This document shows, one piece after another, positions 1 to 64,000 of a DNA stretch of 64,000 nt (its first letter is position 1; every line of letters starts with the position of its first letter). Below the pieces are notes generated by a model that was not told where the DNA came from, made no database searches, and saw only the letters and a list, made by a program, of their open reading frames with translations. Origin of the DNA: Roseospira marina (lineage in GTDB: Bacteria; Pseudomonadota; Alphaproteobacteria; Rhodospirillales; Rhodospirillaceae); the NCBI RefSeq assembly GCF_014197855.1, contig NZ_JACIGJ010000004.1, positions 124,001 through 188,000 on the forward strand, written 5' to 3'. The translations under genes were made by a program, and so were the position numbers.

Positions 1-494
1 CGCGTCTGGTCGTCCGGGTCCACGGCGCCATCGCGGAGGTGGTGCGGGGCGCCGTGCGGGACTTGCAGGCCTCCAGCGGCTACGAGGGCCGCGTGGTCGT
101 GCGCCCCGACAATGCGCTGGGCCGGCAGGACTGCCGCCTGGAATGGGGCGAGGGCGGCACCGAGCGCGACACCGACCGCTTGTGGGCCGATATCGAGGCC
201 GCCGTGGCGCGGCATCTGGACGAGCCGGTGCCACCGGCCGCGCCCCGGCCGTCTCAGGATGATGATCGGGATGCTCCGAACGATGACGCCCCAGGTTGGA
301 ACGCCCCAGACGATGACGCCCAGAACGGCGCGACCCCGGATGACACGATTGCGGATGGCGTGACTGACGACGCCGTCCCAGAGAGCGAGCCGGACGACGG
401 CTTCGACACCGACTCACCCCACGCGCCCGCGTCCGAAGCGCGGCGCGGCGCTGGACCCGGCACGTCGCCGCCGGCCGCGCCGACGGCTGGCTAG
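1..494 (+). CDS. fliH: Flagellar assembly protein FliH, C-terminal part
   Basis: Partial: the reading frame is open from base 3 and stops at 492-494, so the N-terminus lies outside the window. FliH is the peripheral stalk-like regulator of the export ATPase FliI at the cytoplasmic face of the flagellar export gate. The visible start (LVVRVHGAIAEVVRGAVRDL, then a segment with VVVRPDNAL and DCRLEWGEGG) resembles the V-ATPase subunit-E-like C-terminal domain of FliH. It is followed by about 85 residues of Asp/Pro/Ala-rich low-complexity tail with repeated DDAP-type units, which the core family lacks. Gene order (fliH, then fliN 28 nt downstream) supports the call. The tail is probably disordered (inference). 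Confidence 0.8.
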   Translation, partial: RLVVRVHGAIAEVVRGAVRDLQASSGYEGRVVVRPDNALGRQDCRLEWGEGGTERDTDRLWADIEAAVARHLDEPVPPAAPRPSQDDDRDAPNDDAPGWNAPDDDAQNGATPDDTIADGVTDDAVPESEPDDGFDTDSPHAPASEARRGAGPGTSPPAAPTAG

Positions 495-521
495 GCCGCG
501 AGCCCAAGAAGGGAGACAACC

Positions 522-881
522 ATGTCCGACGACGGCGATTTCAACCTCGACGAGCTGGACGACGGCTCGCGTTCGGGCGCCGGGGACGGCGGTCCCGAGG
601 ACGCGCCCTCCCACGTGCCCGAGCGGCCCCGCTCCGCCTCCGACCTGGAGGCCGTGTACGACATCCCGGTGCAGGTCTCTGCGGTGCTGGGCAAGTCGCA
701 CATGCAGGTGAACCAGCTCCTAAAGCTGGGCCGGGGCGCGGTGGTGGAGCTGGACCGCAAGGTCGGCGAGGCGATCGACATCTACGTGAACAACCGGCTG
801 GTCGCGCGCGGTGAGGTCGTGGTGGTCGAGGAACGCCTGGGCGTGACCATGACCGAGATCATCAAGACGGACCGGAGCTGA
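522..881 (+). CDS. fliN: Flagellar motor switch protein FliN
   Basis: 119 residues. The C-terminal 80 residues form a SpoA/FliN domain: YDIPVQVSAVLGKSHMQVNQ, then LLKLGRGAVVELDRKVGEAI, NNRLVARGEVVVVEERLGV, ending in TEIIKTDRS. FliN is part of the cytoplasmic C-ring, which sets rotation direction and binds FliH to dock export substrates. The first 40 residues are acidic and low-complexity, typical of alphaproteobacterial FliN. The ATG follows a GAAGGGAGA ribosome-binding site. It sits between fliH and motA, with only 5 nt to motA, so the three genes are surely co-transcribed. Length and motifs are normal for the family. Confidence 0.95.
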   Translation: MSDDGDFNLDELDDGSRSGAGDGGPEDAPSHVPERPRSASDLEAVYDIPVQVSAVLGKSHMQVNQLLKLGRGAVVELDRKVGEAIDIYVNNRLVARGEVVVVEERLGVTMTEIIKTDRS

Positions 882-886
882 CCGCG

Positions 887-1726
887 ATGGCCGATGGCGG
901 CTCTTTCCTCAGCCGATCCCGCCGAGACCTGGCCGACGAGGGCCGGGGCGGGGTGGATCTGGCCACGGTGGTCGGAATTGGCGGCGCGCTGGCTCTGATC
1001 GGGCTGGCGATGGTGCTGGGCGGTTCGCCGGGGTCGTTCATCGATCTGCCGGCAATTCTGATCGTGATCCTGGGTACGCTGGCGGTGACGCTGGCCTCGT
1101 TTTCGTTTGAGGAGGTGGCGAGCACCGTCCAGGTTCTGCCGCGGGCCCTGACCCATCCGCGCGTCGACGCGACCGAGGCCGCCGACCGTATGCTCGATCT
1201 GGCCGGGCAAGCCCGGTCCCGTGGCCTATTGAAGCTCCAGGGGGCGACGCTGGAAGGCACGGCCGACGAGCCGTTCCTGTACAAGGGGCTGGGCTTGGTG
1301 ATCGATGGCGTCGCCGAGGACGAGGTCGAGGCCATGATGCGCCGGGAGATGGAATCGACCGCCGCCCACAACGCCCGCGGCGTCGGGGTTCTGCGCCGCG
1401 CGGCCGAGGTCTCGCCGGCCATGGGCCTGATCGGCACCCTGGTGGGGCTGGTGCAGATGCTGGGCAATCTGGACGACCCCGCTCGCATAGGGCCGAGCAT
1501 GGCCGTGGCCCTGCTGACCACCTTCTACGGCGCGATTCTGTCCAATGTTGTTTTCGCCCCCCTGGCCAGCAAGCTGGACCGCAACGCAGCCGAGGAACAG
1601 CTTGTCTGCCACTTGTATGTCCTGGGCGTGCTGTCCGTCGCGCGCAAGGAGAACCCGCGCCGACTGGAAATGCTGCTGAACAGCGTTCTGCCGCCCCATC
1701 AACGGATCCGTCGCATCCATGTCTAG
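887..1726 (+). CDS. motA: Flagellar stator protein MotA (MotA/PomA type)
   Basis: 279 residues. The stator channel subunit couples ion flow to rotor torque in the inner membrane. Hydrophobic helices lie around residues 24-42, 48-68, 175-198 and 205-230. The family signatures are the first pair (DLATVVGIGGALALIGLAMV and FIDLPAILIVILGTLAV) and the third helix region (AAEVSPAMGLIGTLVGLVQML, here split at the 20-residue limit: AAEVSPAMGLIGTL then VGLVQML). The short PomA-like architecture and position inside the fliN-flbD operon resemble other Rhodospirillales-type flagellar clusters. No motB lies next to it in this window; MotE and the partner would be encoded elsewhere. The ATG is preceded by GGAGCTGACCGCG, so translation is probably coupled to fliN. 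Confidence 0.88.
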   Translation: MADGGSFLSRSRRDLADEGRGGVDLATVVGIGGALALIGLAMVLGGSPGSFIDLPAILIVILGTLAVTLASFSFEEVASTVQVLPRALTHPRVDATEAADRMLDLAGQARSRGLLKLQGATLEGTADEPFLYKGLGLVIDGVAEDEVEAMMRREMESTAAHNARGVGVLRRAAEVSPAMGLIGTLVGLVQMLGNLDDPARIGPSMAVALLTTFYGAILSNVVFAPLASKLDRNAAEEQLVCHLYVLGVLSVARKENPRRLEMLLNSVLPPHQRIRRIHV

Positions 1727-1801
1727 GTCGAGTTCCGTCGCGCTCTCCGGGGTTTCGGCCCCGCGTTCCGTCCGGTTCCTGTGGGGGCGGGAGGAGGGCG
1801 C

Positions 1802-3178
1802 ATGCGTGTCCTGATCGTCGGCGCCATGGAAGGGCAGGTGGGCGCCGCCGCCCGCATCGCCGTGCAGCGCGGCGCCAAGGTCGCGCAGGCCGATGACGTC
1901 GCGGCGGCGCTGGTGTCGCTGCGGGGCGGGCAGGGGGCCGATCTGGTGATGATCGACGCCCGGTTCGATGTGGCGGGCCTGATCGAGGCCCTGACTACGG
2001 AACACATCGTTGCGCCGGTGGTGGCCTACGGCATCGGCAGTGACACCCGTGTGGCGGTCAAGGCGATCAAGGCCGGCGCCAAGGAGTTCATTCCCCTGCC
2101 GCCTGACCCCGATCTGATCGCGGCCGTCCTGGAGGCGGTGGCGGCGGACCGGCATGCGCTGGTGTTCCGGGATCCGGCCATGGCTCGCGTGGTGCAGATG
2201 GCCGAGCAGGTCGCGCCCAGCGACGCCAGCGTGCTGGTCACCGGGGAGTCCGGGACCGGTAAGGAACTGGTCGCCCGCCATCTGCATCGGCGCAGCCGGC
2301 GCTCGGACGGGCCGTTCATCGCCGTGAACTGCGCCGCCATCCCGGACGGTCTGCTGGAAAGCGAGTTGTTCGGGCATGAGAAGGGCGCCTTCACGGGGGC
2401 GGTCGCGCGCCGGATCGGCAAGTTCGAGGAGGCGAGCGGCGGGACCCTGCTGCTGGACGAGATTTCCGAGATGGACGTCCGCTTGCAGGCCAAGTTGCTG
2501 CGCGTCATCCAGGAACGCGAGATCGACCGCATCGGCGGCAAGCAGCCGGTCAAGGTGAACACGCGCATCGTTGCGACGTCGAACCGTGACCTGCGTGCCG
2601 AGGTCACGGCCGGGCGCTTCCGCGAGGACCTGCTGTTCCGCCTGAACGTCATCACCCTGGCTCTGCCGCCGCTGCGCCAGCGCCCGCTGGATATCGATCT
2701 GCTGGCCGAGCACTTCGCGCGCAAGTTCGCGGACGCCAACCAGGTGCCGGCGCGCCCGCTGGCGACCGCCGCGCGCGCCGCCCTGCGCGCCCATAGCTGG
2801 CCCGGCAACGTGCGTGAGCTGGAAAACACCCTGCACCGGGCCGTTCTGCTGGCGGTCGGCGACGAGATCGGGCCGGAGGCGGTCTTCCTGGACACCGATG
2901 GCGCGCCGCTCAGTGCTGGTGCCGGTGCTGGGGGCGCCAGCCAGGAGGCCGCGGCTTTGGCCGGCGGCGGCACGGCCGGGTTGGTCGGGCGCACCGTGGC
3001 GGATGTGGAGCGCGACTTGATCATCGACACGCTGCGCCACTGCCTGGGTAACCGCACCCATGCTGCGACGATTCTGGGGATCTCCATCCGGACCCTGCGC
3101 AACAAGCTGCGGCAGTACGCCGACGAGGGCGTGACGGTCCCAGCCCCGGGCGGCAACGAGAGTCCGGCGGTGCCCTGA
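1802..3178 (+). CDS. flbD: Sigma-54-dependent flagellar regulator FlbD
   Basis: 458 residues from the ATG at 1802, chosen over an upstream GTG because GGAGGAGGG lies just before it. Residues 1-115 are a receiver-like domain. Residues 135-360 are an AAA+ domain with Walker A GESGTGKE, the sigma-54 contact loop GAFTGA and Walker B GGTLLLDEISEM. The C-terminus carries a Fis-type helix-turn-helix (THAATILGISIRTLRNKL). FlbD activates late flagellar promoters and represses early ones in Caulobacter (known), under control of FliX, which is also encoded in this window. The receiver lacks the usual acidic pair after its first strand (VLIVGAMEG), as expected for FlbD, so aspartate phosphorylation is doubtful. 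Confidence 0.93.
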   Translation: MRVLIVGAMEGQVGAAARIAVQRGAKVAQADDVAAALVSLRGGQGADLVMIDARFDVAGLIEALTTEHIVAPVVAYGIGSDTRVAVKAIKAGAKEFIPLPPDPDLIAAVLEAVAADRHALVFRDPAMARVVQMAEQVAPSDASVLVTGESGTGKELVARHLHRRSRRSDGPFIAVNCAAIPDGLLESELFGHEKGAFTGAVARRIGKFEEASGGTLLLDEISEMDVRLQAKLLRVIQEREIDRIGGKQPVKVNTRIVATSNRDLRAEVTAGRFREDLLFRLNVITLALPPLRQRPLDIDLLAEHFARKFADANQVPARPLATAARAALRAHSWPGNVRELENTLHRAVLLAVGDEIGPEAVFLDTDGAPLSAGAGAGGASQEAAALAGGGTAGLVGRTVADVERDLIIDTLRHCLGNRTHAATILGISIRTLRNKLRQYADEGVTVPAPGGNESPAVP

Positions 3179-3233
3179 GCGGGTGGTTTAGACGCGGGAC
3201 ACGACACGCAACGCGACGCGAGAGATAACGGCG

Positions 3234-5393
3234 ATGGCCGAGGACACGAATACACAGGGGCGCGCGGTGGCGGCTCGTACCGAGGGAGACGCGCCGGCCG
3301 CGGGCGGCGCGGGGTTCGACCTCGGCGGGTTGGGGCGACGCCTGACCGAGATCGCGGTCCGGGGCGAGGTCGGCCTGGCGTTCGGCGTCGTGGCGATCCT
3401 GGTCGTCCTCATCATGCCGATGCCGCCCTGGCTGCTCGACATCATGCTGGCGTTGTCGCTGACGTTCTCCACCCTGGTGCTGATGACCGTCATCTACGTG
3501 CGCAAGTCCATGGAGTTCAATTCGTTCCCCATGGTCCTGCTGATCGCGACGCTGCTGCGGTTGGCCCTGAATCTGGCCTCGACCCGCCTGATTCTTGCGA
3601 ATGGGCACGAGGGGCCGGACGCCGCCGGTGAGGTCATCGAGGCTTTCGGCGGCTTCATCATGGGCGGCAATTTCGTGATCGGCGTGATCGTGTTCGCGAT
3701 CCTGGTGCTGGTCAACTTCATGGTCATCACCAAGGGCGCGACCCGTATCGCCGAGGTGTCGGCCCGGTTCACCCTGGATGCCATGCCCGGCAAGCAGATG
3801 GCGATCGACGCCGACCTGTCCACGGGCCTCATCACGGAGGACGAGGCCCGCGCGCGCCGCGAGGAGATGCAGAAGGAGGCGGACTTCTTCGGCGCCATGG
3901 ACGGTGCGTCCAAGTTCGTGCGCGGGGACGCCGTCGCCGGCATTCTCATCACCGCCATCAACATCATCGGCGGCATGGTCATCGGCATGGTTCAGGGCGG
4001 CCTCACCTTTGCCGAGGCGGCCAACATCTACACCCGGCTGACCGTGGGCGACGGTCTGGTTTCGCAGATTCCGGCGCTGATCGTCTCGGTCGGTGCCGGC
4101 ATCATGGTCGCGAAGGGCGGCCTGAAGGAAAGCGCCGAGACCACGCTGGTCGACCAGTTTACGGCCTATCCGCGCGCCCTGGGGATGAGCGCCATCCTGG
4201 CGCTGGCGCTGGCGTTGCTGCCGGGCACGCCGTTCCTGCCCTTCACGTTGCTGGCGCTGGCGGCGGGCGGGGCGGCCCTGTGGCTGGACCAGCGCAACCG
4301 CCGGCAGGCGCAGGTGGCGGCGGAGGCGGAGCGTCCGGAGCCGGCCGCGCCGGTCGCCGAGGAGCCGATCTCGTCGGCGCTGAAAATCGATCTGGTGCGG
4401 CTGGAGCTGGGCTACGGCTTGCTGTCCCTCATCAACAGTCCCGGAAGCACCCGCCTGACCGACCAGATCAAGGCGCTGCGCCGGTCGCTGGCGATGGAAA
4501 TGGGCTTCGTCATGCCCTCGGTGCGCATCCAGGACAACATGCAACTCGGTGCCAACACCTACGTGCTCTACATCAAGGAGGTGGAGGCCGGGCGCGGCGA
4601 ACTGCGGCCGAACATGCTGTTGGTCATGGATCCGCGCGGCGAGGATATCACCTTGCCGGGCGAGAAGACGACCGAGCCCACGTTCGGCCTGCCGGCGGTC
4701 TGGTCCGACGTGTCCAACCGCGAGGAGGCGATGTTCCGCGGCTATACCGTGGTCGATCCGCCCACGGTCATCACCACCCACCTGACCGAGGTGGTGAAGG
4801 ACAACATGGCGGACCTGCTGTCCTTCGCGGAGACGCAGAAGCTGCTCGACGAGCTGGAGCGGGAGCACCAGAAGCTCGTTTCCGACCTGATCCCGAACCA
4901 GATCTCCATGAGCGGGGTCCAGCGCGTGCTCCAGAACCTGCTGAACGAGCGGGTCTCGGTGCGCGACCTGTCCACCATCCTGGAGGGCATCAGCGAGGCC
5001 ACCGCCTCGACCCGCAACATCCTGCTGGTCACCGAGCATGTCCGCGCCCGGCTTGCGCGCCAGTTGTGCGATCAGAACATCAACGCGGACGGGGTGGTGG
5101 CACTGGTGCCGCTGTCCGCCCAGTGGGAGCAGGAGTTCGCCCAGGCCCTGGTGGGGCAAGGTGAGGAACGCCAATTGTCCATGCCGCCGTCGAAGCTTCA
5201 GGAGTTCATCCTGCTGGTGCGGCAGACGTTCGAACGCTTCGCGATGCAGGGCGAGTCGCCGGCGCTGCTGACCAGCCCTGGAATTCGTCCGTACGTGCGC
5301 TCAATCATTGAACGGTTCCGCCCCACCACAACCGTGCTGTCCCAGAACGAGATCCATCCCAAGGCCCGAATCAAGACGTTAGGACAGATTTAA
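3234..5393 (+). CDS. flhA: Flagellar export gate protein FlhA
   Basis: 719 residues, the family's usual size. The N-terminal half is membrane-embedded, with about eight helices between residues 40 and 370. The conserved cytoplasmic FHIPEP-type loop region includes NSFPMVLLIATLLRLALNLA and GDAVAGILITAINIIGG. The C-terminal 350 residues form the soluble nonameric docking ring (LVRLELGYGLLSLI, then the RGYTVVDPPTVITTHLTEVV segment). FlhA couples the proton motive force to protein export and docks chaperone-substrate complexes. The start ATG follows a GAGAGA site and lies 55 nt after flbD. The next gene, flhF, begins 130 nt downstream. Confidence 0.97.
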   Translation: MAEDTNTQGRAVAARTEGDAPAAGGAGFDLGGLGRRLTEIAVRGEVGLAFGVVAILVVLIMPMPPWLLDIMLALSLTFSTLVLMTVIYVRKSMEFNSFPMVLLIATLLRLALNLASTRLILANGHEGPDAAGEVIEAFGGFIMGGNFVIGVIVFAILVLVNFMVITKGATRIAEVSARFTLDAMPGKQMAIDADLSTGLITEDEARARREEMQKEADFFGAMDGASKFVRGDAVAGILITAINIIGGMVIGMVQGGLTFAEAANIYTRLTVGDGLVSQIPALIVSVGAGIMVAKGGLKESAETTLVDQFTAYPRALGMSAILALALALLPGTPFLPFTLLALAAGGAALWLDQRNRRQAQVAAEAERPEPAAPVAEEPISSALKIDLVRLELGYGLLSLINSPGSTRLTDQIKALRRSLAMEMGFVMPSVRIQDNMQLGANTYVLYIKEVEAGRGELRPNMLLVMDPRGEDITLPGEKTTEPTFGLPAVWSDVSNREEAMFRGYTVVDPPTVITTHLTEVVKDNMADLLSFAETQKLLDELEREHQKLVSDLIPNQISMSGVQRVLQNLLNERVSVRDLSTILEGISEATASTRNILLVTEHVRARLARQLCDQNINADGVVALVPLSAQWEQEFAQALVGQGEERQLSMPPSKLQEFILLVRQTFERFAMQGESPALLTSPGIRPYVRSIIERFRPTTTVLSQNEIHPKARIKTLGQI

Positions 5394-5523
5394 GACACGC
5401 GCCGTTATGCTTCCCCAACAATGGTGATCTGGGCGGGCGAGGCATACCGTCGCGCGTCCCGGTCGCCCCGCTCCGTGACCGTCCCGGCCGGGGCTGGCCG
5501 GATGCCTAAGGACTTGCCGGTCG

Positions 5524-6588
5524 ATGCGGCTCAAATGCTACTCCGCGCCCAGCATGGCCGAGGCCATGGCGTTGATCCGCCAGGAATTGGGGGACGACGC
5601 GGTTATCGTCTCCACGCAGCGGGCGGCGGGCGACGGGGGGATCCGCATCACTGCGGCGATCGAGGTCCCCGACAACGACGGCGATCTGCGAACGGCCCTG
5701 GCCGAGGAGTTTGGTCAGGCCCGCGCGGCTGAGGACGACCCGCGGGTCGTCGAGGTCGAGGCCGCGCTGTCGTATCATGGCGTGCCCGTGCGTCTGGCCG
5801 ACCGTATCCTGACCCTGGTCCACAGCGCCGAGACCGAGGCCCTGGACGGCGTCGGCGCCTGTGCCGCCGCCTTGGATGCCATCTTCCCGTTCGCGCCTCT
5901 GCCGGAGCGCAAATCCCCGCGCCCCTTCCTCATCTGCGGTCCGCCCGGCGTGGGCAAGACGATCTCCGTGGCCAAGCTGGCCGCACGCGCCCGCCTGTCC
6001 AACCGCCCGGTCGGGGTCATCAGCGCCGATTCCGTCCGGGCCGGCGCGATGGCCCAACTCGCCGCTTTCACCCGGATTCTCGAAGTCGATCTGAAGCGGG
6101 CGCGCGGACCCGAGTCGCTGCGCGCGTTGGTGGAAGACAGCGTCGGGGTGCATGACCTCGTGTTTATCGACAGCCCGGGCATCAATCCCTTTTCGCGCCA
6201 TGACACCGCCTTTTTGAAGGAGTTGATTGAGGCCGCCGACGTCGAACCCATCCTGGTGCTGGCGGCCGGCATCGATCCGATGGAGGGAGCCGAAGCTGGG
6301 GAGAGCTTCGCCAAGGTCGGGGCGACCCGCCTGCTCGCAACACGGCTCGACATGGCTAGACGTCTTGGTGGTATTCTTGCGGCCGCGGACCAGGGACAGT
6401 TGATGTTCAGTGAGGTCACAATCAGCCCGCATGTGGCGAATGGGTTGATTCCTATCCATCCCCAGTCGCTCGCCCGCCTGATTCTGCCCCGACCGAGCCG
6501 CGAGACCCGTCCGGCGGCCCCGGTCTCCACATCCGCCGTTGGCGAGACGGACGCCGCAGTCCCCTCCGTTGCCGAGGCCGCCCGATGA
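5524..6588 (+). CDS. flhF: Flagellar SRP-like GTPase FlhF
   Basis: 354 residues. The SRP-family GTPase sets polar flagellum placement. The N-terminus (MRLKCYSAPSMAEAMALIRQ) and ELGDDAVIVSTQRA are diagnostic of FlhF. The P-loop is GPPGVGKT (around residue 141), followed by the DSVRAGAMAQL element. Later G motifs differ from classical FlhF: DSPG replaces DTAG, and TRLD replaces TKLD. These substitutions look like the alphaproteobacterial variant rather than decay, because the frame and flanks are intact. The ATG follows AAGGACTTGCCGGTCG. Its stop overlaps the flhG start (ATGA), a coupling typical of flhF-flhG. Confidence 0.92.
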   Translation: MRLKCYSAPSMAEAMALIRQELGDDAVIVSTQRAAGDGGIRITAAIEVPDNDGDLRTALAEEFGQARAAEDDPRVVEVEAALSYHGVPVRLADRILTLVHSAETEALDGVGACAAALDAIFPFAPLPERKSPRPFLICGPPGVGKTISVAKLAARARLSNRPVGVISADSVRAGAMAQLAAFTRILEVDLKRARGPESLRALVEDSVGVHDLVFIDSPGINPFSRHDTAFLKELIEAADVEPILVLAAGIDPMEGAEAGESFAKVGATRLLATRLDMARRLGGILAAADQGQLMFSEVTISPHVANGLIPIHPQSLARLILPRPSRETRPAAPVSTSAVGETDAAVPSVAEAAR

Positions 6589-7376
6589 CAACACTCGACC
6601 CCGCCATGGCCCCCCGTGCCCCCGTGCCCGCGACCGAGGGACACGTGATGGCCGTTGCGTCCGGGAAAGGAGGGGTCGGCAAAACCTGGTTCGCCATCAC
6701 CCTGAGCCACGCTCTGTCCAAGCGTGGGCTGAACGTGTTGCTGTTCGATGGGGATCTGGGGCTCGCCAATATCGACATTCAGTTGGGCCTGATGCCGGAT
6801 CGGGATCTCGGCAGCGTGGTGGCCGGCAAGCTGACGCTGAATCAGGCGGCCACGCGCTTTTCGGCGGGCGGGTTCGACGTCGTGGCCGGTCGCTCCGGCT
6901 CGGGCAGCCTCGCCAACATTCCGCCCAGTCGCCTGCAACTCGTGGCCGACGATCTGTTGCTGATGGCGCGGGGCTATGACCGGGTCATCCTGGATCTGGG
7001 GGCCGGTGTCGAGAAGGCGGTGCGCCAGTTGGCGCGCACGGCCAGCACCATTCTGGTGGTGACGTCGGACGAGCCGACCGCGCTGACCGACGCTTACGCC
7101 TTCATCAAGATCACGGCGATCGAGCGGCCGGATACGGACATCCGTGTCGTGGTCAACGCCGCCAACTCGACACGAGAGGGCGAGCGGACCTACAGCACGC
7201 TCCTCAAGGCGTGTCAGGGGTTCCTCCGGATTGCGCCGCCGCTGGCCGGGGTGGTGCGCCGGGACACCCGGGTGCGGGAATCGATCCGCAATCAGACCCC
7301 GTTGCTGACGCGCTATCCCAACAGCGAAGCCGCGCTCGATGTCGAGGCGCTGGCGGAGCGTCTTCTCGCCGATTGA
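6585..7376 (+). CDS. flhG: Flagellar number regulator FlhG/FleN (MinD-like ATPase)
   Basis: 263 residues. A MinD/ParA-type ATPase with the deviant Walker A GKGGVGKTW near residue 25, LLFDGDLGLANIDIQLGL as the switch I/A' region, and VILDLGAGVEKAV as the switch II strand. FlhG limits flagellar number by antagonising FlhF and interacting with C-ring parts (known for the family). The N-terminal ~20 residues are short compared with FleN proteins that carry a DQAxxL activator motif, which I do not see. It overlaps flhF by 4 nt and is followed by a FliK-like gene 52 nt later. Confidence 0.92.
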   Translation: MTTLDPAMAPRAPVPATEGHVMAVASGKGGVGKTWFAITLSHALSKRGLNVLLFDGDLGLANIDIQLGLMPDRDLGSVVAGKLTLNQAATRFSAGGFDVVAGRSGSGSLANIPPSRLQLVADDLLLMARGYDRVILDLGAGVEKAVRQLARTASTILVVTSDEPTALTDAYAFIKITAIERPDTDIRVVVNAANSTREGERTYSTLLKACQGFLRIAPPLAGVVRRDTRVRESIRNQTPLLTRYPNSEAALDVEALAERLLAD

Positions 7377-7428
7377 GTCGGCGCGGCGTCGCCGCCGTTC
7401 CGTCTTCTCTCCGGAAGGAAACCCGCGC

Positions 7429-9264
7429 ATGTCGATGGTGCCGCCTCCGGTTCCGCCGATGCCGGCCACCCCGCCGGCACCGGCGGTTGCGCCGGTGACC
7501 GTCAGCGTGAGTGTGGCGCAGGCGCCGCCCGCCGTGGCGGCGCTGCCGGCGGAGGCGGTGTTGACCGCCACCGTGACCCAGACGGCCCGGGCGGGCCAGC
7601 CGATCGTACTCGATACCCCCTTGGGACCGCTGACCGGACGTCTCGGCGCCACGGCGGCTGCGGCGTTGCCGGAAGGCATGGTGCTGAGCCTGCGGGTCCA
7701 GTCCATCGGGCGCGACCTTGCGGTCTTTCGGGTGCTCGGACCGGTCGGTGGCGTGCCCGGTGGTCCGGGGATGAGCGGTGCGGCTACCGGGCGGGCCGGC
7801 GGGCCGCCCGGCCTGGCGGCGGGAGGCGACGCCCACAGGCCTGGGGCGATTCTGGGGCGAGCCGATGGGGCGGCACGGGGGGCCATCACGGCCACGGTGG
7901 TGCACGGGGCCGCGCGGCCGGGATGGTCGGGTGCGCCGGTCGGGGGGGGCGGCATGGGCGAGCCCCTGCCTCTCGGCACACGGATGTCTGTGCAGGTGAT
8001 GGGGATACGGCCTTCGGGAACGCCGCAAGCGGCGGTCCCCGGCGGTGGCGTCTCCGGCGCGAACGCGGGTTCGGGCGGTGTGAGCGGGGGGCCGCCGTTG
8101 GGGGCGCCCTCGTCCCCGTCCCTGGTGTCATCGGGCTCGTCCTCCGGCGCCGCGTCCGGGCCGGCGGGTGCGGCCGACGGCGTCGCCGCCCCGGGGTCGT
8201 CCGGCCGCGTGCTCGGATCGGTCTCGGCGCTTGTCTCGCGCGTGGCCGGGACGGCGACGTCGGCGCTGGCGGCGGGCAACGCCGGTTCCGCCACCACGGG
8301 CGTGACGGCTGGGCCTGTCCCGACAGCGTCCCCGACACCCGCACAGCCGACCACGCTGACCGGGACGGTGATGCCGGGCGCCCCGGCCGGGCAAAGTGTG
8401 CTGACCACCGGGGTGGGCACTCTGGCGCTGCCCGTGCGGCTCGATGCGCCGCCGGGCAGTCAGGTTACGCTGTCGGTTCTGGCGACCACGCCGCCCGCGT
8501 CCGGTGCGCCGGGAGCGGCGGCGGCGGGACCGGCCGTGCCCCAGGGCGGCTTGGCGGGCTGGCCGGTTTGGACCGAGGCCGTGGAGACTCTCAACCGGGT
8601 GGACCCGGCGGCGGCGCGGGCGCTGGAGGCGGCGATCCCGCGGCCCGGGCCCCAACTGGCCTTCGCGGTCGCCAGCCTAGCCGGGGCGCTGCGGGCCGGT
8701 GGCGATCTGCGTCAATGGCCGGGCGAGGGGGCGGTTGGCGCTCTGGAGCGGTCGGGTCCCGCCGGCGCGCGGCTGGCGGGTGCCTTGAAGAGCGATCTGT
8801 CCGACCTTGCGGGCCGGGTGCGGGAAAGTCCCGGCGGCGAATGGCGCGCCATGACCCTGCCGTTCGCCGATCAGGCGGAGATCGCGCCGATCACCTTGAT
8901 CGTACGGGTGCCGGGTGGGCGCGGCGATGCGAACGGCGAGGGCGAGGGGGACGACGACCCGGGGCAGGGCGATCCCGGCCAGCGCTTTCTGGTCGACGTC
9001 ACGCTGTCCGCCCTGGGCCGCCTTCAGATCGACGGCTTGATGCAAAGCCGCGCCCGGCGGCTTCACTTGATCCTGCGCACCGACCGGCCCCTGCCGGAGG
9101 CGATGCGCCGTGATCTTCAGGCCATCGTGGACAGCAGCCTGTCCGCGTTCGGACTCGCGGGCGGCCTGTCGCTGCATCCGGGCGAGGACTTCCTGAAGCC
9201 CGTGCCGGCGGTCGCTGGTGACGGCGACGGCGGTTTTCCGCCCCCAGGCGGTCTCGTCGCCTGA
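7429..9264 (+). CDS. FliK-like hook-length control protein (tentative)
   Basis: 611 residues from the ATG at 7429, chosen because GGAAGGA lies 9 nt upstream. About two thirds is Pro/Ala/Gly-rich low complexity (residues 1-350). The C-terminal 130 residues have a folded look: PITLIVRVPGG, FLVDVTLSALGRLQIDGLMQ, LHLILRTDRPLPEAMRRDL, then LSAFGLAGGLSLHPGE. This resembles the hook-length-control C-terminal domain of FliK in pattern (beta strands around LGRLQIDGL), and a long disordered N-terminus is typical of a molecular ruler. Its place right after flhG in a flagellar operon supports a flagellar role. It might instead be a FliK paralogue or an unnamed flagellar protein. Confidence 0.6.
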   Translation: MSMVPPPVPPMPATPPAPAVAPVTVSVSVAQAPPAVAALPAEAVLTATVTQTARAGQPIVLDTPLGPLTGRLGATAAAALPEGMVLSLRVQSIGRDLAVFRVLGPVGGVPGGPGMSGAATGRAGGPPGLAAGGDAHRPGAILGRADGAARGAITATVVHGAARPGWSGAPVGGGGMGEPLPLGTRMSVQVMGIRPSGTPQAAVPGGGVSGANAGSGGVSGGPPLGAPSSPSLVSSGSSSGAASGPAGAADGVAAPGSSGRVLGSVSALVSRVAGTATSALAAGNAGSATTGVTAGPVPTASPTPAQPTTLTGTVMPGAPAGQSVLTTGVGTLALPVRLDAPPGSQVTLSVLATTPPASGAPGAAAAGPAVPQGGLAGWPVWTEAVETLNRVDPAAARALEAAIPRPGPQLAFAVASLAGALRAGGDLRQWPGEGAVGALERSGPAGARLAGALKSDLSDLAGRVRESPGGEWRAMTLPFADQAEIAPITLIVRVPGGRGDANGEGEGDDDPGQGDPGQRFLVDVTLSALGRLQIDGLMQSRARRLHLILRTDRPLPEAMRRDLQAIVDSSLSAFGLAGGLSLHPGEDFLKPVPAVAGDGDGGFPPPGGLVA

Positions 9265-9556
9265 TTCGATCGCTCCGGCTGACGGCAGCCGACCGACCGC
9301 AGCCCGACGGCCCCATCCGGGCGGTGCTTTCGGTCGGCAACACGCTGTTCCCGTGTCTGCGGGGGTGTGTCGGATGGGGCGATGTTGTGCGGACCGTGTT
9401 GTCTTCGCGCCCATACGTGTAATCTAGGGGGCGCGTCGGCCGGGTGCCCTCCGAACGGTCCCACACCCATCGCGCCCTTTCTGTCGGACGCTTTCACGCC
9501 ATTGGTTCGGCCGGCTCGTGGTCCACGGGACCGGTCCCGTCACGCGAGGTTTCATC

Positions 9557-10507
9557 ATGCCCCGGGCCCATCGCCTGGACGACCAGATCGGCCGCCTGCG
9601 GGAGGCGGTGCCCCTTCGCGCGAAGTCGCTCATCGTCACGATTTACGGGGACAGCATCCTGCCGCATGGGGGCAGCACGTGGCTGGGCAGCCTGATCCGG
9701 CTGGTGGCGCCACTGGGACTGTCGGAGCGCATGGTACGGACGGCCGTGTTTCGCCTCACCCGCGATGCGTGGCTGAGGCCTCAGCCGGTCGGGCGGCGCA
9801 GCTACTACAGCCTGACGACCGAGGGACTCCGTCGGTTCGAGCGCGCGCACCAGCGCATCTATGCGATCGACCAACCGCCCTGGGACGGCGGGTGGCTGCT
9901 GGTGTTCACCAACGCGATGCCGCTGGACCCGGATGCGCGGGAAGCGCTGCGCCGTGATCTGTTGTGGCAGGGCTTCGGCAATGTGGCGCCCTCCGTCCTG
10001 GCGCACCCCGGCGTGGCGGAGGACAGCCTGCGCCAGACCCTGGACGCCCATGGGGTGGCGGACCGTGTTGTGGTGCTGCGCGGGGAGGGCCATCCGCTGA
10101 CCGATCCGGCGGCTCGCGTCGCCCTGGTGAAGAGCTGTTGGGATCTGAACACGCTGGGCGCCGACTACGGGCGCTTCCTGGACCGCTTCCGGCCAGTCTG
10201 GCGCGCGCTGGAGGTCGTTGGATCGGCCTGCACGCCCGAGCAGGCGTTTCTGGTCCGCACCCTGCTGATCCACGATTACCGCCGCGTCCTGTTGCGCGAC
10301 CCCCTGCTGCCGGTCGAGGTGTTGCCGCCGGACTGGCCGGGGCTGGCGGCGCGGCGCCTGTGCCGAAGCATCTACCGCGCGACGGGGGCGCTGGCGGAGC
10401 AGCACATCATGGCGCGCCTGGATACGGTGGACGGCCCGCTGCCGCCGGCCTCGGCTCTGTTTCACGCGCGCTTCGGTGGCGTGATGGAGGAGGTTTCGGC
10501 GCCATGA
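9557..10507 (+). CDS. PaaX-family transcriptional regulator
   Basis: 316 residues from the ATG at 9557, preceded by CGAGGT; a GTG at 9518 is in frame but has no site. The N-terminal winged helix (residues 10-85) has the PaaX signature: SLIVTIYGDSILPHGG, then MVRTAVFRLTRDAWL and VGRRSYYSLTTEGLRRF. The central and C-terminal parts (WDGGWLLVFT, LLIHDYRRVLLRDPLLP) match PaaX. PaaX represses phenylacetate catabolism by sensing phenylacetyl-CoA (known), but no paa genes are in this window. The downstream glycosyltransferase start overlaps its stop, so here it probably belongs to the following transport/glycan cluster (inference). The effector is unknown. Confidence 0.85.
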   Translation: MPRAHRLDDQIGRLREAVPLRAKSLIVTIYGDSILPHGGSTWLGSLIRLVAPLGLSERMVRTAVFRLTRDAWLRPQPVGRRSYYSLTTEGLRRFERAHQRIYAIDQPPWDGGWLLVFTNAMPLDPDAREALRRDLLWQGFGNVAPSVLAHPGVAEDSLRQTLDAHGVADRVVVLRGEGHPLTDPAARVALVKSCWDLNTLGADYGRFLDRFRPVWRALEVVGSACTPEQAFLVRTLLIHDYRRVLLRDPLLPVEVLPPDWPGLAARRLCRSIYRATGALAEQHIMARLDTVDGPLPPASALFHARFGGVMEEVSAP

Positions 10508-11688
10508 GCTCCACCCCGCGTCCCCCGCTGGCTGAGGGGCCTGTGCTGCTGTACGTGCAGCATGTGATGGGTGTGGGGCATCTCAACCGCATGGCGGCGC
10601 TGGCGCGCGGGCTGGCAGGGTGCGGCCGGGAGGTCGTGCTGGTCTCCGGCGGGCGGCCGGTGCCGCACCTGCTGCCGCCCGATCCGGCGCGGCCGGTGCG
10701 TGTGGAACAACTCCCCTCCCTCGCCGCCGCCGGGTTCGACTTCACCGCGCTTGTGGACGCGGAGGGCGCGCCGGTCTCGCCGATGCTGTGGCAGGCGCGG
10801 GCGGCGCATCTGGCCGGGCTGGTGGACGCGCTGCGGCCGGCGCTGCTGGTCGTGGAGATGTATCCGTTCGGGCGGCGCGCCTTTGCGGCGGAGATCGACG
10901 CCCTGATCGACCGGGCGCGGGCACGGCGACCCGAGGTGCGGGTGGCGTGCTCGGTCCGCGATATTCTGGTGCGCAAGACCAAGCCGGGCTGGGCGGAGCG
11001 GATGCGTGACGCGGCCAACGCGCGCTTCGACCTGATCCTGGTACACGGCGATCCCACCCTGATTCCGTTCGGCGCGACATTCCCCCTGGTTGATGAGCTG
11101 CGGCCGCCGCTCGTGCACACCGGCTACGTCGTCGAACCCGCCGGCGCGGCGGACGGGACGGACGGAACGGACGAGATTCTGGTCTCCGCCGGCGGCGGCG
11201 CGATGGGCGCGGCCTTGATGGCGGCCGCGGTGGCGGCCCCGCCCTTGTGCACGGGTCGGGCGCGGGACCGCCGTTGGCGGGTGCTGGTCGGGCGCAACCA
11301 GGGACCGGACGCGCGGGATCGGTTGTGCGCGGCCGCCGCGCCCGGGGCGCGGGTGGAGTGGGTCCGTCCGGACTTCCGGGCGATGCTCGGTCGGGCCGTG
11401 CTGTCGGTGTCGCAGGCGGGCTACAATACCGTGGCGGAGGTTCTGGCGGCCGGGGTGCCGGCCGTGCTCGTGCCCTGGGGCGAGGGGCGCGAGTCGGAAC
11501 AACGCGATCGGGCCGCCGCGTTGGAACGTTTGGGTCGGGCGCGCGTTGTCTCTTCCGGAGAGCTGTGTCCGGGGACGCTGGCTCAGGCCGTCACGGCGGT
11601 GTTGGGCGACGCCGTGGCGCATCATTGCGCGCGAATGACGATTGCGCTGGACGGTGTGGCTCGTGCACGGGAAGCTCTGCTAGGGTAA
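10504..11688 (+). CDS. MurG/GT28-like glycosyltransferase
   Basis: 394 residues. The ATG at 10504 overlaps the paaX-like stop (ATGA). The N-terminal Rossmann half begins LLYVQHVMGVGHLNRMAALA, the pattern of GT-B enzymes of the MurG/UDP-glucuronosyl type. The C-terminal half carries the donor-site stretch SVSQAGYNTVAEVLAAGVPA followed by VLVPWGEGRESEQ, like GT28. No signal peptide is visible, so it should act in the cytoplasm or at the inner membrane. It lies between a regulator and a polysaccharide-deacetylase-like gene, upstream of a complete ABC importer. Donor and acceptor cannot be told from the sequence. It is not MurG itself, since the gene context and the rest of the sequence differ. 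Confidence 0.78.
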   Translation: MSSTPRPPLAEGPVLLYVQHVMGVGHLNRMAALARGLAGCGREVVLVSGGRPVPHLLPPDPARPVRVEQLPSLAAAGFDFTALVDAEGAPVSPMLWQARAAHLAGLVDALRPALLVVEMYPFGRRAFAAEIDALIDRARARRPEVRVACSVRDILVRKTKPGWAERMRDAANARFDLILVHGDPTLIPFGATFPLVDELRPPLVHTGYVVEPAGAADGTDGTDEILVSAGGGAMGAALMAAAVAAPPLCTGRARDRRWRVLVGRNQGPDARDRLCAAAAPGARVEWVRPDFRAMLGRAVLSVSQAGYNTVAEVLAAGVPAVLVPWGEGRESEQRDRAAALERLGRARVVSSGELCPGTLAQAVTAVLGDAVAHHCARMTIALDGVARAREALLG

Positions 11689-11722
11689 CTCTGTTTCCCG
11701 ATTTTGCCGCTGCGGATTGCGT

Positions 11723-12520
11723 ATGAACATGTCGGTGTGGGACCCGCTGGATGCGGAATTAAGGGCCTGGAGCGCGGCCGGACGGACCGTCACGCTGTGG
11801 TGGCGGGACGATGACGCCGTCTCCGTGACGCCGGCCCTGGAGCATATGGCGCGCCTGTCGGCGACACACGAGGCCCCCGTGACCCTGGCGGTGATTCCCG
11901 CCGAGGTCGAGCCCGTCCTGGCGCGGTGGGTGGCGGACCAGTCCGGCGTCAGTGTGGCCCAGCACGGGCTGTCCCATGCGAACCACGCTGGTCCGCAGGA
12001 CGGCGGCGCGAGCGAGTTTCCGGCATCCCGCCCCTTGGCGGCCTGCATGGCGGCCCTCGCCGAGGGCTGGTGCCGCATGACCGATGTGTTCGGCGTTGAG
12101 GGCGCCGTGCCCATGCTGGTGGCCCCGTTCAACAAGGTTGGCCCCGATGTGCCGAGCGTGCTGCCGACGGTGGGGCTGTCGGCCTTGTCGGTGCATGGTT
12201 CGCGGGCCACCTGGCCGTCCGCGCCAGTGGCAATCGTGAACACTCACGTGGACCTGTTGCGCTGGCGTCCGGACGCCGAATTTATCGGCGTCGACAAGGC
12301 GGTCCGGCGCTTGGTCGGTGCGTTGGCGGCCCGCCGGCTCGGGCGGGATGAGGCCGGTGTGCCGCAGGACCCGGCGGAGCCGGTCGGGCTGCTAACCCAT
12401 CACCGGGTGCATGGGGATGATCTGTGGGCGTTCCTGGCGGACCTGCTGCCCCGCTTGCGGCACCCCAGCGTGCGGTGGGCGGAGGCCTCGGCGTTGATCG
12501 CGGAGGGCGCGCCATCGTGA
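11723..12520 (+). CDS. Polysaccharide deacetylase-like protein
   Basis: 266 residues from the ATG at 11723. The fold pattern of a divergent NodB-type deacetylase is visible: TLWWRDDDAVSVTPALE (with the Asp pair that would bind metal), VTLAVIPAEVEP, VSVAQHGLSHANH (metal-site histidines), MLVAPFNKVGPD, and LLTHHRVHGDDLW near the end. No signal peptide is visible, so it may act on a cytoplasmic or lipid-linked sugar. It lies 34 nt after the glycosyltransferase, and its stop overlaps the next gene's GTG start. The substrate is unknown. The divergence from classical NodB is large enough that catalytic activity is an inference from the Asp/His motifs. Confidence 0.7.
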   Translation: MNMSVWDPLDAELRAWSAAGRTVTLWWRDDDAVSVTPALEHMARLSATHEAPVTLAVIPAEVEPVLARWVADQSGVSVAQHGLSHANHAGPQDGGASEFPASRPLAACMAALAEGWCRMTDVFGVEGAVPMLVAPFNKVGPDVPSVLPTVGLSALSVHGSRATWPSAPVAIVNTHVDLLRWRPDAEFIGVDKAVRRLVGALAARRLGRDEAGVPQDPAEPVGLLTHHRVHGDDLWAFLADLLPRLRHPSVRWAEASALIAEGAPS

Positions 12521-14439
12521 GGTCCCCCGCTGTCGCCCGACCCACCCGCGCGGAGCCGGAGGTCGAGCCGGACGCGCCGGTCCTTCGGGTCCAGGATCTG
12601 ACGATCGACTTTCGCCTGCCGACTGGCTTGTTGCGCGCCGTGGACGGCGTCGGGTTCAGCCTGCGGCGCGGCGGCTGCTTCGCTCTGGTTGGGGAGTCCG
12701 GGTCCGGCAAGTCCACCATCGCCCAATGTGTCCAGGGGATCCTGCCCCGAACCGCGACGGTGGTGGGGGGACGGGTGACCCTCGGGCCGGGGCGTGCGGG
12801 GGAGCCCGCGGTGGACATCACCGGCCTGGGGCGGGACAGCCGGGCCATGCTCGCCCTGCGCGGCGCCCGCGTGGCGACCATCTTTCAGGAGCCGATGTCG
12901 GCCCTGTCGCCGCTGCATTCCATCGGCGATCAGGTCGGCGAGCCCTTGCGGTTGCACAAGGGGCTCACCCGGCGTCAGGCCGACGCGGCGGTGCCGGATC
13001 TGCTGGCGCGGGCGCGCTTTCCCGATCCAATCGCAGCGGCGCGAATGTACCCGTTCGAGCTGTCGGGCGGTTTGCGCCAGCGCGCCATGATCGCGATGGC
13101 GCTGGCCTGCGAACCGGACATCCTGATCGCCGACGAGCCCACCACCGCGCTGGACGTGACCACGCAGGCGGAGATCCTGGCGCTGATCGACGCTTTGCGG
13201 CGTGACACCGGGCTGTCGGTGCTGCTCATCACCCATGATCTGGGTGTGGTGGCGCATATGGCGGAGCACATGGTGGTGCTGCATCGGGGGCGCGTGAAGG
13301 AGGCGGGGCCGGTGCAGACGCTGTTCCAGGCCCCGGCCCATCCCTACCTTAAGGCCCTGATGGGCGCGGTGCCCCGCTTGCGGGGGGATGTGCCCGAGCG
13401 TCTGACCCCGCTGCGCGACATTCCGGTGGAACCGGCGCGGTTGTACGCCCTGCGGCAGCAAATCGCCCCGGACGCCGCGCGGGCGGACCCGGTGATGCTG
13501 CGGCTGGAGGCGGTGGAGAAGAGCTTTCCCCTGCGCCAGGGCGGCCTGTTCCGGCGTCAGGGGGGCACGGTCCACGCCGTGCGGGGGGTGAACCTCGAAG
13601 TGCACGCGGGGACCTGCCTCGGGTTGGTGGGGGAGAGCGGCTGCGGCAAGACCACGCTGATGCGACTCATCACCGGTGCCCTCCGGCCGACGGAGGGCCG
13701 GGTGCTGTTCGACGCCGGCGACGGCCCGGCCGACGTCGCCCACATGGACCGGGGCCGGCTGACCCGCTACCGCCGCGAAGCCCAGTACGTCTTTCAGGAC
13801 CCGTTCGGCAGTCTCAATCCGCGCATGACGGTGCGCGAGATCCTGACCGAGCCGCTGCTCGTCCACGGTATCGGCACGCCGACCGAGCGCGCCGACCGCG
13901 CCGCCGAACTGCTGCGGGTCGTCGGGTTGGACCGCCGCGTCATGGCCCGCCATCCGCACAGCTTTTCCGGCGGGCAACGGCAGAGGCTCAGCATCGCGCG
14001 GGCGTTGGCGCTGGGGCCGCGCCTGCTGCTGTGCGATGAGCCGGTGTCCGCGCTTGACGTGTCGGTGCAGGCCCAGATTCTCAACCTGCTGGGGGACCTG
14101 CGCGCCGTGCTCGGCCTGACCATGCTGTTCGTGTCGCACAATCTGGCCGTGGTCCGGCATGTCGCAGACACCATCGTGGTAATGTGCGCCGGCCGGCTGG
14201 TTGAGGCCGCGCCGGCCGAGCGGTTGGTGGCCGAGGCCCGGCATCCCTATACGCAGGCGCTTCTCGCCGCCGTGCCGGAACCGGAGCCGGGCCTGTTCGT
14301 CCGGCCGGAGGTGTTGGGGGCCGCGCGTGCTTCCGATCCCGCGGCCTGGCCGGCGCCCTATGCGCCGGGGGCGGACGGGGCGACCCGGTGGCACGATCTG
14401 GGCGAGGGGCACCTCGTCGCCGTGGGGGAGGAGACATGA
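12517..14439 (+). CDS. Peptide-type ABC transporter, two fused ATPase domains
   Basis: 640 residues from a GTG at 12517 that overlaps the previous stop and follows GGAGGG. Two complete ABC cassettes lie in tandem, like a DppD-DppF fusion. The first has Walker A GESGSGKST, signature LSGGLRQRAMIAMALA and Walker B ILIADEPTTALD. The second has Walker A GESGCGKTT, signature FSGGQRQRLSIARALA and Walker B LLLCDEPVSALD. Each is followed by the oligopeptide-ABC C-terminal extension (HPYLKALMGAVPRL and HPYTQALLAAVPEPEPG). It energises the importer encoded by the next three genes. Both active sites look intact. Substrate is not predictable from the ATPases. Confidence 0.94.
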   Translation: MRSPAVARPTRAEPEVEPDAPVLRVQDLTIDFRLPTGLLRAVDGVGFSLRRGGCFALVGESGSGKSTIAQCVQGILPRTATVVGGRVTLGPGRAGEPAVDITGLGRDSRAMLALRGARVATIFQEPMSALSPLHSIGDQVGEPLRLHKGLTRRQADAAVPDLLARARFPDPIAAARMYPFELSGGLRQRAMIAMALACEPDILIADEPTTALDVTTQAEILALIDALRRDTGLSVLLITHDLGVVAHMAEHMVVLHRGRVKEAGPVQTLFQAPAHPYLKALMGAVPRLRGDVPERLTPLRDIPVEPARLYALRQQIAPDAARADPVMLRLEAVEKSFPLRQGGLFRRQGGTVHAVRGVNLEVHAGTCLGLVGESGCGKTTLMRLITGALRPTEGRVLFDAGDGPADVAHMDRGRLTRYRREAQYVFQDPFGSLNPRMTVREILTEPLLVHGIGTPTERADRAAELLRVVGLDRRVMARHPHSFSGGQRQRLSIARALALGPRLLLCDEPVSALDVSVQAQILNLLGDLRAVLGLTMLFVSHNLAVVRHVADTIVVMCAGRLVEAAPAERLVAEARHPYTQALLAAVPEPEPGLFVRPEVLGAARASDPAAWPAPYAPGADGATRWHDLGEGHLVAVGEET

Positions 14440-16421
14440 GGACCGCGCCACACAGGCAATCCGCGCCGGTTTGGGCGACTGGCGTGATCCTGGCGGTTGT
14501 GCTGCTGGCGCTGGGTCTCGTCGGGGGCCTGACGGCCGCCCGGGCTGCGCCGGTCGAGCCGCCAATTCTGGCCGATGCCGTTGCCGCAGGCGCCCTGCCG
14601 CCGATGGCGCAGCGATTGCCTGACACGCCGCGCGTCATCAATCTGGCGTCGCAGGGCAAGACGGTGGGGCGCCCGGGCGGGTCGATCGCGACCCTGATGG
14701 CGCGCGACAAGGACATCCGCCTGATGACGGTCTACGGCTACAGCCGGCTGGTCTGCTACACGCCGGATCTGGAGTTGGTGCCGGACATTCTGCGCGACGT
14801 GACGGTGGAGGAGGGGCGCATCTTCACCCTTTACCTTCGCCCCGGCCATCGCTGGTCCGACGGCCACCCCTTCACCACCGAGGATTTCCGCTATTGGTGG
14901 GAGGACATGGCCCTCAATCCGGTCTTGTCCCCCGGTGGTCCGCCGCCGGAAATGGTCCCGCACGGCGCCCCGCCGACGGTGGAGGTGCTTGGACCGCGGT
15001 CCATCCGCTACACCTGGGTCGAGCCCAATCCCCTGTTTCTGCCCGCCCTGGCCGGGGCGCGGCCGCTGGAGATTTTCCGGCCCGCCCACTATCTGCGGCA
15101 ATTCCACGCGGATTACGCTGATCCCGAGGCCCTGGCCAAGCGGATCAAGGACGAGGATGCGCGCGACTGGCGGGCGCTGCATTTCACCAAGGACCGCTGG
15201 TATCGCAACACGAACCCGGATCTGCCGACGCTCGACCCGTGGCGTATCACGACCGAGCCACCGGCGCAGCGGTATGTGTTCCAACGCAACCCATACTTTC
15301 ACCGTGTGGACACGTCCGGTCAACAACTGCCCTATCTGGACCGGGTCGTTCTGGACATCACCGATGCCAAGCTGGTGCCGGCCAAGACCGCGGCCGGGGA
15401 AACGGACCTTCAGTCCCGCTACCTGGGCTTCGACAACTACACCGTCCTGAAGGCGGCGCAGCAGCGCGGGGGCCCGGTGGTGTCGCTCTGGCGGGAGGGG
15501 CAGGGCTCCAGCGTGGCGCTGTATCCCAACCTGACCACCAACGATCCCGTCTGGCGGGCGGTGCTGCGGCAGGCGGACGTACGGCGCGCCCTGTCCCTGG
15601 CCATCGACCGCCATGAGGTCAACCAGGTGGTCTTTTTCGGGCTCGGCCTGGAGGCGAACAACACCCTGCTGCCCGAAAGTCCGCTGTACGTCCCCGACAT
15701 CTCCCGGCGCTACACCGACTACGACCCCGCCCGCGCCAACGCGCTGCTGGATAGCGTGGGGCTGGACACGCGCGATTCGCGGGGGACACGGCTGCTGCCC
15801 GACGGGCGGCCGATGGAGTTGATCGTGGAGGAGGACGGCGAGGATCGGGCCCGCCTCGATGCTCTGCGGCTGATTCAGGACCATTGGGCGGCGCTGGGCA
15901 TCCGAATGTACATCCGCACCTTTTCTCGCGAGGTGCTGAAGCGGCGGGTGTACGCCGGATCGTCGGTGATGGTGGCGGCGTACGGGCTCAACAATGGGCT
16001 CGCCACTCCGGAAATGCCGCCGAGCGAGCTGGTTCCGGTGGCGCAGGACATGTGGCAATGGTCCCAATGGGGCCAGTACCATGAAACCCGGGGCGAGGCC
16101 GGCGAAGCCGTCGATATGCCGGCCGGCGAACGCCTGATGGAGCTGTACGACGCCTGGATGCTGTCGACCAGCCGGGCGGAGCAGGTTGCGATTTGGAAGG
16201 AAATCCTGGCTCTGCATGCCGAGAACCAGTTCAGCATCGGTGTGGTATCCGGTGGCAACCAACCGGTCGTGCATGCCCGCGCGCTGCGCAATCTGCCGGC
16301 CGAAGCGCTGTACACCTGGGAGCCGGGCGCGCACTTCGGCATATACGGGATGGATACGCTGTTCCTGGCGCCCCCCGAGTCCGCGGCGGCGACCAATACC
16401 GCGTCGGACGAACCCGGTTAG
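14436..16421 (+). CDS. ABC transporter substrate-binding protein, family 5, large
   Basis: 661 residues, starting at ATG 14436 after GGGGGAGGAG and overlapping the ATPase stop. The N-terminus has a charged start, a hydrophobic stretch (residues 12-34) and an AARA-AP cleavage-like site, so it is exported. The body shows the SBP_bac_5 pattern: FTLYLRPGHRWSDGHPFTTE, EDFRYWWEDM, and VRRALSLAIDRHEVNQVVFF. It is about 100 residues longer than DppA/OppA, typical of the large-type binding proteins paired with an insertion-bearing DppC, as here. Ligand is unknown; the linked glycosyltransferase and deacetylase hint at a sugar- or glycan-derived compound (inference). Confidence 0.9.
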   Translation: MRTAPHRQSAPVWATGVILAVVLLALGLVGGLTAARAAPVEPPILADAVAAGALPPMAQRLPDTPRVINLASQGKTVGRPGGSIATLMARDKDIRLMTVYGYSRLVCYTPDLELVPDILRDVTVEEGRIFTLYLRPGHRWSDGHPFTTEDFRYWWEDMALNPVLSPGGPPPEMVPHGAPPTVEVLGPRSIRYTWVEPNPLFLPALAGARPLEIFRPAHYLRQFHADYADPEALAKRIKDEDARDWRALHFTKDRWYRNTNPDLPTLDPWRITTEPPAQRYVFQRNPYFHRVDTSGQQLPYLDRVVLDITDAKLVPAKTAAGETDLQSRYLGFDNYTVLKAAQQRGGPVVSLWREGQGSSVALYPNLTTNDPVWRAVLRQADVRRALSLAIDRHEVNQVVFFGLGLEANNTLLPESPLYVPDISRRYTDYDPARANALLDSVGLDTRDSRGTRLLPDGRPMELIVEEDGEDRARLDALRLIQDHWAALGIRMYIRTFSREVLKRRVYAGSSVMVAAYGLNNGLATPEMPPSELVPVAQDMWQWSQWGQYHETRGEAGEAVDMPAGERLMELYDAWMLSTSRAEQVAIWKEILALHAENQFSIGVVSGGNQPVVHARALRNLPAEALYTWEPGAHFGIYGMDTLFLAPPESAAATNTASDEPG

Positions 16422-16442
16422 GCGAGAAGGGGGAAGTCCGCC

Positions 16443-17441
16443 GTGGGACCCTATCTGATCCGACGCCTCGGTCTGATGGTGCTGACGCTGACCGTCACCA
16501 GCGTGCTGGTGTTCGTGATTATCCAGCTTCCGCCTGGCGACTATCTGACGACGTATATTGAAGAACTGCGGGCGCAGGGCGAGATGGTGCCGCAGGAGCG
16601 CATCGACTATATGCGGGAGCAGTATGGTCTCGACAAGACTCTGGTGCAGCAGTATTTTGTGTGGGCCGGTGGTCTTTTGGTGGGCGATCTGGGATATTCA
16701 TTCGAACACGACGTTCCGGTCGAAGCGTTAATAGGAGACGTTTTCATATTAACGCTGGTGGTCAATGCCGCCACTGTCCTGTTCGTGTATATCGTCGCCT
16801 TCCCGATCGGCTTGTATACCGCCACGCACCGCTATTCGATTGGGGACTACGGCCTGACGTTCATCGGGTTCCTTGGACTTGCGACGCCGAACTTCCTGCT
16901 GGCGCTGATCCTGCTGTACCTCGCCAACCGCTGGTTCGGCACCTCCATTGGGGGGCTGATGGACCCGTCCTACCTCGACGCGCCGTGGGGCGTGGGCAAG
17001 GTTCTGTCGGTTATCGAGCACCTGTGGGTGCCGGTGGTGGTGATCGGGACCGCCGGCACCGCCGCCATGATCCGCCGGTTGCGGGCCAACCTGCTGGACG
17101 AGTTGAACCGACCGTACGTGACCACCGGGCGCGCCAAGGGGCTGCCGCCCACCCGCCTGCTGGTCAAATACCCCCTCCGCATGGCGCTGAACCCGTTCGT
17201 CGCGGACATCGGCAACCTGCTGCCGCAACTCGTGTCGGGCTCGGTGATCGTCTCGGCGATTATGAGCCTGCCGACCACGGGACCACTTTTGCTGCGGGCG
17301 TTGGCCGCGCAGGACTACTACGTGGCGGGGGCCATGCTCATGTTTCTGGCCCTGCTGACGGTGGTGGGGCAGTTCGTGTCCGACGTGCTGCTGGCGGTCC
17401 TGGACCCCCGCATCCGTCTGGGCGGGGGACTGGCGAAATGA
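16443..17441 (+). CDS. Peptide-type ABC transporter permease (DppB-like)
   Basis: 332 residues with a GTG start at 16443 after AAGGGGGAAG. It begins with the DppB-type signal MGPYLIRRLGLMVLTLTVTS and has six predicted membrane helices. The binding-protein-dependent permease loop is present near residues 215-240 (TTGRAKGLPPTRLLVKYPLR, an EAA-like cytoplasmic coupling helix), which contacts the ATPase. Its stop overlaps the start of the second permease. Together with the neighbouring ATPase, binding protein and DppC-like gene it forms one full importer. Confidence 0.92.
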   Translation: MGPYLIRRLGLMVLTLTVTSVLVFVIIQLPPGDYLTTYIEELRAQGEMVPQERIDYMREQYGLDKTLVQQYFVWAGGLLVGDLGYSFEHDVPVEALIGDVFILTLVVNAATVLFVYIVAFPIGLYTATHRYSIGDYGLTFIGFLGLATPNFLLALILLYLANRWFGTSIGGLMDPSYLDAPWGVGKVLSVIEHLWVPVVVIGTAGTAAMIRRLRANLLDELNRPYVTTGRAKGLPPTRLLVKYPLRMALNPFVADIGNLLPQLVSGSVIVSAIMSLPTTGPLLLRALAAQDYYVAGAMLMFLALLTVVGQFVSDVLLAVLDPRIRLGGGLAK

Positions 17442-18631
17442 GCGAGGCCAATCCGCCCATTGTGCACGCGCTGGATCCCGACCGCCCGGATCGCCACTTT
17501 GTCTGCCCGGAACCGTTCGATCCGGCCGCCGAGGAGGTGCTGCCGCCGGCGCGCCAGCGCGAGATGATGGCGGGCTATTGGCGTCTGGTCTGGTGGAAGC
17601 TGCGCCGCCACAAGCTGGCGGTGGGCAGCGGGGTGGTGCTGATCCTGCTCTATCTGGTCGTGGCGTTCGCCGAGGTGTTGGCGCCCTATCCCCTGGGCAG
17701 TCGCGACACCGATCATATCTATGCGCCGCCGCAGTCGGTGCACCTGTTCCACGATGGTGCGTTCATCGGGCCGTATGTGTATCCGCTGGACTACACGCTC
17801 GACATGGTTCGGCTGAAACGCGAATACGCCCCGGACACGACGCGGCCGCAGCCTCTGCGGTTTTTCTGCGCCGGGCTGCCGTATCGGTTTTGGGGTCTGT
17901 TCGAGGCCAATGTGCATCTTGTCTGTCCACCGGAGGGCGGCACGCTGTTCCTGCTCGGCACCGACCGGCTGGGACAGGACATGGCGTCGCGGCTGATGCA
18001 TGGCACGCGGGTGTCGATGACCGTGGGGCTGATCGGCATTGCCATCAGCTTCGTGATCGGCGTGACGCTGGGCGGCATGGCGGGCTACTTCGGCGGCTGG
18101 GTGGACGCCGTCGTACAGCGTATGATCGAAATTCTCCGCTCGCTGCCCGAGTTGCCCTTGTGGATGGCCCTGTCCGCCGCCGTGCCGGTGACCTGGAGCC
18201 CGATCGTCGTGTTTTTCTGCATCACCCTGATCCTGGGTCTGATCGACTGGCCGGGGTTGGCCCGGGCGGTGCGCTCCAAGCTGCTTGCGCTGCGCGAGGA
18301 AGACTATGTCACCGCGGCCCAGCTGATCGGCGCGCGGCCGGCCCGCATCATCGGGCGCCATTTGCTGCCGAACTTCTCCAGCCATCTGATCGCCTCGGTC
18401 ACGCTGTCGATTCCGGGCATGATCCTGGGCGAGACGGCGCTGTCCTTCCTGGGCCTGGGGTTGCGGCCTCCGGTGACGAGTTGGGGTGTGATGCTGACCG
18501 AAGCCCAGAACATCGAGGCCGTGGTCCTCTATCCCTGGCTGATGACGCCGATGCTGGCCGTGATGGTGGCGGTTCTGGCGTTCAATTTCCTGGGCGATGG
18601 CCTGCGCGACGCCGCCGACCCCTACGATTAA
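17438..18631 (+). CDS. Peptide-type ABC transporter permease (DppC-like) with large periplasmic insertion
   Basis: 397 residues, about 100 longer than ordinary DppC. After the first membrane helix (residues 65-88) there is an insertion of roughly 110 residues, running from YPLGSRDTDHIYAPPQSVHL to HLVCPPEGGTLFLLGTDRLG, likely in the periplasm. The permease core then follows (GRDMASR-like QDMASRLMHGTRVSMTVGLI), with the coupling-helix motif TAAQLIGARPARIIGRHLLP. It probably uses the insertion to hold the oversized binding protein encoded three genes upstream (inference). It is the last gene of the transporter operon; the next gene starts 183 nt later. Confidence 0.9.
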   Translation: MSEANPPIVHALDPDRPDRHFVCPEPFDPAAEEVLPPARQREMMAGYWRLVWWKLRRHKLAVGSGVVLILLYLVVAFAEVLAPYPLGSRDTDHIYAPPQSVHLFHDGAFIGPYVYPLDYTLDMVRLKREYAPDTTRPQPLRFFCAGLPYRFWGLFEANVHLVCPPEGGTLFLLGTDRLGQDMASRLMHGTRVSMTVGLIGIAISFVIGVTLGGMAGYFGGWVDAVVQRMIEILRSLPELPLWMALSAAVPVTWSPIVVFFCITLILGLIDWPGLARAVRSKLLALREEDYVTAAQLIGARPARIIGRHLLPNFSSHLIASVTLSIPGMILGETALSFLGLGLRPPVTSWGVMLTEAQNIEAVVLYPWLMTPMLAVMVAVLAFNFLGDGLRDAADPYD

Positions 18632-18814
18632 TTGGTCTGTTTCGAGTGGTTTTCGCGTATTTGGATCGCATGCGCTATTGCGTCTGCAGGCGGTTGTGTC
18701 ACCCTGGGTATAGTCGGGGTTGGGGTGCCGGTGCGACCCCTTGCGTCCGCAAGGTGACCGGGACCGTGCGAACAGGGCGCGTGTCCGTGTCACCGCAGGG
18801 AGGGCGGCGGCAGG

Positions 18815-21118
18815 ATGTTGGACATCCAGACGCTCCTCATTGTCGCCGTGCTGGCCGCTCTGATCCTGGCCTGGAGCATGGGCATCCTGTTCCGGCGCCC
18901 GCCGTGGCCGCCGGAGGCCGGGTATTGGAGCGCCGCGGGGCTCTTGATTGCCGCCGGCGCCGGCTTGATCGCGGCCCGGAACCATGCCCCCGACACCCTG
19001 TCCATCGTGGTGGCCAATCTGGCTATTATCGGCGGGGAGACGGGGTTTCTGGCCGGGGTGGAGGTGTACTGCGGTCGGCGGCCGGGGGTCTGGCTGCCCG
19101 CCATTGTCTTGATGAGCACATTGGCGGGGCTGCTCGCCTTTACCTTCGGATCGTTCGACACCGACGCGCGGATCGTCGTGGTGTCTGTGGCGCAGGCCGT
19201 GATGTGCGGGGCCGTGGCATGGTTCCTGATCCGGTATGTCGTACGGCGGCCCGGGCATCATGCGCTGGACGGCATCGCGGCGCTGCCGTTCGCGCTGCAC
19301 GCCGTCGCTTCGGTCGGCCGGGCGATCGCGACGGTTCTGTATGACCATGAGGTGGGCCCGTTCTTGCAGGCCGGACCGATCCAGGCCGCTGCGCTGCTGG
19401 AGGCGATCGCCTTTCTGACGCTGGTGACGGTGGCGCTGAATTTTCTCATTATCAGTCGGGAGCGGGCGCGGGCCGAGGACGTGATCTGGGCCACCGGTGC
19501 CGGCACCTGGGATTGGTCAATCGCGCGGGACGTCGTGCGGGTCAACGCGCGCTGGGCGGAGATGCTCGGCTTCACCCGGGCGGAGCTGGATCCCGTGACG
19601 GGGCGGCAGTGGCGGTCCCGGATTCATCCCGCCGATCTTGCGCGCGTGGAGCGCCACGTCCGCGACCATCTCGAGGGGCAGACGCCTATCTACGAGGTTG
19701 AGGCCCGGTTGCAACACAAGGACGGTCACTATATCTGGGTGCGGCACGGGGGCCGCGTGGTCGAATGGGACGCCGACGGCACCGCCCTGCGCATGACGGG
19801 CACCCATACGGATGTGACCGCGGGCGTGGCCCGGGCCCAGGAGATCCAGGCGCAACGCAACCTGTTGGCGAAGCTGGCGCGCCAGATCCCGGGGGTCATC
19901 TATCAGGTTGTCCTGGGGCCCGACGGCGTCCTGCGCTTCCCCTACGCGAGCGATGGCCTGCAGGACGTGTTCGGCCTCAGTCCGGACGCGGTCGAGGACG
20001 ATGGGGCCATGGTGTTCGACCGGCTGCAGCGCGAGGATCGCGCGCGTGTGCTCGACGAACTGCGCCACTCCGCGCGCACCCTGGAGACGTGGCGGTCGGA
20101 GTTCCGGGTGATCGGGCCCGAGGGGGCGCTCTCCTGGTACGAGGGCCATGCGACACCGGAGAGCCTGCCGGACGGTGGGGTGCTCTGGCATGGACTGATC
20201 ACCACCATCGACGCGCGGATCCGAAAGCGTCAGGCGTTGGAACGCTACGCCCGGGATCTCGAATACGCGCACCAGCAACTGGAAGATCAGGCGGCCGCCC
20301 TGAGCGATCTCGCCGCGACCCACGCCGCCACCAGTGAGCTCCTGTCCCGGGAGGTGGCGACCAAGAACCGCTTCTTCGGCATTGTCGCGCATGATCTGCG
20401 CAGTCCGCTGACCGCGCTGCTGGGCCTGACCGATCTGCTGGTGCAGGGCGCAGAGACCAAACCAGCGGCCGAGTTGCGGGCCTTCGCCCAGCACATCCAC
20501 GACAGCACCCGCAACCTGTACACCCTGCTGGAACAGCTTCTCGACTGGGCGCGCCTTCAAATGGGATCGACCGCCCCCCGCGCGCGCGATGTTCCCTTGG
20601 CGCCCCTGGTGACGCAGGCCCTGTTGCCGGCCCGCGCCGCCGCGACGGCCAAGGGGATCGGCCTGGAGGTCAACGTTCCTGCCGACCTCGCGGCGCACGT
20701 GGATGCCGATATGCTCCATGCCGTGCTGCGCAACCTGATGTCGAACGCGATCAAGTTCACGCCGACGGGCGGACGGATCTGGATCACCGCGGGCGTCGCG
20801 CCCGATCGCGACACCATCTGGCTCGCCGTGAACGACACGGGCGTGGGGCTGGATCCCGCCGCGACTCCCGACCTGTTCAATGTGGCCGTCAAGACCACCA
20901 CCCCAGGCACGGGCGGCGAGAAGGGGACCGGGCTGGGCCTGCCTTTGTGCGCCGAGATGATCCGGCTGAACGGCGGCACCATCACGGCGGAGCCGGGCGC
21001 GGACGGGATCGGCGCCACCGTGCGGGTGACGCTGCCGGCGGGCCAGGATGCGGGCCAGGACGAGGGTGTCCACGGCGGCGCGACCCCATCGGGGGACTCC
21101 GTTGCCGCGTCGATGTGA
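18815..21118 (+). CDS. Membrane-bound PAS sensor histidine kinase (orphan)
   Basis: 767 residues; the ATG follows GGGAGGGCGGCGGCAGG. Residues 1-210 hold about seven membrane helices. Two PAS domains follow: the first at about 220-345 (PAS-3 type, YEVEARLQHKDGHYIWVRHG), the second at about 360-470. A coiled segment leads to the HisKA dimerisation domain with GIVAHDLRSPLTALLG (histidine near residue 527). The HATPase domain has the N box LRNLMSNAIKFTP, G1 NDTGVGLDP and G2 GTGLGLPLC. All kinase boxes look intact. No response regulator lies next to it, so the partner is unknown. A membrane or PAS-bound ligand is the likely signal. Confidence 0.92.
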   Translation: MLDIQTLLIVAVLAALILAWSMGILFRRPPWPPEAGYWSAAGLLIAAGAGLIAARNHAPDTLSIVVANLAIIGGETGFLAGVEVYCGRRPGVWLPAIVLMSTLAGLLAFTFGSFDTDARIVVVSVAQAVMCGAVAWFLIRYVVRRPGHHALDGIAALPFALHAVASVGRAIATVLYDHEVGPFLQAGPIQAAALLEAIAFLTLVTVALNFLIISRERARAEDVIWATGAGTWDWSIARDVVRVNARWAEMLGFTRAELDPVTGRQWRSRIHPADLARVERHVRDHLEGQTPIYEVEARLQHKDGHYIWVRHGGRVVEWDADGTALRMTGTHTDVTAGVARAQEIQAQRNLLAKLARQIPGVIYQVVLGPDGVLRFPYASDGLQDVFGLSPDAVEDDGAMVFDRLQREDRARVLDELRHSARTLETWRSEFRVIGPEGALSWYEGHATPESLPDGGVLWHGLITTIDARIRKRQALERYARDLEYAHQQLEDQAAALSDLAATHAATSELLSREVATKNRFFGIVAHDLRSPLTALLGLTDLLVQGAETKPAAELRAFAQHIHDSTRNLYTLLEQLLDWARLQMGSTAPRARDVPLAPLVTQALLPARAAATAKGIGLEVNVPADLAAHVDADMLHAVLRNLMSNAIKFTPTGGRIWITAGVAPDRDTIWLAVNDTGVGLDPAATPDLFNVAVKTTTPGTGGEKGTGLGLPLCAEMIRLNGGTITAEPGADGIGATVRVTLPAGQDAGQDEGVHGGATPSGDSVAASM

Positions 21119-21162
21119 GGCATCGATGTGATGCGTCGGGGCGGGGCTCCGGGCGCGGCGCG

Positions 21163-25375
<4,213 letters not shown>

Positions 25376-25500
25376 GGGGCGGTCGTAGGGGGCTGCCGCG
25401 ACGCACATGCGTTGCCTTGCGGCGCCCACGCCGGAGCGGGCCGATGGATGTGTTAAAGGGTGCGTGCGGAGGTAAAAATCCCTATAAATAGAAGAAGGGG

Positions 25501-25516
25501 CTCCGTCGTGACGGAG
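25501..25516. promoter_or_regulatory. Inverted repeat in the leader of the AT-rich hydrolase gene
   Basis: CTCCGTC-GT-GACGGAG is a perfect 7-bp inverted repeat around a 2-nt centre. It starts about 18 nt after TATAAA (25482-25487), the best -10-like element in this AT-richer stretch; no good -35 is seen. It lies 48 nt before the ATG at 25564. The position just downstream of a likely transcription start suggests an operator, but the tiny loop also allows a leader hairpin. No named regulator can be assigned. Confidence 0.35.
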
Positions 25517-25563
25517 GCCGTCTGGTGTCCGGAGGCGTGCAACCACGCGGAAGGGGGCAGGGT

Positions 25564-26091
25564 ATGTGGACAGCGGCGCTCATCAAAAAATACCATGACG
25601 GAACCAAGGCCTATATTGAGGATAACTTTGTTAAGACAAAGGTAAAGGTCGATTGCGCGGACCTTGCGTTGTCCTACCTCGTGGATTTCGCACACGAGAA
25701 TTCGCTACCCATCACCATAAAGTACTACGCGTCCAAGAAGTGGCAGAAGTACCAAATAAAGGCTAAGCAAAAAGATATCGCGAATGCGAAATCATATGTA
25801 AATATTAATTTTGGTGCCTTGAACGTTATTGACAATACAAAGCCGATTGCGGTCTCTGAGGCCAAGCCGGGCGATCTTATTATGAGCAAATGGGCCGGGG
25901 GTGGTGGGCACACCCGGGTTATTATCGAGATCAAGACGGGCAAGACGGACGGTGATGCCTCCGTGACCTTCTATCAGGGCAATCTTCCGGCCGCGATTCC
26001 CATCAAGAAGACGGAAACCCTGAAGGATATCGATTTCGGGGAAGTGACCGACAAACGCCCGCGTCGCTGGCGGTTTGAGGCGTTTACCTGA
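25564..26091 (+). CDS. Possible cysteine hydrolase (NlpC/P60- or CHAP-like), low-GC
   Basis: 175 residues from the ATG at 25564, with GGAAGGGGG upstream; a GTG at 25525 is in frame. The DNA is clearly AT-richer and Lys/Ile/Asn-richer than its neighbours, a sign of transfer. I do not recognise the family with certainty. A Cys sits at the start of a helix (VDCADLALSYLVDFA, around residue 33) and a His follows a Gly run on a strand (GDLIMSKWAGGGGHTRVIIE), the arrangement of papain-like hydrolases such as NlpC/P60 or CHAP peptidoglycan hydrolases. No signal peptide is seen. Its stop overlaps the next gene's ATG (TGATG). An effector with its immunity partner is one reading; a cytoplasmic hydrolase is another. 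Confidence 0.5.
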   Translation: MWTAALIKKYHDGTKAYIEDNFVKTKVKVDCADLALSYLVDFAHENSLPITIKYYASKKWQKYQIKAKQKDIANAKSYVNINFGALNVIDNTKPIAVSEAKPGDLIMSKWAGGGGHTRVIIEIKTGKTDGDASVTFYQGNLPAAIPIKKTETLKDIDFGEVTDKRPRRWRFEAFT

Positions 26092-26585
26092 TGGGGGCGT
26101 GGGGACACAGGCGGATCCCGTGGGCGCAGGTGCGCGGTGCGGCGGCGGCGCTTCTGGTCTCCATTGCCGTGTTCGGCTGCGATGACCTTGAGGCCGCGGA
26201 TCTGACCGCGTGCTTGACGGCGGCGTACGGCGCCGAGGCCGTCGTCCGGCTGGACGACGTGAACACGCGGGTGTTTTTGGTCTGGCCAGAGGATCGGCCG
26301 CTCGAGACGCCGGATGTCGTGGCCTTTTTGCGCCAGGCCGAGACCTGCCTGGGCGCCGACCCGGATTGGGCCGGCGCGTACAGCATCAGCCTGTTCGCCA
26401 AGCGTAAGTTTGCCGGCTACAAGACGGAGCCCGAGATGCGGCCGTTTGTGAAGGCCGGCGCATGGCCCGCGGCCTATCTTGCGGAGTTCGACCGGGCGGC
26501 GGGTACCTTGCGCTATTATCCGGCGCGAACTCCGGCGCAGGGCGGGCGGTTGGTGGACCTGTCCCAGACCCTGGCGGACTGGTGA
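26091..26585 (+). CDS. Exported hypothetical protein, possible partner of the upstream hydrolase
   Basis: 164 residues. The N-terminus has basic residues, a hydrophobic run (AAAALLVSIAVFGC) and then an acidic mature start, so it is a secretory or lipoprotein signal; the Cys of VFGC makes an imperfect lipobox because Phe precedes Gly. The mature part (about 135 residues) has two further Cys (TACLTAAYG and AETCLGAD) that could form a disulfide in the periplasm. I do not recognise a family. It overlaps the upstream stop by one base, so it is translated with the hydrolase-like gene. Base composition is close to the genome's, unlike its upstream partner. A periplasmic immunity protein is a hypothesis only. 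Confidence 0.55.
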   Translation: MGAWGHRRIPWAQVRGAAAALLVSIAVFGCDDLEAADLTACLTAAYGAEAVVRLDDVNTRVFLVWPEDRPLETPDVVAFLRQAETCLGADPDWAGAYSISLFAKRKFAGYKTEPEMRPFVKAGAWPAAYLAEFDRAAGTLRYYPARTPAQGGRLVDLSQTLADW

Positions 26586-26602
26586 CCGCCCGGTGATCGC
26601 CC

Positions 26603-26631
26603 GGCGGGCGGCCCTTCCGGGCCAACCCGCC
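26603..26631. terminator. GC-rich hairpin between convergent genes
   Basis: The stretch GGCGGG-CGGCCC-TTCC-GGGCC-AA-CCCGCC folds into a stem with a small internal loop and a TTCC tetraloop. It lies between the stops of the exported protein gene (26585) and the fumarase gene (26651), which converge. On the minus strand it lies directly after the fumarase stop. There is no T-run on either side, so it may act as a bidirectional structure with other factors rather than as a classical intrinsic terminator. Confidence 0.4.
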
Positions 26632-26650
26632 AAAAGCCGGACCTTTCTCC

Positions 26651-28261
26651 CTAAAGCTGGCGGAAGAAGTCGTTGCCCTTGTCGTCGACGATGATGAAGG
26701 CCGGGAAATCCTCCACCTCGATGCGCCAGACGGCTTCCATGCCGAGTTCGGGGTATTCCAGCACCTCGACCTTGCGGATGCTGTTCAGCGCCAAGCCAGC
26801 GGCCGCGCCGCCGACGGAGCCCAGATAGAACCCGCCGTGCGCCGCACAGGCGTCGGTGACGGCCTGGGAGCGATTGCCCTTGGCGATCATCACCATGGAG
26901 CCGCCGGCGGCCTGGAACTGGTCGACGTAGGCGTCCATGCGCCCGGCCGTGGTGGGGCCGAACGAACCCGACGCCATGCCCTCGGGCGTCTTGGCCGGGC
27001 CGGCGTAGTACACCGGGTGGTTCTTGATGTAGTCGGGCAGGCCCTGGCCGGCGTCCAGCCGCTCCTTCAGCTTGGCGTGGGCGATGTCGCGGGCGACGAT
27101 CATCGGGCCGGTCAGGCTGACGCGGGTCTTGATCGGGTACTGGCTCAGGGTCTTGCGGATCTCGGCCATCGGCTGGTTCAGGTCGATGGAAACCACGTCA
27201 CCGGACAGCTTCTCCGCCTTGATGTCCGGCATGTATTTGGCCGGGTCGGCCTCCAGCTGCTCCAGGAACACACCGTCGCGGGTGATCTTGCCCAGCGCCT
27301 GACGGTCGGCGGAGCAGGACACGCCGATGCCCACGGGGCAGGAGGCGCCATGGCGCGGCAGCCGCACCACGCGCACGTCGTGACAGAAGTACTTGCCGCC
27401 GAACTGGGCGCCGATGTTCAGGCGCTGGGTCATCTCCAGCACCGCCTGCTCCAGCTCCGTATCGCGGAAGGCGTGGCCGTGGTCGCCGCCGCCGGTCGGC
27501 AGCCCGTCCAGGTACTTGGCGGAGGCCAGCTTGACCGTCTTCAGGTTGGCCTCGGCCGAGGTGCCGCCGATCACGATGGACAGGTGATAGGGCGGGCAGG
27601 CGGCCGTGCCGAGCGTCTTCACGTGCTCTTCCAGGAAGGCCATCAGGCTCTTCGGGTTCAGCAGCGCCTTGGTCTGCTGGTACAGGAAGGTCTTGTTGGC
27701 CGAGCCGCCGCCCTTGGCCATGAACAGGAATTTGTAGGCGTCGCCCTCGGTGGCGTAGAGGTCGATCTGCGCCGGCAGATTGTTGCCGGTGTTGACCTCG
27801 TCATACATGGTGCGCGGCGACATCTGCGAATAGCGCAGGTTCAGCTTGGTGTAGGCGTTGCCGACACCTTCCGACAGCGCCAGGGCGTCGTCGGCGTCGG
27901 TGATGACGCGCTGGCCCTTCTTGCCCAGGATGATCGCCGTGCCGGTGTCCTGGCACATGGGCAGCGCCATGCCGGCCGAGATGTTGGCGTTCTTCAGCAA
28001 CTCCAGTGCCACGAAGCGGTCGTTCGCCGACGCCTCCGGGTCGTCCATGATGCGGCGAAGCTGCGCCAGATGACCGGGCCGCAGCAGGTGGGAGATGTCG
28101 CGGAACGCCTCTTCCGCCAACAGGGTCAGCGCCGCCGGATCGACCACCAGGATGTCGCGGCCCTGGAAGGACTCGACTGAGACGAAATCACCGGTCAGCT
28201 TGCGATACGGCGTGTGGTCCGCGGCAACGGGGAACACCTCGGCGAAAGCGGCATCGAGCAT
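26651..28261 (-). CDS. fumA: Fumarate hydratase, class I (iron-sulfur)
   Basis: 536 residues, the usual length of single-chain class I fumarase, which hydrates fumarate to malate with a [4Fe-4S] cluster. Cluster cysteines are expected in [38 protein letters not shown] and [17 protein letters not shown]; all three blocks are present. The C-terminal beta domain is present, with [20 protein letters not shown] and [17 protein letters not shown]. It acts in the TCA cycle and is oxygen-sensitive (known of the family). It lies 117 nt after sspB on the same strand and may have its own promoter. The gap holds an AAAAAACC stretch but no clear promoter. Confidence 0.96.
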
Positions 28262-28378
28262 CGGACTCTCCGAACGGGCATGGCTCGCGCCCGACGGGTC
28301 ATGGTCGGCGCGGCGATTTTGGTTTTTTGAACGCGGCCCACGGGGAACGATGAGCGAACGATAAACGGGCGCGCGCGG

Positions 28379-28927
28379 TTACTTTTTGCGGAAGGCGTCG
28401 AGGGCGATCACGTTGGCGCCCTCACTGTCACCGTCGCCCTCGGCGCTGTCGGACCCTCCGGCCGCGCCGCGGCGATCATCATTGGTCTCGCCCTCGCCCA
28501 TCAGCGCATCCCAGTCCGCGCCGGCGTCGTCGTCCAGATCGTCGAGGTCGCTGTCGGTGCTCAGGTCGGTCTGGAACTGTAGGCCGAAGCTAGCGTGCGG
28601 ATCCGCGAAGGCGGTGACGGCGGAGAAGGGCACCCGCAGACGTTCCCGCTTGCGGTTAAAGCTAAGGGTCACCTCCAGCGCGTCATCGAACACCCGCAGA
28701 TCCCAGAATTGGTTCTGGAGCACGATCGTCATGTCCTGCGGATGCTGAGCGCGCAGGCGGTCAGGTATCACCACGCCGGGTCGCGTCGTTTCGAAGGTGA
28801 TGTAGAAGTGGTGCTCCCCGGGCAGTCCGCCCTGGGCCTCGACCACGCGCAATGCATCCCGCAGGACGCCGCGCAGCGCGGACTCGACCATTCGATCATA
28901 TTGAAAGGAGGTCACTTTCTCGGTCAC
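28379..28927 (-). CDS. sspB: ClpX adaptor SspB (alphaproteobacterial type)
   Basis: About 182 residues; the start is uncertain. I prefer GTG 28927 (GGGA upstream); TTG 28948 and GTG 28915 are also in frame. The sequence matches SspB-alpha: YDRMVESALRGVLRDALRVV, HHFYITFETTRPGVVIPDRL, MTIVLQNQFWDLRVFDDALE, VTLSFNRKRERLRVPFSAVT. A long acidic linker follows, and the C-terminus ends ANVIALDAFRKK, the ClpX-docking XB-like tail. SspB tethers ssrA-tagged proteins to ClpXP for degradation. The tmRNA gene that makes this tag lies immediately upstream on the same strand. Confidence 0.94.
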   Translation of the reverse strand: MTEKVTSFQYDRMVESALRGVLRDALRVVEAQGGLPGEHHFYITFETTRPGVVIPDRLRAQHPQDMTIVLQNQFWDLRVFDDALEVTLSFNRKRERLRVPFSAVTAFADPHASFGLQFQTDLSTDSDLDDLDDDAGADWDALMGEGETNDDRRGAAGGSDSAEGDGDSEGANVIALDAFRKK

Positions 28928-29035
28928 GTCGCAGATCCCGTGTGTCAAACGCGGAGCGGCCGGGCGCAGCCCGCCAGGGCCCCACCGGACCGGGCGGCCC
29001 TGGGTCCCGGTCGGTCATCCGCCCGGGACGGAAAT

Positions 29036-29370
29036 GGGGGGCTTCTGTTGCCAGGTGCCCCCCGGACCCCGCCCGAACGTGCTACCGCCCGGGGCTTAAA
29101 TCGGTTACCGGCACCGCATTACGCGGCGACAGCTTCCGGAGCATAGTTGTCGTTGGCAACTATTGCGTTTGGCCCGATAACGGTGGTGCCATGCCGAACG
29201 CAACCTGCTTCTTTACCACGCGTGTCGATCCTGTTTCGCCCCCAGATCGGCGGGATTCGGGGCCGGTTCCGAATCCCGTCCCACCAGAATGGTGGAGGCG
29301 CCGGGTACTGCCCCCGGGTCCACTACGCTTATTCCAAACAGGGTTTAGCGTCATAGCCGGCGAACCGGCA
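29036..29370 (-). ncRNA. ssrA: Two-piece, circularly permuted tmRNA (ssrA)
   Basis: The gene reads on the minus strand. The acceptor piece comes first and ends in CGCCTCCACCA at 29290. A spacer of about 46 nt (29289-29244) holds a 10-bp hairpin (29278-29251) that is removed on processing. The coding piece then starts at 29243 with GGGGGCGAAACAGGATCGAC, whose GGGGGCG pairs with CGCCTCC of the acceptor end (one G-U). The tag frame (29157-29119) reads ANDNYAPEAVAA and stops. The coding piece ends near the stem GGGGGGC/GCCCCCC (29036-29042). Permuted two-piece tmRNA is a known alphaproteobacterial trait. The 5' end is estimated from the promoter, and exact processed ends need mapping. Confidence 0.95.
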
Positions 29371-29376
29371 GCTCTG

Positions 29377-29406
29377 AATATAGGACGGTGTGTCCCGCGA
29401 TGCAAA
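29377..29406 (-). promoter_or_regulatory. Promoter of the tmRNA gene
   Basis: On the minus strand: -35 TTGCAT (29406-29401), an 18-bp spacer, -10 TATATT (29382-29377). The predicted start is near 29370, just ahead of the acceptor piece, so the permuted precursor is made from a housekeeping-type promoter. It drives ssrA; whether the transcript continues into sspB about 110 nt downstream of the coding piece is unknown. Confidence 0.7.
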
Positions 29407-29641
29407 CGGCGCGGTCGCGCGCGGCCGGGACTCACCCCGGGGCAACTCCGGGGTCAAAACGAGGCGCAACCGGAACGGGGTGCAAAGTGCGTTGGGTCGG
29501 CGCCCGATCCATGCTAGCGATACCGGGTCCCGGTCGGCATGCGCGCCGCACCGGACCCAGATCATGCCGTGGGACAGATCAGGCGTGCCGGTCCGGGGCC
29601 CGCGACCGCCACGACGTCCGATCTTGCACGGCGGCCAAACG

Positions 29642-29667
29642 GGGCCCGGGACCCGCCCTCCGGGCCC
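29642..29667. other. GC-rich inverted repeat in the mlaC leader
   Basis: GGGCCCGG (29642-29649) and CCGGGCCC (29660-29667) form a perfect 8-bp stem with a 10-nt loop, ending 20 nt before the mlaC ATG and just before its AAGGGA ribosome-binding site. It could modulate translation of mlaC or be a remnant of an upstream terminator; there is no T-run. No regulator is suggested. Confidence 0.3.
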
Positions 29668-29687
29668 GTCATCAAGGGACTGCTGCC

Positions 29688-30344
29688 ATGACATCTCTCG
29701 CTTATATGCCCCGCCTCGCGGCGGTGGTGCGGACCGTTCTTCTGCTCGCGCTGTTCGCGGTGCCCGCCTTGTCGGCCACCGGGGCGCGGGCGGACACGTT
29801 GCCGTCCGAGCCGGACGCCTTCATCAAAGCGGTGGCCGACCGTGCGATCGACGAGATCCTGACCCCCGACATTTCCACAGAAGAGCGTATCGCAAAGTTC
29901 GAAAGCCTTCTGGAAGACGCCTTCGATCTGGAGGCTGTGGGCCGTTTCGTGGTCGGTCGCGCCTGGCGGTCGGCATCCGAGGCGGAGAAGACTCGTTTCA
30001 TTGAGCTGTTCAAGCAGTTCAACGTCTTCAACTGGGGCTCCCGGTTTGACGAGTATGGCGGCCAGCGTTTGGAGGTCAGCAACGTTCTTCCGGATTCCGA
30101 CAAGGGCTATTTCATCGAAACGCGGATCGGCAGCCGGGATGGCAACCCGTTCGTGGTGACCTGGCGGGTGCGCAAGCGCGATGTCGGTCTGCGCATCGTC
30201 GATATCTCGGTGGAAGGTATCTGGATGTCCCAGACGTGGCGCTCCGAATATGCCTCTGTCCTGAAGGACACGGGAAGCCTGAGCGGCCTGAACGAGGTTC
30301 TCGAAGACCGCGTTGCCGACCTGAAAGCGAAATCGGAACTGTAG
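29688..30344 (+). CDS. mlaC: Phospholipid transport protein MlaC (periplasmic)
   Basis: 218 residues from ATG 29688, chosen because AAGGGA lies upstream and a signal peptide follows at once (hydrophobic residues 12-35 ending in ARA-DT). MlaC shuttles phospholipids across the periplasm between the outer-membrane and inner-membrane Mla complexes (known). Family patterns: FVVGRAWRSASEAEKTRFIE and FKQFNVFNWGSRFDEY, TRIGSRDGNPFVVTWRVRKR, and IVDISVEGIWMSQTWRSEYA. No other mla genes are in this window, so this is a solitary copy. It stands apart from ssrA, which is transcribed the other way. Confidence 0.9.
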   Translation: MTSLAYMPRLAAVVRTVLLLALFAVPALSATGARADTLPSEPDAFIKAVADRAIDEILTPDISTEERIAKFESLLEDAFDLEAVGRFVVGRAWRSASEAEKTRFIELFKQFNVFNWGSRFDEYGGQRLEVSNVLPDSDKGYFIETRIGSRDGNPFVVTWRVRKRDVGLRIVDISVEGIWMSQTWRSEYASVLKDTGSLSGLNEVLEDRVADLKAKSEL

Positions 30345-30400
30345 CGCGCACGGCGCCACGCGCGGCGCGCGACCGCGTCGTGCGTTGACTGGCGCGAAGC

Positions 30401-30429
30401 CGCGCCCCATGTCGCGGATGTGGGGCGCG
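30401..30429. terminator. GC-rich hairpin after mlaC (possible terminator)
   Basis: CGCGCCCCA (30401-30409) and TGGGGCGCG (30421-30429) are perfect complements around an 11-nt loop, 57 nt after the mlaC stop. No T-run follows, so termination efficiency is uncertain. Its position between mlaC and the next gene's promoter region suits a terminator. Confidence 0.4.
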
Positions 30430-30514
30430 GATCAGGGCCCGCGAGCCGGCGGCGGTCGGCGCGTGGTCCCGCGCGCCGCCGTGCCACCCGGAGCTAAGAC
30501 CGGAGGTTGCGGTC

Positions 30515-30841
30515 ATGCCTGCGACACCAAAGGGACCGTACGGACGTGGCAACAGCGCGATGAACACCGCGAGTCTCTTGCGGCTCGGTCTGTTCGGGGC
30601 GTTCGCGCTTTTGGTTGCCTCGACGATGCCGCCGACGCTTATGCTGGCGACGTTTCAGTCCCTGGTGTGGATCGGAGCGATCGTTTCCGCCCTGGTGGCC
30701 GCGTTTCGGGGAGAGGCCCTTCAGGCGCCCCACCTGACGCGCTGGGATGAGGCTGCGGTGCTGATGGCCGCCAGCCTGTTGATGGGGGCGTTCGTGGACC
30801 ACAAGGCGGTGATGCAGAACGCCGAGGCCTTACGCGGTTGA
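30515..30841 (+). CDS. Small hypothetical membrane protein
   Basis: 108 residues; ATG 30515 follows CGGAGG at good spacing. After a short polar start, a first helix (LLRLGLFGAFALLVASTM, about residues 20-37) and a second (MLATFQSLVWIGAIVSALVA, about 43-62) are clear; a third weaker one lies near AAVLMAASLLMGAFV. I recognise no family. It is isolated between mlaC and a convergent marR-type gene, so context gives no clue to function. Codon use and composition match the neighbours, which supports it being a real gene. Confidence 0.6.
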   Translation: MPATPKGPYGRGNSAMNTASLLRLGLFGAFALLVASTMPPTLMLATFQSLVWIGAIVSALVAAFRGEALQAPHLTRWDEAAVLMAASLLMGAFVDHKAVMQNAEALRG

Positions 30842-31051
30842 TACGGCGGCCCGCGGCTCGTGCGGATGGGCGTGTTACGATCCACGCATCGAGCCGGGCT
30901 TCCGTGGCTCCGGCTTGAGACGCCTAAGACCCTGCTCCGGCCAAACGAAGGGCGGAGGGGCTGGATGGCCAGACTTCGGGGCAGGCCCGAACGGACCGCC
31001 GGGCGGAACGCGGTCGCGTCCGCTCAGCGTCCGGGCGTCTGGTCCTTTGGA

Positions 31052-31465
31052 TCAGGCGATCACCATGTCCAGATCGAGATTCGGCACCGACGTGCTCTCG
31101 GTGTCTGGCGTGTGAGCGACCTCGGCGGCCTCAATGACCAGCGCGGCGTGCGCATTCAGGAAGGCCTGTCCGTCGGGCGTACGCTGCACGAGCACGCTGC
31201 GGCGATCAGTCGTGTCCACTTCCCGCGTCAGCAGGCCGTACTTGCTGAGCCGGTCCAAGGCCCGCGTGATGGCGGGCTTTGAAATCTCCAGGGTTCGCGC
31301 CAAGCCGCGCACGGTGTGCGGCGGCGCGGTCTGGTACACCGTCAGAAGAACCGCCATCTGCCGCGAGGACAGATCCGGCGTATCGCGGCGGACACCTTCG
31401 ACGGTTGCGACCCGCCAGAGATTCAGCGCCTGATCGGCGGTCATTGTCTTTGAGGAGAAACCCAT
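31052..31465 (-). CDS. MarR-family transcriptional regulator
   Basis: 137 residues from the ATG at 31465; a TTG at 31477 is also in frame but is too close to its GAAGG site. The winged helix runs from RQMAVLLTVYQTAPPHTVRG through LARTLEISKPAITRALDRL (recognition helix) to the wing KYGLLTREVDTTDRRSVLVQ, a strong MarR signature. MarR proteins usually repress neighbouring or their own genes and respond to small phenolic or oxidative signals (known). The 527-nt upstream region shared with hupE holds two near-identical 14-bp repeats that may be its binding sites. The regulated targets are not known. Confidence 0.88.
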   Translation of the reverse strand: MGFSSKTMTADQALNLWRVATVEGVRRDTPDLSSRQMAVLLTVYQTAPPHTVRGLARTLEISKPAITRALDRLSKYGLLTREVDTTDRRSVLVQRTPDGQAFLNAHAALVIEAAEVAHTPDTESTSVPNLDLDMVIA

Positions 31466-31574
31466 TCCAAAATCCAAGCCTTCGAGACATTCGGGGCCGA
31501 CGTCACTCCCAAGTATTACGATGCCTTATGCCCATTGCACAGACTGCCAAACGACATAATCCTTTTCAACTATA

Positions 31575-31619
31575 GGAGTATTCGTTGGGGAACGTGGCAC
31601 CTAAGGGAGTATTCATTGG
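31575..31619. repeat. Two 14-bp direct repeats between marR-type gene and hupE
   Basis: GGAGTATTCGTTGG (31575-31588) and GGAGTATTCATTGG (31606-31619) are 13/14 identical and start 31 bp apart, about three helical turns, so a protein bound at each would face the same side. The surrounding 31466-31992 region holds no gene I can support. It contains this repeat pair, an AT-rich patch near 31540-31575, and a TTATACC-like -10 near 31910 that could serve hupE. Confidence 0.5.
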
Positions 31620-31992
31620 CGGGGACCGGCACTCAGGACACCGACACCGGCGACGGATAGAGACGCGAGACTATGGCGAACCGGAAATGATCCGGCATTG
31701 ATAAGAATCAACGCCTGCCATCGACACGCAGCCCGTTTTCGACCATCGTGACCGTCTGTGGCTCGAACCGCTTCGGCACGACAGCGCGCCGCCGCCCTGC
31801 GCCCCCTCGGACGACCCGATGCCGGACTACAGCCGGGAAGTCAACACGCCAATTGCGGTCTTCGCGCGACGTGATGTAAAAATCGGGACACAATACGCGC
31901 GCCGGCTGTTATACCTTAAGATGCAATCCCTTTGGTTGTCATTTCAAGGGGCCGGCACGCCTATCAACACCATACGTTCGGAGGATAATGCC

Positions 31993-32580
31993 ATGCGTCG
32001 GATCTCCCTTGCTCTCGCGGCGATTCTTTTTGCCACGCCGGCGTTCGCTCACACCGGCGTGGGGGCCACATCGGGCTTGGCGCATGGCGCCCTGCACCCG
32101 ATCGGGGGCCTGGATCATGTCCTCGCCATGGTGGCGGTCGGTTTGTTCGCCTGGCGGTTGGGCGGGCGCGCCCTCTGGTTGGTGCCGCTGGCGTTCGTGG
32201 CTATGATGGCGGTGGGCGGGGCCCTGGGGGTCTTTGGCGTGCCGGTGCCGTATGTCGAGACGGGAATCGCCCTGTCCGTCGTTGTGATCGGGGCGATGGT
32301 CGCGCTGGGCGGCGGCCTCCCGTTGGGCGTTGCGGCGGCGGTGGTCGGGATCTTCGCCGTGTTCCACGGCCATGCGCATGGCTCCGAGATGCCAGAGACC
32401 CTGTCAGGTGCGGCCTACGGCCTCGGGTTCATGGCGGCGACGGCGTTTCTCCATGGCGTGGGGATCCTGGCCGGGGCGGGCGTGACGACCGTCGCGAAAC
32501 AGCCCGGTGCGGCGATGGTGCGTGCCGGTGGCGCGGCGACCTCGGTGGCCGGTCTGGCGCTGCTCGGCGGGGTGCTGTAG
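31993..32580 (+). CDS. hupE: HupE/UreJ-family metal (nickel/cobalt) transporter
   Basis: 195 residues from ATG 31993 after CGGAGGATAATG. A signal peptide (residues 1-20, ending FAHTGV) is followed by six membrane helices. The first carries the HupE motif HPIGGLDHVLAMVAVGLFAW (the H-x5-DH metal ligands), and a second conserved His motif lies in VFHGHAHGSE. HupE proteins import nickel or cobalt (known). Cobalt for cobalamin is plausible given cobT/cobS/cobC 3-5 kb away, but no hydrogenase or urease genes are visible here to decide. It stands alone on its strand behind a long, gene-free region. Confidence 0.88.
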   Translation: MRRISLALAAILFATPAFAHTGVGATSGLAHGALHPIGGLDHVLAMVAVGLFAWRLGGRALWLVPLAFVAMMAVGGALGVFGVPVPYVETGIALSVVVIGAMVALGGGLPLGVAAAVVGIFAVFHGHAHGSEMPETLSGAAYGLGFMAATAFLHGVGILAGAGVTTVAKQPGAAMVRAGGAATSVAGLALLGGVL

Positions 32581-32734
32581 TCGGGGCCAGCGCGGCGCCG
32601 TTGGGCATTTCTTAAGAGATTTCCGCTCTACTCATCGGACGGCGCGCCGGGCCGGTCCCGGGTTCGGGGCCTCTGGTCCCAGGACTCCGAGACCCCGGGC
32701 GCCCTCCACCGAACGATGAGACAGGCAGGCGGGC

Positions 32735-33511
32735 ATGGCGAAAGGGCGCAGGCGAGCGAAAGCATCGGCCGCGGCGTCGCCCCGGGTCGGGGTGCTGCAT
32801 CTGGTGATCGTCGCCGGGGTTCTGATGCTGTCCGTCCGCATCGGTACGCTGTACGAGGATCTGAACGGGTGGGTCGGGACCATCGAGGTCGGTCGCACCC
32901 AGGCCCTCGCTGTGGAGACGGCGGCGGGCGCCGAGGAGGCCACGCCCGCCCGGGCTGGACCCGAGGCCGAACCCGCGTCGCCCTCGGGCGATCCCGGTCC
33001 GGCACCGGCCAGCGGTGCGCCGGACATGGCCTCCCAGGCAGCGACCGGTCTCACCCCACCCGGGTTTACCCAATCCGAGATCAATCTGCTTCAACGGCTT
33101 GCGGAACGGCGCGAGGAGCTCGACGCCATGGAACGCGAGCTGCGGAATCGCGCCGCGCTGTTGCAGGCGGCCGAGCAGCGCATCGAGACCCGGATTTCGG
33201 AACTGAAGGATCTGGAGACCGTCATTCAGGGTCTGCTCGCCGAACATTCGGCCCAGGAGCAGGCGCGGATCGACCAGCTTGTCAGCATCTACGCGACGAT
33301 GAAGCCAAAAGATGCGGCACGCATCTTCAATGATCTCGACATGCCGATCCTTCTGCGCGTGATCGAGACGATGAAGGAACGCAGTGCCGCCGCCATTATG
33401 GCGCAGATGACGCCCGAACGGGCCAAGGAAGTCACCACCGAACTCGCGCGCCGCCGGTCTTTGCCGGGATCGGATCCGATGATGGACGACCAGGCGGCCG
33501 CGATCCGGTAA
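32735..33511 (+). CDS. motE: Flagellar motility protein MotE-like
   Basis: 258 residues. One membrane helix near residues 19-36 (VLHLVIVAGVLMLSVRI), then an Ala/Pro/Glu-rich linker, a coiled coil (about 110-170, with LQRLAERREELDAMERELRN) and a C-terminal MgtE_N-like helical domain (YATMKPKDAARIFNDLDMPI, VIETMKERSAAAIMAQM). This is the layout of MotE, a periplasmic chaperone for MotC in Sinorhizobium-type motors, and of related FliX-adjacent proteins (known for the family). It is followed by a cheY gene 147 nt later. Other MgtE_N-like proteins share the C-terminus, so the motility role rests on the overall layout and neighbours. Confidence 0.72.
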   Translation: MAKGRRRAKASAAASPRVGVLHLVIVAGVLMLSVRIGTLYEDLNGWVGTIEVGRTQALAVETAAGAEEATPARAGPEAEPASPSGDPGPAPASGAPDMASQAATGLTPPGFTQSEINLLQRLAERREELDAMERELRNRAALLQAAEQRIETRISELKDLETVIQGLLAEHSAQEQARIDQLVSIYATMKPKDAARIFNDLDMPILLRVIETMKERSAAAIMAQMTPERAKEVTTELARRRSLPGSDPMMDDQAAAIR

Positions 33512-33658
33512 GGTTGAAGCGGATGAAAGGGGGCACCGCTCCGAGACCGCCGTCACGAATTGGGGTCTTGCGCCGCCCCTCCGCCTTCATTTAACTAGCC
33601 GTCAGGCCCACGAAGGCGATATATCGGGTGGGCGCAGCGCTCGTGAGTGGGGAGAACA

Positions 33659-34048
33659 ATGGCCGTCGACATGAACATGAACGTCCTGATCGTGGACGAC
33701 TATAAGACGATGCTTCGCATCATCCGGAACCTGCTGCGCCAGCTCGGATTCAACAACATTGACGAAGCCATGGACGGCAGCCAGGCCCTCCAGCAACTCC
33801 GGTCCGGTACGGACTACGGCTTGATTATCTCGGACTGGAACATGGAGCCGATGACCGGGCTCCAGCTTCTCCGGGAAGTCCGTGCCGACGCCAAGTTGAA
33901 AAGCACGCCGTTCATTATGGTGACGGCCGAGTCCAAATCCGAGAACGTGATTGCGGCCAAGGAGGCCGGCGTCTCGAACTACATCGTCAAGCCGTTCAAT
34001 GCGGAGACGCTGAAGTCGAAGATGGTCAGCGTTCTCGGCGACTTCTGA
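33659..34048 (+). CDS. cheY: Chemotaxis response regulator CheY
   Basis: 129 residues from ATG 33659, preceded by GGGGAGA; an upstream GTG at 33647 is in frame but lacks a better site. A single receiver domain: acidic pair in VLIVDDYKTMLRIIRNLL, phospho-acceptor Asp in GLIISDWNMEPMTGLQLLRE, Thr of the switch in IMVTAESKSENVIAA, and Lys-Pro in NYIVKPFNAETL. DWNMEPMTGLQ and MVTAE match CheY well. CheY-phosphate binds the FliN/FliM switch to change rotation (known). It follows motE in the same direction. Confidence 0.95.
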   Translation: MAVDMNMNVLIVDDYKTMLRIIRNLLRQLGFNNIDEAMDGSQALQQLRSGTDYGLIISDWNMEPMTGLQLLREVRADAKLKSTPFIMVTAESKSENVIAAKEAGVSNYIVKPFNAETLKSKMVSVLGDF

Positions 34049-34098
34049 TCCCGTCGCACGGTCTGCTCGTCCGGGCTGACTCTCCCCTGCCGTCGATT

Positions 34099-34129
34099 CG
34101 CGCCCGCGCCCTTTCCAGGGGCGGGCGCG
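34099..34129. terminator. GC-rich hairpin after cheY (possible terminator)
   Basis: CGCGCCCGCGCCC (34099-34111) pairs with GGGGCGGGCGCG (34118-34129) with one bulged base and a loop of about 6 nt. It lies 50 nt after the cheY stop and before the convergent EamA gene. There is no T-run, so it may be a bidirectional or factor-dependent terminator. Confidence 0.4.
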
Positions 34130-34261
34130 GTGCCGCTTGGGGACCCGGCGGGCGGCCGAAGCGGCCGTGCGACCAACAGCCTCGGACCAAACGCCCCCAA
34201 ACCGAGAGCCGGATGCGGCGCCCGTTCTCGGCGTGGGGATCCGGCTGGGACTCGGGACCGG

Positions 34262-35203
34262 TCACCCGCCGCCTTTCCGTTTCTGTCCGCGCGCGGCCAG
34301 CCACAGGCCCGACACGATCAGCGCCAGCCCCAGGCCATGCGTCCACAGCAGGCGTTCGCCCAGGAAGGCCACGGACATCAGGCCGCCTACCAGCGGCAGC
34401 AGATACATGAACTGCCCCGCCACGTTGGCCCCGACCATCGCCACCCCCCGGTTGAAGCAGGCATAGGCCAGGATGGACGGGAAGAGCGTGACATAGCCGA
34501 TGGCGCCGAATGTGGTCATGTCCAGCGGCAGCGTGCGCCCTCCCACCAGCATTTCCCACAGGTACAGCGGGACCAGGAAGGTGGCGCCGGTCAGGAAGCT
34601 GACGGCCAGGAAGACGGAGGCGGAGATCGGCGGGCGCAGCCGCAGCAGCGTCGTGTATCCGGCGTAGCAGCCGACCGCCCCCAGCACCCAGACGTCCCCG
34701 ACGTTCCACTCCAGCGCCAGCAGTGCCATCGGGTCGCCCCGGCTGATGACCGCCGCGGCACCGGACAGCGAGACCAGCAGGCCCGCCATCTGCAGGCGTG
34801 TGACCCGCTCCCGGAACAGGGCGAAGCCCCACAGGATGATGAGCACCGGCATGGCGGTCTGCATCAGCAGGGCGTTGATCGCCTGCGTGTCCTGAAGGCC
34901 GATGTACAGGAACGTGTTGAAGATCGTGATGCCCAGGATGGACAGCAGCACAACGATGCGCCAGTGGCGGCGCACGATGGGCCATTCCTCGCGCACCTTC
35001 GGCCACGCGAAGGCGAGCACGATCAGGCCCGCCAGCGTCCAGCGCCAGAACGCCATGCCGATCGGCGGGACGTGGCCGCTGACCGCCCGTCCCACGATGG
35101 CGTTGCCCGACCAGAATGAAATGGTCAGGAACAACAGGAGATAAGGCCACTCGCCGATGCGGGCGAGCGGCCCCCATCCAGAGGCGTGGCCGCCGCGCCT
35201 CAC
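34262..35203 (-). CDS. EamA/DMT-family transporter
   Basis: 313 residues with a GTG start (35203) that overlaps the cobT stop, so it is translationally coupled to cobT; a much longer in-frame extension runs through cobT and is rejected. Ten membrane helices in two EamA repeats: the first begins [20 protein letters not shown], the second contains [20 protein letters not shown] and ends near [21 protein letters not shown] transporters export amino acids, nucleotides or other metabolites (known of the family). Coupling to cobT hints at a role near cobalamin metabolism, but the substrate cannot be predicted. Confidence 0.9.
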
Positions 35204-36237
35204 GAGGCCTCGCTGGCGGACACGCCGGCTTCGGCAAAGGTGGCCATGCCGGTGTGGCAGGCGAGGGCGCTGCGCAGCGGCCCGAGCGCCACCAGCGCGC
35301 CGCTGCCTTCGCCCAGCCGCATGCCCAGATCGAGCAGCGGGCGCTTGCCCAGGGTCTCGAGCAGGCGCCGGTGGCCCGGCTCCACGGAGGCATGGGCGGC
35401 CATGGCGTGATCCAGCCCGTCCGGGGTCATCGCCTGCCACACCGCCGCGCTGGCGGAGCAGATGAAGCCGTCCAGCAGAACCGGCACGCGGGCGAGACGG
35501 GCGGCGAGCACGCCGCCGGCCATCGCGGCCAGTTCGCGGCCGCCGACGCGGCGCAGGGCTTCCAGCGGGTCCGCCAGCGCGGCACCGTGGAACGCCTTGG
35601 CGGCATCGACCGCTGCGCGTTTGCGGGCGAACCCGGCATCGTCGATGCCGGTGCCGCGTCCGACCCAATCCTCGGCCGTGCCGCCGAACAGGGCCAGTGC
35701 CAGCGCGGCGGCGGCGGTGGTGTTGCCGATGCCCATTTCGCCGACGATCAGGGCGTCAACGTCCGTCAGGTCCAGGGTCAGCCCGGCGTTGAGGGCATCC
35801 AGCACCTCGGCCTCGGTCATGGCGGCGTCGGTGTCGAACGGCTGGGTGGGGCGGTCCAGCTCCAGCTCGATCACGTCCAGCTCGGCGCCCCCGGCCTTGC
35901 AGAGCTGATTCACGGCGGCGCCGTCGTTGCGGAAGTTCTGCACCATCTGAACCGTCACCTCGGGCGGAAACGCGGAGACGCCCTTGGCCGCGATGCCGTG
36001 GTTACCGGCGAAGATGACGCAGCGCACCCGCTCCAGCCGGGGCGGATGCCGGCCCTGCCATGTGGCCAGCCACGCCGCGATCTCCTCCAGGCGCCCTAGC
36101 GAGCCGGCCGGTTTGGTCAGGGTCGGTTCACGGGCCTCGGCGGCGGCGCGGGCGGCAGTGTCGGGGCCGGGCAGGGTGCGGACGAGGGCGCGGATGGCGT
36201 CGAGGGAGGCAAGCGGAGCAAGCGGCGTGGCGGACAT
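35200..36237 (-). CDS. cobT: Nicotinate-nucleotide:dimethylbenzimidazole phosphoribosyltransferase CobT
   Basis: 345 residues from ATG 36237, preceded by AGGAAG; a GTG at 36243 is two codons upstream. CobT activates the lower ligand 5,6-dimethylbenzimidazole as alpha-ribazole phosphate for cobalamin assembly. Motifs: [20 protein letters not shown], the [18 protein letters not shown] loop (with the catalytic Glu near the C-terminal part), and [17 protein letters not shown]. The active-site Glu is expected in the C-terminal block [14 protein letters not shown]. It is divergent from cobS, with a 16-bp tandem repeat between them. The next gene downstream is the coupled EamA transporter. Confidence 0.95.
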
Positions 36238-36246
36238 GGACACTTC

Positions 36247-36278
36247 CTATGGAGGGTTCCGGCTATGGAGGGTTCCGG
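36247..36278. repeat. Tandem 16-bp repeat in the cobT-cobS intergenic region
   Basis: CTATGGAGGGTTCCGG occurs twice with no gap (36247-36262 and 36263-36278). It lies 10 nt upstream of the cobT ATG, so it sits in the cobT leader. It could be a duplicated operator, or a simple slippage product. The rest of the 162-nt gap to cobS shows no cobalamin riboswitch. Confidence 0.6.
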
Positions 36279-36399
36279 ATGAACGGCGAAACGAGAAACG
36301 GAGTGGTGGACCCAGGGGGAAGTCGGGTACACCCGGCGGTCCCGGCCGGCACGACCCGGACGATCCTGCCTTACCCGAAGCGAACGGAGAAATCACCCC

Positions 36400-37197
36400 A
36401 TGGCGACCGCCCTGCCGTCCTGGATCGGAGCCCGCGTTAACGAGGTGCATCTGGCGGTCGTCTTCCTGACGCGCTTGCCCTGGTTCCGGGCCGACTGGTC
36501 GGTGTCGCTGATGAGCGCGGCCTGGGCGTTTCCGCTCGCGGGGGTGCTGCTCGGTGCCGTCTGCGGGCTGGTGGCGGGGCTCGCGATGGAGGCCGGGGCA
36601 ACGCCGCTGCTGTCGGCGGTTCTGGCCGTGGGCGCGGCCACGCTGTTCACGGGGTGCCTGCACGAGGACGGGGTGGGCGACACCGCCGACGGCATCGGCA
36701 GTGGGCGCGACCGCGAACGTTCGCTAGAGATCCTGCGCGATTCCCGCATCGGCACCTACGGGTTGGTGGCGATCGTCATGACCCTGCTGATCCGCGTCTC
36801 GGCGCTGACGATGCTGCTGGAGGCCGGTTCGTGGTGGGCCGGGGCCATGCCGGCCTGGATGCTGGCGGCGGCGCTCGGGCGCGGGACCGGGCCGCTGTTC
36901 ACCCGCCTGTGCCCGCCGGCGCGCGCCGACGGGGTGGGGGCGGGCGCAGGGCGCCCCGGCGCCGTCGGCACCGTCGTTGCGCTCCTGCTGCCCCTGGTTG
37001 CCGGATGCCTGACTGCATTCGGGGTGACCGGTGGACTCATGGTGCCGCTGGCGCTGGTGGCGGCCCTGGCGCCGCTGCCCTGGCTGGCCCGGCTGGCGCG
37101 CCGTCGGCTGGGCGGCTATACCGGCGATGTCATCGGAGCGGCCATTCTGATCGTGGAGTGCACGGCGCTCGCGCTGCTCGCGGTGACGTGGGTCTGA
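36400..37197 (+). CDS. cobS: Adenosylcobinamide-GDP ribazoletransferase CobS
   Basis: 265 residues, ATG 36400 after CGGAGAAA. CobS joins adenosylcobinamide-GDP and alpha-ribazole in the inner membrane, the last step of the nucleotide loop. The conserved metal-binding segment DGVGDTADGIGSGRDRERSL follows GCLHEDG, and EILRDSRIGTYGLVAIVMTL completes the signature. About six membrane helices follow. It runs divergent from cobT and is followed by a cobC-type phosphatase 28 nt downstream. Confidence 0.95.
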   Translation: MATALPSWIGARVNEVHLAVVFLTRLPWFRADWSVSLMSAAWAFPLAGVLLGAVCGLVAGLAMEAGATPLLSAVLAVGAATLFTGCLHEDGVGDTADGIGSGRDRERSLEILRDSRIGTYGLVAIVMTLLIRVSALTMLLEAGSWWAGAMPAWMLAAALGRGTGPLFTRLCPPARADGVGAGAGRPGAVGTVVALLLPLVAGCLTAFGVTGGLMVPLALVAALAPLPWLARLARRRLGGYTGDVIGAAILIVECTALALLAVTWV

Positions 37198-37225
37198 CGC
37201 ACAGGCAAGCGGAGAGAGAGGACGT

Positions 37226-37879
37226 ATGACACCTTCGCCGGATCCGGCGGCGGAAACCGCCGAAACGCGCTGGTGGCTGGTGCGCCACGCGCCCGTGCCC
37301 GATCCCGAGGGCCGCATTGTCGGTGCCTCTGATCCGGATGCGCACACGGGTGATGTGGAGGAGTTGGAGGCGCTGGCCCGCAGCCTGCCGCCGCATGCGG
37401 TGCTTCTGACCACGCCGCTGCGGCGCACCGGGCAGACGGCGCGGGCGCTGGCGGCGGCTGGATTGCGCGTGCCGCGCGCGGTGGAGGATCCGGACTTGCG
37501 GGAACAGAGCTTCGGCGCGTGGGAGGGCCGCACCTGGGGCGCCCTGGCCAGCCGCGAGCCGCCGGAGCCGGGGCTGGCCGCGTTCTGGGCCGATCCCGCG
37601 CACCGCGCGCCGCCGGAGGGGGAGAGTTTCGCGGACGTCGTGGCGCGCGTGCGGGCGGCGCTGGAGCGTCACAGCACCACTTACGCCGGCCGGGACATTA
37701 TCGCCGTCGTGCACGCCGGAAGCATTCGCGCCGCCTTAGCCGTCGCGCTGGACCTGGACCCAGCGGTGGCGTTGCGTTTCGCGGTGGCGCCGCTGTCGTT
37801 GACCCGGCTGGACCGGCTGGCGGGCGGGGCCTGGGCCGGGTGGCGGGTGGGCGGCGTCAACACCCTGATGACGCCCTAA
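37226..37879 (+). CDS. cobC: Histidine phosphatase, probable alpha-ribazole phosphatase CobC
   Basis: 217 residues; ATG 37226 follows GGAGAGAGAGGA. The phosphoglycerate-mutase-like RHA motif is in WWLVRHAPVPDPEG, with the catalytic second histidine in AVVHAGSIRAALA, and the intermediate LTTPLRRTGQTARAL and REQSFGAWEGRTW blocks are standard. CobC removes phosphate from alpha-ribazole phosphate or from cobalamin phosphate (known). The specific function is inferred from its position just behind cobS; another histidine phosphatase role cannot be excluded. It converges with tyrS. Confidence 0.8.
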   Translation: MTPSPDPAAETAETRWWLVRHAPVPDPEGRIVGASDPDAHTGDVEELEALARSLPPHAVLLTTPLRRTGQTARALAAAGLRVPRAVEDPDLREQSFGAWEGRTWGALASREPPEPGLAAFWADPAHRAPPEGESFADVVARVRAALERHSTTYAGRDIIAVVHAGSIRAALAVALDLDPAVALRFAVAPLSLTRLDRLAGGAWAGWRVGGVNTLMTP

Positions 37880-37910
37880 CCGCACCCGCCGGGGTGTTGG
37901 CCAGGGCGTT

Positions 37911-39161
37911 CTAGCCGACGCGAACCAGCGCGTGGTTCTTCTTGCCGGCGGACAGCTTGATCTCGCCGTCCTTCAGGTCTGCGTCCGTGATCATGCGGCC
38001 GATGTCGCCGACCGGGGCGTCGTTGAGCCGCGCGCCGCCGCCCTTGATCAGCCGCTTGGCCTCGCCGTTGGAGGCGGTGAGGCCGGCGCGCGTGAACAGC
38101 GCCGGGGCCAGCAGGCCGGCCGCCAGTTCGTCGGAGGGGACGGTGATGGTGGGCAGGTCCTCACCGACGCCGCCCTGTTCGAACACCGCCCGCGCGGTTT
38201 CCGCCGCTGCCGTTGCGGCCGCCGCCCCATGGGCCAGCGTGGTCGCCTCGTGCGCCAGGACTTTCTTGGCTTCGTTGATCTCGGCGCCGCCCAGCGCTTC
38301 CAGGCGGGCGATCTCGTCCAGCGGCAGTTCGGTGAACAGACGCAGGAAGCGGCCCACGTCCGCGTCCTCCGTGTTGCGCCAGAACTGCCAGAAGTCGTAG
38401 GTGGAGAGCTGGTCTTCGTTGAGCCAGACCGCGCCCTGGGCGCTCTTGCCCATCTTGGCGCCCGAGGCGGTGGTCATCAGCGGCACGGTCAGCCCGTACA
38501 GCGACAGGCCGTCGCAGCGGCGGCCGAGCTCGACGCCATTGACGATGTTGCCCCACTGGTCGGCCCCGCCCATCTGGAGCCGCACGCCATCGCGGCGCGC
38601 CAGCTTCAGGAAGTCGTAAGCCTGGAGAATCATGTAGTTGAATTCCAGGAACGACAGGTGCTGTTCGCGCTCCAGTCGGAGTTTCACCGAGTCGAATGTC
38701 AGCATGCGGTTGACGGAGAAATGCGGCCCGTAATCGCGCAGGAAGCCGATGTAGGACAGGTCGTCCAGCCAGTCGGCGTTGTTGACCATGACGGCTTCGG
38801 TGGGGCCGTCGCCGAAGGTCAGGTACTTTGAAAACACGCTCTTGATGCCGGCCATGTTGGCGGCGATGGCCTCATCGGTCAGCACCTTGCGGGCTTCGTC
38901 CTTGCCGGTCGGGTCGCCCACGCGGGTGGTGCCGCCGCCCATCAGCACGATCGGCCGGTGACCGGTTTTCTGAAGCCAGCGCAACAGCATAATGGACACC
39001 AGCGAGCCCACGTGCAGGCTGGGCGCCGTGCAGTCATAGCCGATATAGGCCGAGACCACCTCCTTCTTAAGCAGCGCGTCCAGCTCGTCGGCATGGGTGC
39101 AGGAATCCACGAAGCCACGCTCGTGGATAATGCGCAAAAAGTCGGAGGAAAAAGCGGTCAT
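37911..39161 (-). CDS. tyrS: Tyrosyl-tRNA synthetase
   Basis: 416 residues from the ATG at 39161; the open frame extends further upstream but the family's first residues ([18 protein letters not shown]) begin here. Class I active-site motifs are [11 protein letters not shown] (HIGH-like) and [14 protein letters not shown] (KMSKS-like). The tyrosine-binding [13 protein letters not shown] and [14 protein letters not shown] blocks are present, and the C-terminal S4 RNA-binding domain ([20 protein letters not shown]) completes the enzyme. It charges tRNA-Tyr in the cytoplasm. Its start region is divergent from anmK with 94 nt between. Confidence 0.97.
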
Positions 39162-39255
39162 CGGTTGCGGTCTCGCCTCTATGATATTCACGCCCTTGCG
39201 GACAGCGAGGTCGTTTAGCACACTCCTGTAGTCCCGGAAAGCGAGGTGCTCCGAC

Positions 39256-40419
39256 ATGATTCCGTTTCCCAAGGGCTTGTCCCGCACGCCGCCGCGTCCG
39301 GTTCATGTGCCGCCCCGCGTGGTGCAGCGTGACCCGGCCGCAACATGGCTAGTGGTCGGCTTGATGAGCGGGACCTCCATGGACGGCATCGACGCCGCGT
39401 TGATCGAGACCGATGGCGAAACCGTGTGTGGGTTCGGTCCCCATATGACGGTGCCGTACGATCCCGAATTCCGGACCCGGCTGCGCGATATGCTGGGCCG
39501 GACCACGCTGGTGGACGAGGATGGTCGGCGCCTGAACCGGGATATCGCCTTGCGTCACGCCGAGGTGGTGCGTGGCCTGCTGGCCGGCAGTGATGTGACA
39601 CCCGATCTGGTCGGCTTTCACGGTCACACCATCTGGCACGATCCCGTGGCGCGGTTGACCGTGCAGGCGGGCGACGCGGCCTTGTTGGCGAAGGAGTTGG
39701 GGCTGCCGGTCGTGGCCGATCTGCGGCAGGCCGACATTGCGGCGGGCGGCGAGGGCGCGCCGCTGGCGCCCGTCTATCACGGCGCGCTGGCGTCGCCGCT
39801 CGACCGTCCGCTGGCGGTGCTGAACGTGGGTGGGGTGGCCAACGTCACCTGGATCGGCAAGCGTGGCATGGACGATATGGTGGCGTTCGATACCGGGCCG
39901 GGCAATGCGCCGCTTGACGACTGGGTGTCCCGCCACACCGGCCAGCCGTACGACGAGGACGGCCGGCTGGCCGCCGCCGGTACGTTGGCCGAAGACCGGC
40001 TGCTGCGCCTGATGGACACGCCCTATTTCGCGCGCACGGCGCCGAAGTCGCTGGATCGGCGCGACTTCGACCATGTGCTGGACGTTCTGGAGGGGCTGTC
40101 GCCGGAGGACGGGGCGACCACCCTGGTGGCGCTGGTCGCGGCCGCCGTGGTGCAGGCGGAGGCGCATATGCCCTTGCCGCCGCGCCGCTGGCTGGTGACC
40201 GGCGGCGGCCGTCACAATCCGGTTCTGATGGAGACGCTGGCCGGCTGGCTGAAGGCGCCCGTCGAGCCCGTCGAGGCGGTGGGCTGGGACGGTGATGCCA
40301 TCGAGGCGCAGGCGTTTGCGTTTCTGGCCGCGCGCTACCGGCGTCAGCTTCCGATCAGCTTCCCGGGCACGACCGGCGCGCCGTTCCCGATGGTGGGCGG
40401 TCGCCTGTATCGGCCGTGA
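39256..40419 (+). CDS. anmK: Anhydro-N-acetylmuramic acid kinase AnmK
   Basis: 387 residues. It phosphorylates and opens the 1,6-anhydro ring of anhydroMurNAc for peptidoglycan recycling. The signature [20 protein letters not shown] starts near residue 34, after a Pro/Arg-rich lead that could be trimmed if a later start is used. Further blocks: [31 protein letters not shown] (catalytic Asp), [28 protein letters not shown], and the final [14 protein letters not shown]. The tyrS-anmK divergent pair is common in alphaproteobacteria (known to me from other genomes). Confidence 0.95.
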
Positions 40420-40495
40420 CGGCCCCGGACGATATAGAACCGGGTGAACCAGAACCGGGATATCCCGCACCGGCTCGCCACAAGCACGGGCGGTC

Positions 40496-40912
40496 TTATT
40501 CCATGCGGTGGGTGCGTTCCATGCGCTCGTGGCGCTCCTGGGCCTCCAGGCTCAGAGTGGCGATGGGACGGGCTTCCAGCCGGCGCAGGCTGATCGGCTC
40601 TTGCGTTTCCTCGCAATAGCCATAACTTCCGTCTTCGACCCGGCGCAACGCGGCGTCGATTTTGGAGATCAGTTTCCGGGCGCGGTCGCGGGTGCGCAAC
40701 TCGAGCGCGCGCTCCATTTCCGCCGAGGCACGATCCGCAAGGTCGGGTTCCTGGAGACCGCCTTCTTGAAGGTGTTCCAGGGTCTCCTCGGCTTCTTTTA
40801 TAAGCTCGGCACGCCATTTCAGCAGCTTATTGCGAAAGTACTCGCGCTGCAGGTCATTCATGAAGTCTTCTTCTTCACTCGGCCGGTAATCCGGCGGCAG
40901 CGTGACGCTCAT
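40496..40912 (-). CDS. dksA: DksA/TraR-family transcription factor, reduced zinc finger
   Basis: 138 residues from ATG 40912; the frame extends upstream but DksA homology starts here. The coiled-coil region is clear (REYFRNKLLKWRAELIKEAE), with the acidic tip LADRASAEMERALELRTRD, and the globular tail reads YGYCEETQEPISLRRLEARP then IATLSLEAQERHERME. DksA with ppGpp tunes RNA polymerase at promoters (known). Only one of the four zinc-ligand cysteines of the E. coli type remains (the Cys in YGYCEE), as in other alphaproteobacterial DksAs. It has its own promoter (40990-41018). Confidence 0.93.
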   Translation of the reverse strand: MSVTLPPDYRPSEEEDFMNDLQREYFRNKLLKWRAELIKEAEETLEHLQEGGLQEPDLADRASAEMERALELRTRDRARKLISKIDAALRRVEDGSYGYCEETQEPISLRRLEARPIATLSLEAQERHERMERTHRME

Positions 40913-40989
40913 AGTCCGCCTCGAATCTTTCTTGATGCTTGTCCCGATCCCCTCAGACAACGGGACAGGGCCTTCCCATGCCGGGCCGG

Positions 40990-41018
40990 ACTATAGGCGC
41001 GCGACCGCAGGCCCGCAA
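40990..41018 (-). promoter_or_regulatory. Promoter of dksA
   Basis: On the minus strand: -35 TTGCGG (41018-41013), 17-bp spacer, -10 TATAGT (40995-40990). The start would be near 40983, giving about a 70-nt leader to ATG 40912. The spacing is ideal for a housekeeping sigma factor. Confidence 0.65.
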
Positions 41019-41059
41019 GCGTTCCGGTGGAATCGGGAACGAAATGTCTGGAATCAACA

Positions 41060-41076
41060 GATCCGTGCTTCGGATC
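41060..41076. terminator. Hairpin after fliX (possible terminator)
   Basis: GATCCG (41060-41065) and CGGATC (41071-41076) form a 6-bp stem with a 5-nt loop, 22 nt after the fliX stop on its strand. There is no T-run, and it also lies just upstream of the dksA promoter, which it could isolate from fliX transcription. Confidence 0.35.
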
Positions 41077-41097
41077 CATATCGGGCCGTGTATTGGA

Positions 41098-41574
41098 TCA
41101 GGCCCCGGCGCGGGACAGCTTGGCCAGTTCTACCTCGGCGCGGAGTTCAATCTCGTCCAGCAGAGCGTCGAGTTGGCGGTCCGGCCCTTGCTCGCGCCGG
41201 GCCCGGACGGTGCGCGCCAGCTCCATGAGGCGATCTTTGGGGATGGCCCCCAACAGCAGCCCCAGGCGCACGTCCTCCAACCGCTCCAGCATGTCCTCGC
41301 CGTGCCGCATCAAGCGGTCGCGGCGCTGACGGCGGCTGGCCTCCGAGTCCGCGCCAACATCTTGAATGGACAACAAACCCTGCAAGGCGTCGACGGCGGC
41401 GGCTCCGCTCCCGGCGGGGGCGGCGTCGGCTTTGGCGGGCGCCTCCGGCCCGTCGCCAAGGACCCCGTTCAGGGCGCGTTCAAACTCAAGGGCGGCGCTG
41501 TCGGCCACACGTCCGGTCCGGCGGATCCGTCCCACACCGGTGCCGCGTCCGGGCCCTTCGATCTTCGTTGTCAT
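41098..41574 (-). CDS. fliX: Flagellar assembly regulator FliX
   Basis: 158 residues from ATG 41574 after AGAGGT; the long upstream extension is rejected. N-terminus MTTKIEGPGRGTGVGRIRRT, a FliX-like pattern (conserved Pro-Gly start, basic run), then a variable linker and a C-terminal block RRDRLMRHGEDMLERLEDVR, LGLLLGAIPKDRLMELARTV. FliX in Caulobacter is the partner that controls FlbD activity in response to class II flagellar assembly (known). FlbD is encoded in this window too, which supports the pair being functional. It is divergent from flgI. Confidence 0.88.
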   Translation of the reverse strand: MTTKIEGPGRGTGVGRIRRTGRVADSAALEFERALNGVLGDGPEAPAKADAAPAGSGAAAVDALQGLLSIQDVGADSEASRRQRRDRLMRHGEDMLERLEDVRLGLLLGAIPKDRLMELARTVRARREQGPDRQLDALLDEIELRAEVELAKLSRAGA

Positions 41575-41965
41575 GCCGCACCTCTGTTCGAACGTCCTGT
41601 TCACGCCCCACGGCCCGGTTCCGCGCGGGTGTCGGTCCGGGCATCGCGGCGCCCCGATATCGACGCTGCGAATCGTAACGCTGCCGACCCGGGGCCGGCA
41701 AGGCTTGCGGGGCGGCTGCAAAACGCGCGCCACAGACCGACAGATTACATTAGGCCGCGGCCGGGGAGGCTCAACCCCCTCATATGGCCTATGAAATTGG
41801 GATGAGGCGGGGCGGCGTCGACGGCTGAGGGGGCGGAGGGACCGAGTCGGTGTTCCGCGGCGGGGGCGGCAACTCCTGCCTGGGGGCGGCGGGAAGTGCC
41901 GGGTGTCGGCCTCGGACCCTGGCCGGAAATCCAGCGTGGTCAATGTGTTCGCTCTCTCACACTGT

Positions 41966-41981
41966 TGGCACGGCATTCGCA
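41966..41981 (+). promoter_or_regulatory. Sigma-54 promoter upstream of flgI
   Basis: TGGCACGGCATTCGCA has the -24 GG and -12 GC elements exactly 10 nt apart, with TGGCACG matching the -24 box and TCGC the -12 box (the consensus T of TTGC is C). The start is expected near 41992, about 85 nt before the flgI ATG. This is what FlbD would activate. The rest of the 502-nt fliX-flgI gap (41575-42076) shows no gene; it is GC-rich with no other feature I can name. Confidence 0.7.
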
Positions 41982-42076
41982 TATCTGAAGGCGGGGTGGT
42001 GTCCGCGTACGGCGGTCGCCCCAAGGTTTGCGTTCTTTTTGCTTTTCTGGTCCCAGATGCCAACGGGGTCCCGAGC

Positions 42077-43216
42077 ATGACACGGCCATGGTCCGTTTCG
42101 CGTTTTCTTGTTGCCGTGCTTGTCCTGGCGGCCTGCGCCCTGGCGTGGGTCCCGGCTGGATCGGCGTGGGCGGCCTCGCGCGTCAAGGATATTGCCAGCT
42201 TCGAAGGCGTGCGGGACAACATCCTGATCGGCTATGGCCTCGTGGTCGGCCTCAACGGCACCGGCGACGATGTGGATGACGACCCATACACGCGGGAAAG
42301 CCTGATCGGCATGCTGGAGCGGATGGGCGTCAATACCCGCGATGGCGAGATGGCCCCGGACAACTCCGCTGCCGTCATCGTGACGGCGACGTTGCCGCCG
42401 TTCGCGCGCCAGGGGAACCGCATTGATGTGACCATCAGCGCCCTGGGTACGGCCGAGAACCTGATGGGGGGCACCCTTCTCGTCACCCCGCTGCTGGGCG
42501 CGGACGGTGAAGTGTATGCGGTCGCGCAAGGGCAGGTGCAGGTCGGCGGCTTCGTCGCCCAGGGGCAGGCCGAGACCATCACCAAGGGCGTCCCGACGAA
42601 TGGCCGCATTCCCAATGCGGCGATTGTCGAAAAAGAGGTGCCCTTTGAACTGGCCGGCATGGAATCGGTGAAGATCAGCTTGCGCAACCCCGACTTCACC
42701 ACCGGCCGCCGCATTGCCAACGCGATCAACACCTACCTGGGCACGGAGGTCTCTGAGCCGCTGGATCCCGGGACCGTGCTGCTGCGGGTGCCGCGCGGCT
42801 ATCCCGGGGGCGTGGTGGCGCTGCTGACGGATGTGGAACAGCTTCGTGTCGAGCCGGACCAACTGGCCCGCGTCGTCATCGACGAGCAGACCGGCACCAT
42901 CGTGATCGGCGAGAATGTGCGCATCGATACGGTGGCCATCGCCCAGGGCAACCTGACGATTCGGGTGACCGAAACTCCTCAGGTCTCGCAGCCGGCACCG
43001 TTCTCCACCAGCGGCCAGACCGCCGTGGTGCCCCGGACCCAGATCGAGGTGGACGAGGACGAGGACAATCAACTGACCGTGGTCAATCCGGGCGTGACGC
43101 TCCAGGACCTCGTGAACGGCCTGAACGCCCTTGGGGTGGGGCCGCGCGACATGATCTCCATTCTTCAGGCCATCAAGGCGGCGGGCGCCATGCAGGCCGA
43201 AATTCAGGTGATGTAG
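42077..43216 (+). CDS. flgI: Flagellar P-ring protein FlgI
   Basis: 379 residues from ATG 42077, chosen because a signal peptide (residues 1-33, ending AWAAS) follows at once; the frame extends upstream past the sigma-54 promoter and that part is not coding. FlgI forms the P-ring bushing in the peptidoglycan layer. Signatures: RVKDIASFEGVRDNILIGYG and LVVGLNGTGDD, then NSAAVIVTATLPPFARQGNR and IDVTISALGTAENLMGGTLL, and the C-terminal VNGLNALGVGPRDMISILQA. It leads the flgI-flgJ-flgN-like-flgK-flgL run. Confidence 0.97.
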   Translation: MTRPWSVSRFLVAVLVLAACALAWVPAGSAWAASRVKDIASFEGVRDNILIGYGLVVGLNGTGDDVDDDPYTRESLIGMLERMGVNTRDGEMAPDNSAAVIVTATLPPFARQGNRIDVTISALGTAENLMGGTLLVTPLLGADGEVYAVAQGQVQVGGFVAQGQAETITKGVPTNGRIPNAAIVEKEVPFELAGMESVKISLRNPDFTTGRRIANAINTYLGTEVSEPLDPGTVLLRVPRGYPGGVVALLTDVEQLRVEPDQLARVVIDEQTGTIVIGENVRIDTVAIAQGNLTIRVTETPQVSQPAPFSTSGQTAVVPRTQIEVDEDEDNQLTVVNPGVTLQDLVNGLNALGVGPRDMISILQAIKAAGAMQAEIQVM

Positions 43217-43217
43217 C

Positions 43218-43553
43218 ATGGATACGATGATCCAGGCTCAGGCCCAGAACGCCATGACACGCGCGCAGTCGACGGCGCCGGCCGGGCTCGCCGGCATTGG
43301 CGCCGCGCTGAAGGCCGGCGATATGGCCAAGGCGCGTGAAACGGCGCAGGACTTCGAGGCGTTCTTTCTGTCGCAGATGATGCAGCCCATGTTTTCCGGA
43401 CTGTCGACCGAGCCGCCGTTCGGCGGTGGGCACGCGGAAAACACGTGGCGCTCGCTGTTGGTGGACGAGTACGGCAAGCTGATGGCCCGGAACGGGGGCG
43501 TCGGCATTGCTGATTCCGTGATGCGCACCATGCTGGCCGCGCAAGAGGCCTGA
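43218..43553 (+). CDS. flgJ: FlgJ rod-binding protein (rod domain only)
   Basis: 111 residues, beginning one base after the flgI stop. It carries the rod-binding FlgJ N-terminal domain: AQDFEAFFLSQMMQPMFSGL, then EPPFGGGHAENTWRSLLVDE and YGKLMARNGGVGIADSVMRT. The C-terminal muramidase (glucosaminidase) domain of enterobacterial FlgJ is absent, as is normal in alphaproteobacteria (known), so a separate enzyme must cut the peptidoglycan. It caps rod assembly. Very close spacing to flgI and the next gene shows co-transcription. Confidence 0.93.
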   Translation: MDTMIQAQAQNAMTRAQSTAPAGLAGIGAALKAGDMAKARETAQDFEAFFLSQMMQPMFSGLSTEPPFGGGHAENTWRSLLVDEYGKLMARNGGVGIADSVMRTMLAAQEA

Positions 43554-43582
43554 CGCAAACGGACAGGGAAGGAGGAACGATC

Positions 43583-44527
43583 ATGGCTGACGGACAGACG
43601 CCCAAACGCCCGACCGTGACGCCGCCCCCGGCGTTGGGGCCGGCCCGTGCCGCGACGCCCAGTACCCGTGCCACGGCCGAGGGGCCGTCCGGCGGGGCGC
43701 CGCCGCGCGTCGCGGTGGGGGTGGCCGGTCCGCCCAAGGGCCCCGGGGCAAACGCCTCTGCGCCCAAGACTCTCGCGCCGAAAGGTGTAGCCCCCAAGGG
43801 GGCGGCGCCCGAGAGCCTCGGCTCTGGCGGTGCGGGTGCGGTGTCCCCCGTCCTCGGGTCTGCGCCAGCCGGGGCGCCTGCGGGGGCACCCCGCATCGCC
43901 GTGGGACCCGCCAGAGCTGCGCCCGGTGGTGGCGTCGGTCGCGGTCAGGACGCCAGCCCGTTGCCCGGTGGCGCCGCAAAACCGGCGGCCGCTCAGGGTA
44001 CAAGCCGGCCCGCCGAACACGCCCGCGCGGCGGGCACCCTGGAGCCCGGCCACACGGTGCGGGATATGCGGCGGCCGACCGGAACGGTCACGTCCAATCC
44101 CGTGGTGGCGGACGTCATGCGCGCCAGCGGGGCGCTCGTCGATCTTCTCGAGGAGGAGAACGCGGCCCTGCGTAAGCACGACATCGACACGGTGCGCGCC
44201 CTGGCCGAACGCAAGCAGAAAGCGACGCGGTACTACCGGGAGCGCATGCTCAAAATCCAGAAGGACCCGTCGGAGATCACCGAGCTTCCCGAGGACGAGC
44301 GCGATGTGGTGCGGGAAATGGCGTGCTATCTCGACTCGCATTTGGCTGAGAACGGCCGCCTGTTGAAGAGCGCCAAGGCGTGCAGTGAACGGCTGATGGG
44401 CCTGTTTGTGGATGCCGTGCGCCACACCAACGCGGACAAGGCGGCCGGCTATGCCCCCGACGGCCGCCTGAGCGAACAGAACCATAACCCGTCCCGCATG
44501 TCCTTGTCGTTCAACGAGAACCTGTAG
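43583..44527 (+). CDS. FlgN-like export chaperone with long N-terminal extension
   Basis: 314 residues; ATG 43583 follows GGAAGGAGGA. The C-terminal 150 residues form a helical FlgN-like region (VMRASGALVDLLEEENAALR, then KHDIDTVRALAERKQKATRY). FlgN-type chaperones are normally about 150 residues and guard FlgK and FlgL before export; those genes follow directly. The N-terminal 170 residues are Pro/Ala/Gly-rich with APKG-type repeats and probably disordered. The FlgN call rests on position and helix pattern; primary similarity is weak. Confidence 0.7.
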   Translation: MADGQTPKRPTVTPPPALGPARAATPSTRATAEGPSGGAPPRVAVGVAGPPKGPGANASAPKTLAPKGVAPKGAAPESLGSGGAGAVSPVLGSAPAGAPAGAPRIAVGPARAAPGGGVGRGQDASPLPGGAAKPAAAQGTSRPAEHARAAGTLEPGHTVRDMRRPTGTVTSNPVVADVMRASGALVDLLEEENAALRKHDIDTVRALAERKQKATRYYRERMLKIQKDPSEITELPEDERDVVREMACYLDSHLAENGRLLKSAKACSERLMGLFVDAVRHTNADKAAGYAPDGRLSEQNHNPSRMSLSFNENL

Positions 44528-44587
44528 CCTGGATGTGACCTCGCCGCGTCGGTGTCCGCCGTCGCGGTTTAACAAAGGCAGAAGCCC

Positions 44588-46801
44588 ATGAGCATCAACC
44601 TGGCCCTCAGTTCGGCGCTCAGCGGATTGAAGACCAACCAGAAAGCCCTGGATCTGGTCTCGCGCAATATCGCGAACGTCAACACGCCCGGCTACACGAA
44701 GAAGATCTTCAACCAGGAAAGTGTCGTCCTGGCTGGGGTCGGCTCAGGTGTGCAGGTCAGTGAGATCCAGCGCCGCGTCGATTATGGCTTGATCGACGAG
44801 TTGAATCGCGAGAACGCCCAGCTTGAGAAGCTGTCGGTCAAATCCCAATTCTTCGACCAGATGCAGAATCTGTTCGGGAAACCCGCCGACAACAACTCCA
44901 TTGCGCACATTATGGAGACCCTCGCCGGCGAAGTGGAAATGCTCGCGCTCGACCCGGACAAGACCGAGCAGCATATGACGGTCGTGCAGCGGGCCCAGGA
45001 TGTAAGCCACAAGCTGAACAGCATGGGCGACCATTTGCAGCAGCTTCGCCTTGATGCCGACCAGGACATCCAGCGGTCCGTGCAGCGCGTGAACACGCTG
45101 TTGGAGGACATCAACGACCTCAATAAGGAGATCGCCTACACCATCGCGACCTCGCGGGACAGCACCGACCTGACGGACAAGCGCGATATGGCGGTCGCGG
45201 AGTTGCAGTCGCTGATGAATGTCACGGTCTTCACGCGGGACTCCGGGGAACTCACAGTCTACACCGAGGGCGGCGACATTCTGGTCGACCGCGAGGTGAA
45301 GCAGGTGTCGTACTCCCCCCGTTCGTCGTACTCGGCGTGGACCACGAAGGGCGGCAACGACGTTCAGGGCATCACGGTCAATGGCCACGACATCACGGAG
45401 GACATCACCGACGGCCGGATTTCGGCGCTGATCGAGATGCGGGATTCGATCCTGCCCAACTATCAGGCGCAGCTCGACGAGTTGTCCCAGGAACTGCGCG
45501 ACACCGTCAACGCGGTCAACAACCGGGGCACCAGTTTTCCCAACCTGGCCACCGAATTCGTCGGGACGCGGACGTTCCTGGATTCCGCCGCCCAGACCAT
45601 GCAGCTTGATGCCGATCACGACACCGTGGTCGCGCTGTTCGACGGCGACGGCAATCAGGTGGCGCAGACCACGATGAAGGACATCGTGAACCTGATCGGG
45701 GGCGGCGATCTGGAAACCCCGACCACGATCGACGATGTGGCGGCCGCCCTGCAAACCTGGCTGCAATCCGGCAGTGGCGCCACCCCGCCCGGACCGGGCT
45801 TGGGGTCGGCCACCGTGAGCGTGAACAGCGACGGCGTGCTGGATATCAAGCTGAACGACAACAGCGTCGGCCTTGCCTTCAAGGATGTGAACACCACTGC
45901 CGGCACGGATCCCGCCTCCTGGACGGCCGAGGACGCTTCCGTGACGTTCGACGCGGACGCCGATGGCAACGGGGATATTACGCACGCCGGCTTCTCGTCG
46001 TTCTTCGGTCTCAACGACGTGTTCACCGATGGTGGCCGGGCCGAGTGGGCCTGGGATTCCGGCATCAAGTCGGAGACGTGGCGGCCATTCTCCGGCGGCA
46101 CTTTGAACTTCAGCAATGCGTCCGGTTTGGTCGTCGATAGCCTGACCCTAACCGGCACCGAGACCGTTGAGGAGATCGCCGCCGCCATCAATTCGGACCC
46201 CGGCCTGAAAGGGTTTCTGGAGGCCGAGGTGGTGCCGGAGGGCGAGGGCGTGCGGTTGCGCATCAAGCAGCGTGATGGCAGCGACCTGATGGTGACCCAG
46301 GCCGGGGGCGGCACGGGGCTGATGGATTCTCTCGGCCTGAAGCCCAGCAGTGCCGGCTTGGCGAATGCGGTGTCGGTGAAAAAAGAGATCGCCGACAACC
46401 CGTCTTTGCTCTCGCGCGGCGCCGTGCTCTACAACAGCGATACGAAGGAGTACACTGTCAGCTCCGGCGACAACAGCACGGCCAACGCCATGGCGGAGGC
46501 CCTGCGCGCGGGACGATCGTTCGACAGTGCCGGGGGGCAGGTGTCCACCAACAGCACGTTGAGCGACTACGCCGCGCTTCTGCTATCGCAAAACGCCAGC
46601 GCGGCGCGCGCGAATGAGACCAAGCTGGACTATCAGGTGAGCCTCGTGGATTCGCTGAGTCTGAAGAACGCGGAGATCAGCGCCGTGAACCTGGATGAAG
46701 AACTCGCGGAACTGATTGTGTACCAACAGAGCTATGCCGCGTCGGCCAAGGTCATATCGACCGTGTCCGACTTGTTCGATATTCTGAACAGCATCGTCTA
46801 A
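44588..46801 (+). CDS. flgK: Flagellar hook-associated protein FlgK
   Basis: 737 residues, at the long end for FlgK. The N-terminal D0 helix is diagnostic: MSINLALSSALSGLKTNQKA, LDLVSRNIANVNTPGYTKKI. The C-terminal D0 helix is SLKNAEISAVNLDEELAELI then VYQQSYAASAKVISTVSDLF. Acidic, Gly/Asp-rich middle domains (about 330-560) are exposed at the hook-filament junction. It is exported by the FlhA gate with help from the FlgN-like chaperone upstream. Confidence 0.97.
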   Translation: MSINLALSSALSGLKTNQKALDLVSRNIANVNTPGYTKKIFNQESVVLAGVGSGVQVSEIQRRVDYGLIDELNRENAQLEKLSVKSQFFDQMQNLFGKPADNNSIAHIMETLAGEVEMLALDPDKTEQHMTVVQRAQDVSHKLNSMGDHLQQLRLDADQDIQRSVQRVNTLLEDINDLNKEIAYTIATSRDSTDLTDKRDMAVAELQSLMNVTVFTRDSGELTVYTEGGDILVDREVKQVSYSPRSSYSAWTTKGGNDVQGITVNGHDITEDITDGRISALIEMRDSILPNYQAQLDELSQELRDTVNAVNNRGTSFPNLATEFVGTRTFLDSAAQTMQLDADHDTVVALFDGDGNQVAQTTMKDIVNLIGGGDLETPTTIDDVAAALQTWLQSGSGATPPGPGLGSATVSVNSDGVLDIKLNDNSVGLAFKDVNTTAGTDPASWTAEDASVTFDADADGNGDITHAGFSSFFGLNDVFTDGGRAEWAWDSGIKSETWRPFSGGTLNFSNASGLVVDSLTLTGTETVEEIAAAINSDPGLKGFLEAEVVPEGEGVRLRIKQRDGSDLMVTQAGGGTGLMDSLGLKPSSAGLANAVSVKKEIADNPSLLSRGAVLYNSDTKEYTVSSGDNSTANAMAEALRAGRSFDSAGGQVSTNSTLSDYAALLLSQNASAARANETKLDYQVSLVDSLSLKNAEISAVNLDEELAELIVYQQSYAASAKVISTVSDLFDILNSIV

Positions 46802-46895
46802 ATCGTCCGGCACCGGCCGGGCGACGACCGGGATCCGGCGCAGAAGGCGCCAGCCGCCGTACGAGGCGGCGCGGAGAATGGCAGGAGTGACCGCT

Positions 46896-48407
46896 ATGAC
46901 CACACCCATCAGCACTCGGGTCGGAACCTTCGCGCAGAGGAGTTCGATGATCCAGCAGATGATGAGGCTGCAATCCCGGCTCTACGATAGTCAGTTGCAG
47001 GTCGCGACCGGGCAACGCTCCCAGACGTACACCGGGATTTCGACGGACAGCTTCCGTCTGGTCAGCGTTGAGACGGAAAAGACCAAGGTCGAGTACTACC
47101 AGAAAAGCAATGCGATTGCGCAGGTTCGCCTGGATACCATGGCGACCTCGGTCAATTCGATTCAGGACGTGCTGCACAACGTGTACAACGACCTGATCGA
47201 TCTCGGGGCAGGCGATCAGAACCAGATCATCGACGAGGCTGAGGCCGACACCCTGAGCAATATTCAGAAGTTTGCCTTCTCCGCCATGAAGGATCTGGCA
47301 TCCTATCTGAACGCCAAGGCGGACGGGCGGTATGTGTTTTCCGGTGGCCGCACGGACCAGCGCGCCGTGGACTTTCCCTATACGACCCTGGAGGAGTTCC
47401 AGGCCGCCTACGATGGGTCCGACATTACCTACCCGACCTCTCGTGAGGCCAATGTGCCGGATGCGAAGATCGGGCAGGATCAGCATGGGGGCCTGACCTA
47501 CGGCCCCGGCGCCAACACTATCACGCCCGCGACGGCCGCCAGCACCGAGGCGCTGGTGCCCGGGACGGTGATCGAGTTGACTGATGGCGACATCACGACC
47601 CAGCGCTTCACCGTGACGGCGCGCGATACGGGGACCGGGGCGCTGACGGTCACGCCGGCCCCCTCCGGTCTGCCGGGCGCCGCCAGCGACGCGACCATCT
47701 CCGCCGTGTCGTATTATGGCGGCGACAGTCTGACGTTCGAGCATCGGGTGAGCGACGAGCGGACGCTGGATTTGGGGCTTAACGCGAAGGACGGCGCATT
47801 TGAAAAGGCCTTCCGCGCGTTGGGCATGCTGGCGCAGGGCGGCTTGAATGCGGCCGCCACGACGACGCCGGCCGCATCCACCGGGACGTTGACCTTTAAC
47901 AACGCCAACGGAACCGTGACCGCCGCGACACCGGGATCGTTCTCGGGCTTGCCGATCGGCAGTTCGATCACGTTCACGGGCACCGCGAACAACGACGGTC
48001 AGCGGTACACCATCGTGTCGAACGATGGGGACACCCTCACACTGGACCCGCCCCCCGTGAACGAAGGCGCCGTGGCGGCGGACGCGGTCACGGACAATCT
48101 GGGCCGCATTGAAGAGGCCATGGCGCTGTTGAGCGACGCCACAAACCACACGTCCGCCATGCCGTCCGAGGATCCGAGCGACATAGAGCAGGTCGGGAGC
48201 CTCATCGGCTTCAATCAGGTGACGCTGGACCGCGCGATCGATGAGGCGAAAACCTTCGCGAGCTATCTCAGCATCCGTCAGACGGAGATCGAAAGCGTCG
48301 ACAAGCTGGAAGCCGCGGCGAACCTCAACAACGATGCCCTGGCGTTGGAGACGGCCATGGCCAGTTTCGCGCGGATCAGCGAAGTCTCCTTGCTGTCGTA
48401 CATTTAG
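46896..48407 (+). CDS. flgL: Flagellar hook-associated protein FlgL
   Basis: 503 residues from ATG 46896, chosen over ATG 46878 because GGAG lies 9 nt before it. FlgL is the second junction protein between hook and filament. N-terminal flagellin-like helix: MTTPISTRVGTFAQRSSMIQ, QMMRLQSRLYDSQLQVATGQ; C-terminal helix ETAMASFARISEVSLLSYI. At about 500 residues it is roughly 200 longer than typical FlgL; the extra Thr/Gly/Ala-rich material lies near 195-400 and should be surface exposed. Confidence 0.93.
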   Translation: MTTPISTRVGTFAQRSSMIQQMMRLQSRLYDSQLQVATGQRSQTYTGISTDSFRLVSVETEKTKVEYYQKSNAIAQVRLDTMATSVNSIQDVLHNVYNDLIDLGAGDQNQIIDEAEADTLSNIQKFAFSAMKDLASYLNAKADGRYVFSGGRTDQRAVDFPYTTLEEFQAAYDGSDITYPTSREANVPDAKIGQDQHGGLTYGPGANTITPATAASTEALVPGTVIELTDGDITTQRFTVTARDTGTGALTVTPAPSGLPGAASDATISAVSYYGGDSLTFEHRVSDERTLDLGLNAKDGAFEKAFRALGMLAQGGLNAAATTTPAASTGTLTFNNANGTVTAATPGSFSGLPIGSSITFTGTANNDGQRYTIVSNDGDTLTLDPPPVNEGAVAADAVTDNLGRIEEAMALLSDATNHTSAMPSEDPSDIEQVGSLIGFNQVTLDRAIDEAKTFASYLSIRQTEIESVDKLEAAANLNNDALALETAMASFARISEVSLLSYI

Positions 48408-48591
48408 GGCAAATCCCGGGCGACTCGGTCGGGTCGGCGCGGCCCGATGGTCCGGTGGCTCTATGGTCCGGTGGCCCCGTGGTCCGCTAGCTTCGGGCCG
48501 GGCGGTCTCTTGACCGACGGGCCGGGCCGGCCAACATCTCCGTCACTGGCGCGGGATCGGACCGCGCCCCCACGGTACGGAGGCATAAACG

Positions 48592-49047
48592 ATGAGCGGA
48601 GGCATTCTGTCGCGCGCCCTGGGCGGTCATAAGGCGGCCGGGCGGGAGGCTGCGCCCTTTCCCGTGGACAAGCCGGAGGCGGCCTGGAAGGACGATCTGA
48701 CACCCGAGCAATTCCGCGTGCTGCGCGAACAGGGCACCGAGCGGCCGTTCTCCCACCCCCTCAACGACGAGAAGCGGCCCGGCCTGTTCCACTGCGCCGG
48801 CTGTGGCACGCCATTGTTCGATGCCAGCGCCAAGTACGACAGCGGCTCGGGCTGGCCCAGCTTCTTCCAGCCGCTTGAGGGCGCCGTCGGGACGTCCACC
48901 GACCATGTGCTGCTGTCCCCGCGCACCGAGGTGCATTGCGCCCAGTGCGGTGGCCATCTTGGCCATGTGTTCGATGATGGTCCGGCCCCGACCGGGCAGC
49001 GGTATTGCATGAACGGCACGGCCTTGGCCTTCGAGCCGTCTCGTTAA
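48592..49047 (+). CDS. msrB: Peptide methionine-(R)-sulfoxide reductase MsrB
   Basis: 151 residues, ATG 48592 after ACGGAGG. It repairs oxidised methionine. The MsrB core is complete: zinc CxxC pairs in LFHCAGCGTPLFDASAKYDS and EVHCAQCGGHLGHVFDDG, the SGWPSFFQP motif, and the catalytic cysteine in QRYCMNGTALAFEP. The N-terminal 30 residues are polar with no signal peptide, so it is cytosolic. It stands alone between flgL and an SDR gene. Confidence 0.97.
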   Translation: MSGGILSRALGGHKAAGREAAPFPVDKPEAAWKDDLTPEQFRVLREQGTERPFSHPLNDEKRPGLFHCAGCGTPLFDASAKYDSGSGWPSFFQPLEGAVGTSTDHVLLSPRTEVHCAQCGGHLGHVFDDGPAPTGQRYCMNGTALAFEPSR

Positions 49048-49143
49048 AGGCGCGCGCGCCAGCCGCCCTTTCCGATCGCCCGTCTTTCCGGTAGGCAGAG
49101 CCCGAGGGATTTGGTTCACCACCGGAACAGGGATCAGACCACG

Positions 49144-49905
49144 ATGCGAATCAAGGATCACGCCGCCGTTGTTACCGGCGGCGCGTCGGGGCTTGGCGCG
49201 GCCACCGCTCGGGTTTTGGCAGAGGCAGGGGCGCGGGTCACCGTGCTCGACGTCAACGAGGACGGCGCACGGGCCACAGCGGAGGCGATCGGCGGGCTGG
49301 GTCTCGCCTGCGACGTCACCAGCGCCGAGTCCGTGGCCGCCGCCCTGGCCGCGGCAACGGAGGCGCATGGTCCCGCCCGGTTGTGCGTCAACTGCGCCGG
49401 GGTCGTGGCCGGCGGTCGCGTGGTGGGGAAGGAGGGGGCGCATGACCTCGCCGTCTTCTCGCGGGTCATTGCCATCAACCTGATCGGCACGTTCAACGTC
49501 ATGAGCCAGGCCGCCGCCGCCATGGTGGACCTGGCGCCGGAGGACGAACACGAGCGCGGTGTGATCGTCAACACGGCCTCCATCGCCGCGACGGAAGGGC
49601 AGGTGGGGCAAGCCGCCTATGCCGCTTCGAAGGGCGGGGTGGCGTCGCTGACGCTGCCGGCCGCGCGCGACCTTGCCCGCCACGGAGTGCGCGTGATGTG
49701 CATTGCGCCGGGTCTGTTCGAGACGCCGATGTTCGAGTCCCTGCCGCCCGATGTGTACGACGCGCTCATCAAGAAGACCCTGCATCCCCACCGTCTCGGC
49801 CGCCCGGAGGAGTTCGGCCGCATGGTCCGGGCGTTGGTCGAGAACCCCATGATGAACGGCAGCGTGGTGCGCCTGGACGGCGCCCTGCGGCTGGAGCCCC
49901 GATAG
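49144..49905 (+). CDS. Short-chain dehydrogenase (3-hydroxyacyl-CoA dehydrogenase type 2-like)
   Basis: 253 residues from ATG 49144. Classical SDR fold: cofactor motif VVTGGASGLGAATARVLAEA, NCAGVV, and the catalytic Ser/Tyr/Lys in NTASIAATEGQVGQAAYAAS and YAASKGG. The acidic residue after the second strand (TVLDVNEDGA) favours NAD over NADP. The pattern MCIAPGLFETPMFESLPPDV is close to bacterial 3-hydroxyacyl-CoA dehydrogenases of the HSD10 type, which oxidise short acyl-CoA or related alcohols; the exact substrate is not certain. It converges with the LOG gene 12 nt away. Confidence 0.87.
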   Translation: MRIKDHAAVVTGGASGLGAATARVLAEAGARVTVLDVNEDGARATAEAIGGLGLACDVTSAESVAAALAAATEAHGPARLCVNCAGVVAGGRVVGKEGAHDLAVFSRVIAINLIGTFNVMSQAAAAMVDLAPEDEHERGVIVNTASIAATEGQVGQAAYAASKGGVASLTLPAARDLARHGVRVMCIAPGLFETPMFESLPPDVYDALIKKTLHPHRLGRPEEFGRMVRALVENPMMNGSVVRLDGALRLEPR

Positions 49906-49917
49906 GGGAGGGCGCGG

Positions 49918-50526
49918 CTATCCCAGCGCGCGCGCGTCGCGGCCCGGAGGCGGTTCCGGGGTCGCCGGCCGCTTCGCCAGTTCCTGGGCGAGCGTGGGCA
50001 ACACCGCGTCCGCGCGGTCGACGACGGTGAAGAGGCGTCGGCAGTCGGCGCCGGCGAATCCATCGCCGATGATGCGCTCCACCAGGGTCAGCAAGGGATC
50101 CCAATAGCCTCCAACGTTCAGCAGGGCGAGCGGCTTGTCATGCAGGCCAAGCTGGCGCCACGTCAGGATCTCGAACGTCTCATCCAGGGTCCCCAGGCCG
50201 CCCGGCAGGACGCAGAAGGCGTCTGCCCGCTCGAACATGCCCAGCTTGCGCGTGTGCATGTCGGTGACGATGTGCAGTTCCGGGAGCGTTTCATCGGCGA
50301 CCTCGATGCGCGCCAAATGCTCCGGGATGAAGCCGGCGACATGCCCGCCGGCGGCCATCGTGGCCCGCGCCAGTTCCCCCATCAGGCCAACCCGGCCGCC
50401 GCCGAACACCAGCGTGCGGCCGGTCGCGCCGATGGCGGTGCCAAGGTGCTTTGCGGTCTCCATCAACTGGGGATCGGTTCCGGTCCGGGAGCCGCAGAAC
50501 ACGCACAAAGAGGTCAGCTCGGTCAT
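49918..50526 (-). CDS. LOG-family nucleotide-ribohydrolase (TIGR00730-like)
   Basis: 202 residues from ATG 50526. The lysine-decarboxylase-like Rossmann fold of the LOG family is clear: SLCVFCGSRTGTDPQLMETA, LVFGGGRVGLMGELARATMA, and the nucleotide motif PGGLGTLDETFEILTWRQLG. LOG enzymes remove ribose 5-phosphate from cytokinin nucleotides in plants; bacterial ones release ribose 5-phosphate from AMP-like nucleotides (known). The physiological role in this organism is not known. It converges with the SDR gene. Confidence 0.9.
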   Translation of the reverse strand: MTELTSLCVFCGSRTGTDPQLMETAKHLGTAIGATGRTLVFGGGRVGLMGELARATMAAGGHVAGFIPEHLARIEVADETLPELHIVTDMHTRKLGMFERADAFCVLPGGLGTLDETFEILTWRQLGLHDKPLALLNVGGYWDPLLTLVERIIGDGFAGADCRRLFTVVDRADAVLPTLAQELAKRPATPEPPPGRDARALG

Positions 50527-50765
50527 GACGACGGGGTCCAGTGGAGAGGGGATGAGTCCGGCGGCGCGGGCGAGGTGTCCGTGCGCACCGTTGCGATGAG
50601 AGCCTGTTTTGTAGAGCATCCGGGAGCGAGAAAAAAGGCCGCCGGCGCCGGGCTGGGGTCCGGTCCCGTGTCCCGTCGAGGCCCGGGGGGCTGGTCATGG
50701 CCGACCGGCTGGCGCATGGTGAGCCGGTCTTACTTATGAGCGTTTGGTTTTATGGAGGTCCCCCT

Positions 50766-51182
50766 ATGAACCCGGCTCGCCTCTGGATTGGTCTCGGCGC
50801 CGTGTTGGGTGCCCTGGCCGTGGCGCTTGGAGCGTTTGCAGCTCACGCGCTGCAAGCCACCGGCGACGCGCGGGCCGTGACCCTGGTGGAGACGGCGGCC
50901 CACTACCAGAGTACCCATGCCCTCGCCCTGGTCGGGTGCGGTCTGCTGGCGCTGGTGGCGGGGCGTGGCTCGCCGGCGGCACGGTGGGCCAGCCGTGCGG
51001 CCGCCCTTTTCCTGCTGGGCGTCGTGCTGTTCTGCGGCGCCTTGTATGGGATCGCGCTGGCGGGGTGGCCCCTGGGCGTGGTCGCGCCCTTCGGCGGCAC
51101 CAGTTTCATCGTCGGCTGGTGTCTGCTGGCGGTCGCGGGCGCCAAGAGCGCGTCCGGGGACACGGTTCCGGAAAAAAGATAG
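50766..51182 (+). CDS. DUF423 family membrane protein
   Basis: 138 residues from ATG 50766, preceded by GGAGGT. Four hydrophobic helices, with the DUF423 pattern [20 protein letters not shown] then AHALQATG...; the repeat GYGLALAGW-like region reads [20 protein letters not shown]. Function of DUF423 proteins is unknown. It lies directly before divK, with 11 nt between, perhaps because of the rearrangement suspected at divK. Confidence 0.85.
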
Positions 51183-51193
51183 GGCGACGTCCC

Positions 51194-51583
51194 GTGCGCG
51201 CTGTTGGATTTCCCCGGGAATCCGCGTACAAGCGACGAGTTGAGGACAATGAACTGAACATGAAGCTGTTCAACGATCTGCTACAAGCCCACGGGTATGC
51301 AACGCTTCAGACCACCGATGGCCGTGAAGTCATGGGCATGGCCCGCGATCACAAGCCCGATTTGATCTTGATGGATATTCAGCTTCCCGAGATCTCTGGG
51401 CTCGAAATTACGCGCATGCTGAAGGAAGACGATGACCTGAAGGCGATTCCGGTCGTCGCCGTGACGGCCTTCGCCATGAAGGGCGACGAGGAAAAAATCC
51501 GGGAGGGCGGCTGCGAGGGCTACATTGCCAAGCCGATCTCGGTCGCGAACTTCCTTCAGACGGTTGCTAAGTTCCTGGACTGA
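51194..51583 (+). CDS. divK: DivK-like single-domain response regulator, remodelled N-terminus
   Basis: 129 residues from GTG 51194 (weak AGGG site); ATG 51260 is the next start but would remove more of the domain. From [20 protein letters not shown] on, it closely matches DivK, the cell-cycle receiver: phospho-acceptor Asp in [20 protein letters not shown] (Asp61), switch Thr in [15 protein letters not shown], and Lys in [15 protein letters not shown]. The usual hydrophobic first strand (as in KKVLIV before VEDN) is replaced by AYKRRV, so the fold may be unstable. No pleD gene follows; rpmG comes 260 nt later. It may be functional, altered or decaying. Confidence 0.75.
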
Positions 51584-51695
51584 GTCCGAGCGTACACGGA
51601 TCCTGCGACGGATCCGGGTCGATTAGGGATGACCGTAGGGGGGCGAACCCTGTGCGTGCCGCCTGTCTCTGCGGATGAGCCGCCGCGAATGATAC

Positions 51696-51738
51696 GACAA
51701 AGCCGCCGGCCCCGGACCACGGGAGCGGCGGCTTTGTC
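51696..51738. terminator. Bidirectional terminator-like hairpin between divK and rpmG
   Basis: GACAAAGCCGCC (51696-51707) and GGCGGCTTTGTC (51727-51738) are perfect 12-bp complements around a 19-nt loop. It sits between the convergent ends of divK (stop 51583) and rpmG (stop 51845). The TTTGTC end on one strand and its mirror on the other suit a bidirectional terminator; the T-run is short. A smaller CGGATCC/GGATCCG hairpin lies nearer divK at 51597-51615. Confidence 0.6.
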
Positions 51739-51844
51739 GAGACACACGATCGCTGCATCACGGTCTCTCCGGACACACCAACCCGCCAGCCGAGATCACA
51801 AGCCCGGCTGGACGGGGATCGGCGGACGATCCGGTGGCGGAGTG

Positions 51845-52012
51845 CTACTTCAGCTTCGTTTCCTTGAAGACGACGTGCTTGCGCGCCTTCGGATCGTACT
51901 TGCGGAACTCAAGCTTTTCGGTCGTCTTGCGCGGGTTCTTCTTGGCCACGTAGAAGTAGCCCGTGCCTTCGGTGCTTTCCAGCTTGACCTGGATGGTTGC
52001 CGGCTTCGCCAT
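51845..52012 (-). CDS. rpmG: 50S ribosomal protein L33
   Basis: 55 residues, too short to stand out by length. The translation matches alphaproteobacterial L33 end to end: [55 protein letters not shown]. Cysteine-free form, as expected in alphaproteobacteria. L33 sits near the exit site of the large ribosomal subunit. Own promoter at 52055-52082. Converges with divK through a hairpin. Confidence 0.97.
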
Positions 52013-52054
52013 GGGTCACAGTCCCAATGCCTGGAGGATCAAAATGAGCCGCGC

Positions 52055-52082
52055 ACCTTAGCGACCCAGCGCGGGAAGTCAA
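52055..52082 (-). promoter_or_regulatory. Promoter of rpmG
   Basis: On the minus strand: -35 TTGACT (52082-52077), 16-bp spacer, -10 TAAGGT (52060-52055). It gives a leader of about 35-40 nt to ATG 52012, where GGAGG (in TCCTCC's complement region near 52031-52036) is also seen. Strong -35, average -10. Confidence 0.6.
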
Positions 52083-52198
52083 GGACTCGTTTGGGAGCGA
52101 TCTGGGCCGGTATCCTTGGCGGCCGGGAGGCAAACCGTCGCGATCACGTCGGTCGAGACGCCGCCCGCCACCTCGTCGCGCCGTCATGGGGGGATTCT

Positions 52199-53602
52199 TT
52201 GACCGATCGGGCCGAGACGCGATCTACGACGCGATTCACCATGGGGGCCGTCCCGGGCGGCGCTGGCGGCGGAGTCCTGGCGGCCCTGTGTCTTCTTCTG
52301 CTGGTGTGGGCGCCGCTGCCGCTGGCCAGCAACCGCCCCTGGTCTGCGGCGCTGCTGGCGCTTGGGCTGTTCGGGCTCGCGGCCTTGGTTGGAGCGGTGG
52401 GAGAGGCGCGGCGGATGATCCCGGCGGATCGGCCGGCACGGCTGGCGGCGGTCCTGGCCAGGGCCGTGCTGCTCTGGGCCGTGGTGCAGGCGTTGCCCGG
52501 CCTGGGTGCGTCTCGACCGGTCTGGGAGGGGTTCGAAACCCTGACCGGGCGCGCGCCCTGGGGCTCGCTGTCGGAAACGCCCGTGGCAACGGCGGAGGGC
52601 GCGCTGCGGCTGGCGGCGTATCTGACGGCGGCGGGGCTTGGCGCCGCCCTGCTGAGCGATGACGCCGTCGGGCGACGGGCTGTGCGGGCGTTGGCGCTGT
52701 GGATCACGGTTTTGTCCGTCTACGCCCTGGCCGATCTGGCGACCGGGTCCTATCGCATCGGCTGGATCGACAAGTGGATCTATCAGGACGTCGCCACCGG
52801 CCCGTTCGTGAATCGCAATGCGTGGTGCGTCTATGCGGGCATTGGCGCGGCGGCGGCCCTGCTGGCCTCCGGCATGGCATCCGGGCCGCGCGGCCGGTGG
52901 CTGTGGCGGGGCGCGGGCGTGGTCTGTCTGGCGGGGGCCCTGTTCAGCGAGTCGCGCTGGGGGCTGGTATCGGTCGCGGCGGGCCTTTCGGCGCTGGGGC
53001 TGGTGCGTCCGGGCCGTCCGCCCTGGCGCCACCTGACGGTGGGGGCGCTGGTTCTGGCTGTCGCGCCGCTGGGGCTGGTGGCCACGGGACGCGCCCGGTT
53101 CCTGGACCGCCTCGATCCGGCCTATGTGGTGGGGGATCTGCGCTGGGACCTGTACCGGGTGACGCTGGAGGCGGTGCAGGCCGCGCCCTGGACCGGCTAT
53201 GGCCTGGGCAGCTTTCCAGTGCTGTTCCACCACATCCGGGACGCAACGCTGGCCGAGGCGCTGGTGTTCCAGGCCCATTCGGTGCCGTTGGAGCTGATGG
53301 CGGAGCTGGGCGTTCCGGCCGCGCTGGGGCTGATGGCGGCCTATGGCTTGCTGGTGGTGCGGGCGGCGTGGGTGGCGCGCTGCACCGGGGCGCCGATGGC
53401 GCGGCTGGGAGCCGCGGCCGGGATCATGGCGGGGGGGCACGCGCTGCTGGATTTCTCCCTGCAAACGCCGGCGCTCGCGGTCACCGTTCTGGCATGCCTG
53501 GGGGCTGCTGGTCCCCTCCCGTCCGCCCCTGGGTGCGCCAGCGCGCCCGCGCCGTCGCCAGGGCCGGCACCTCGGGCGCCAACGCCTGTCCCCGCGCCAT
53601 GA
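52199..53602 (+). CDS. O-antigen ligase/polymerase-like membrane protein
   Basis: 467 residues from TTG 52199 (GGGGGGA just upstream); ATG 52241 is the alternative. About ten to twelve membrane helices, with the Wzy_C/WaaL-like periplasmic loop region: TGPFVNRNAWCVYAGIGAAA, FSESRWGLVSVAAGLSAL, APWTGYGLGSFPVLFHHI, and VFQAHSVPLELMAELGVPAA (the conserved HxxxLE-like histidine). Such enzymes join or polymerise lipid-linked glycans on the periplasmic side. The Pro/Ala/Ser-rich C-terminal tail overlaps the end of the convergent small gene by 122 nt. It fits the neighbouring glycan operon. Confidence 0.82.
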   Translation: MTDRAETRSTTRFTMGAVPGGAGGGVLAALCLLLLVWAPLPLASNRPWSAALLALGLFGLAALVGAVGEARRMIPADRPARLAAVLARAVLLWAVVQALPGLGASRPVWEGFETLTGRAPWGSLSETPVATAEGALRLAAYLTAAGLGAALLSDDAVGRRAVRALALWITVLSVYALADLATGSYRIGWIDKWIYQDVATGPFVNRNAWCVYAGIGAAAALLASGMASGPRGRWLWRGAGVVCLAGALFSESRWGLVSVAAGLSALGLVRPGRPPWRHLTVGALVLAVAPLGLVATGRARFLDRLDPAYVVGDLRWDLYRVTLEAVQAAPWTGYGLGSFPVLFHHIRDATLAEALVFQAHSVPLELMAELGVPAALGLMAAYGLLVVRAAWVARCTGAPMARLGAAAGIMAGGHALLDFSLQTPALAVTVLACLGAAGPLPSAPGCASAPAPSPGPAPRAPTPVPAP

Positions 53603-53873
53603 GGCGATCGACATAGGCGGGCGGGGCGCCGCGCAGGGCCTCGGTCCACGCAAGACCGGTCCAGGCGAACGGATCGCCGGGGGAGTGTGCCAGAACCTCG
53701 CGCCATGCCGTTGCGGCGCCATGCAGGCGGTTGGGGTCGGCCTCCGCCACGGCTGCGGCAAAGGCGGCCTCCGCCTGTCCCGCCGGGTCGGGCACCCAGA
53801 GCGCGCGCGCCAGAGTCAACGCGGCCAGGGTGGCGAGCGCGGTGAACAGGGCGGTCGGAAGCCACCGGGTCAT
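53481..53873 (-). CDS. Small membrane-anchored hypothetical protein
   Basis: 130 residues. An N-terminal membrane helix (WLPTALFTALATLAALTLAR) is followed by a helical, TPR-like soluble segment (AEADPNRLHGAATAWREVLA, PGDPFAWTGLAWTEALRG). It is the last gene of the minus-strand glycan operon: its ATG overlaps the tandem glycosyltransferase stop by 4 nt. Its 3' 122 nt overlap the convergent O-antigen-ligase-like gene. Function unknown; a TPR-like periplasmic scaffold is a guess. Confidence 0.6.
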   Translation of the reverse strand: MTRWLPTALFTALATLAALTLARALWVPDPAGQAEAAFAAAVAEADPNRLHGAATAWREVLAHSPGDPFAWTGLAWTEALRGAPPAYVDRLMARGQALAPEVPALATARARWRTQGRTGGDQQPPGMPER

Positions 53874-56620
53874 CGCGGGGCCTCCAGGAGCGCGCGCAGA
53901 GCCGCAGCATAGGCGCTTACCATCGCGGCATACCGGGCGGCGGTGTCATCCGGCGGTCCAGCGGGAGGCGTCGCATCAAGGGCGCGGCTGATCGCCCGGG
54001 CCAGGGTCGGGGGATCGCCCGGCGGCACAAGCCAGGTGTGCGGCCAATGGGCGGCCTGCTCCGGGATGCCGCCAACGATGGTCGCGACCAGCGGCACACC
54101 GGCGCGGCGTGCCTCCAGCACCGCGCGGGGCGCAGCCTCGGCATGGCTGGGACAGACCGCGAGATTGGCGGTGGCCCACAGCGCGGCCATATCGTCCCTC
54201 TCGCCCAACAGGGAAACACGATCGCGCAGGGGATCGGGCAGGGCGGCGATGGCCCGCCGGACGCGGTGGCCGTAGCCGTCCCCATCGCGGCCGGCCCACA
54301 GCACACGGACGCGGGCCTGCAGGCCGTCCGGCAACAGAGGCAGCGCGGCGACGAGGTCGAGCGGCCCCTTGCGCGGGCACAGGGCGCCCGCCGCCATCAG
54401 AATCCGTTCGTTCGTGGGGGGACGCGGTTCCCAGGCGGTGGACGGAACGGCGTTCGGGATCACGGCCGACCGGTCGGGGGGAACGTGCGCCGCCCAGGCG
54501 GCGTGCGTGGCGTGGGACACGAACACCAGGCGATCCGCACGCCCGAACGCGGCCCACGCTCGGGCCTGCAACGCCAATGCGTGGTCGGCCAGGGCCTCCG
54601 GTCCCGGTTCGCGGAGGATCCAGAGGCTTGCAAGGCCGGCACGCGCGGCGGCCTCGACCCCCGCAAAGGCGCGCAGGCCGTTGACGATCACCACGTCCGG
54701 GGCGGCCTCCATCAGCGCGCGGGCGAGCCGGTCCACGTGCCGCTCCAGATGGGCGGCCGTCAGCGGGCGGCCGGGATCCACGATCCGGAGCGGTGTCCCC
54801 GCGTTCGCCCACACTTTCCGCACCGGACCATCACGGAACGCCAGACCAAGGACTGGTGTCGCGTGACCGGCGTCGGTCAGACCCCGCGTCAGCTCCCACA
54901 GGCTGAGGGGGGCGCCGTCCCGCGCCAGGGTCTCGCCGATCCAGGCCAGTCGCGGCGGGCGGTTCGCTGCGGCCCGTGGCCGCGCCGTCGGTCGCGAGGG
55001 TGCGGGCGGTGCAGGGACGGCCGGAGGGTCCATGCGTCGGCCCAAGCGGTGTGCGATCTCCCGGGCCTCACCGAGGGTGATCAGCCGCGCCACGGTCACG
55101 AGACTCCGAGCGAGGCCCGCCGGGTGCCGCCGTATGGTGCGGGCGTGCGCTCGTGCTTCGTCCGGCGCGCGAGGCGGGGTGTCGTACAGGCGTTCGTGCC
55201 GGGCCACCAGCGCGGGCACGCTAAACCGTGCGGCGTGGGCACGGCCCGCGTTCGCCGCCTGTGTCCACGCCGAAGGATTGGTCAGCAGCCCGAGGACCCG
55301 ATCCGCCAGCGCGTCGGGATCTGGGGTGGACAGGGACCCTGCCGGAAGCGCCTCCGCCGTGCCGCCCGCATCGCAGGCCACCACCGGAACGCCCGTCGCC
55401 TGGGCCTCCAGCACCGCATTGGGCAAGCCTTCCGCGCGGGAGACATGGAGCAGTATGGCGGCTTCCGTCCGATGGGACGCGACGTCCGGCGCCCAGCCGG
55501 GGAGTTCAACATCCACCCCCAGCGCGCGAGCCTGAGCCGCAACCGCGTCCCTCAGCGGGCCGTCCCCGAGAATCCGAAACCGCGCCGTCGGGCTACGGGC
55601 ACGGATGCGCGCCGCGACCGCCAGCCACAGCAGCGGGCGCTTGTGCGGCACAAGGCGGAACACTCCCAGCACCAACGGCCGGGCGCAATCCAATGCTGGG
55701 CGCGGTGGCGGGAGGCGGACGCCGTTGGGAATCACCGTGGGCGGGGCGATCCCGGCCCAGCGCTGGTGATCCGTCGCCACGGCGCGGGCGTTCGCGGTCA
55801 CGGTCACCGCCGGATGCCGGGCCAGCGCGGCGAGGCCGGGCCGCAGCGCGTCCGCCAGCGGATGGCCGAGCGCATCCGGGGCTTGGTTGCGCAGGCCGAC
55901 CACGACCCGGGGCACGCCGAGCACCGCCGCCGCTGCGCCCCCGACAACGGCGGTTGTGTCCAGCCACGCATGCACCACCCGCGGCTTCAACACCGCGAGC
56001 CACCCGGCGACGCTTAGCAGGTCGCCGGCAACGGCGTCGGGCAGGCCGTCGGTCGCCCGCTCCAATGCGGCGAGGGCGGGAACGGTCTCGGCGGGCGGGG
56101 TGGTCCACACGTCGACTGGTACCCCCAAGCGTGCCAGATCGGGAACCAACGCGGCGGCGTCCGGGCGGTCGTCGCGATGCTTGACCAGAACTCGCACCGG
56201 CCACCCACGCGCGACCAGCCCGGCCGTCAGCATGAGCATCTGCCGTTCCGCGCCGTTCCCGGCCAGAGTCGGCAGCACCATAACCACCGGGCCATCGGCG
56301 CGGCCCTGGACGGGCAGGACCGTCGCCAGCACGCGTCGCCATGCGCGGGTCGCGGCTCCGGGCAAATGGGTCCGTAGGCGCCGGACCCCTCGTGCGCGGA
56401 TCAACGCGAGCGGGGATGCCTCGTGCCACGTTCCGCCCGCGTCCCGCACCGCGATGGCGGAAACCCCCTGGCGCCACGCGGCCCAGAGCACCGACAGCGT
56501 GATCGACCGCGCCCCACCCGGAGCCGCCAGTCGGTCGCCGGCGGGCAGAGTCAGGCGCCAATCGCGCGCGTCCCCCGGCGCGTGGCGGATGTCCGTTCCG
56601 ATGACCGCCGTCTTTGTCAC
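53870..56620 (-). CDS. Tandem GT4 glycosyltransferase fusion
   Basis: 916 residues from GTG 56620, which overlaps the preceding stop (GTGA); a longer frame exists but runs through the GT2 gene. Two GT-B GT4 units lie in one chain. The first (about 110-480) starts VVMVLPTLAGNGAERQMLML and has the donor-site EGLPNAVLEAQATGVPVVAC (Glu397). The second (about 555-910) starts LAWIGETLARDGAPLSLWEL and has AEAAPRAVLEARRAGVPLVA. A Pro-rich linker lies near 530-550. Each half is about the length of a single GT4, so two successive sugar transfers by one protein are likely. Residues 1-100 match nothing I know. Confidence 0.87.
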   Translation of the reverse strand: MTKTAVIGTDIRHAPGDARDWRLTLPAGDRLAAPGGARSITLSVLWAAWRQGVSAIAVRDAGGTWHEASPLALIRARGVRRLRTHLPGAATRAWRRVLATVLPVQGRADGPVVMVLPTLAGNGAERQMLMLTAGLVARGWPVRVLVKHRDDRPDAAALVPDLARLGVPVDVWTTPPAETVPALAALERATDGLPDAVAGDLLSVAGWLAVLKPRVVHAWLDTTAVVGGAAAAVLGVPRVVVGLRNQAPDALGHPLADALRPGLAALARHPAVTVTANARAVATDHQRWAGIAPPTVIPNGVRLPPPRPALDCARPLVLGVFRLVPHKRPLLWLAVAARIRARSPTARFRILGDGPLRDAVAAQARALGVDVELPGWAPDVASHRTEAAILLHVSRAEGLPNAVLEAQATGVPVVACDAGGTAEALPAGSLSTPDPDALADRVLGLLTNPSAWTQAANAGRAHAARFSVPALVARHERLYDTPPRAPDEARAHARTIRRHPAGLARSLVTVARLITLGEAREIAHRLGRRMDPPAVPAPPAPSRPTARPRAAANRPPRLAWIGETLARDGAPLSLWELTRGLTDAGHATPVLGLAFRDGPVRKVWANAGTPLRIVDPGRPLTAAHLERHVDRLARALMEAAPDVVIVNGLRAFAGVEAAARAGLASLWILREPGPEALADHALALQARAWAAFGRADRLVFVSHATHAAWAAHVPPDRSAVIPNAVPSTAWEPRPPTNERILMAAGALCPRKGPLDLVAALPLLPDGLQARVRVLWAGRDGDGYGHRVRRAIAALPDPLRDRVSLLGERDDMAALWATANLAVCPSHAEAAPRAVLEARRAGVPLVATIVGGIPEQAAHWPHTWLVPPGDPPTLARAISRALDATPPAGPPDDTAARYAAMVSAYAAALRALLEAPR

Positions 56621-57660
56621 GCGGGCCGCACCCGGTCGCGCCGGGGAGCGCGTATCCTGTCCGGTCGCGGGGCGCGACGGGCGAATCGGCGCGGATCCCA
56701 CGTCAGGGCGCGGGCCACGCGCCACCACGGTGCCGTGCGGGCACGCTGGATCACCCGCCGCTGGCGCCACGCACCCGGCAGTCCCCGCAGGCCATCGCGC
56801 AAGCCCTTCAAGTCGATGGCCAGCCGCCCGCACCGGGCCGCGCGCAGCAGCAACAGACCGATCACCGCCAGCAACCCCGGCGCCAGCAGCCACACAAGCG
56901 GCCCGGGCGTGTTCTTGACGAAGAACCACAGCCGGTTCCGGCTGGTGTGGTAGCGGATGAAGTCGCTGTCCTGGCCGTTGGTGGCGGAGCCGACATGCAG
57001 CACCTGGGCGGAGGGCACGAACACCACCGGGCCTCCGCGCAGCCGCAGCCGATAGGACAGGTCCGTGTCGTCCAGGTAACAGAAGAACCCGCCGTCGAAG
57101 CCCCCCACGGCATCCCAGGCAGCGCGACGGTACAGGGCGGCGGCGGCGCAGGCGGCGAAGCACTCGCCCTCCACCAGGGCATCGGCGGGCGGTACGGGTT
57201 GCCAAATGCCGCCGCGCCAGACCAGCCCGACCGGCGCTGCCTCGTCGCCCAGGCCGTCGCACAGGGTGGGATCAGCGGCGTCGCGTTGCAGGCTGGCGAA
57301 GGCGGCCGCGTCCGGGTGCCGTCCGGCCGCCGCGCGCAGCGCGGCCAGCCAGTCCGGGGCGGGAAAGGCATCCGGGTTCAGCGTCGCCACGAACGGCGGC
57401 GGCGGGTGCGTTTCGACCGTGTGATCGGCGCCCACGTTGTTCGCGGCCGAATAGCCGATGTTTGCCGGCAGCCGCACCACACGCACGCGGGGATCGTCGG
57501 GCAGGGCCGCGTCGAGCACCGCCGGATCGCTGCCGTTGCCGACCACCACGGCCTCCCACGCCGGGTCGGTCTGGGCGCGCAGGGACTCCAGGCATTGGGC
57601 CAGCAGCGGCCCCTCGTTCATCGTCACGATCACCACACGGACCCAAGGCTGCGCGATCAT
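56617..57660 (-). CDS. GT2-family glycosyltransferase
   Basis: 347 residues from ATG 57660, overlapping the radical SAM stop by 4 nt. N-terminal GT-A fold: RVVIVTMNEGPLLAQCLESL, then NIGYSAANNVGA and a DxD-like TLNPDAFPAPDWL (donor/metal site). Then GGFDGGFFCYLDDTDLSYRL, the family's second catalytic block. A hydrophobic segment (PLVWLLAPGLLAVIGLLLLR) near residues 265-285 and a basic C-terminus suggest it sits at the inner membrane. Rhamnosyltransferase-like GT2 enzymes share these blocks; the sugar is not predictable. Confidence 0.9.
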   Translation of the reverse strand: MIAQPWVRVVIVTMNEGPLLAQCLESLRAQTDPAWEAVVVGNGSDPAVLDAALPDDPRVRVVRLPANIGYSAANNVGADHTVETHPPPPFVATLNPDAFPAPDWLAALRAAAGRHPDAAAFASLQRDAADPTLCDGLGDEAAPVGLVWRGGIWQPVPPADALVEGECFAACAAAALYRRAAWDAVGGFDGGFFCYLDDTDLSYRLRLRGGPVVFVPSAQVLHVGSATNGQDSDFIRYHTSRNRLWFFVKNTPGPLVWLLAPGLLAVIGLLLLRAARCGRLAIDLKGLRDGLRGLPGAWRQRRVIQRARTAPWWRVARALTWDPRRFARRAPRPDRIRAPRRDRVRPA

Positions 57661-58517
57661 GAATCCGTCTCCAGCGGGGTGAAGCGGGCGAAGGTCCGGT
57701 CGCAGGCCTCGGTGCAGGCGGTTTCGCAGCGCCGAGGACCATCCAGCCAGTCGAACGAGCCGTCGAACAGGTTGCCCAGCCACAGCGGGTCGCGGGAGCA
57801 TCGGTGCGCGTTGCCCCTGGGGTCGATGTGGCAATAGGCCATGCCCGCGTCGCACATTTTGGCGCCGTTGTCGGCGTGGGCCTCCTGCCCGGCGGCGTCG
57901 CTGCTCATGGGCACGCCGAGCGCTCTCAGCCGCGCCAGATCCGCCGCCGTGTAGGTGGACCCGGCGTCCCCGACCGGCCGGTTGAGGTACTGGGCCCGAG
58001 CGTCGAGTCCCAGCGCGGTGAGGCGCTCTATCCAGTCCGGCAGGGCGTCGATCCAACGCGGGTCGGCGACGATGGTGCAGGCAAGGCGCGGCCGTTGGTC
58101 CTCTCGGCGGTGGAACAAGGCCAACAGGCGGGCTGCCCGCGCAGCGAACGCATCGAAGTCCGTGTGATCGGGGTGAAACGAGAGGGTCACGTACTCGAAC
58201 CGCGCCCACACCCCCGGCGGCCATCGGTCCGGGGCGCGCCACAGGTTGGTGGTCATGCGCAGGGGCGCCGGGTAGCCCAGGACGAACTCCGCGAACCCCT
58301 TCAGAACCGTGGGTTCGCCGCCCGCGATGTGCACCAGGGGTGCGCCGATGCCGATCAGGGCGTCGCGCCACGCGGCCAGCGTGTGCTCCCCGCGCTGGCG
58401 GGTCTTGGCCTTGATGCGGCAGTAGGGGCAGTCATAGTTGCACAGCAGCGACGGCAGGATGATCGCCAGCCGCGTCTGGCCGAGCCCCGGGCCGATGTCC
58501 GCCACCGGCCGGCTCAT
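57657..58517 (-). CDS. Radical SAM protein with extra C-terminal cysteines
   Basis: 286 residues from ATG 58517, overlapping the upstream stop. The cluster motif CxxxCxxC is CNYDCPYC (Cys26, 30, 33), and the GGE motif is in HIAGGEPTVLKG (66-69). A second set of cysteines lies at 222, 229, 240, 264, 268 and 272 (CDAGMAYC, HRCSRD, CETACTEAC), like a SPASM/twitch auxiliary-cluster domain. It may modify a glycan, lipid carrier or a neighbouring protein through radical chemistry. The substrate is unknown. Co-translation with glycosyltransferases and the giant methyltransferase protein is the main clue. Confidence 0.85.
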   Translation of the reverse strand: MSRPVADIGPGLGQTRLAIILPSLLCNYDCPYCRIKAKTRQRGEHTLAAWRDALIGIGAPLVHIAGGEPTVLKGFAEFVLGYPAPLRMTTNLWRAPDRWPPGVWARFEYVTLSFHPDHTDFDAFAARAARLLALFHRREDQRPRLACTIVADPRWIDALPDWIERLTALGLDARAQYLNRPVGDAGSTYTAADLARLRALGVPMSSDAAGQEAHADNGAKMCDAGMAYCHIDPRGNAHRCSRDPLWLGNLFDGSFDWLDGPRRCETACTEACDRTFARFTPLETDS

Positions 58518-61500
58518 GCGCCCGTCTCCCGCCGCAGGACGGCGGTGTGCCAGTCGGTGCCGAGCAGGCGGAAGCCCGGTGTGGCGGCCGCCTCCTCCCA
58601 CACGAATGGGGCCACATCGGGCCACGCCGGCGCGCCGGCGTCGTCGATCAGCGCCAGCCCGCCCGGCCGCAGCAGCGGGGCATAGGCGTGCCAGTCCTCC
58701 GTCAGCCCGGCGCGGTCGTGGCGTCCGTCCAGCACCAGCAGCCCCAAGCCCTCCCGTCCGGCCCACCGGCGCGCGCGGGCTAGCGCCAGAGGATGCTCGC
58801 TGGGCCGCCGTACCAGAGTGACGGCGCGGCGGGGCACGCCGCAGCGGGCCAGCGTCGCCCGCACCCTCGCCGGCGTCACCGCCGCGCCGGTGATGGGGTC
58901 GTCCGGGGCGCCGTAGCTGCCGCCGTCGAGGGGATCCAGGCCGAGCAGCCGCGCCCGCCGGCCCTGGTCCGCCACACCCTCCGCCAGCACCGCCAGCCCG
59001 AGCCCGAACAGGACGCCCACTTCCAGCGCACGCAGGTCGGGTCCACCGGGGGCTGCCCGTGCCGCCAGTGCTCGCAGGATCGCCGCCGGCAGCGTGCAGG
59101 CGAGGCGCCCGCCGGCCCGGTCCTCCAACGCGAGCAGCCGATCCGCCAGATACCCCAGCGCGCGGGGGGGCCGATCCGGAAGCCCCAGAGCCGGCAGCCA
59201 GGTGTCCCGCAGGTGGTCCAGGTCGGTGTCGGTCACGGTGCGGGAGAACGGCCGGAACCGCGCGGCGTCGATCACGCCGGAGCGGTCCAGCGCCGTCCGC
59301 GTCGCGTCCACCTGGGCCCGCAGGGTGGACAGCGCGGCCGTGTACCGCTGGCGTTCCTCCAGCCGGGTCGTGCGCTCGCGGGTCTCGGCCTCGCGCGTCA
59401 GGTCCGCGCGCAGCGTGGCCAGAGTCTTTGTTATCCGGTCGGTGAGATCGGCGAGCGTGTCGGTGAGGGTGTCGCTCTCTCGCTCCAAGGCGCCGACGCG
59501 TCCGTCCGTCTCGCCCATTCGGTCGTTGGTGGCGCCCAGGGCCGAGACCATCGCCGCGCGCAGGCGCTCTTGTCGGCGGGTCAACGCCGCCTCCATATGG
59601 CGGTCGGCCTCCTCGCGGGCGCGGGTCTCGGCGGCCCGTGCGCGGTCCTGGGCGGCGGCGGTGGCGGTGACCTCCGCGCGGGCCTCCACGCGGGTCGCCG
59701 CGATGGCCTCCGACAGCCGGCCGTCGAGCCCGGCCATGTCGTCACGCAGCCAACCCACGTGGCGCTTGAACTTCACCTCCTGCGCGCGCTGGGCCGCGTG
59801 CCGGTCGAGCGTGTCCAGCCGCCGGGCGCGCACATGCCCGTAGGCGACGAACCCCAGCAACCCCGCCACGGTCAAGGCGGAGAGGGCGGACGCAACGGGC
59901 GGCGTGGTCTGCGGCACCAGCGCGCCCGCACCGACGAGTCCGAGCGCGACCGGCGCCCGCCAGCCGCCTAGCACCGCCCCCATCGCGCCGGCCAGCCGCA
60001 GGCCGCGCCGCCACGGGGGATCGGGCGGTGGTGTCGAGACCGCCATGGGACGTGGCGCGGGCGGCGGGGACGGAGTCGGATCGGGGTCGGCCGGCGCGCT
60101 CTCGGTCTCATCGGCCCGCAGACGCCACGAGAGGGCCGCGCGCACCATGCCGGCCAGCGCGTCGTCGTCGGGCAGGCCTTCCTCCGGCAGAACACCGATC
60201 AGATTGCCCCAACCCTCGGCGTCCGGCAGCGGGTCGGCGTCGCCGGGCGGCCAGGGAATCAGCCGACGCCAGTCGTGCCGGATGCCATAGCGGACCACCG
60301 GGTGCCACTCGCTGATGAACACGCGGTAGCCGCGCCCCTCCAGCAGCGCCGCCAGATCGCCCATGGACCAGCCGAGCGGCAGTGTCTTCCGGTTCTCGTA
60401 CTCGGCCATCACGACGCGGGGGCGCCAACGGCTCCAGTCCAGTCCCAGCAGGACGCGGGAATCCCAGCCCTCCGCGTCTACCTTGAGCACGTCCACGGTC
60501 GCGATGTCGTGCCGGTCCAGGATGTCGGTCAGGGTGGTGACCGGCACCCGGGCGCTCTCCCGGTGGCTGTCCAGGAACGGGGCGAGGGTGGCAACGCCCG
60601 TGCTCTCCGGCGCGGTGTACAGCGCGGCGGCGTCGGCGGGGGTATCGGACAGCGCGGCGGCCTCGATGGTTATCGTCGGGTCGTCCGCCACCGCCGCCAT
60701 CAGGGCGGCGCGGTTGTCCGGTTCCGGTTCCACCGCCAGAACGGACCAGCCGGTGGCGCGGAAGGGCGCCAGGAACCCGCCCCGGTGGGCGCCCACGTCC
60801 ACCAATCGTCCCGGCGTGGTGGTCTGATGCCGGGCGAGGGCCAGCACCAGGGCGGCCTCGTCCAGGTGGGCGCCGTCCGACCGGGGATGATCGGCCGACA
60901 GCACCCGTCGGCCCGATCCGGCCGCCGCTTCCCGCACCCAGGCCAGACACCGCGCCTGCCGTGGCGCCAACGGATAGGCGGCGAGAGCGTGCGCGCCTCC
61001 GGCTGCGCCCCGGCGGGCGAGGGCGGCGGGATCCCCCACCAGCCGGCGCAGGGCGGCGCGCAGGGCCTCGGGATCGCGCGCCGTGACCGTCTCCGCCGCG
61101 CCGGACTCCGCCAAGGCCTGAACCGTGGCCTGATCCGCCGGCCCGTAGGCCAGGATCGCCGCCCCTGCCGCCAGGGCTTCGGGCAGCGTGTTGGCGAGGG
61201 AATAGCGGGTGTAGGCGCGGCTGTCGTCGTCGAAGGCATAGGCGATGAGGATCGCGTCGGCCGCCCGCAGGCGCGCGCGATACGCCGTCGGGTCCGCGCT
61301 GTCGGCGCGGGTGGCCGTCACACCGGCCCGATCATGGGCCAGATCGTCCGCCGCCTCGATCCAGGGGGGCAGCACCCGCATTTCAAACCGGATCCAGGGC
61401 CGCGCGGCGGCGCGGTTCAGGGCGTCCACCGCCTCCACGACATCGGCCACGGCGGCGCGGTTCATGTCCTCGGCCAGCGCCCCCACGTACAGCAGATCCA

Positions 61501-63025
61501 ATGGGCGTTGGGTCGGGACCCCGGCGCCGGGCGGCACGGCGCGGGCGGGCCAGTCCTCCGGGGCGATGCCGTTGGCGAGGGCCTGCCACGGGCCGCCGCC
61601 ATAGCGGGCCTCCATCGCCGTCGCCATGGCCTCCCCGATCGCGAGACGGACGGCCGCGCGCCGGGCCAACCAGCCGAGATCGTGGCTCCAAACCTCATGC
61701 GCGCGCGACTGGGTGCGTGCCAGCAGCGCCGGCCAGTCGTCCATCAGGTGCAGGATCAGCGGGGCCGCGAGGGTCTCGATCAGCGTGCGCGCCAGTGGAT
61801 GCAGGTGGCCGCGCGTCGGCTGCGGGCGGTAGTACACCGCCTCCGGCGCGAAGGCGCGGGCATGCGCCGCGGCCGCGTCGGCACTCAGGCCGGGATCGGT
61901 CCGGCCGTCCGGGTGATGAACGGAAAAGCGGTCCGGGGTGCCGTCGGGCGTGATGGCCATGGCGCGCCCGCCCCGCCACGGTGCCATCAGGGTGGCCTTG
62001 AGTTGGCCCGTCGCGGACAGGCTCCCGACGGCCGTCAGGTCCAGAACCAGCAGCCGGGGCGGCAGGTGCGTGGGCTCTGATCCAAGGACCGTATCGAGCG
62101 GCACGCGCGGCACACAGTCCAGGCGGCCGCCCGGCGTCGCGTTGAGCAGCCGCGCGCCCATGCCGCCCAGCGCATCGCGGGCCGCCGCGAAGGCGCGGCC
62201 CATGTTCTCCACCTGCGGGTCGTGCCAACGGTAGCCCTTGCCGAAGTAGTCCGGGTGGAAGTGGTTGGGATCGTCGCTGGCCATGTCCAGCACGCCCGGC
62301 CCCGTCTCGGCCTCGGTGCGGGTGACGTCGTCCGGCAGGGCGTAGTCCAGGTCCACGCCCAGCAGCACGACCTCCCGCGCGCCCAGATACACGGCCAGTT
62401 GGATGGCGGTGAAGGCCACGGTGCAGCCGGCATAGGTGCGGGCCAGCGCGTCCAGCGAGACGTCGAAGCGGTCGGGCCAGCCGGGACGCGGCCGGTGGTC
62501 GAACCACACCACCTCCGGCCCGTCGTCCAGGGCATAGGCGAGAGTGATCGGGAACAGCCGGGTGATGCCGGCGGGCAGGGTGTTGAGCGCCTCGGCGCGG
62601 TCCTCCGCGACCAGATGATCCTCGACCACATAATACGTCGGTCGGAAGCGCGTGGTCGGAAACGCGAGGAACAGCCCGTTGACCCCGATGGTGGGCTGCC
62701 CGGCCAGCCGGTCCAGGTCGATCCGACCGAGGCTCGGTCCGTTGCCGAGCACGAACAGGCGCTCCCCTTTGTGGCGGTCGCGCAGGGCGGCGAGCCGGGG
62801 CCGGTGTTCGGCCTGCCAGAGCCCGTCGTACAGGGCCGTCACACGACGCAGGCCGGCGACCCGGGCGGCCGGCGGTATGCGATCGGTCGGTCGAAAGATC
62901 GGCGCCCGGAGGTCGGCCGGAAGCCGGGCGATGAGTCCGGCTTCCTCGCGCTCCGCGTTCTCGTGGCTCTGGGTCTCCGGTTCTGCCACCGGATCCCGTT
63001 CGATCGCGACGACCGCTTGTATCAT
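58514..63025 (-). CDS. Giant multi-module DUF115/glycosyltransferase/double methyltransferase protein
   Basis: 1,503 residues from ATG 63025. Modules in order: about 65-310, a DUF115-like region (RLFVLGNGPSLGRIDLDRLA; CTVAFTAIQLAVYLGAREVV); about 325-700, a GT-B glycosyltransferase-like region (LDLLYVGALAEDMNRAAVAD; YSLANTLPEALAAGAAILAY); about 735-945, an FkbM methyltransferase (LVDVGAHRGG; VLKVDAEGWDSRVLLGLD); a Pro-rich linker (970-1005); two membrane helices (about 1012-1065); a coiled coil (1065-1250); and a class I methyltransferase-like end (1330-1500, LRALEVGVLFGLG; LVLDGRHDRAGLTEDWHAY). It heads the operon. Each piece is recognisable, but the combination is unusual. DUF115 proteins include flagellin-glycosylation and sialyltransferase-like members (known). 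Confidence 0.8.
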   Translation of the reverse strand: MIQAVVAIERDPVAEPETQSHENAEREEAGLIARLPADLRAPIFRPTDRIPPAARVAGLRRVTALYDGLWQAEHRPRLAALRDRHKGERLFVLGNGPSLGRIDLDRLAGQPTIGVNGLFLAFPTTRFRPTYYVVEDHLVAEDRAEALNTLPAGITRLFPITLAYALDDGPEVVWFDHRPRPGWPDRFDVSLDALARTYAGCTVAFTAIQLAVYLGAREVVLLGVDLDYALPDDVTRTEAETGPGVLDMASDDPNHFHPDYFGKGYRWHDPQVENMGRAFAAARDALGGMGARLLNATPGGRLDCVPRVPLDTVLGSEPTHLPPRLLVLDLTAVGSLSATGQLKATLMAPWRGGRAMAITPDGTPDRFSVHHPDGRTDPGLSADAAAAHARAFAPEAVYYRPQPTRGHLHPLARTLIETLAAPLILHLMDDWPALLARTQSRAHEVWSHDLGWLARRAAVRLAIGEAMATAMEARYGGGPWQALANGIAPEDWPARAVPPGAGVPTQRPLDLLYVGALAEDMNRAAVADVVEAVDALNRAAARPWIRFEMRVLPPWIEAADDLAHDRAGVTATRADSADPTAYRARLRAADAILIAYAFDDDSRAYTRYSLANTLPEALAAGAAILAYGPADQATVQALAESGAAETVTARDPEALRAALRRLVGDPAALARRGAAGGAHALAAYPLAPRQARCLAWVREAAAGSGRRVLSADHPRSDGAHLDEAALVLALARHQTTTPGRLVDVGAHRGGFLAPFRATGWSVLAVEPEPDNRAALMAAVADDPTITIEAAALSDTPADAAALYTAPESTGVATLAPFLDSHRESARVPVTTLTDILDRHDIATVDVLKVDAEGWDSRVLLGLDWSRWRPRVVMAEYENRKTLPLGWSMGDLAALLEGRGYRVFISEWHPVVRYGIRHDWRRLIPWPPGDADPLPDAEGWGNLIGVLPEEGLPDDDALAGMVRAALSWRLRADETESAPADPDPTPSPPPAPRPMAVSTPPPDPPWRRGLRLAGAMGAVLGGWRAPVALGLVGAGALVPQTTPPVASALSALTVAGLLGFVAYGHVRARRLDTLDRHAAQRAQEVKFKRHVGWLRDDMAGLDGRLSEAIAATRVEARAEVTATAAAQDRARAAETRAREEADRHMEAALTRRQERLRAAMVSALGATNDRMGETDGRVGALERESDTLTDTLADLTDRITKTLATLRADLTREAETRERTTRLEERQRYTAALSTLRAQVDATRTALDRSGVIDAARFRPFSRTVTDTDLDHLRDTWLPALGLPDRPPRALGYLADRLLALEDRAGGRLACTLPAAILRALAARAAPGGPDLRALEVGVLFGLGLAVLAEGVADQGRRARLLGLDPLDGGSYGAPDDPITGAAVTPARVRATLARCGVPRRAVTLVRRPSEHPLALARARRWAGREGLGLLVLDGRHDRAGLTEDWHAYAPLLRPGGLALIDDAGAPAWPDVAPFVWEEAAATPGFRLLGTDWHTAVLRRETGA

Positions 63026-63125
63026 CCTTGCCCTGTGCTGGTCTCAACCCGTATTCCGTGCTATGACCTATATTGATTGTGTTCTCCGTGGCGGCACAAG
63101 GTTTTTATTGCACGGGACCGGGCCG

Positions 63126-64000
63126 ATGACGGAGGCCATCCCCATTCACAGTCCCACCCCCATTCCCATCTCGCGGGCCCGCGCATGGGCGCGCCTGCTC
63201 CGTGTCCGGCTGGGTGCCCTAATGTTGGGTGCCCTGACGTTGGGCGCCTGCACGGCGGACCTCAATCCGGATGGGTTCGTGGCGCGAGGGTTGGCCGACT
63301 ACCTCTACACCGAGGGCGCCCGCCGCAAGCTGGAGGACGCGCCGGACGCCGCGTTGCGGGCGTGGCAGCGGGCGGCGGACGCAGGGCACGTCAAGGCGCG
63401 GTATCAGCTCGCCCATCTGTACGGATCCGATGTCCTGGGGCCGCGCGATCAGGCGCAGGCGCTGGTCCATGCGCGCCGGGCCGCCGAGGCTGGATTTGCG
63501 CCCGCGTCACACTACGTCGGCATGTCGTTGCTGTACGGCTGGGGCGGGGTCGCGAAGGATCCGGCAGCGGCGGAGCCCTACCTGCGCCGGGCGCTGGCGG
63601 GGGATGTGGAGCGGGCGCGGGCCGATCTGGGCACCCTGGTGCTGGATCGGGCCGGCCCGGCGCGCGATGCGGGCGCCAACGCGGCGCGGGCGGAGGGGCT
63701 GGCCCTGCTGGAGGCGGCGGTGGCGGATGACGATCCAGTGGCATCCTGGCGGCTCGCCGAAGCCCTGGTGGACGGCACCCACATGCCGCGCGACCCGGCG
63801 CGTGCCGCCGACCTGCTGGCGGCGGCCATCGAGGCGGGCGAATACCGGGCGGCGTTGCCCCTGGCGCGTCTGCAGTGGGTGGGCAACGGCGTGCCGACGG
63901 ATCGGGCGGCCGCTCGCGCGTTGCTGGAGCGCGTGGAGCGGGAGGCCCCGGCTCATGTCCGCGTCGACCTCGGACTGGCGTTGCTGAACGAGGGCGATGT
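63126..64000 (+). CDS. Sel1-repeat lipoprotein, N-terminal part
   Basis: Partial: 291 codons to the window end with no stop. From ATG 63126 a lipoprotein signal peptide is visible, with lipobox LGAC (LTLGACTADL, Cys around residue 41). The mature part is built of Sel1/TPR-like helical repeats: AWQRAADAGHVKARYQLAHL, YGSDVLGPRDQAQALVHARR, ASHYVGMSLLYGWGGVAKDP, AEPYLRRALAGDVERARADL. AlgK-like lipoproteins of this kind scaffold polysaccharide export (known). It is divergent from the giant glycan operon, so a surface-glycan role is likely. The 100-nt gap between holds an AT-rich patch near 63060-63110 and no clear promoter. Confidence 0.8.
   Translation, partial: MTEAIPIHSPTPIPISRARAWARLLRVRLGALMLGALTLGACTADLNPDGFVARGLADYLYTEGARRKLEDAPDAALRAWQRAADAGHVKARYQLAHLYGSDVLGPRDQAQALVHARRAAEAGFAPASHYVGMSLLYGWGGVAKDPAAAEPYLRRALAGDVERARADLGTLVLDRAGPARDAGANAARAEGLALLEAAVADDDPVASWRLAEALVDGTHMPRDPARAADLLAAAIEAGEYRAALPLARLQWVGNGVPTDRAAARALLERVEREAPAHVRVDLGLALLNEGD

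Follow-up and report, generated by a model that had tools for sequence, protein, structure and literature searches.

A fused glycosyltransferase-methyltransferase protein of Roseospira marina as a probable membrane-anchored glycan polymerase-terminator with reversed module order

The stretch of Roseospira marina DNA analyzed here (64,000 nucleotides; hereafter the window) encodes a protein of 1503 amino acids that joins glycosyltransferase-like and methyltransferase modules in a single chain, with a pair of hydrophobic helices and a long coil between them. The locus raises the question of what such a fusion does, and in particular what role the coil serves. We favor a membrane-anchored polymerase-terminator of glycan chains that carries its own coiled-coil ruler, a type known from surface-polysaccharide assembly dependent on ABC transporters (Wzm/Wzt), here with the modules in reversed order. 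Its features are as follows.

58514 to 63025, reverse strand: fused protein, complete ORF of 1503 aa (DUF115-GT-FkbM-linker-TM hairpin-coil-sugar O-methyltransferase)
62051 to 62848, reverse strand: DUF115/MptE-like module, residues 60–325 (Pfam, below cut-off; profile A3 against the PDB)
60911 to 62050, reverse strand: GT-B glycosyltransferase module, GT4-like in the model, residues 326–705 (AlphaFold2 model, Foldseek, profile search)
60146 to 60883, reverse strand: FkbM-family SAM methyltransferase, residues 715–960 (PF05050, TIGR01444)
59975 to 60145, reverse strand: Pro-rich, low-confidence linker, residues 961–1017 (sequence; model pLDDT)
59840 to 59974, reverse strand: predicted transmembrane hairpin, residues 1018–1062 (hydropathy and counts of charged residues across 11 fused proteins)
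59258 to 59839, reverse strand: coil of 194 residues, residues 1063–1256, the proposed molecular ruler (sequence and model)
58517 to 59257, reverse strand: FRPFSR motif and C-terminal sugar O-methyltransferase (Methyltransf_24; MeT1/SpnH/MycF-like), residues 1257–1503 (Pfam, alignment A5, Foldseek, profile)

The reading frame begins with ATG and has no internal stop codon, and its near-full length is common to six Roseospira/Rhodospira genomes (hereafter the genus genomes), which rules out a frameshift artefact and agrees with the first-pass annotation that this is one gene rather than two. The other five genus copies are 64–73% identical to the window copy, and the module order is conserved in all six genus genomes searched. 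The list and order of modules named in that annotation were borne out by Pfam, by the AlphaFold2 model with Foldseek, and by profile searches. When the modules are taken singly, the FkbM and Methyltransf_24 matches exceed their cut-offs, the DUF115 match does not, and no GT family is matched by Pfam in the window copy. A sequence search of the PDB with the full-length protein gave a single match (E 0.055), located in the coil region. The annotation had also suggested that the polypeptide may make a sugar, transfer it, and cap it with methyl groups. Transfer and methyl capping are consistent with the modules found; the making of a sugar is not supported, as Pfam found no sugar-nucleotide-making module.

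The N-terminal module is matched by the MptE-like/DUF115 family over residues 78–228 (5.4e-6, 26.7 bits; curated cut-off 34.6), and the other genus copy scanned (L009) likewise falls below the cut-off (PF01973, 28.6 bits). The family exceeds its cut-off in all 10 non-genus homologs scanned (L027, L028, L029, L033, L038, L031, L030, L032, L041, and L034). Profile A3 of this module matched PDB entries 1ro8 (6.3e-4) and 5mu5 (0.013); the remote match to 1ro8 runs through GNGPSL, and no single stretch of it does better than a weak i-Evalue of 0.26. These sequence comparisons suggest that the module is distantly related to GT42 sialyltransferases (Cst-II) and to Maf, and make it a candidate CMP-sugar transferase. 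Genes for CTP_transf_3 proteins are present in all three loci tested (L028, L029, and L041). A connection between the window module and a CMP-sugar donor by way of NeuB was considered and dropped, since the NeuB of this genome sits with a Maf protein on another contig (C5).

Residues 326–705 form a GT-B fold of the GT4-like type in the AlphaFold2 model (mean pLDDT 86.3). The leading Foldseek matches of the N-terminal half are GT4-type enzymes: 3c48 (2.4e-11) and 7qsg (3.0e-11) superpose poorly (rmsd 12.7 and 14.4), and BshA (5d01_B, 5.5e-9) has the highest target TM-score (0.72). A profile of the GT module also matched 7qsg (8.4e-5), in the C-terminal half only. The FkbM module that follows is matched by Methyltransf_21/FkbM (PF05050) over residues 743–902 (2.4e-19, 70.6 bits; cut-off 22.7) and by TIGR01444 (2.3e-20). 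Its profile A4 found no methyltransferase in the PDB, and the one match returned was TrkA (0.046).

The C-terminal module resembles sugar O-methyltransferases of the MeT1/TylF-like kind. Methyltransf_24 (PF13578) matches residues 1334–1462 (8.6e-12, 46.3 bits; cut-off 26.3), and the first 10 Foldseek matches of the C-terminal half are all MeT1, SpnH, and MycF entries, with MeT1 (6g80) best at 4.2e-11; other methyltransferases appear among later matches. The A5 profile matched PDB entry 6g7d at 3.2e-5, a value to be weighed against the third match of the same search, a chance-like hit to a designed TIM barrel at 1.1e-4. We propose that this methyltransferase is the chain terminator.

Between the FkbM module and the coil lie the linker, for which the first 40 residues of the model have block pLDDT 37–49, and two hydrophobic 19-mers (residues 1018–1036 and 1044–1062) joined by an uncharged loop of seven residues. 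The usual Kyte-Doolittle threshold for a membrane stretch is 1.6. The two 19-mers have means of 1.37 and 1.85, so that the first is below this value and membrane insertion is a prediction; both stretches reach at least 1.6 in only seven of the 11 fused proteins, in a hydropathy scan that by design always returns some best pair. Lysine and arginine account for 97 of 440 flanking residues and three of 78 loop residues across the 11 proteins. It had been suggested that the two halves of the protein may sit on either side of the membrane. This arrangement is not favored, because two adjacent hydrophobic helices bring the chain back to the side from which it came and because basic residues are enriched in the flanks; both ends of the hairpin, and with them both halves of the protein, are predicted to be cytoplasmic.

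The coil region comprises 194 residues without proline. In the model it is continuous with the second transmembrane helix, and a single helix spans residues 1042–1191 (block pLDDT 52–82). Hydrophobic periodicity over the whole coil, with alanine included, is weak in the window copy, where 175 of 500 shuffles match it, and is reached by at most five of 500 shuffles in five of the 11 fused proteins. A windowed heptad test (63 residues, without alanine), which was chosen after this weak result, gives a signal that none of 100 shuffles reaches in the window copy and that lies above all 100 shuffles in 10 of the 11 proteins. In all 11 the coil lies between the predicted hairpin and the methyltransferase and is 177–256 residues long. 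Among the six genus members it varies from 177 to 231 residues, with identity 0.55 and gaps 0.23, whereas the catalytic modules have identity 0.69–0.83 and gaps 0.00–0.01; a single coil gap of 53 residues separates one near pair (L025 and L026). By eye, the coil gaps among genus members show no clear pattern of multiples of seven. Divergence like that of the coil is also seen in the linker (identity 0.60, gaps 0.21) and hairpin (identity 0.53, gaps 0.14), and is not in itself the sign of a ruler. The coil is probably more than the hinge of the first-pass annotation: its placement between the transferases and the distal methyltransferase, together with the paired exporter subtype described below, suggests a role in chain-length control.

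The exact module order, unfamiliar to the first annotator, is also present beyond the source genome and the genus: it occurs in three Hyphomonadaceae loci, in Hellea, and in one cyanobacterium, mostly with extra modules. In two further genomes, a Nitrospirae and an alphaproteobacterial MAG, the protein is split, with a gene of its own for the coil-methyltransferase close to a GT-FkbM gene. The Methyltransf_24 ORF directly follows the GT-FkbM-DUF115 ORF in one (L041) and is separated from GT-FkbM by one GT4 gene in the other (L046); the coil in these split ORFs was judged by eye. In L041, DUF115 is placed after the hairpin and no hydrophobic stretch in the coil-methyltransferase ORF reaches 1.5, and in L046 the corresponding ORF has a single hydrophobic stretch before the coil rather than a pair. 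Other relatives have shuffled modules, with DUF115-GT only or GT-FkbM only, and one (L031) has a weak sulfotransferase match.

The fused gene is followed in the window by these genes.

57657 to 58514, reverse strand: radical SAM-like protein, next operon gene (PF04055, 28.7 bits; cut-off 29.5)
56617 to 57660, reverse strand: GT2 glycosyltransferase (PF00535, 9.3e-20)
53870 to 57262, reverse strand: tandem GT4-GT4 protein (PF13692, 3.3e-46, two stretches)
53481 to 53873, reverse strand: small TPR-like protein (PF13428, 0.011, below cut-off)
51629 to 53602, forward strand: Wzy_C-type O-antigen ligase/polymerase, convergent, at the far operon end (PF04932, 9.2e-14)

The first four are each kept in all five other genus loci examined. 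The true start of the GT4-GT4 protein is probably near ORF residue 215, the stretch before that point overlapping the GT2 gene, and the real start of the Wzy_C gene is probably downstream of its ORF start. Flagellar-type genes (FlgK/FlgL-like by eye) are also found in the window, about 10 kb away.

Outside the genus, Pfam places permease and ATPase genes near the fused or split gene in three loci (L028, L033, and L041) and an ATPase in a fourth (L029), and L046 holds a Wzt that is alike over 427 residues; the distances in these five loci are 0.04–5.1 kb. Pfam Wzt_C exceeds its cut-off only in L033, is below it in L029 and L041, and is absent from L028. A distinctive subtype of the Wzt C-terminal domain (A8), presumed to be the cap-reading part of the exporter, occurs in 12 of the 13 genomes that hold the family; seven of the 12 supplied sequences to the A8 model and five did not, two of these five (G805 and G807) lying outside the genus. 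Among 60 relatives, A8 is found in all six genus genomes and in none of the 54 others, which lack the fused protein, a co-occurrence within one genus that amounts to one evolutionary event. In the five non-genus loci named above, A8 lies no more than about 5 kb from the gene. The cyanobacterial holder (G801) gives no A8 hit at E 0.01. Within the genus, the matching Wzm/Wzt genes are unlinked to the operon; in R. marina they lie together on contig C18, and the operon is on C4. A search by PF01061 alone leads instead to another permease, encoded on C8.

The mechanism that we infer assigns activities, donors, chain identity, ruler function, and cap recognition to what the computation reveals, namely the modules and their order, the predicted hairpin, the long helix, conservation, fused and split forms, and exporter-subtype co-occurrence. 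The N-terminal DUF115 and GT-B modules would lengthen a lipid-linked chain on the cytoplasmic side of the membrane, with help from the GT2 and GT4-GT4 proteins of the operon, and FkbM would O-methylate sugars within the chain. The hairpin would anchor the protein with both ends in the cytoplasm, and the coil (up to ∼29 nm if one straight helix) would keep the C-terminal methyltransferase off the membrane. That enzyme would methylate the free end of a chain only once the chain had grown far enough to reach it, whereupon growth would stop. The cap would be read by the Wzt C-terminal domain of the exporter, which would then take the chain. We prefer this mechanism because the layout runs from polymerase modules through membrane and coil to a distal methyltransferase; because coil length varies while the catalytic modules stay more alike and almost without gaps; because Wzm/Wzt genes lie near the gene in non-genus loci and A8 co-occurs with it; because the C-terminal module resembles sugar O-methyltransferases; because forms exist with this methyltransferase as a separate ORF; and because the same genome has a canonical-order counterpart beside a different Wzm/Wzt. 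The location of the genus Wzm/Wzt genes outside the operon and the cyanobacterium without A8 count against it.

So does the Wzy_C gene, which stands at the same operon end in six of six genus genomes and could mean a Wzy-type route. The protein would then build and methylate a short repeat unit for a periplasmic Wzy_C protein to polymerize or ligate, and the coil would multimerize or deliver the methyltransferase and measure nothing. An operon without Wzm/Wzt fits this account, as do the flippase-like PF13440 matches in all six genus genomes (over cut-off in five). We nonetheless judge it unlikely. Each genus genome has three to six Wzy_C matches, the gene lies near Wzm/Wzt in the Hyphomonadaceae and Nitrospirae loci, and the paired Wzt subtype separates the six genus genomes from the 54 relatives. 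An O-chain exported by an ABC transporter needs a ligase, and a Wzy_C protein may equally well serve as one.

Slightly more doubtful is a modular glycan decorator, in which DUF115 and GT-B supply a side sugar, the methyltransferases act on different positions, the hairpin and coil tether the protein to the membrane but do not act as a ruler, and the backbone is polymerized elsewhere, for example by the GT4-GT4 protein of the same operon. The free shuffling of modules in relatives and the equal divergence of linker, hairpin, and coil speak for such a decorator, but it leaves unexplained both the long coil kept in 11 fused proteins and the coupling to one Wzt subtype. Glycosylation of flagellin or another protein, with DUF115 as a Maf-like transferase, seems very improbable. 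DUF115 is the core domain of Maf, in line with the profile match to 5mu5, and the flagellar-type genes of the window are not far off. Against this, a separate Maf (PF20157 and PF01973) is encoded with NeuB on C5, by eye beside CMP-sugar synthetase-like and flagellin-like genes, and the conserved operon partners here are the GT2, GT4-GT4, radical SAM-like, and Wzy_C proteins.

Length control of surface glycans by coiled-coil rulers is best known from enterobacterial prototypes of one polarity. If the ruler-terminator reading is true, then a fused, hairpin-anchored, reversed form would mean that only geometry matters, with the membrane at one end and the terminator at the other. Natural variants in coil length, such as the 53-residue step between two close relatives, and the paired exporter domain would allow direct tests of the ruler model and of cap recognition in bacteria other than the enteric ones. 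Whether these proteins form a separate reversed-polarity, hairpin-anchored class, combining polymerase, internal methylase, coiled-coil ruler, and methyl-cap terminator, is in our estimation evenly balanced. Such a class would span Rhodospirillales, Hyphomonadaceae, Hellea, the cyanobacterium, and the split MAGs, would have its own Wzt cap-reading domain except in the cyanobacterium, and would include one genome with both polarities for two different glycans. Searches of the open-licence literature on rulers, chain termination, and Wzt brought up no reversed-polarity case, and a search on DUF115 together with FkbM brought up nothing relevant.

The closest known systems are single-chain or coil-linked terminators. 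WbbB (Klebsiella pneumoniae O12) and ORF6 (serotype O7) are described as single-polypeptide polymerase-coil-terminators for ABC-transporter-dependent glycans (PMC11231755). The window protein, as predicted here, likewise unites polymerizing transferases and a terminator in one chain, with a coil that carries the terminator at its far end. WbbB and ORF6 have the terminator at the N terminus and the polymerase at the C terminus. The order is reversed in the window protein, which also differs in its MeT1/TylF-like terminator module, its added FkbM and DUF115 modules, and its predicted two-helix hairpin anchor. In WbdD (Escherichia coli O9a; K. pneumoniae O3 and O5), a coiled coil likewise parts a methyltransferase terminator from the membrane side, according to the same source (PMC11231755). 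The catalytic sites of WbdD are N-terminal, and at its C terminus is an amphipathic helix, where the window protein has a predicted transmembrane hairpin. WbdD recruits WbdA noncovalently, whereas the polymerase-like modules are fused here; Pfam found no kinase module in the window protein, in contrast with WbdD.

The enzymes of mycobacterial methylmannose polysaccharide offer another comparison, since Foldseek ranks MeT1 first for the C-terminal half and ManT (7qsg) second for the N-terminal half. These are separate enzymes, whereas the window modules are fused. MeT1 methylates the 1-OH of oligomannosides and acts on a free 1-OH (PMC9883506), and a lipid-linked chain would have none. A further counterpart is in the same genome, where a protein of 1137 aa (locus L129, 10475–13885) has the canonical order MT24-coil-GT2-GT4 and adjoins its own Wzm, Wzt, ManB, and ManC. 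The Wzt of that locus aligns with the A8-type Wzt in the ATPase part only. Both proteins carry Methyltransf_24, a coil-like stretch, and glycosyltransferases in one chain, but the methyltransferase is N-terminal in the counterpart and C-terminal in the window protein.

The simplest account of the 1503-residue protein is that it is a putative ruler-terminator whose chain order is reversed. In enzymes of this type (WbdD, WbbB), a coil sets the distance between membrane and terminator, and the ABC transporter Wzm/Wzt exports the glycan. The gene, at 58514-63025 on the reverse strand, is one open reading frame with zero internal stops. Among the modules named in the first-pass annotation, FkbM and Methyltransf_24 were matched by Pfam and DUF115 fell below threshold. 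No glycosyltransferase family was found in a Pfam scan of the protein, and the GT-B assignment comes from structure.

Pfam matches in the 1503-residue protein
Residues 78-228: MptE-like/DUF115, 26.7 bits, sub-threshold (cut-off 34.6)
Residues 743-902: FkbM, 2.4e-19
Residues 1334-1462: Methyltransf_24, 8.6e-12

The protein family is rare and scattered: of 385 genomes of the class, one (the window's own) has the C-terminal module and F..F.R motif, and 3 of 398 genomes of the phylum, own counted, have the GT module. Among 60 genomes including its own, the protein was matched anywhere in 10 and near full length in six, all of the genus Roseospira/Rhodospira; the remaining five copies are 64-73% identical to it. 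A collection of named genomes contains 116 stretches coding for a relative; the analysis covered a capped set of 79 loci, so that counts from it give minimum values. Among the matches listed, the named relatives closest to the window copy are Roseospira navarrensis, Rhodospira trueperi, and Roseospira visakhapatnamensis (order Rhodospirillales). The module order recurs in homologues, both in the genus and beyond it: at least 10 of these 79 loci encode all four enzyme modules in one reading frame, five of them in the genus. The non-genus proteins carry extra parts.

Module orders outside the genus, and partial orders among the 79 loci
L027, filamentous cyanobacterium: four modules, second DUF115
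L028, Hyphomonadaceae MAG: four modules, extra N-terminal GT4
L029, Henriciella: four modules, extra N-terminal GT2
L033, Hyphomonas: four modules, second DUF115, extra N-terminal GT2
L038, Hellea (Robiginitomaculaceae): four modules, weak second DUF115 between GT and FkbM
DUF115-GT: at least 7 loci
DUF115-GT-FkbM: at least 3 loci, including L030, which runs off its contig
GT-FkbM: at least 3 loci
GT-FkbM-DUF115: L041, Nitrospirae MAG
FkbM-DUF115: L085

In a Pseudomonadales MAG (L031:7947-12548), DUF115-GT-FkbM is followed by a weak C-terminal sulfotransferase match where the coil-methyltransferase would be.

An AlphaFold2 model of the N-terminal half (residues 55-965, 24 aligned sequences) has a mean pLDDT of 86.3, and GT4-type enzymes lead its Foldseek matches. 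The top two, MshA (2.4e-11) and ManT (3.0e-11), superpose poorly (rmsd 12.7 and 14.4); the best fit among the best 50 matches is BshA (5d01_B, target TM-score 0.72). A GT-module profile from 11 homologues matches the C-terminal half of ManT (8.4e-5). As modeled, the stretch between DUF115 and FkbM is a GT-B enzyme. DUF115 itself may be a transferase, since its profile matches Cst-II-type sialyltransferases (6.3e-4 over the whole sequence, any single stretch being weak) and Maf (0.013), which is a lead rather than proof. CTP_transf_3 genes, present in all three loci examined (L028, L029, L041), are compatible with a CMP-sugar donor.

For the C-terminal half, Foldseek ranks 1-10 are entries for the sugar O-methyltransferases MeT1 (6g80, 4.2e-11; 6g7d), SpnH, and MycF; row 12 is CalS11, a TDP-rhamnose 3'-O-methyltransferase, and lower rows include unrelated O-methyltransferases. 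The sequence profile of this module finds MeT1 (3.2e-5) and MycE (3.8e-5), followed by a chance-like third match at 1.1e-4. D179, H182, D207, and D208 of its 11-sequence alignment are invariant and presumably resemble the Mg2+ ligands of MycF.

Eleven fused proteins share the order linker, two hydrophobic stretches 2-12 residues apart, coil (177-256 residues), motif, and methyltransferase. The hydrophobic-pair scan returns a best pair for any sequence; in 7 of the 11, each stretch averages 1.6 or more, and the window copy falls short with its first stretch, at 1.37. Lysine plus arginine make up 48/220 residues before the hairpin and 49/220 after it versus 3/78 in the loop. This pattern argues that both halves should be cytoplasmic, and against the first-pass option of halves on opposite sides of the membrane. 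In the model of the C-terminal half (11 aligned sequences, mean pLDDT 74.2), the second transmembrane helix and the start of the coil form one helix, residues 1042-1191. Periodicity over the whole coil is clear in 5 of 11 proteins (≤5/500 shuffles); for the window copy, at 175/500, it is weak. When alanine is left out of a windowed test, 10 of 11, window copy included, beat all 100 shuffles, the exception being L027 (15/100).

Among six genus members, with module borders set by hand, the coil has an identity of 0.55 and a gap fraction of 0.23; the catalytic modules, by comparison, have identities of 0.69-0.83 and gap fractions of 0.00-0.01. The linker (0.60, gaps 0.21) and hairpin (0.53, gaps 0.14) diverge as well, so the comparison shows that length is free to vary and does not by itself mark a ruler. 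The coils of the close relatives L025 and L026 (identity 0.71) differ by one 53-residue gap and one 3-residue gap, a natural ruler-length pair. Inspection by eye showed internal repeats in the coil of L027 (roughly residues 1696-1890 of its ORF) and in a 392-aa ORF of L127, as if these coils had grown through in-frame duplication.

The methyltransferase part can also stand apart. It is a 392-aa ORF directly after GT-FkbM-DUF115 in L041, and a 511-aa ORF one GT4 gene from GT-FkbM in L046, an alphaproteobacterial MAG. In L028, L033, and L041, genes for an ABC-2 permease and an ABC ATPase are close to the family gene. L029 has an ABC ATPase nearby and a permease 57% identical to that of L028, and the L046 Wzt is 40% identical to the genus Wzt over 427 residues. 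Across these loci the distances range between 39 bases (L028) and 5.1 kb (L041). The C-terminal domain of family-linked Wzt proteins is, judged by alignment, a separate subtype, because BLAST aligns the window genome's other Wzt (contig C20) to the genus protein in the ATPase part only.

A profile of this subtype, A8, was built from seven domains. At E 0.01 it matches 12 of 13 family-holding genomes, and seven of the 12 supplied it; the other five are G000, G001, G005, and the non-genus G805 and G807, and the sole miss is the cyanobacterium. It also weakly matches an ordinary Wzt of G001 (7.4e-7). At E 1e-10, the profile finds all six genus genomes among the 60 and none of the other 54, a co-occurrence that within one genus counts as one event. 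The genus has a matching exporter outside the operon, given these six genomes and an A8-type Wzt/Wzm pair at the edge of the window genome's contig C18 (75% and 65% identical, respectively, to the G004 pair). In G805 (Hellea), the A8-type exporter is at the edge of another contig.

At all five other genus loci examined, genes for a radical SAM-like protein, a GT2 enzyme, a GT4-GT4 protein, and a small TPR-like protein come after the family gene, and a convergent Wzy_C gene closes the operon. Wzy_C holds that place in 6/6 genus genomes, which have 3-6 Wzy_C matches each.

Neighboring features in the window
57657-58514, reverse: radical SAM-like protein, C-terminal Cys-rich stretch, SPASM-like by eye
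53870-57262, reverse: single ORF encoding a tandem fusion of two GT4 glycosyltransferases; its first ~214 residues, overlapping the GT2 gene, are probably not translated
44588-48407, forward: FlgK/FlgL-like flagellar genes (by eye), ~10 kb from the first gene of the glycan operon

Elsewhere in the genome, C5:28001-46000 (L130) holds NeuB and Maf (PF20157+PF01973) together with genes that by eye resemble CMP-sugar synthetase and flagellin genes, and is probably a flagellin glycosylation locus.

Contig C20 encodes a 1137-aa MT24-coil-GT2-GT4 protein (L129:10475-13885) beside ManC, ManB, Wzt, and Wzm. Its N-terminal Methyltransf_24 (132-248) precedes a stretch that resembles a coil around residues 300-406 (judged by eye and from periodicity, without a shuffle control), then GT2 and GT4; G003 holds a near-full-length relative. 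An N-terminal terminator is described for WbdD, WbbB, and O7 ORF6 in PMC11231755, and the C20 protein shares this polarity. It is a candidate ruler-terminator of canonical polarity in the same genome as the window protein.

The window protein has the coil and distal methyltransferase of the ruler-terminator class, as a layout, and its putative terminator is not N-terminal. It would act as a ruler-terminator with its modules in reverse order along the chain, and for this predicted function the likeness in working is better supported than class membership. Unlike WbdD, WbbB, and O7 ORF6, it has reversed polarity and a different predicted membrane anchor. We rate it a variant because of these two differences, which are what is new relative to known ruler-terminators.
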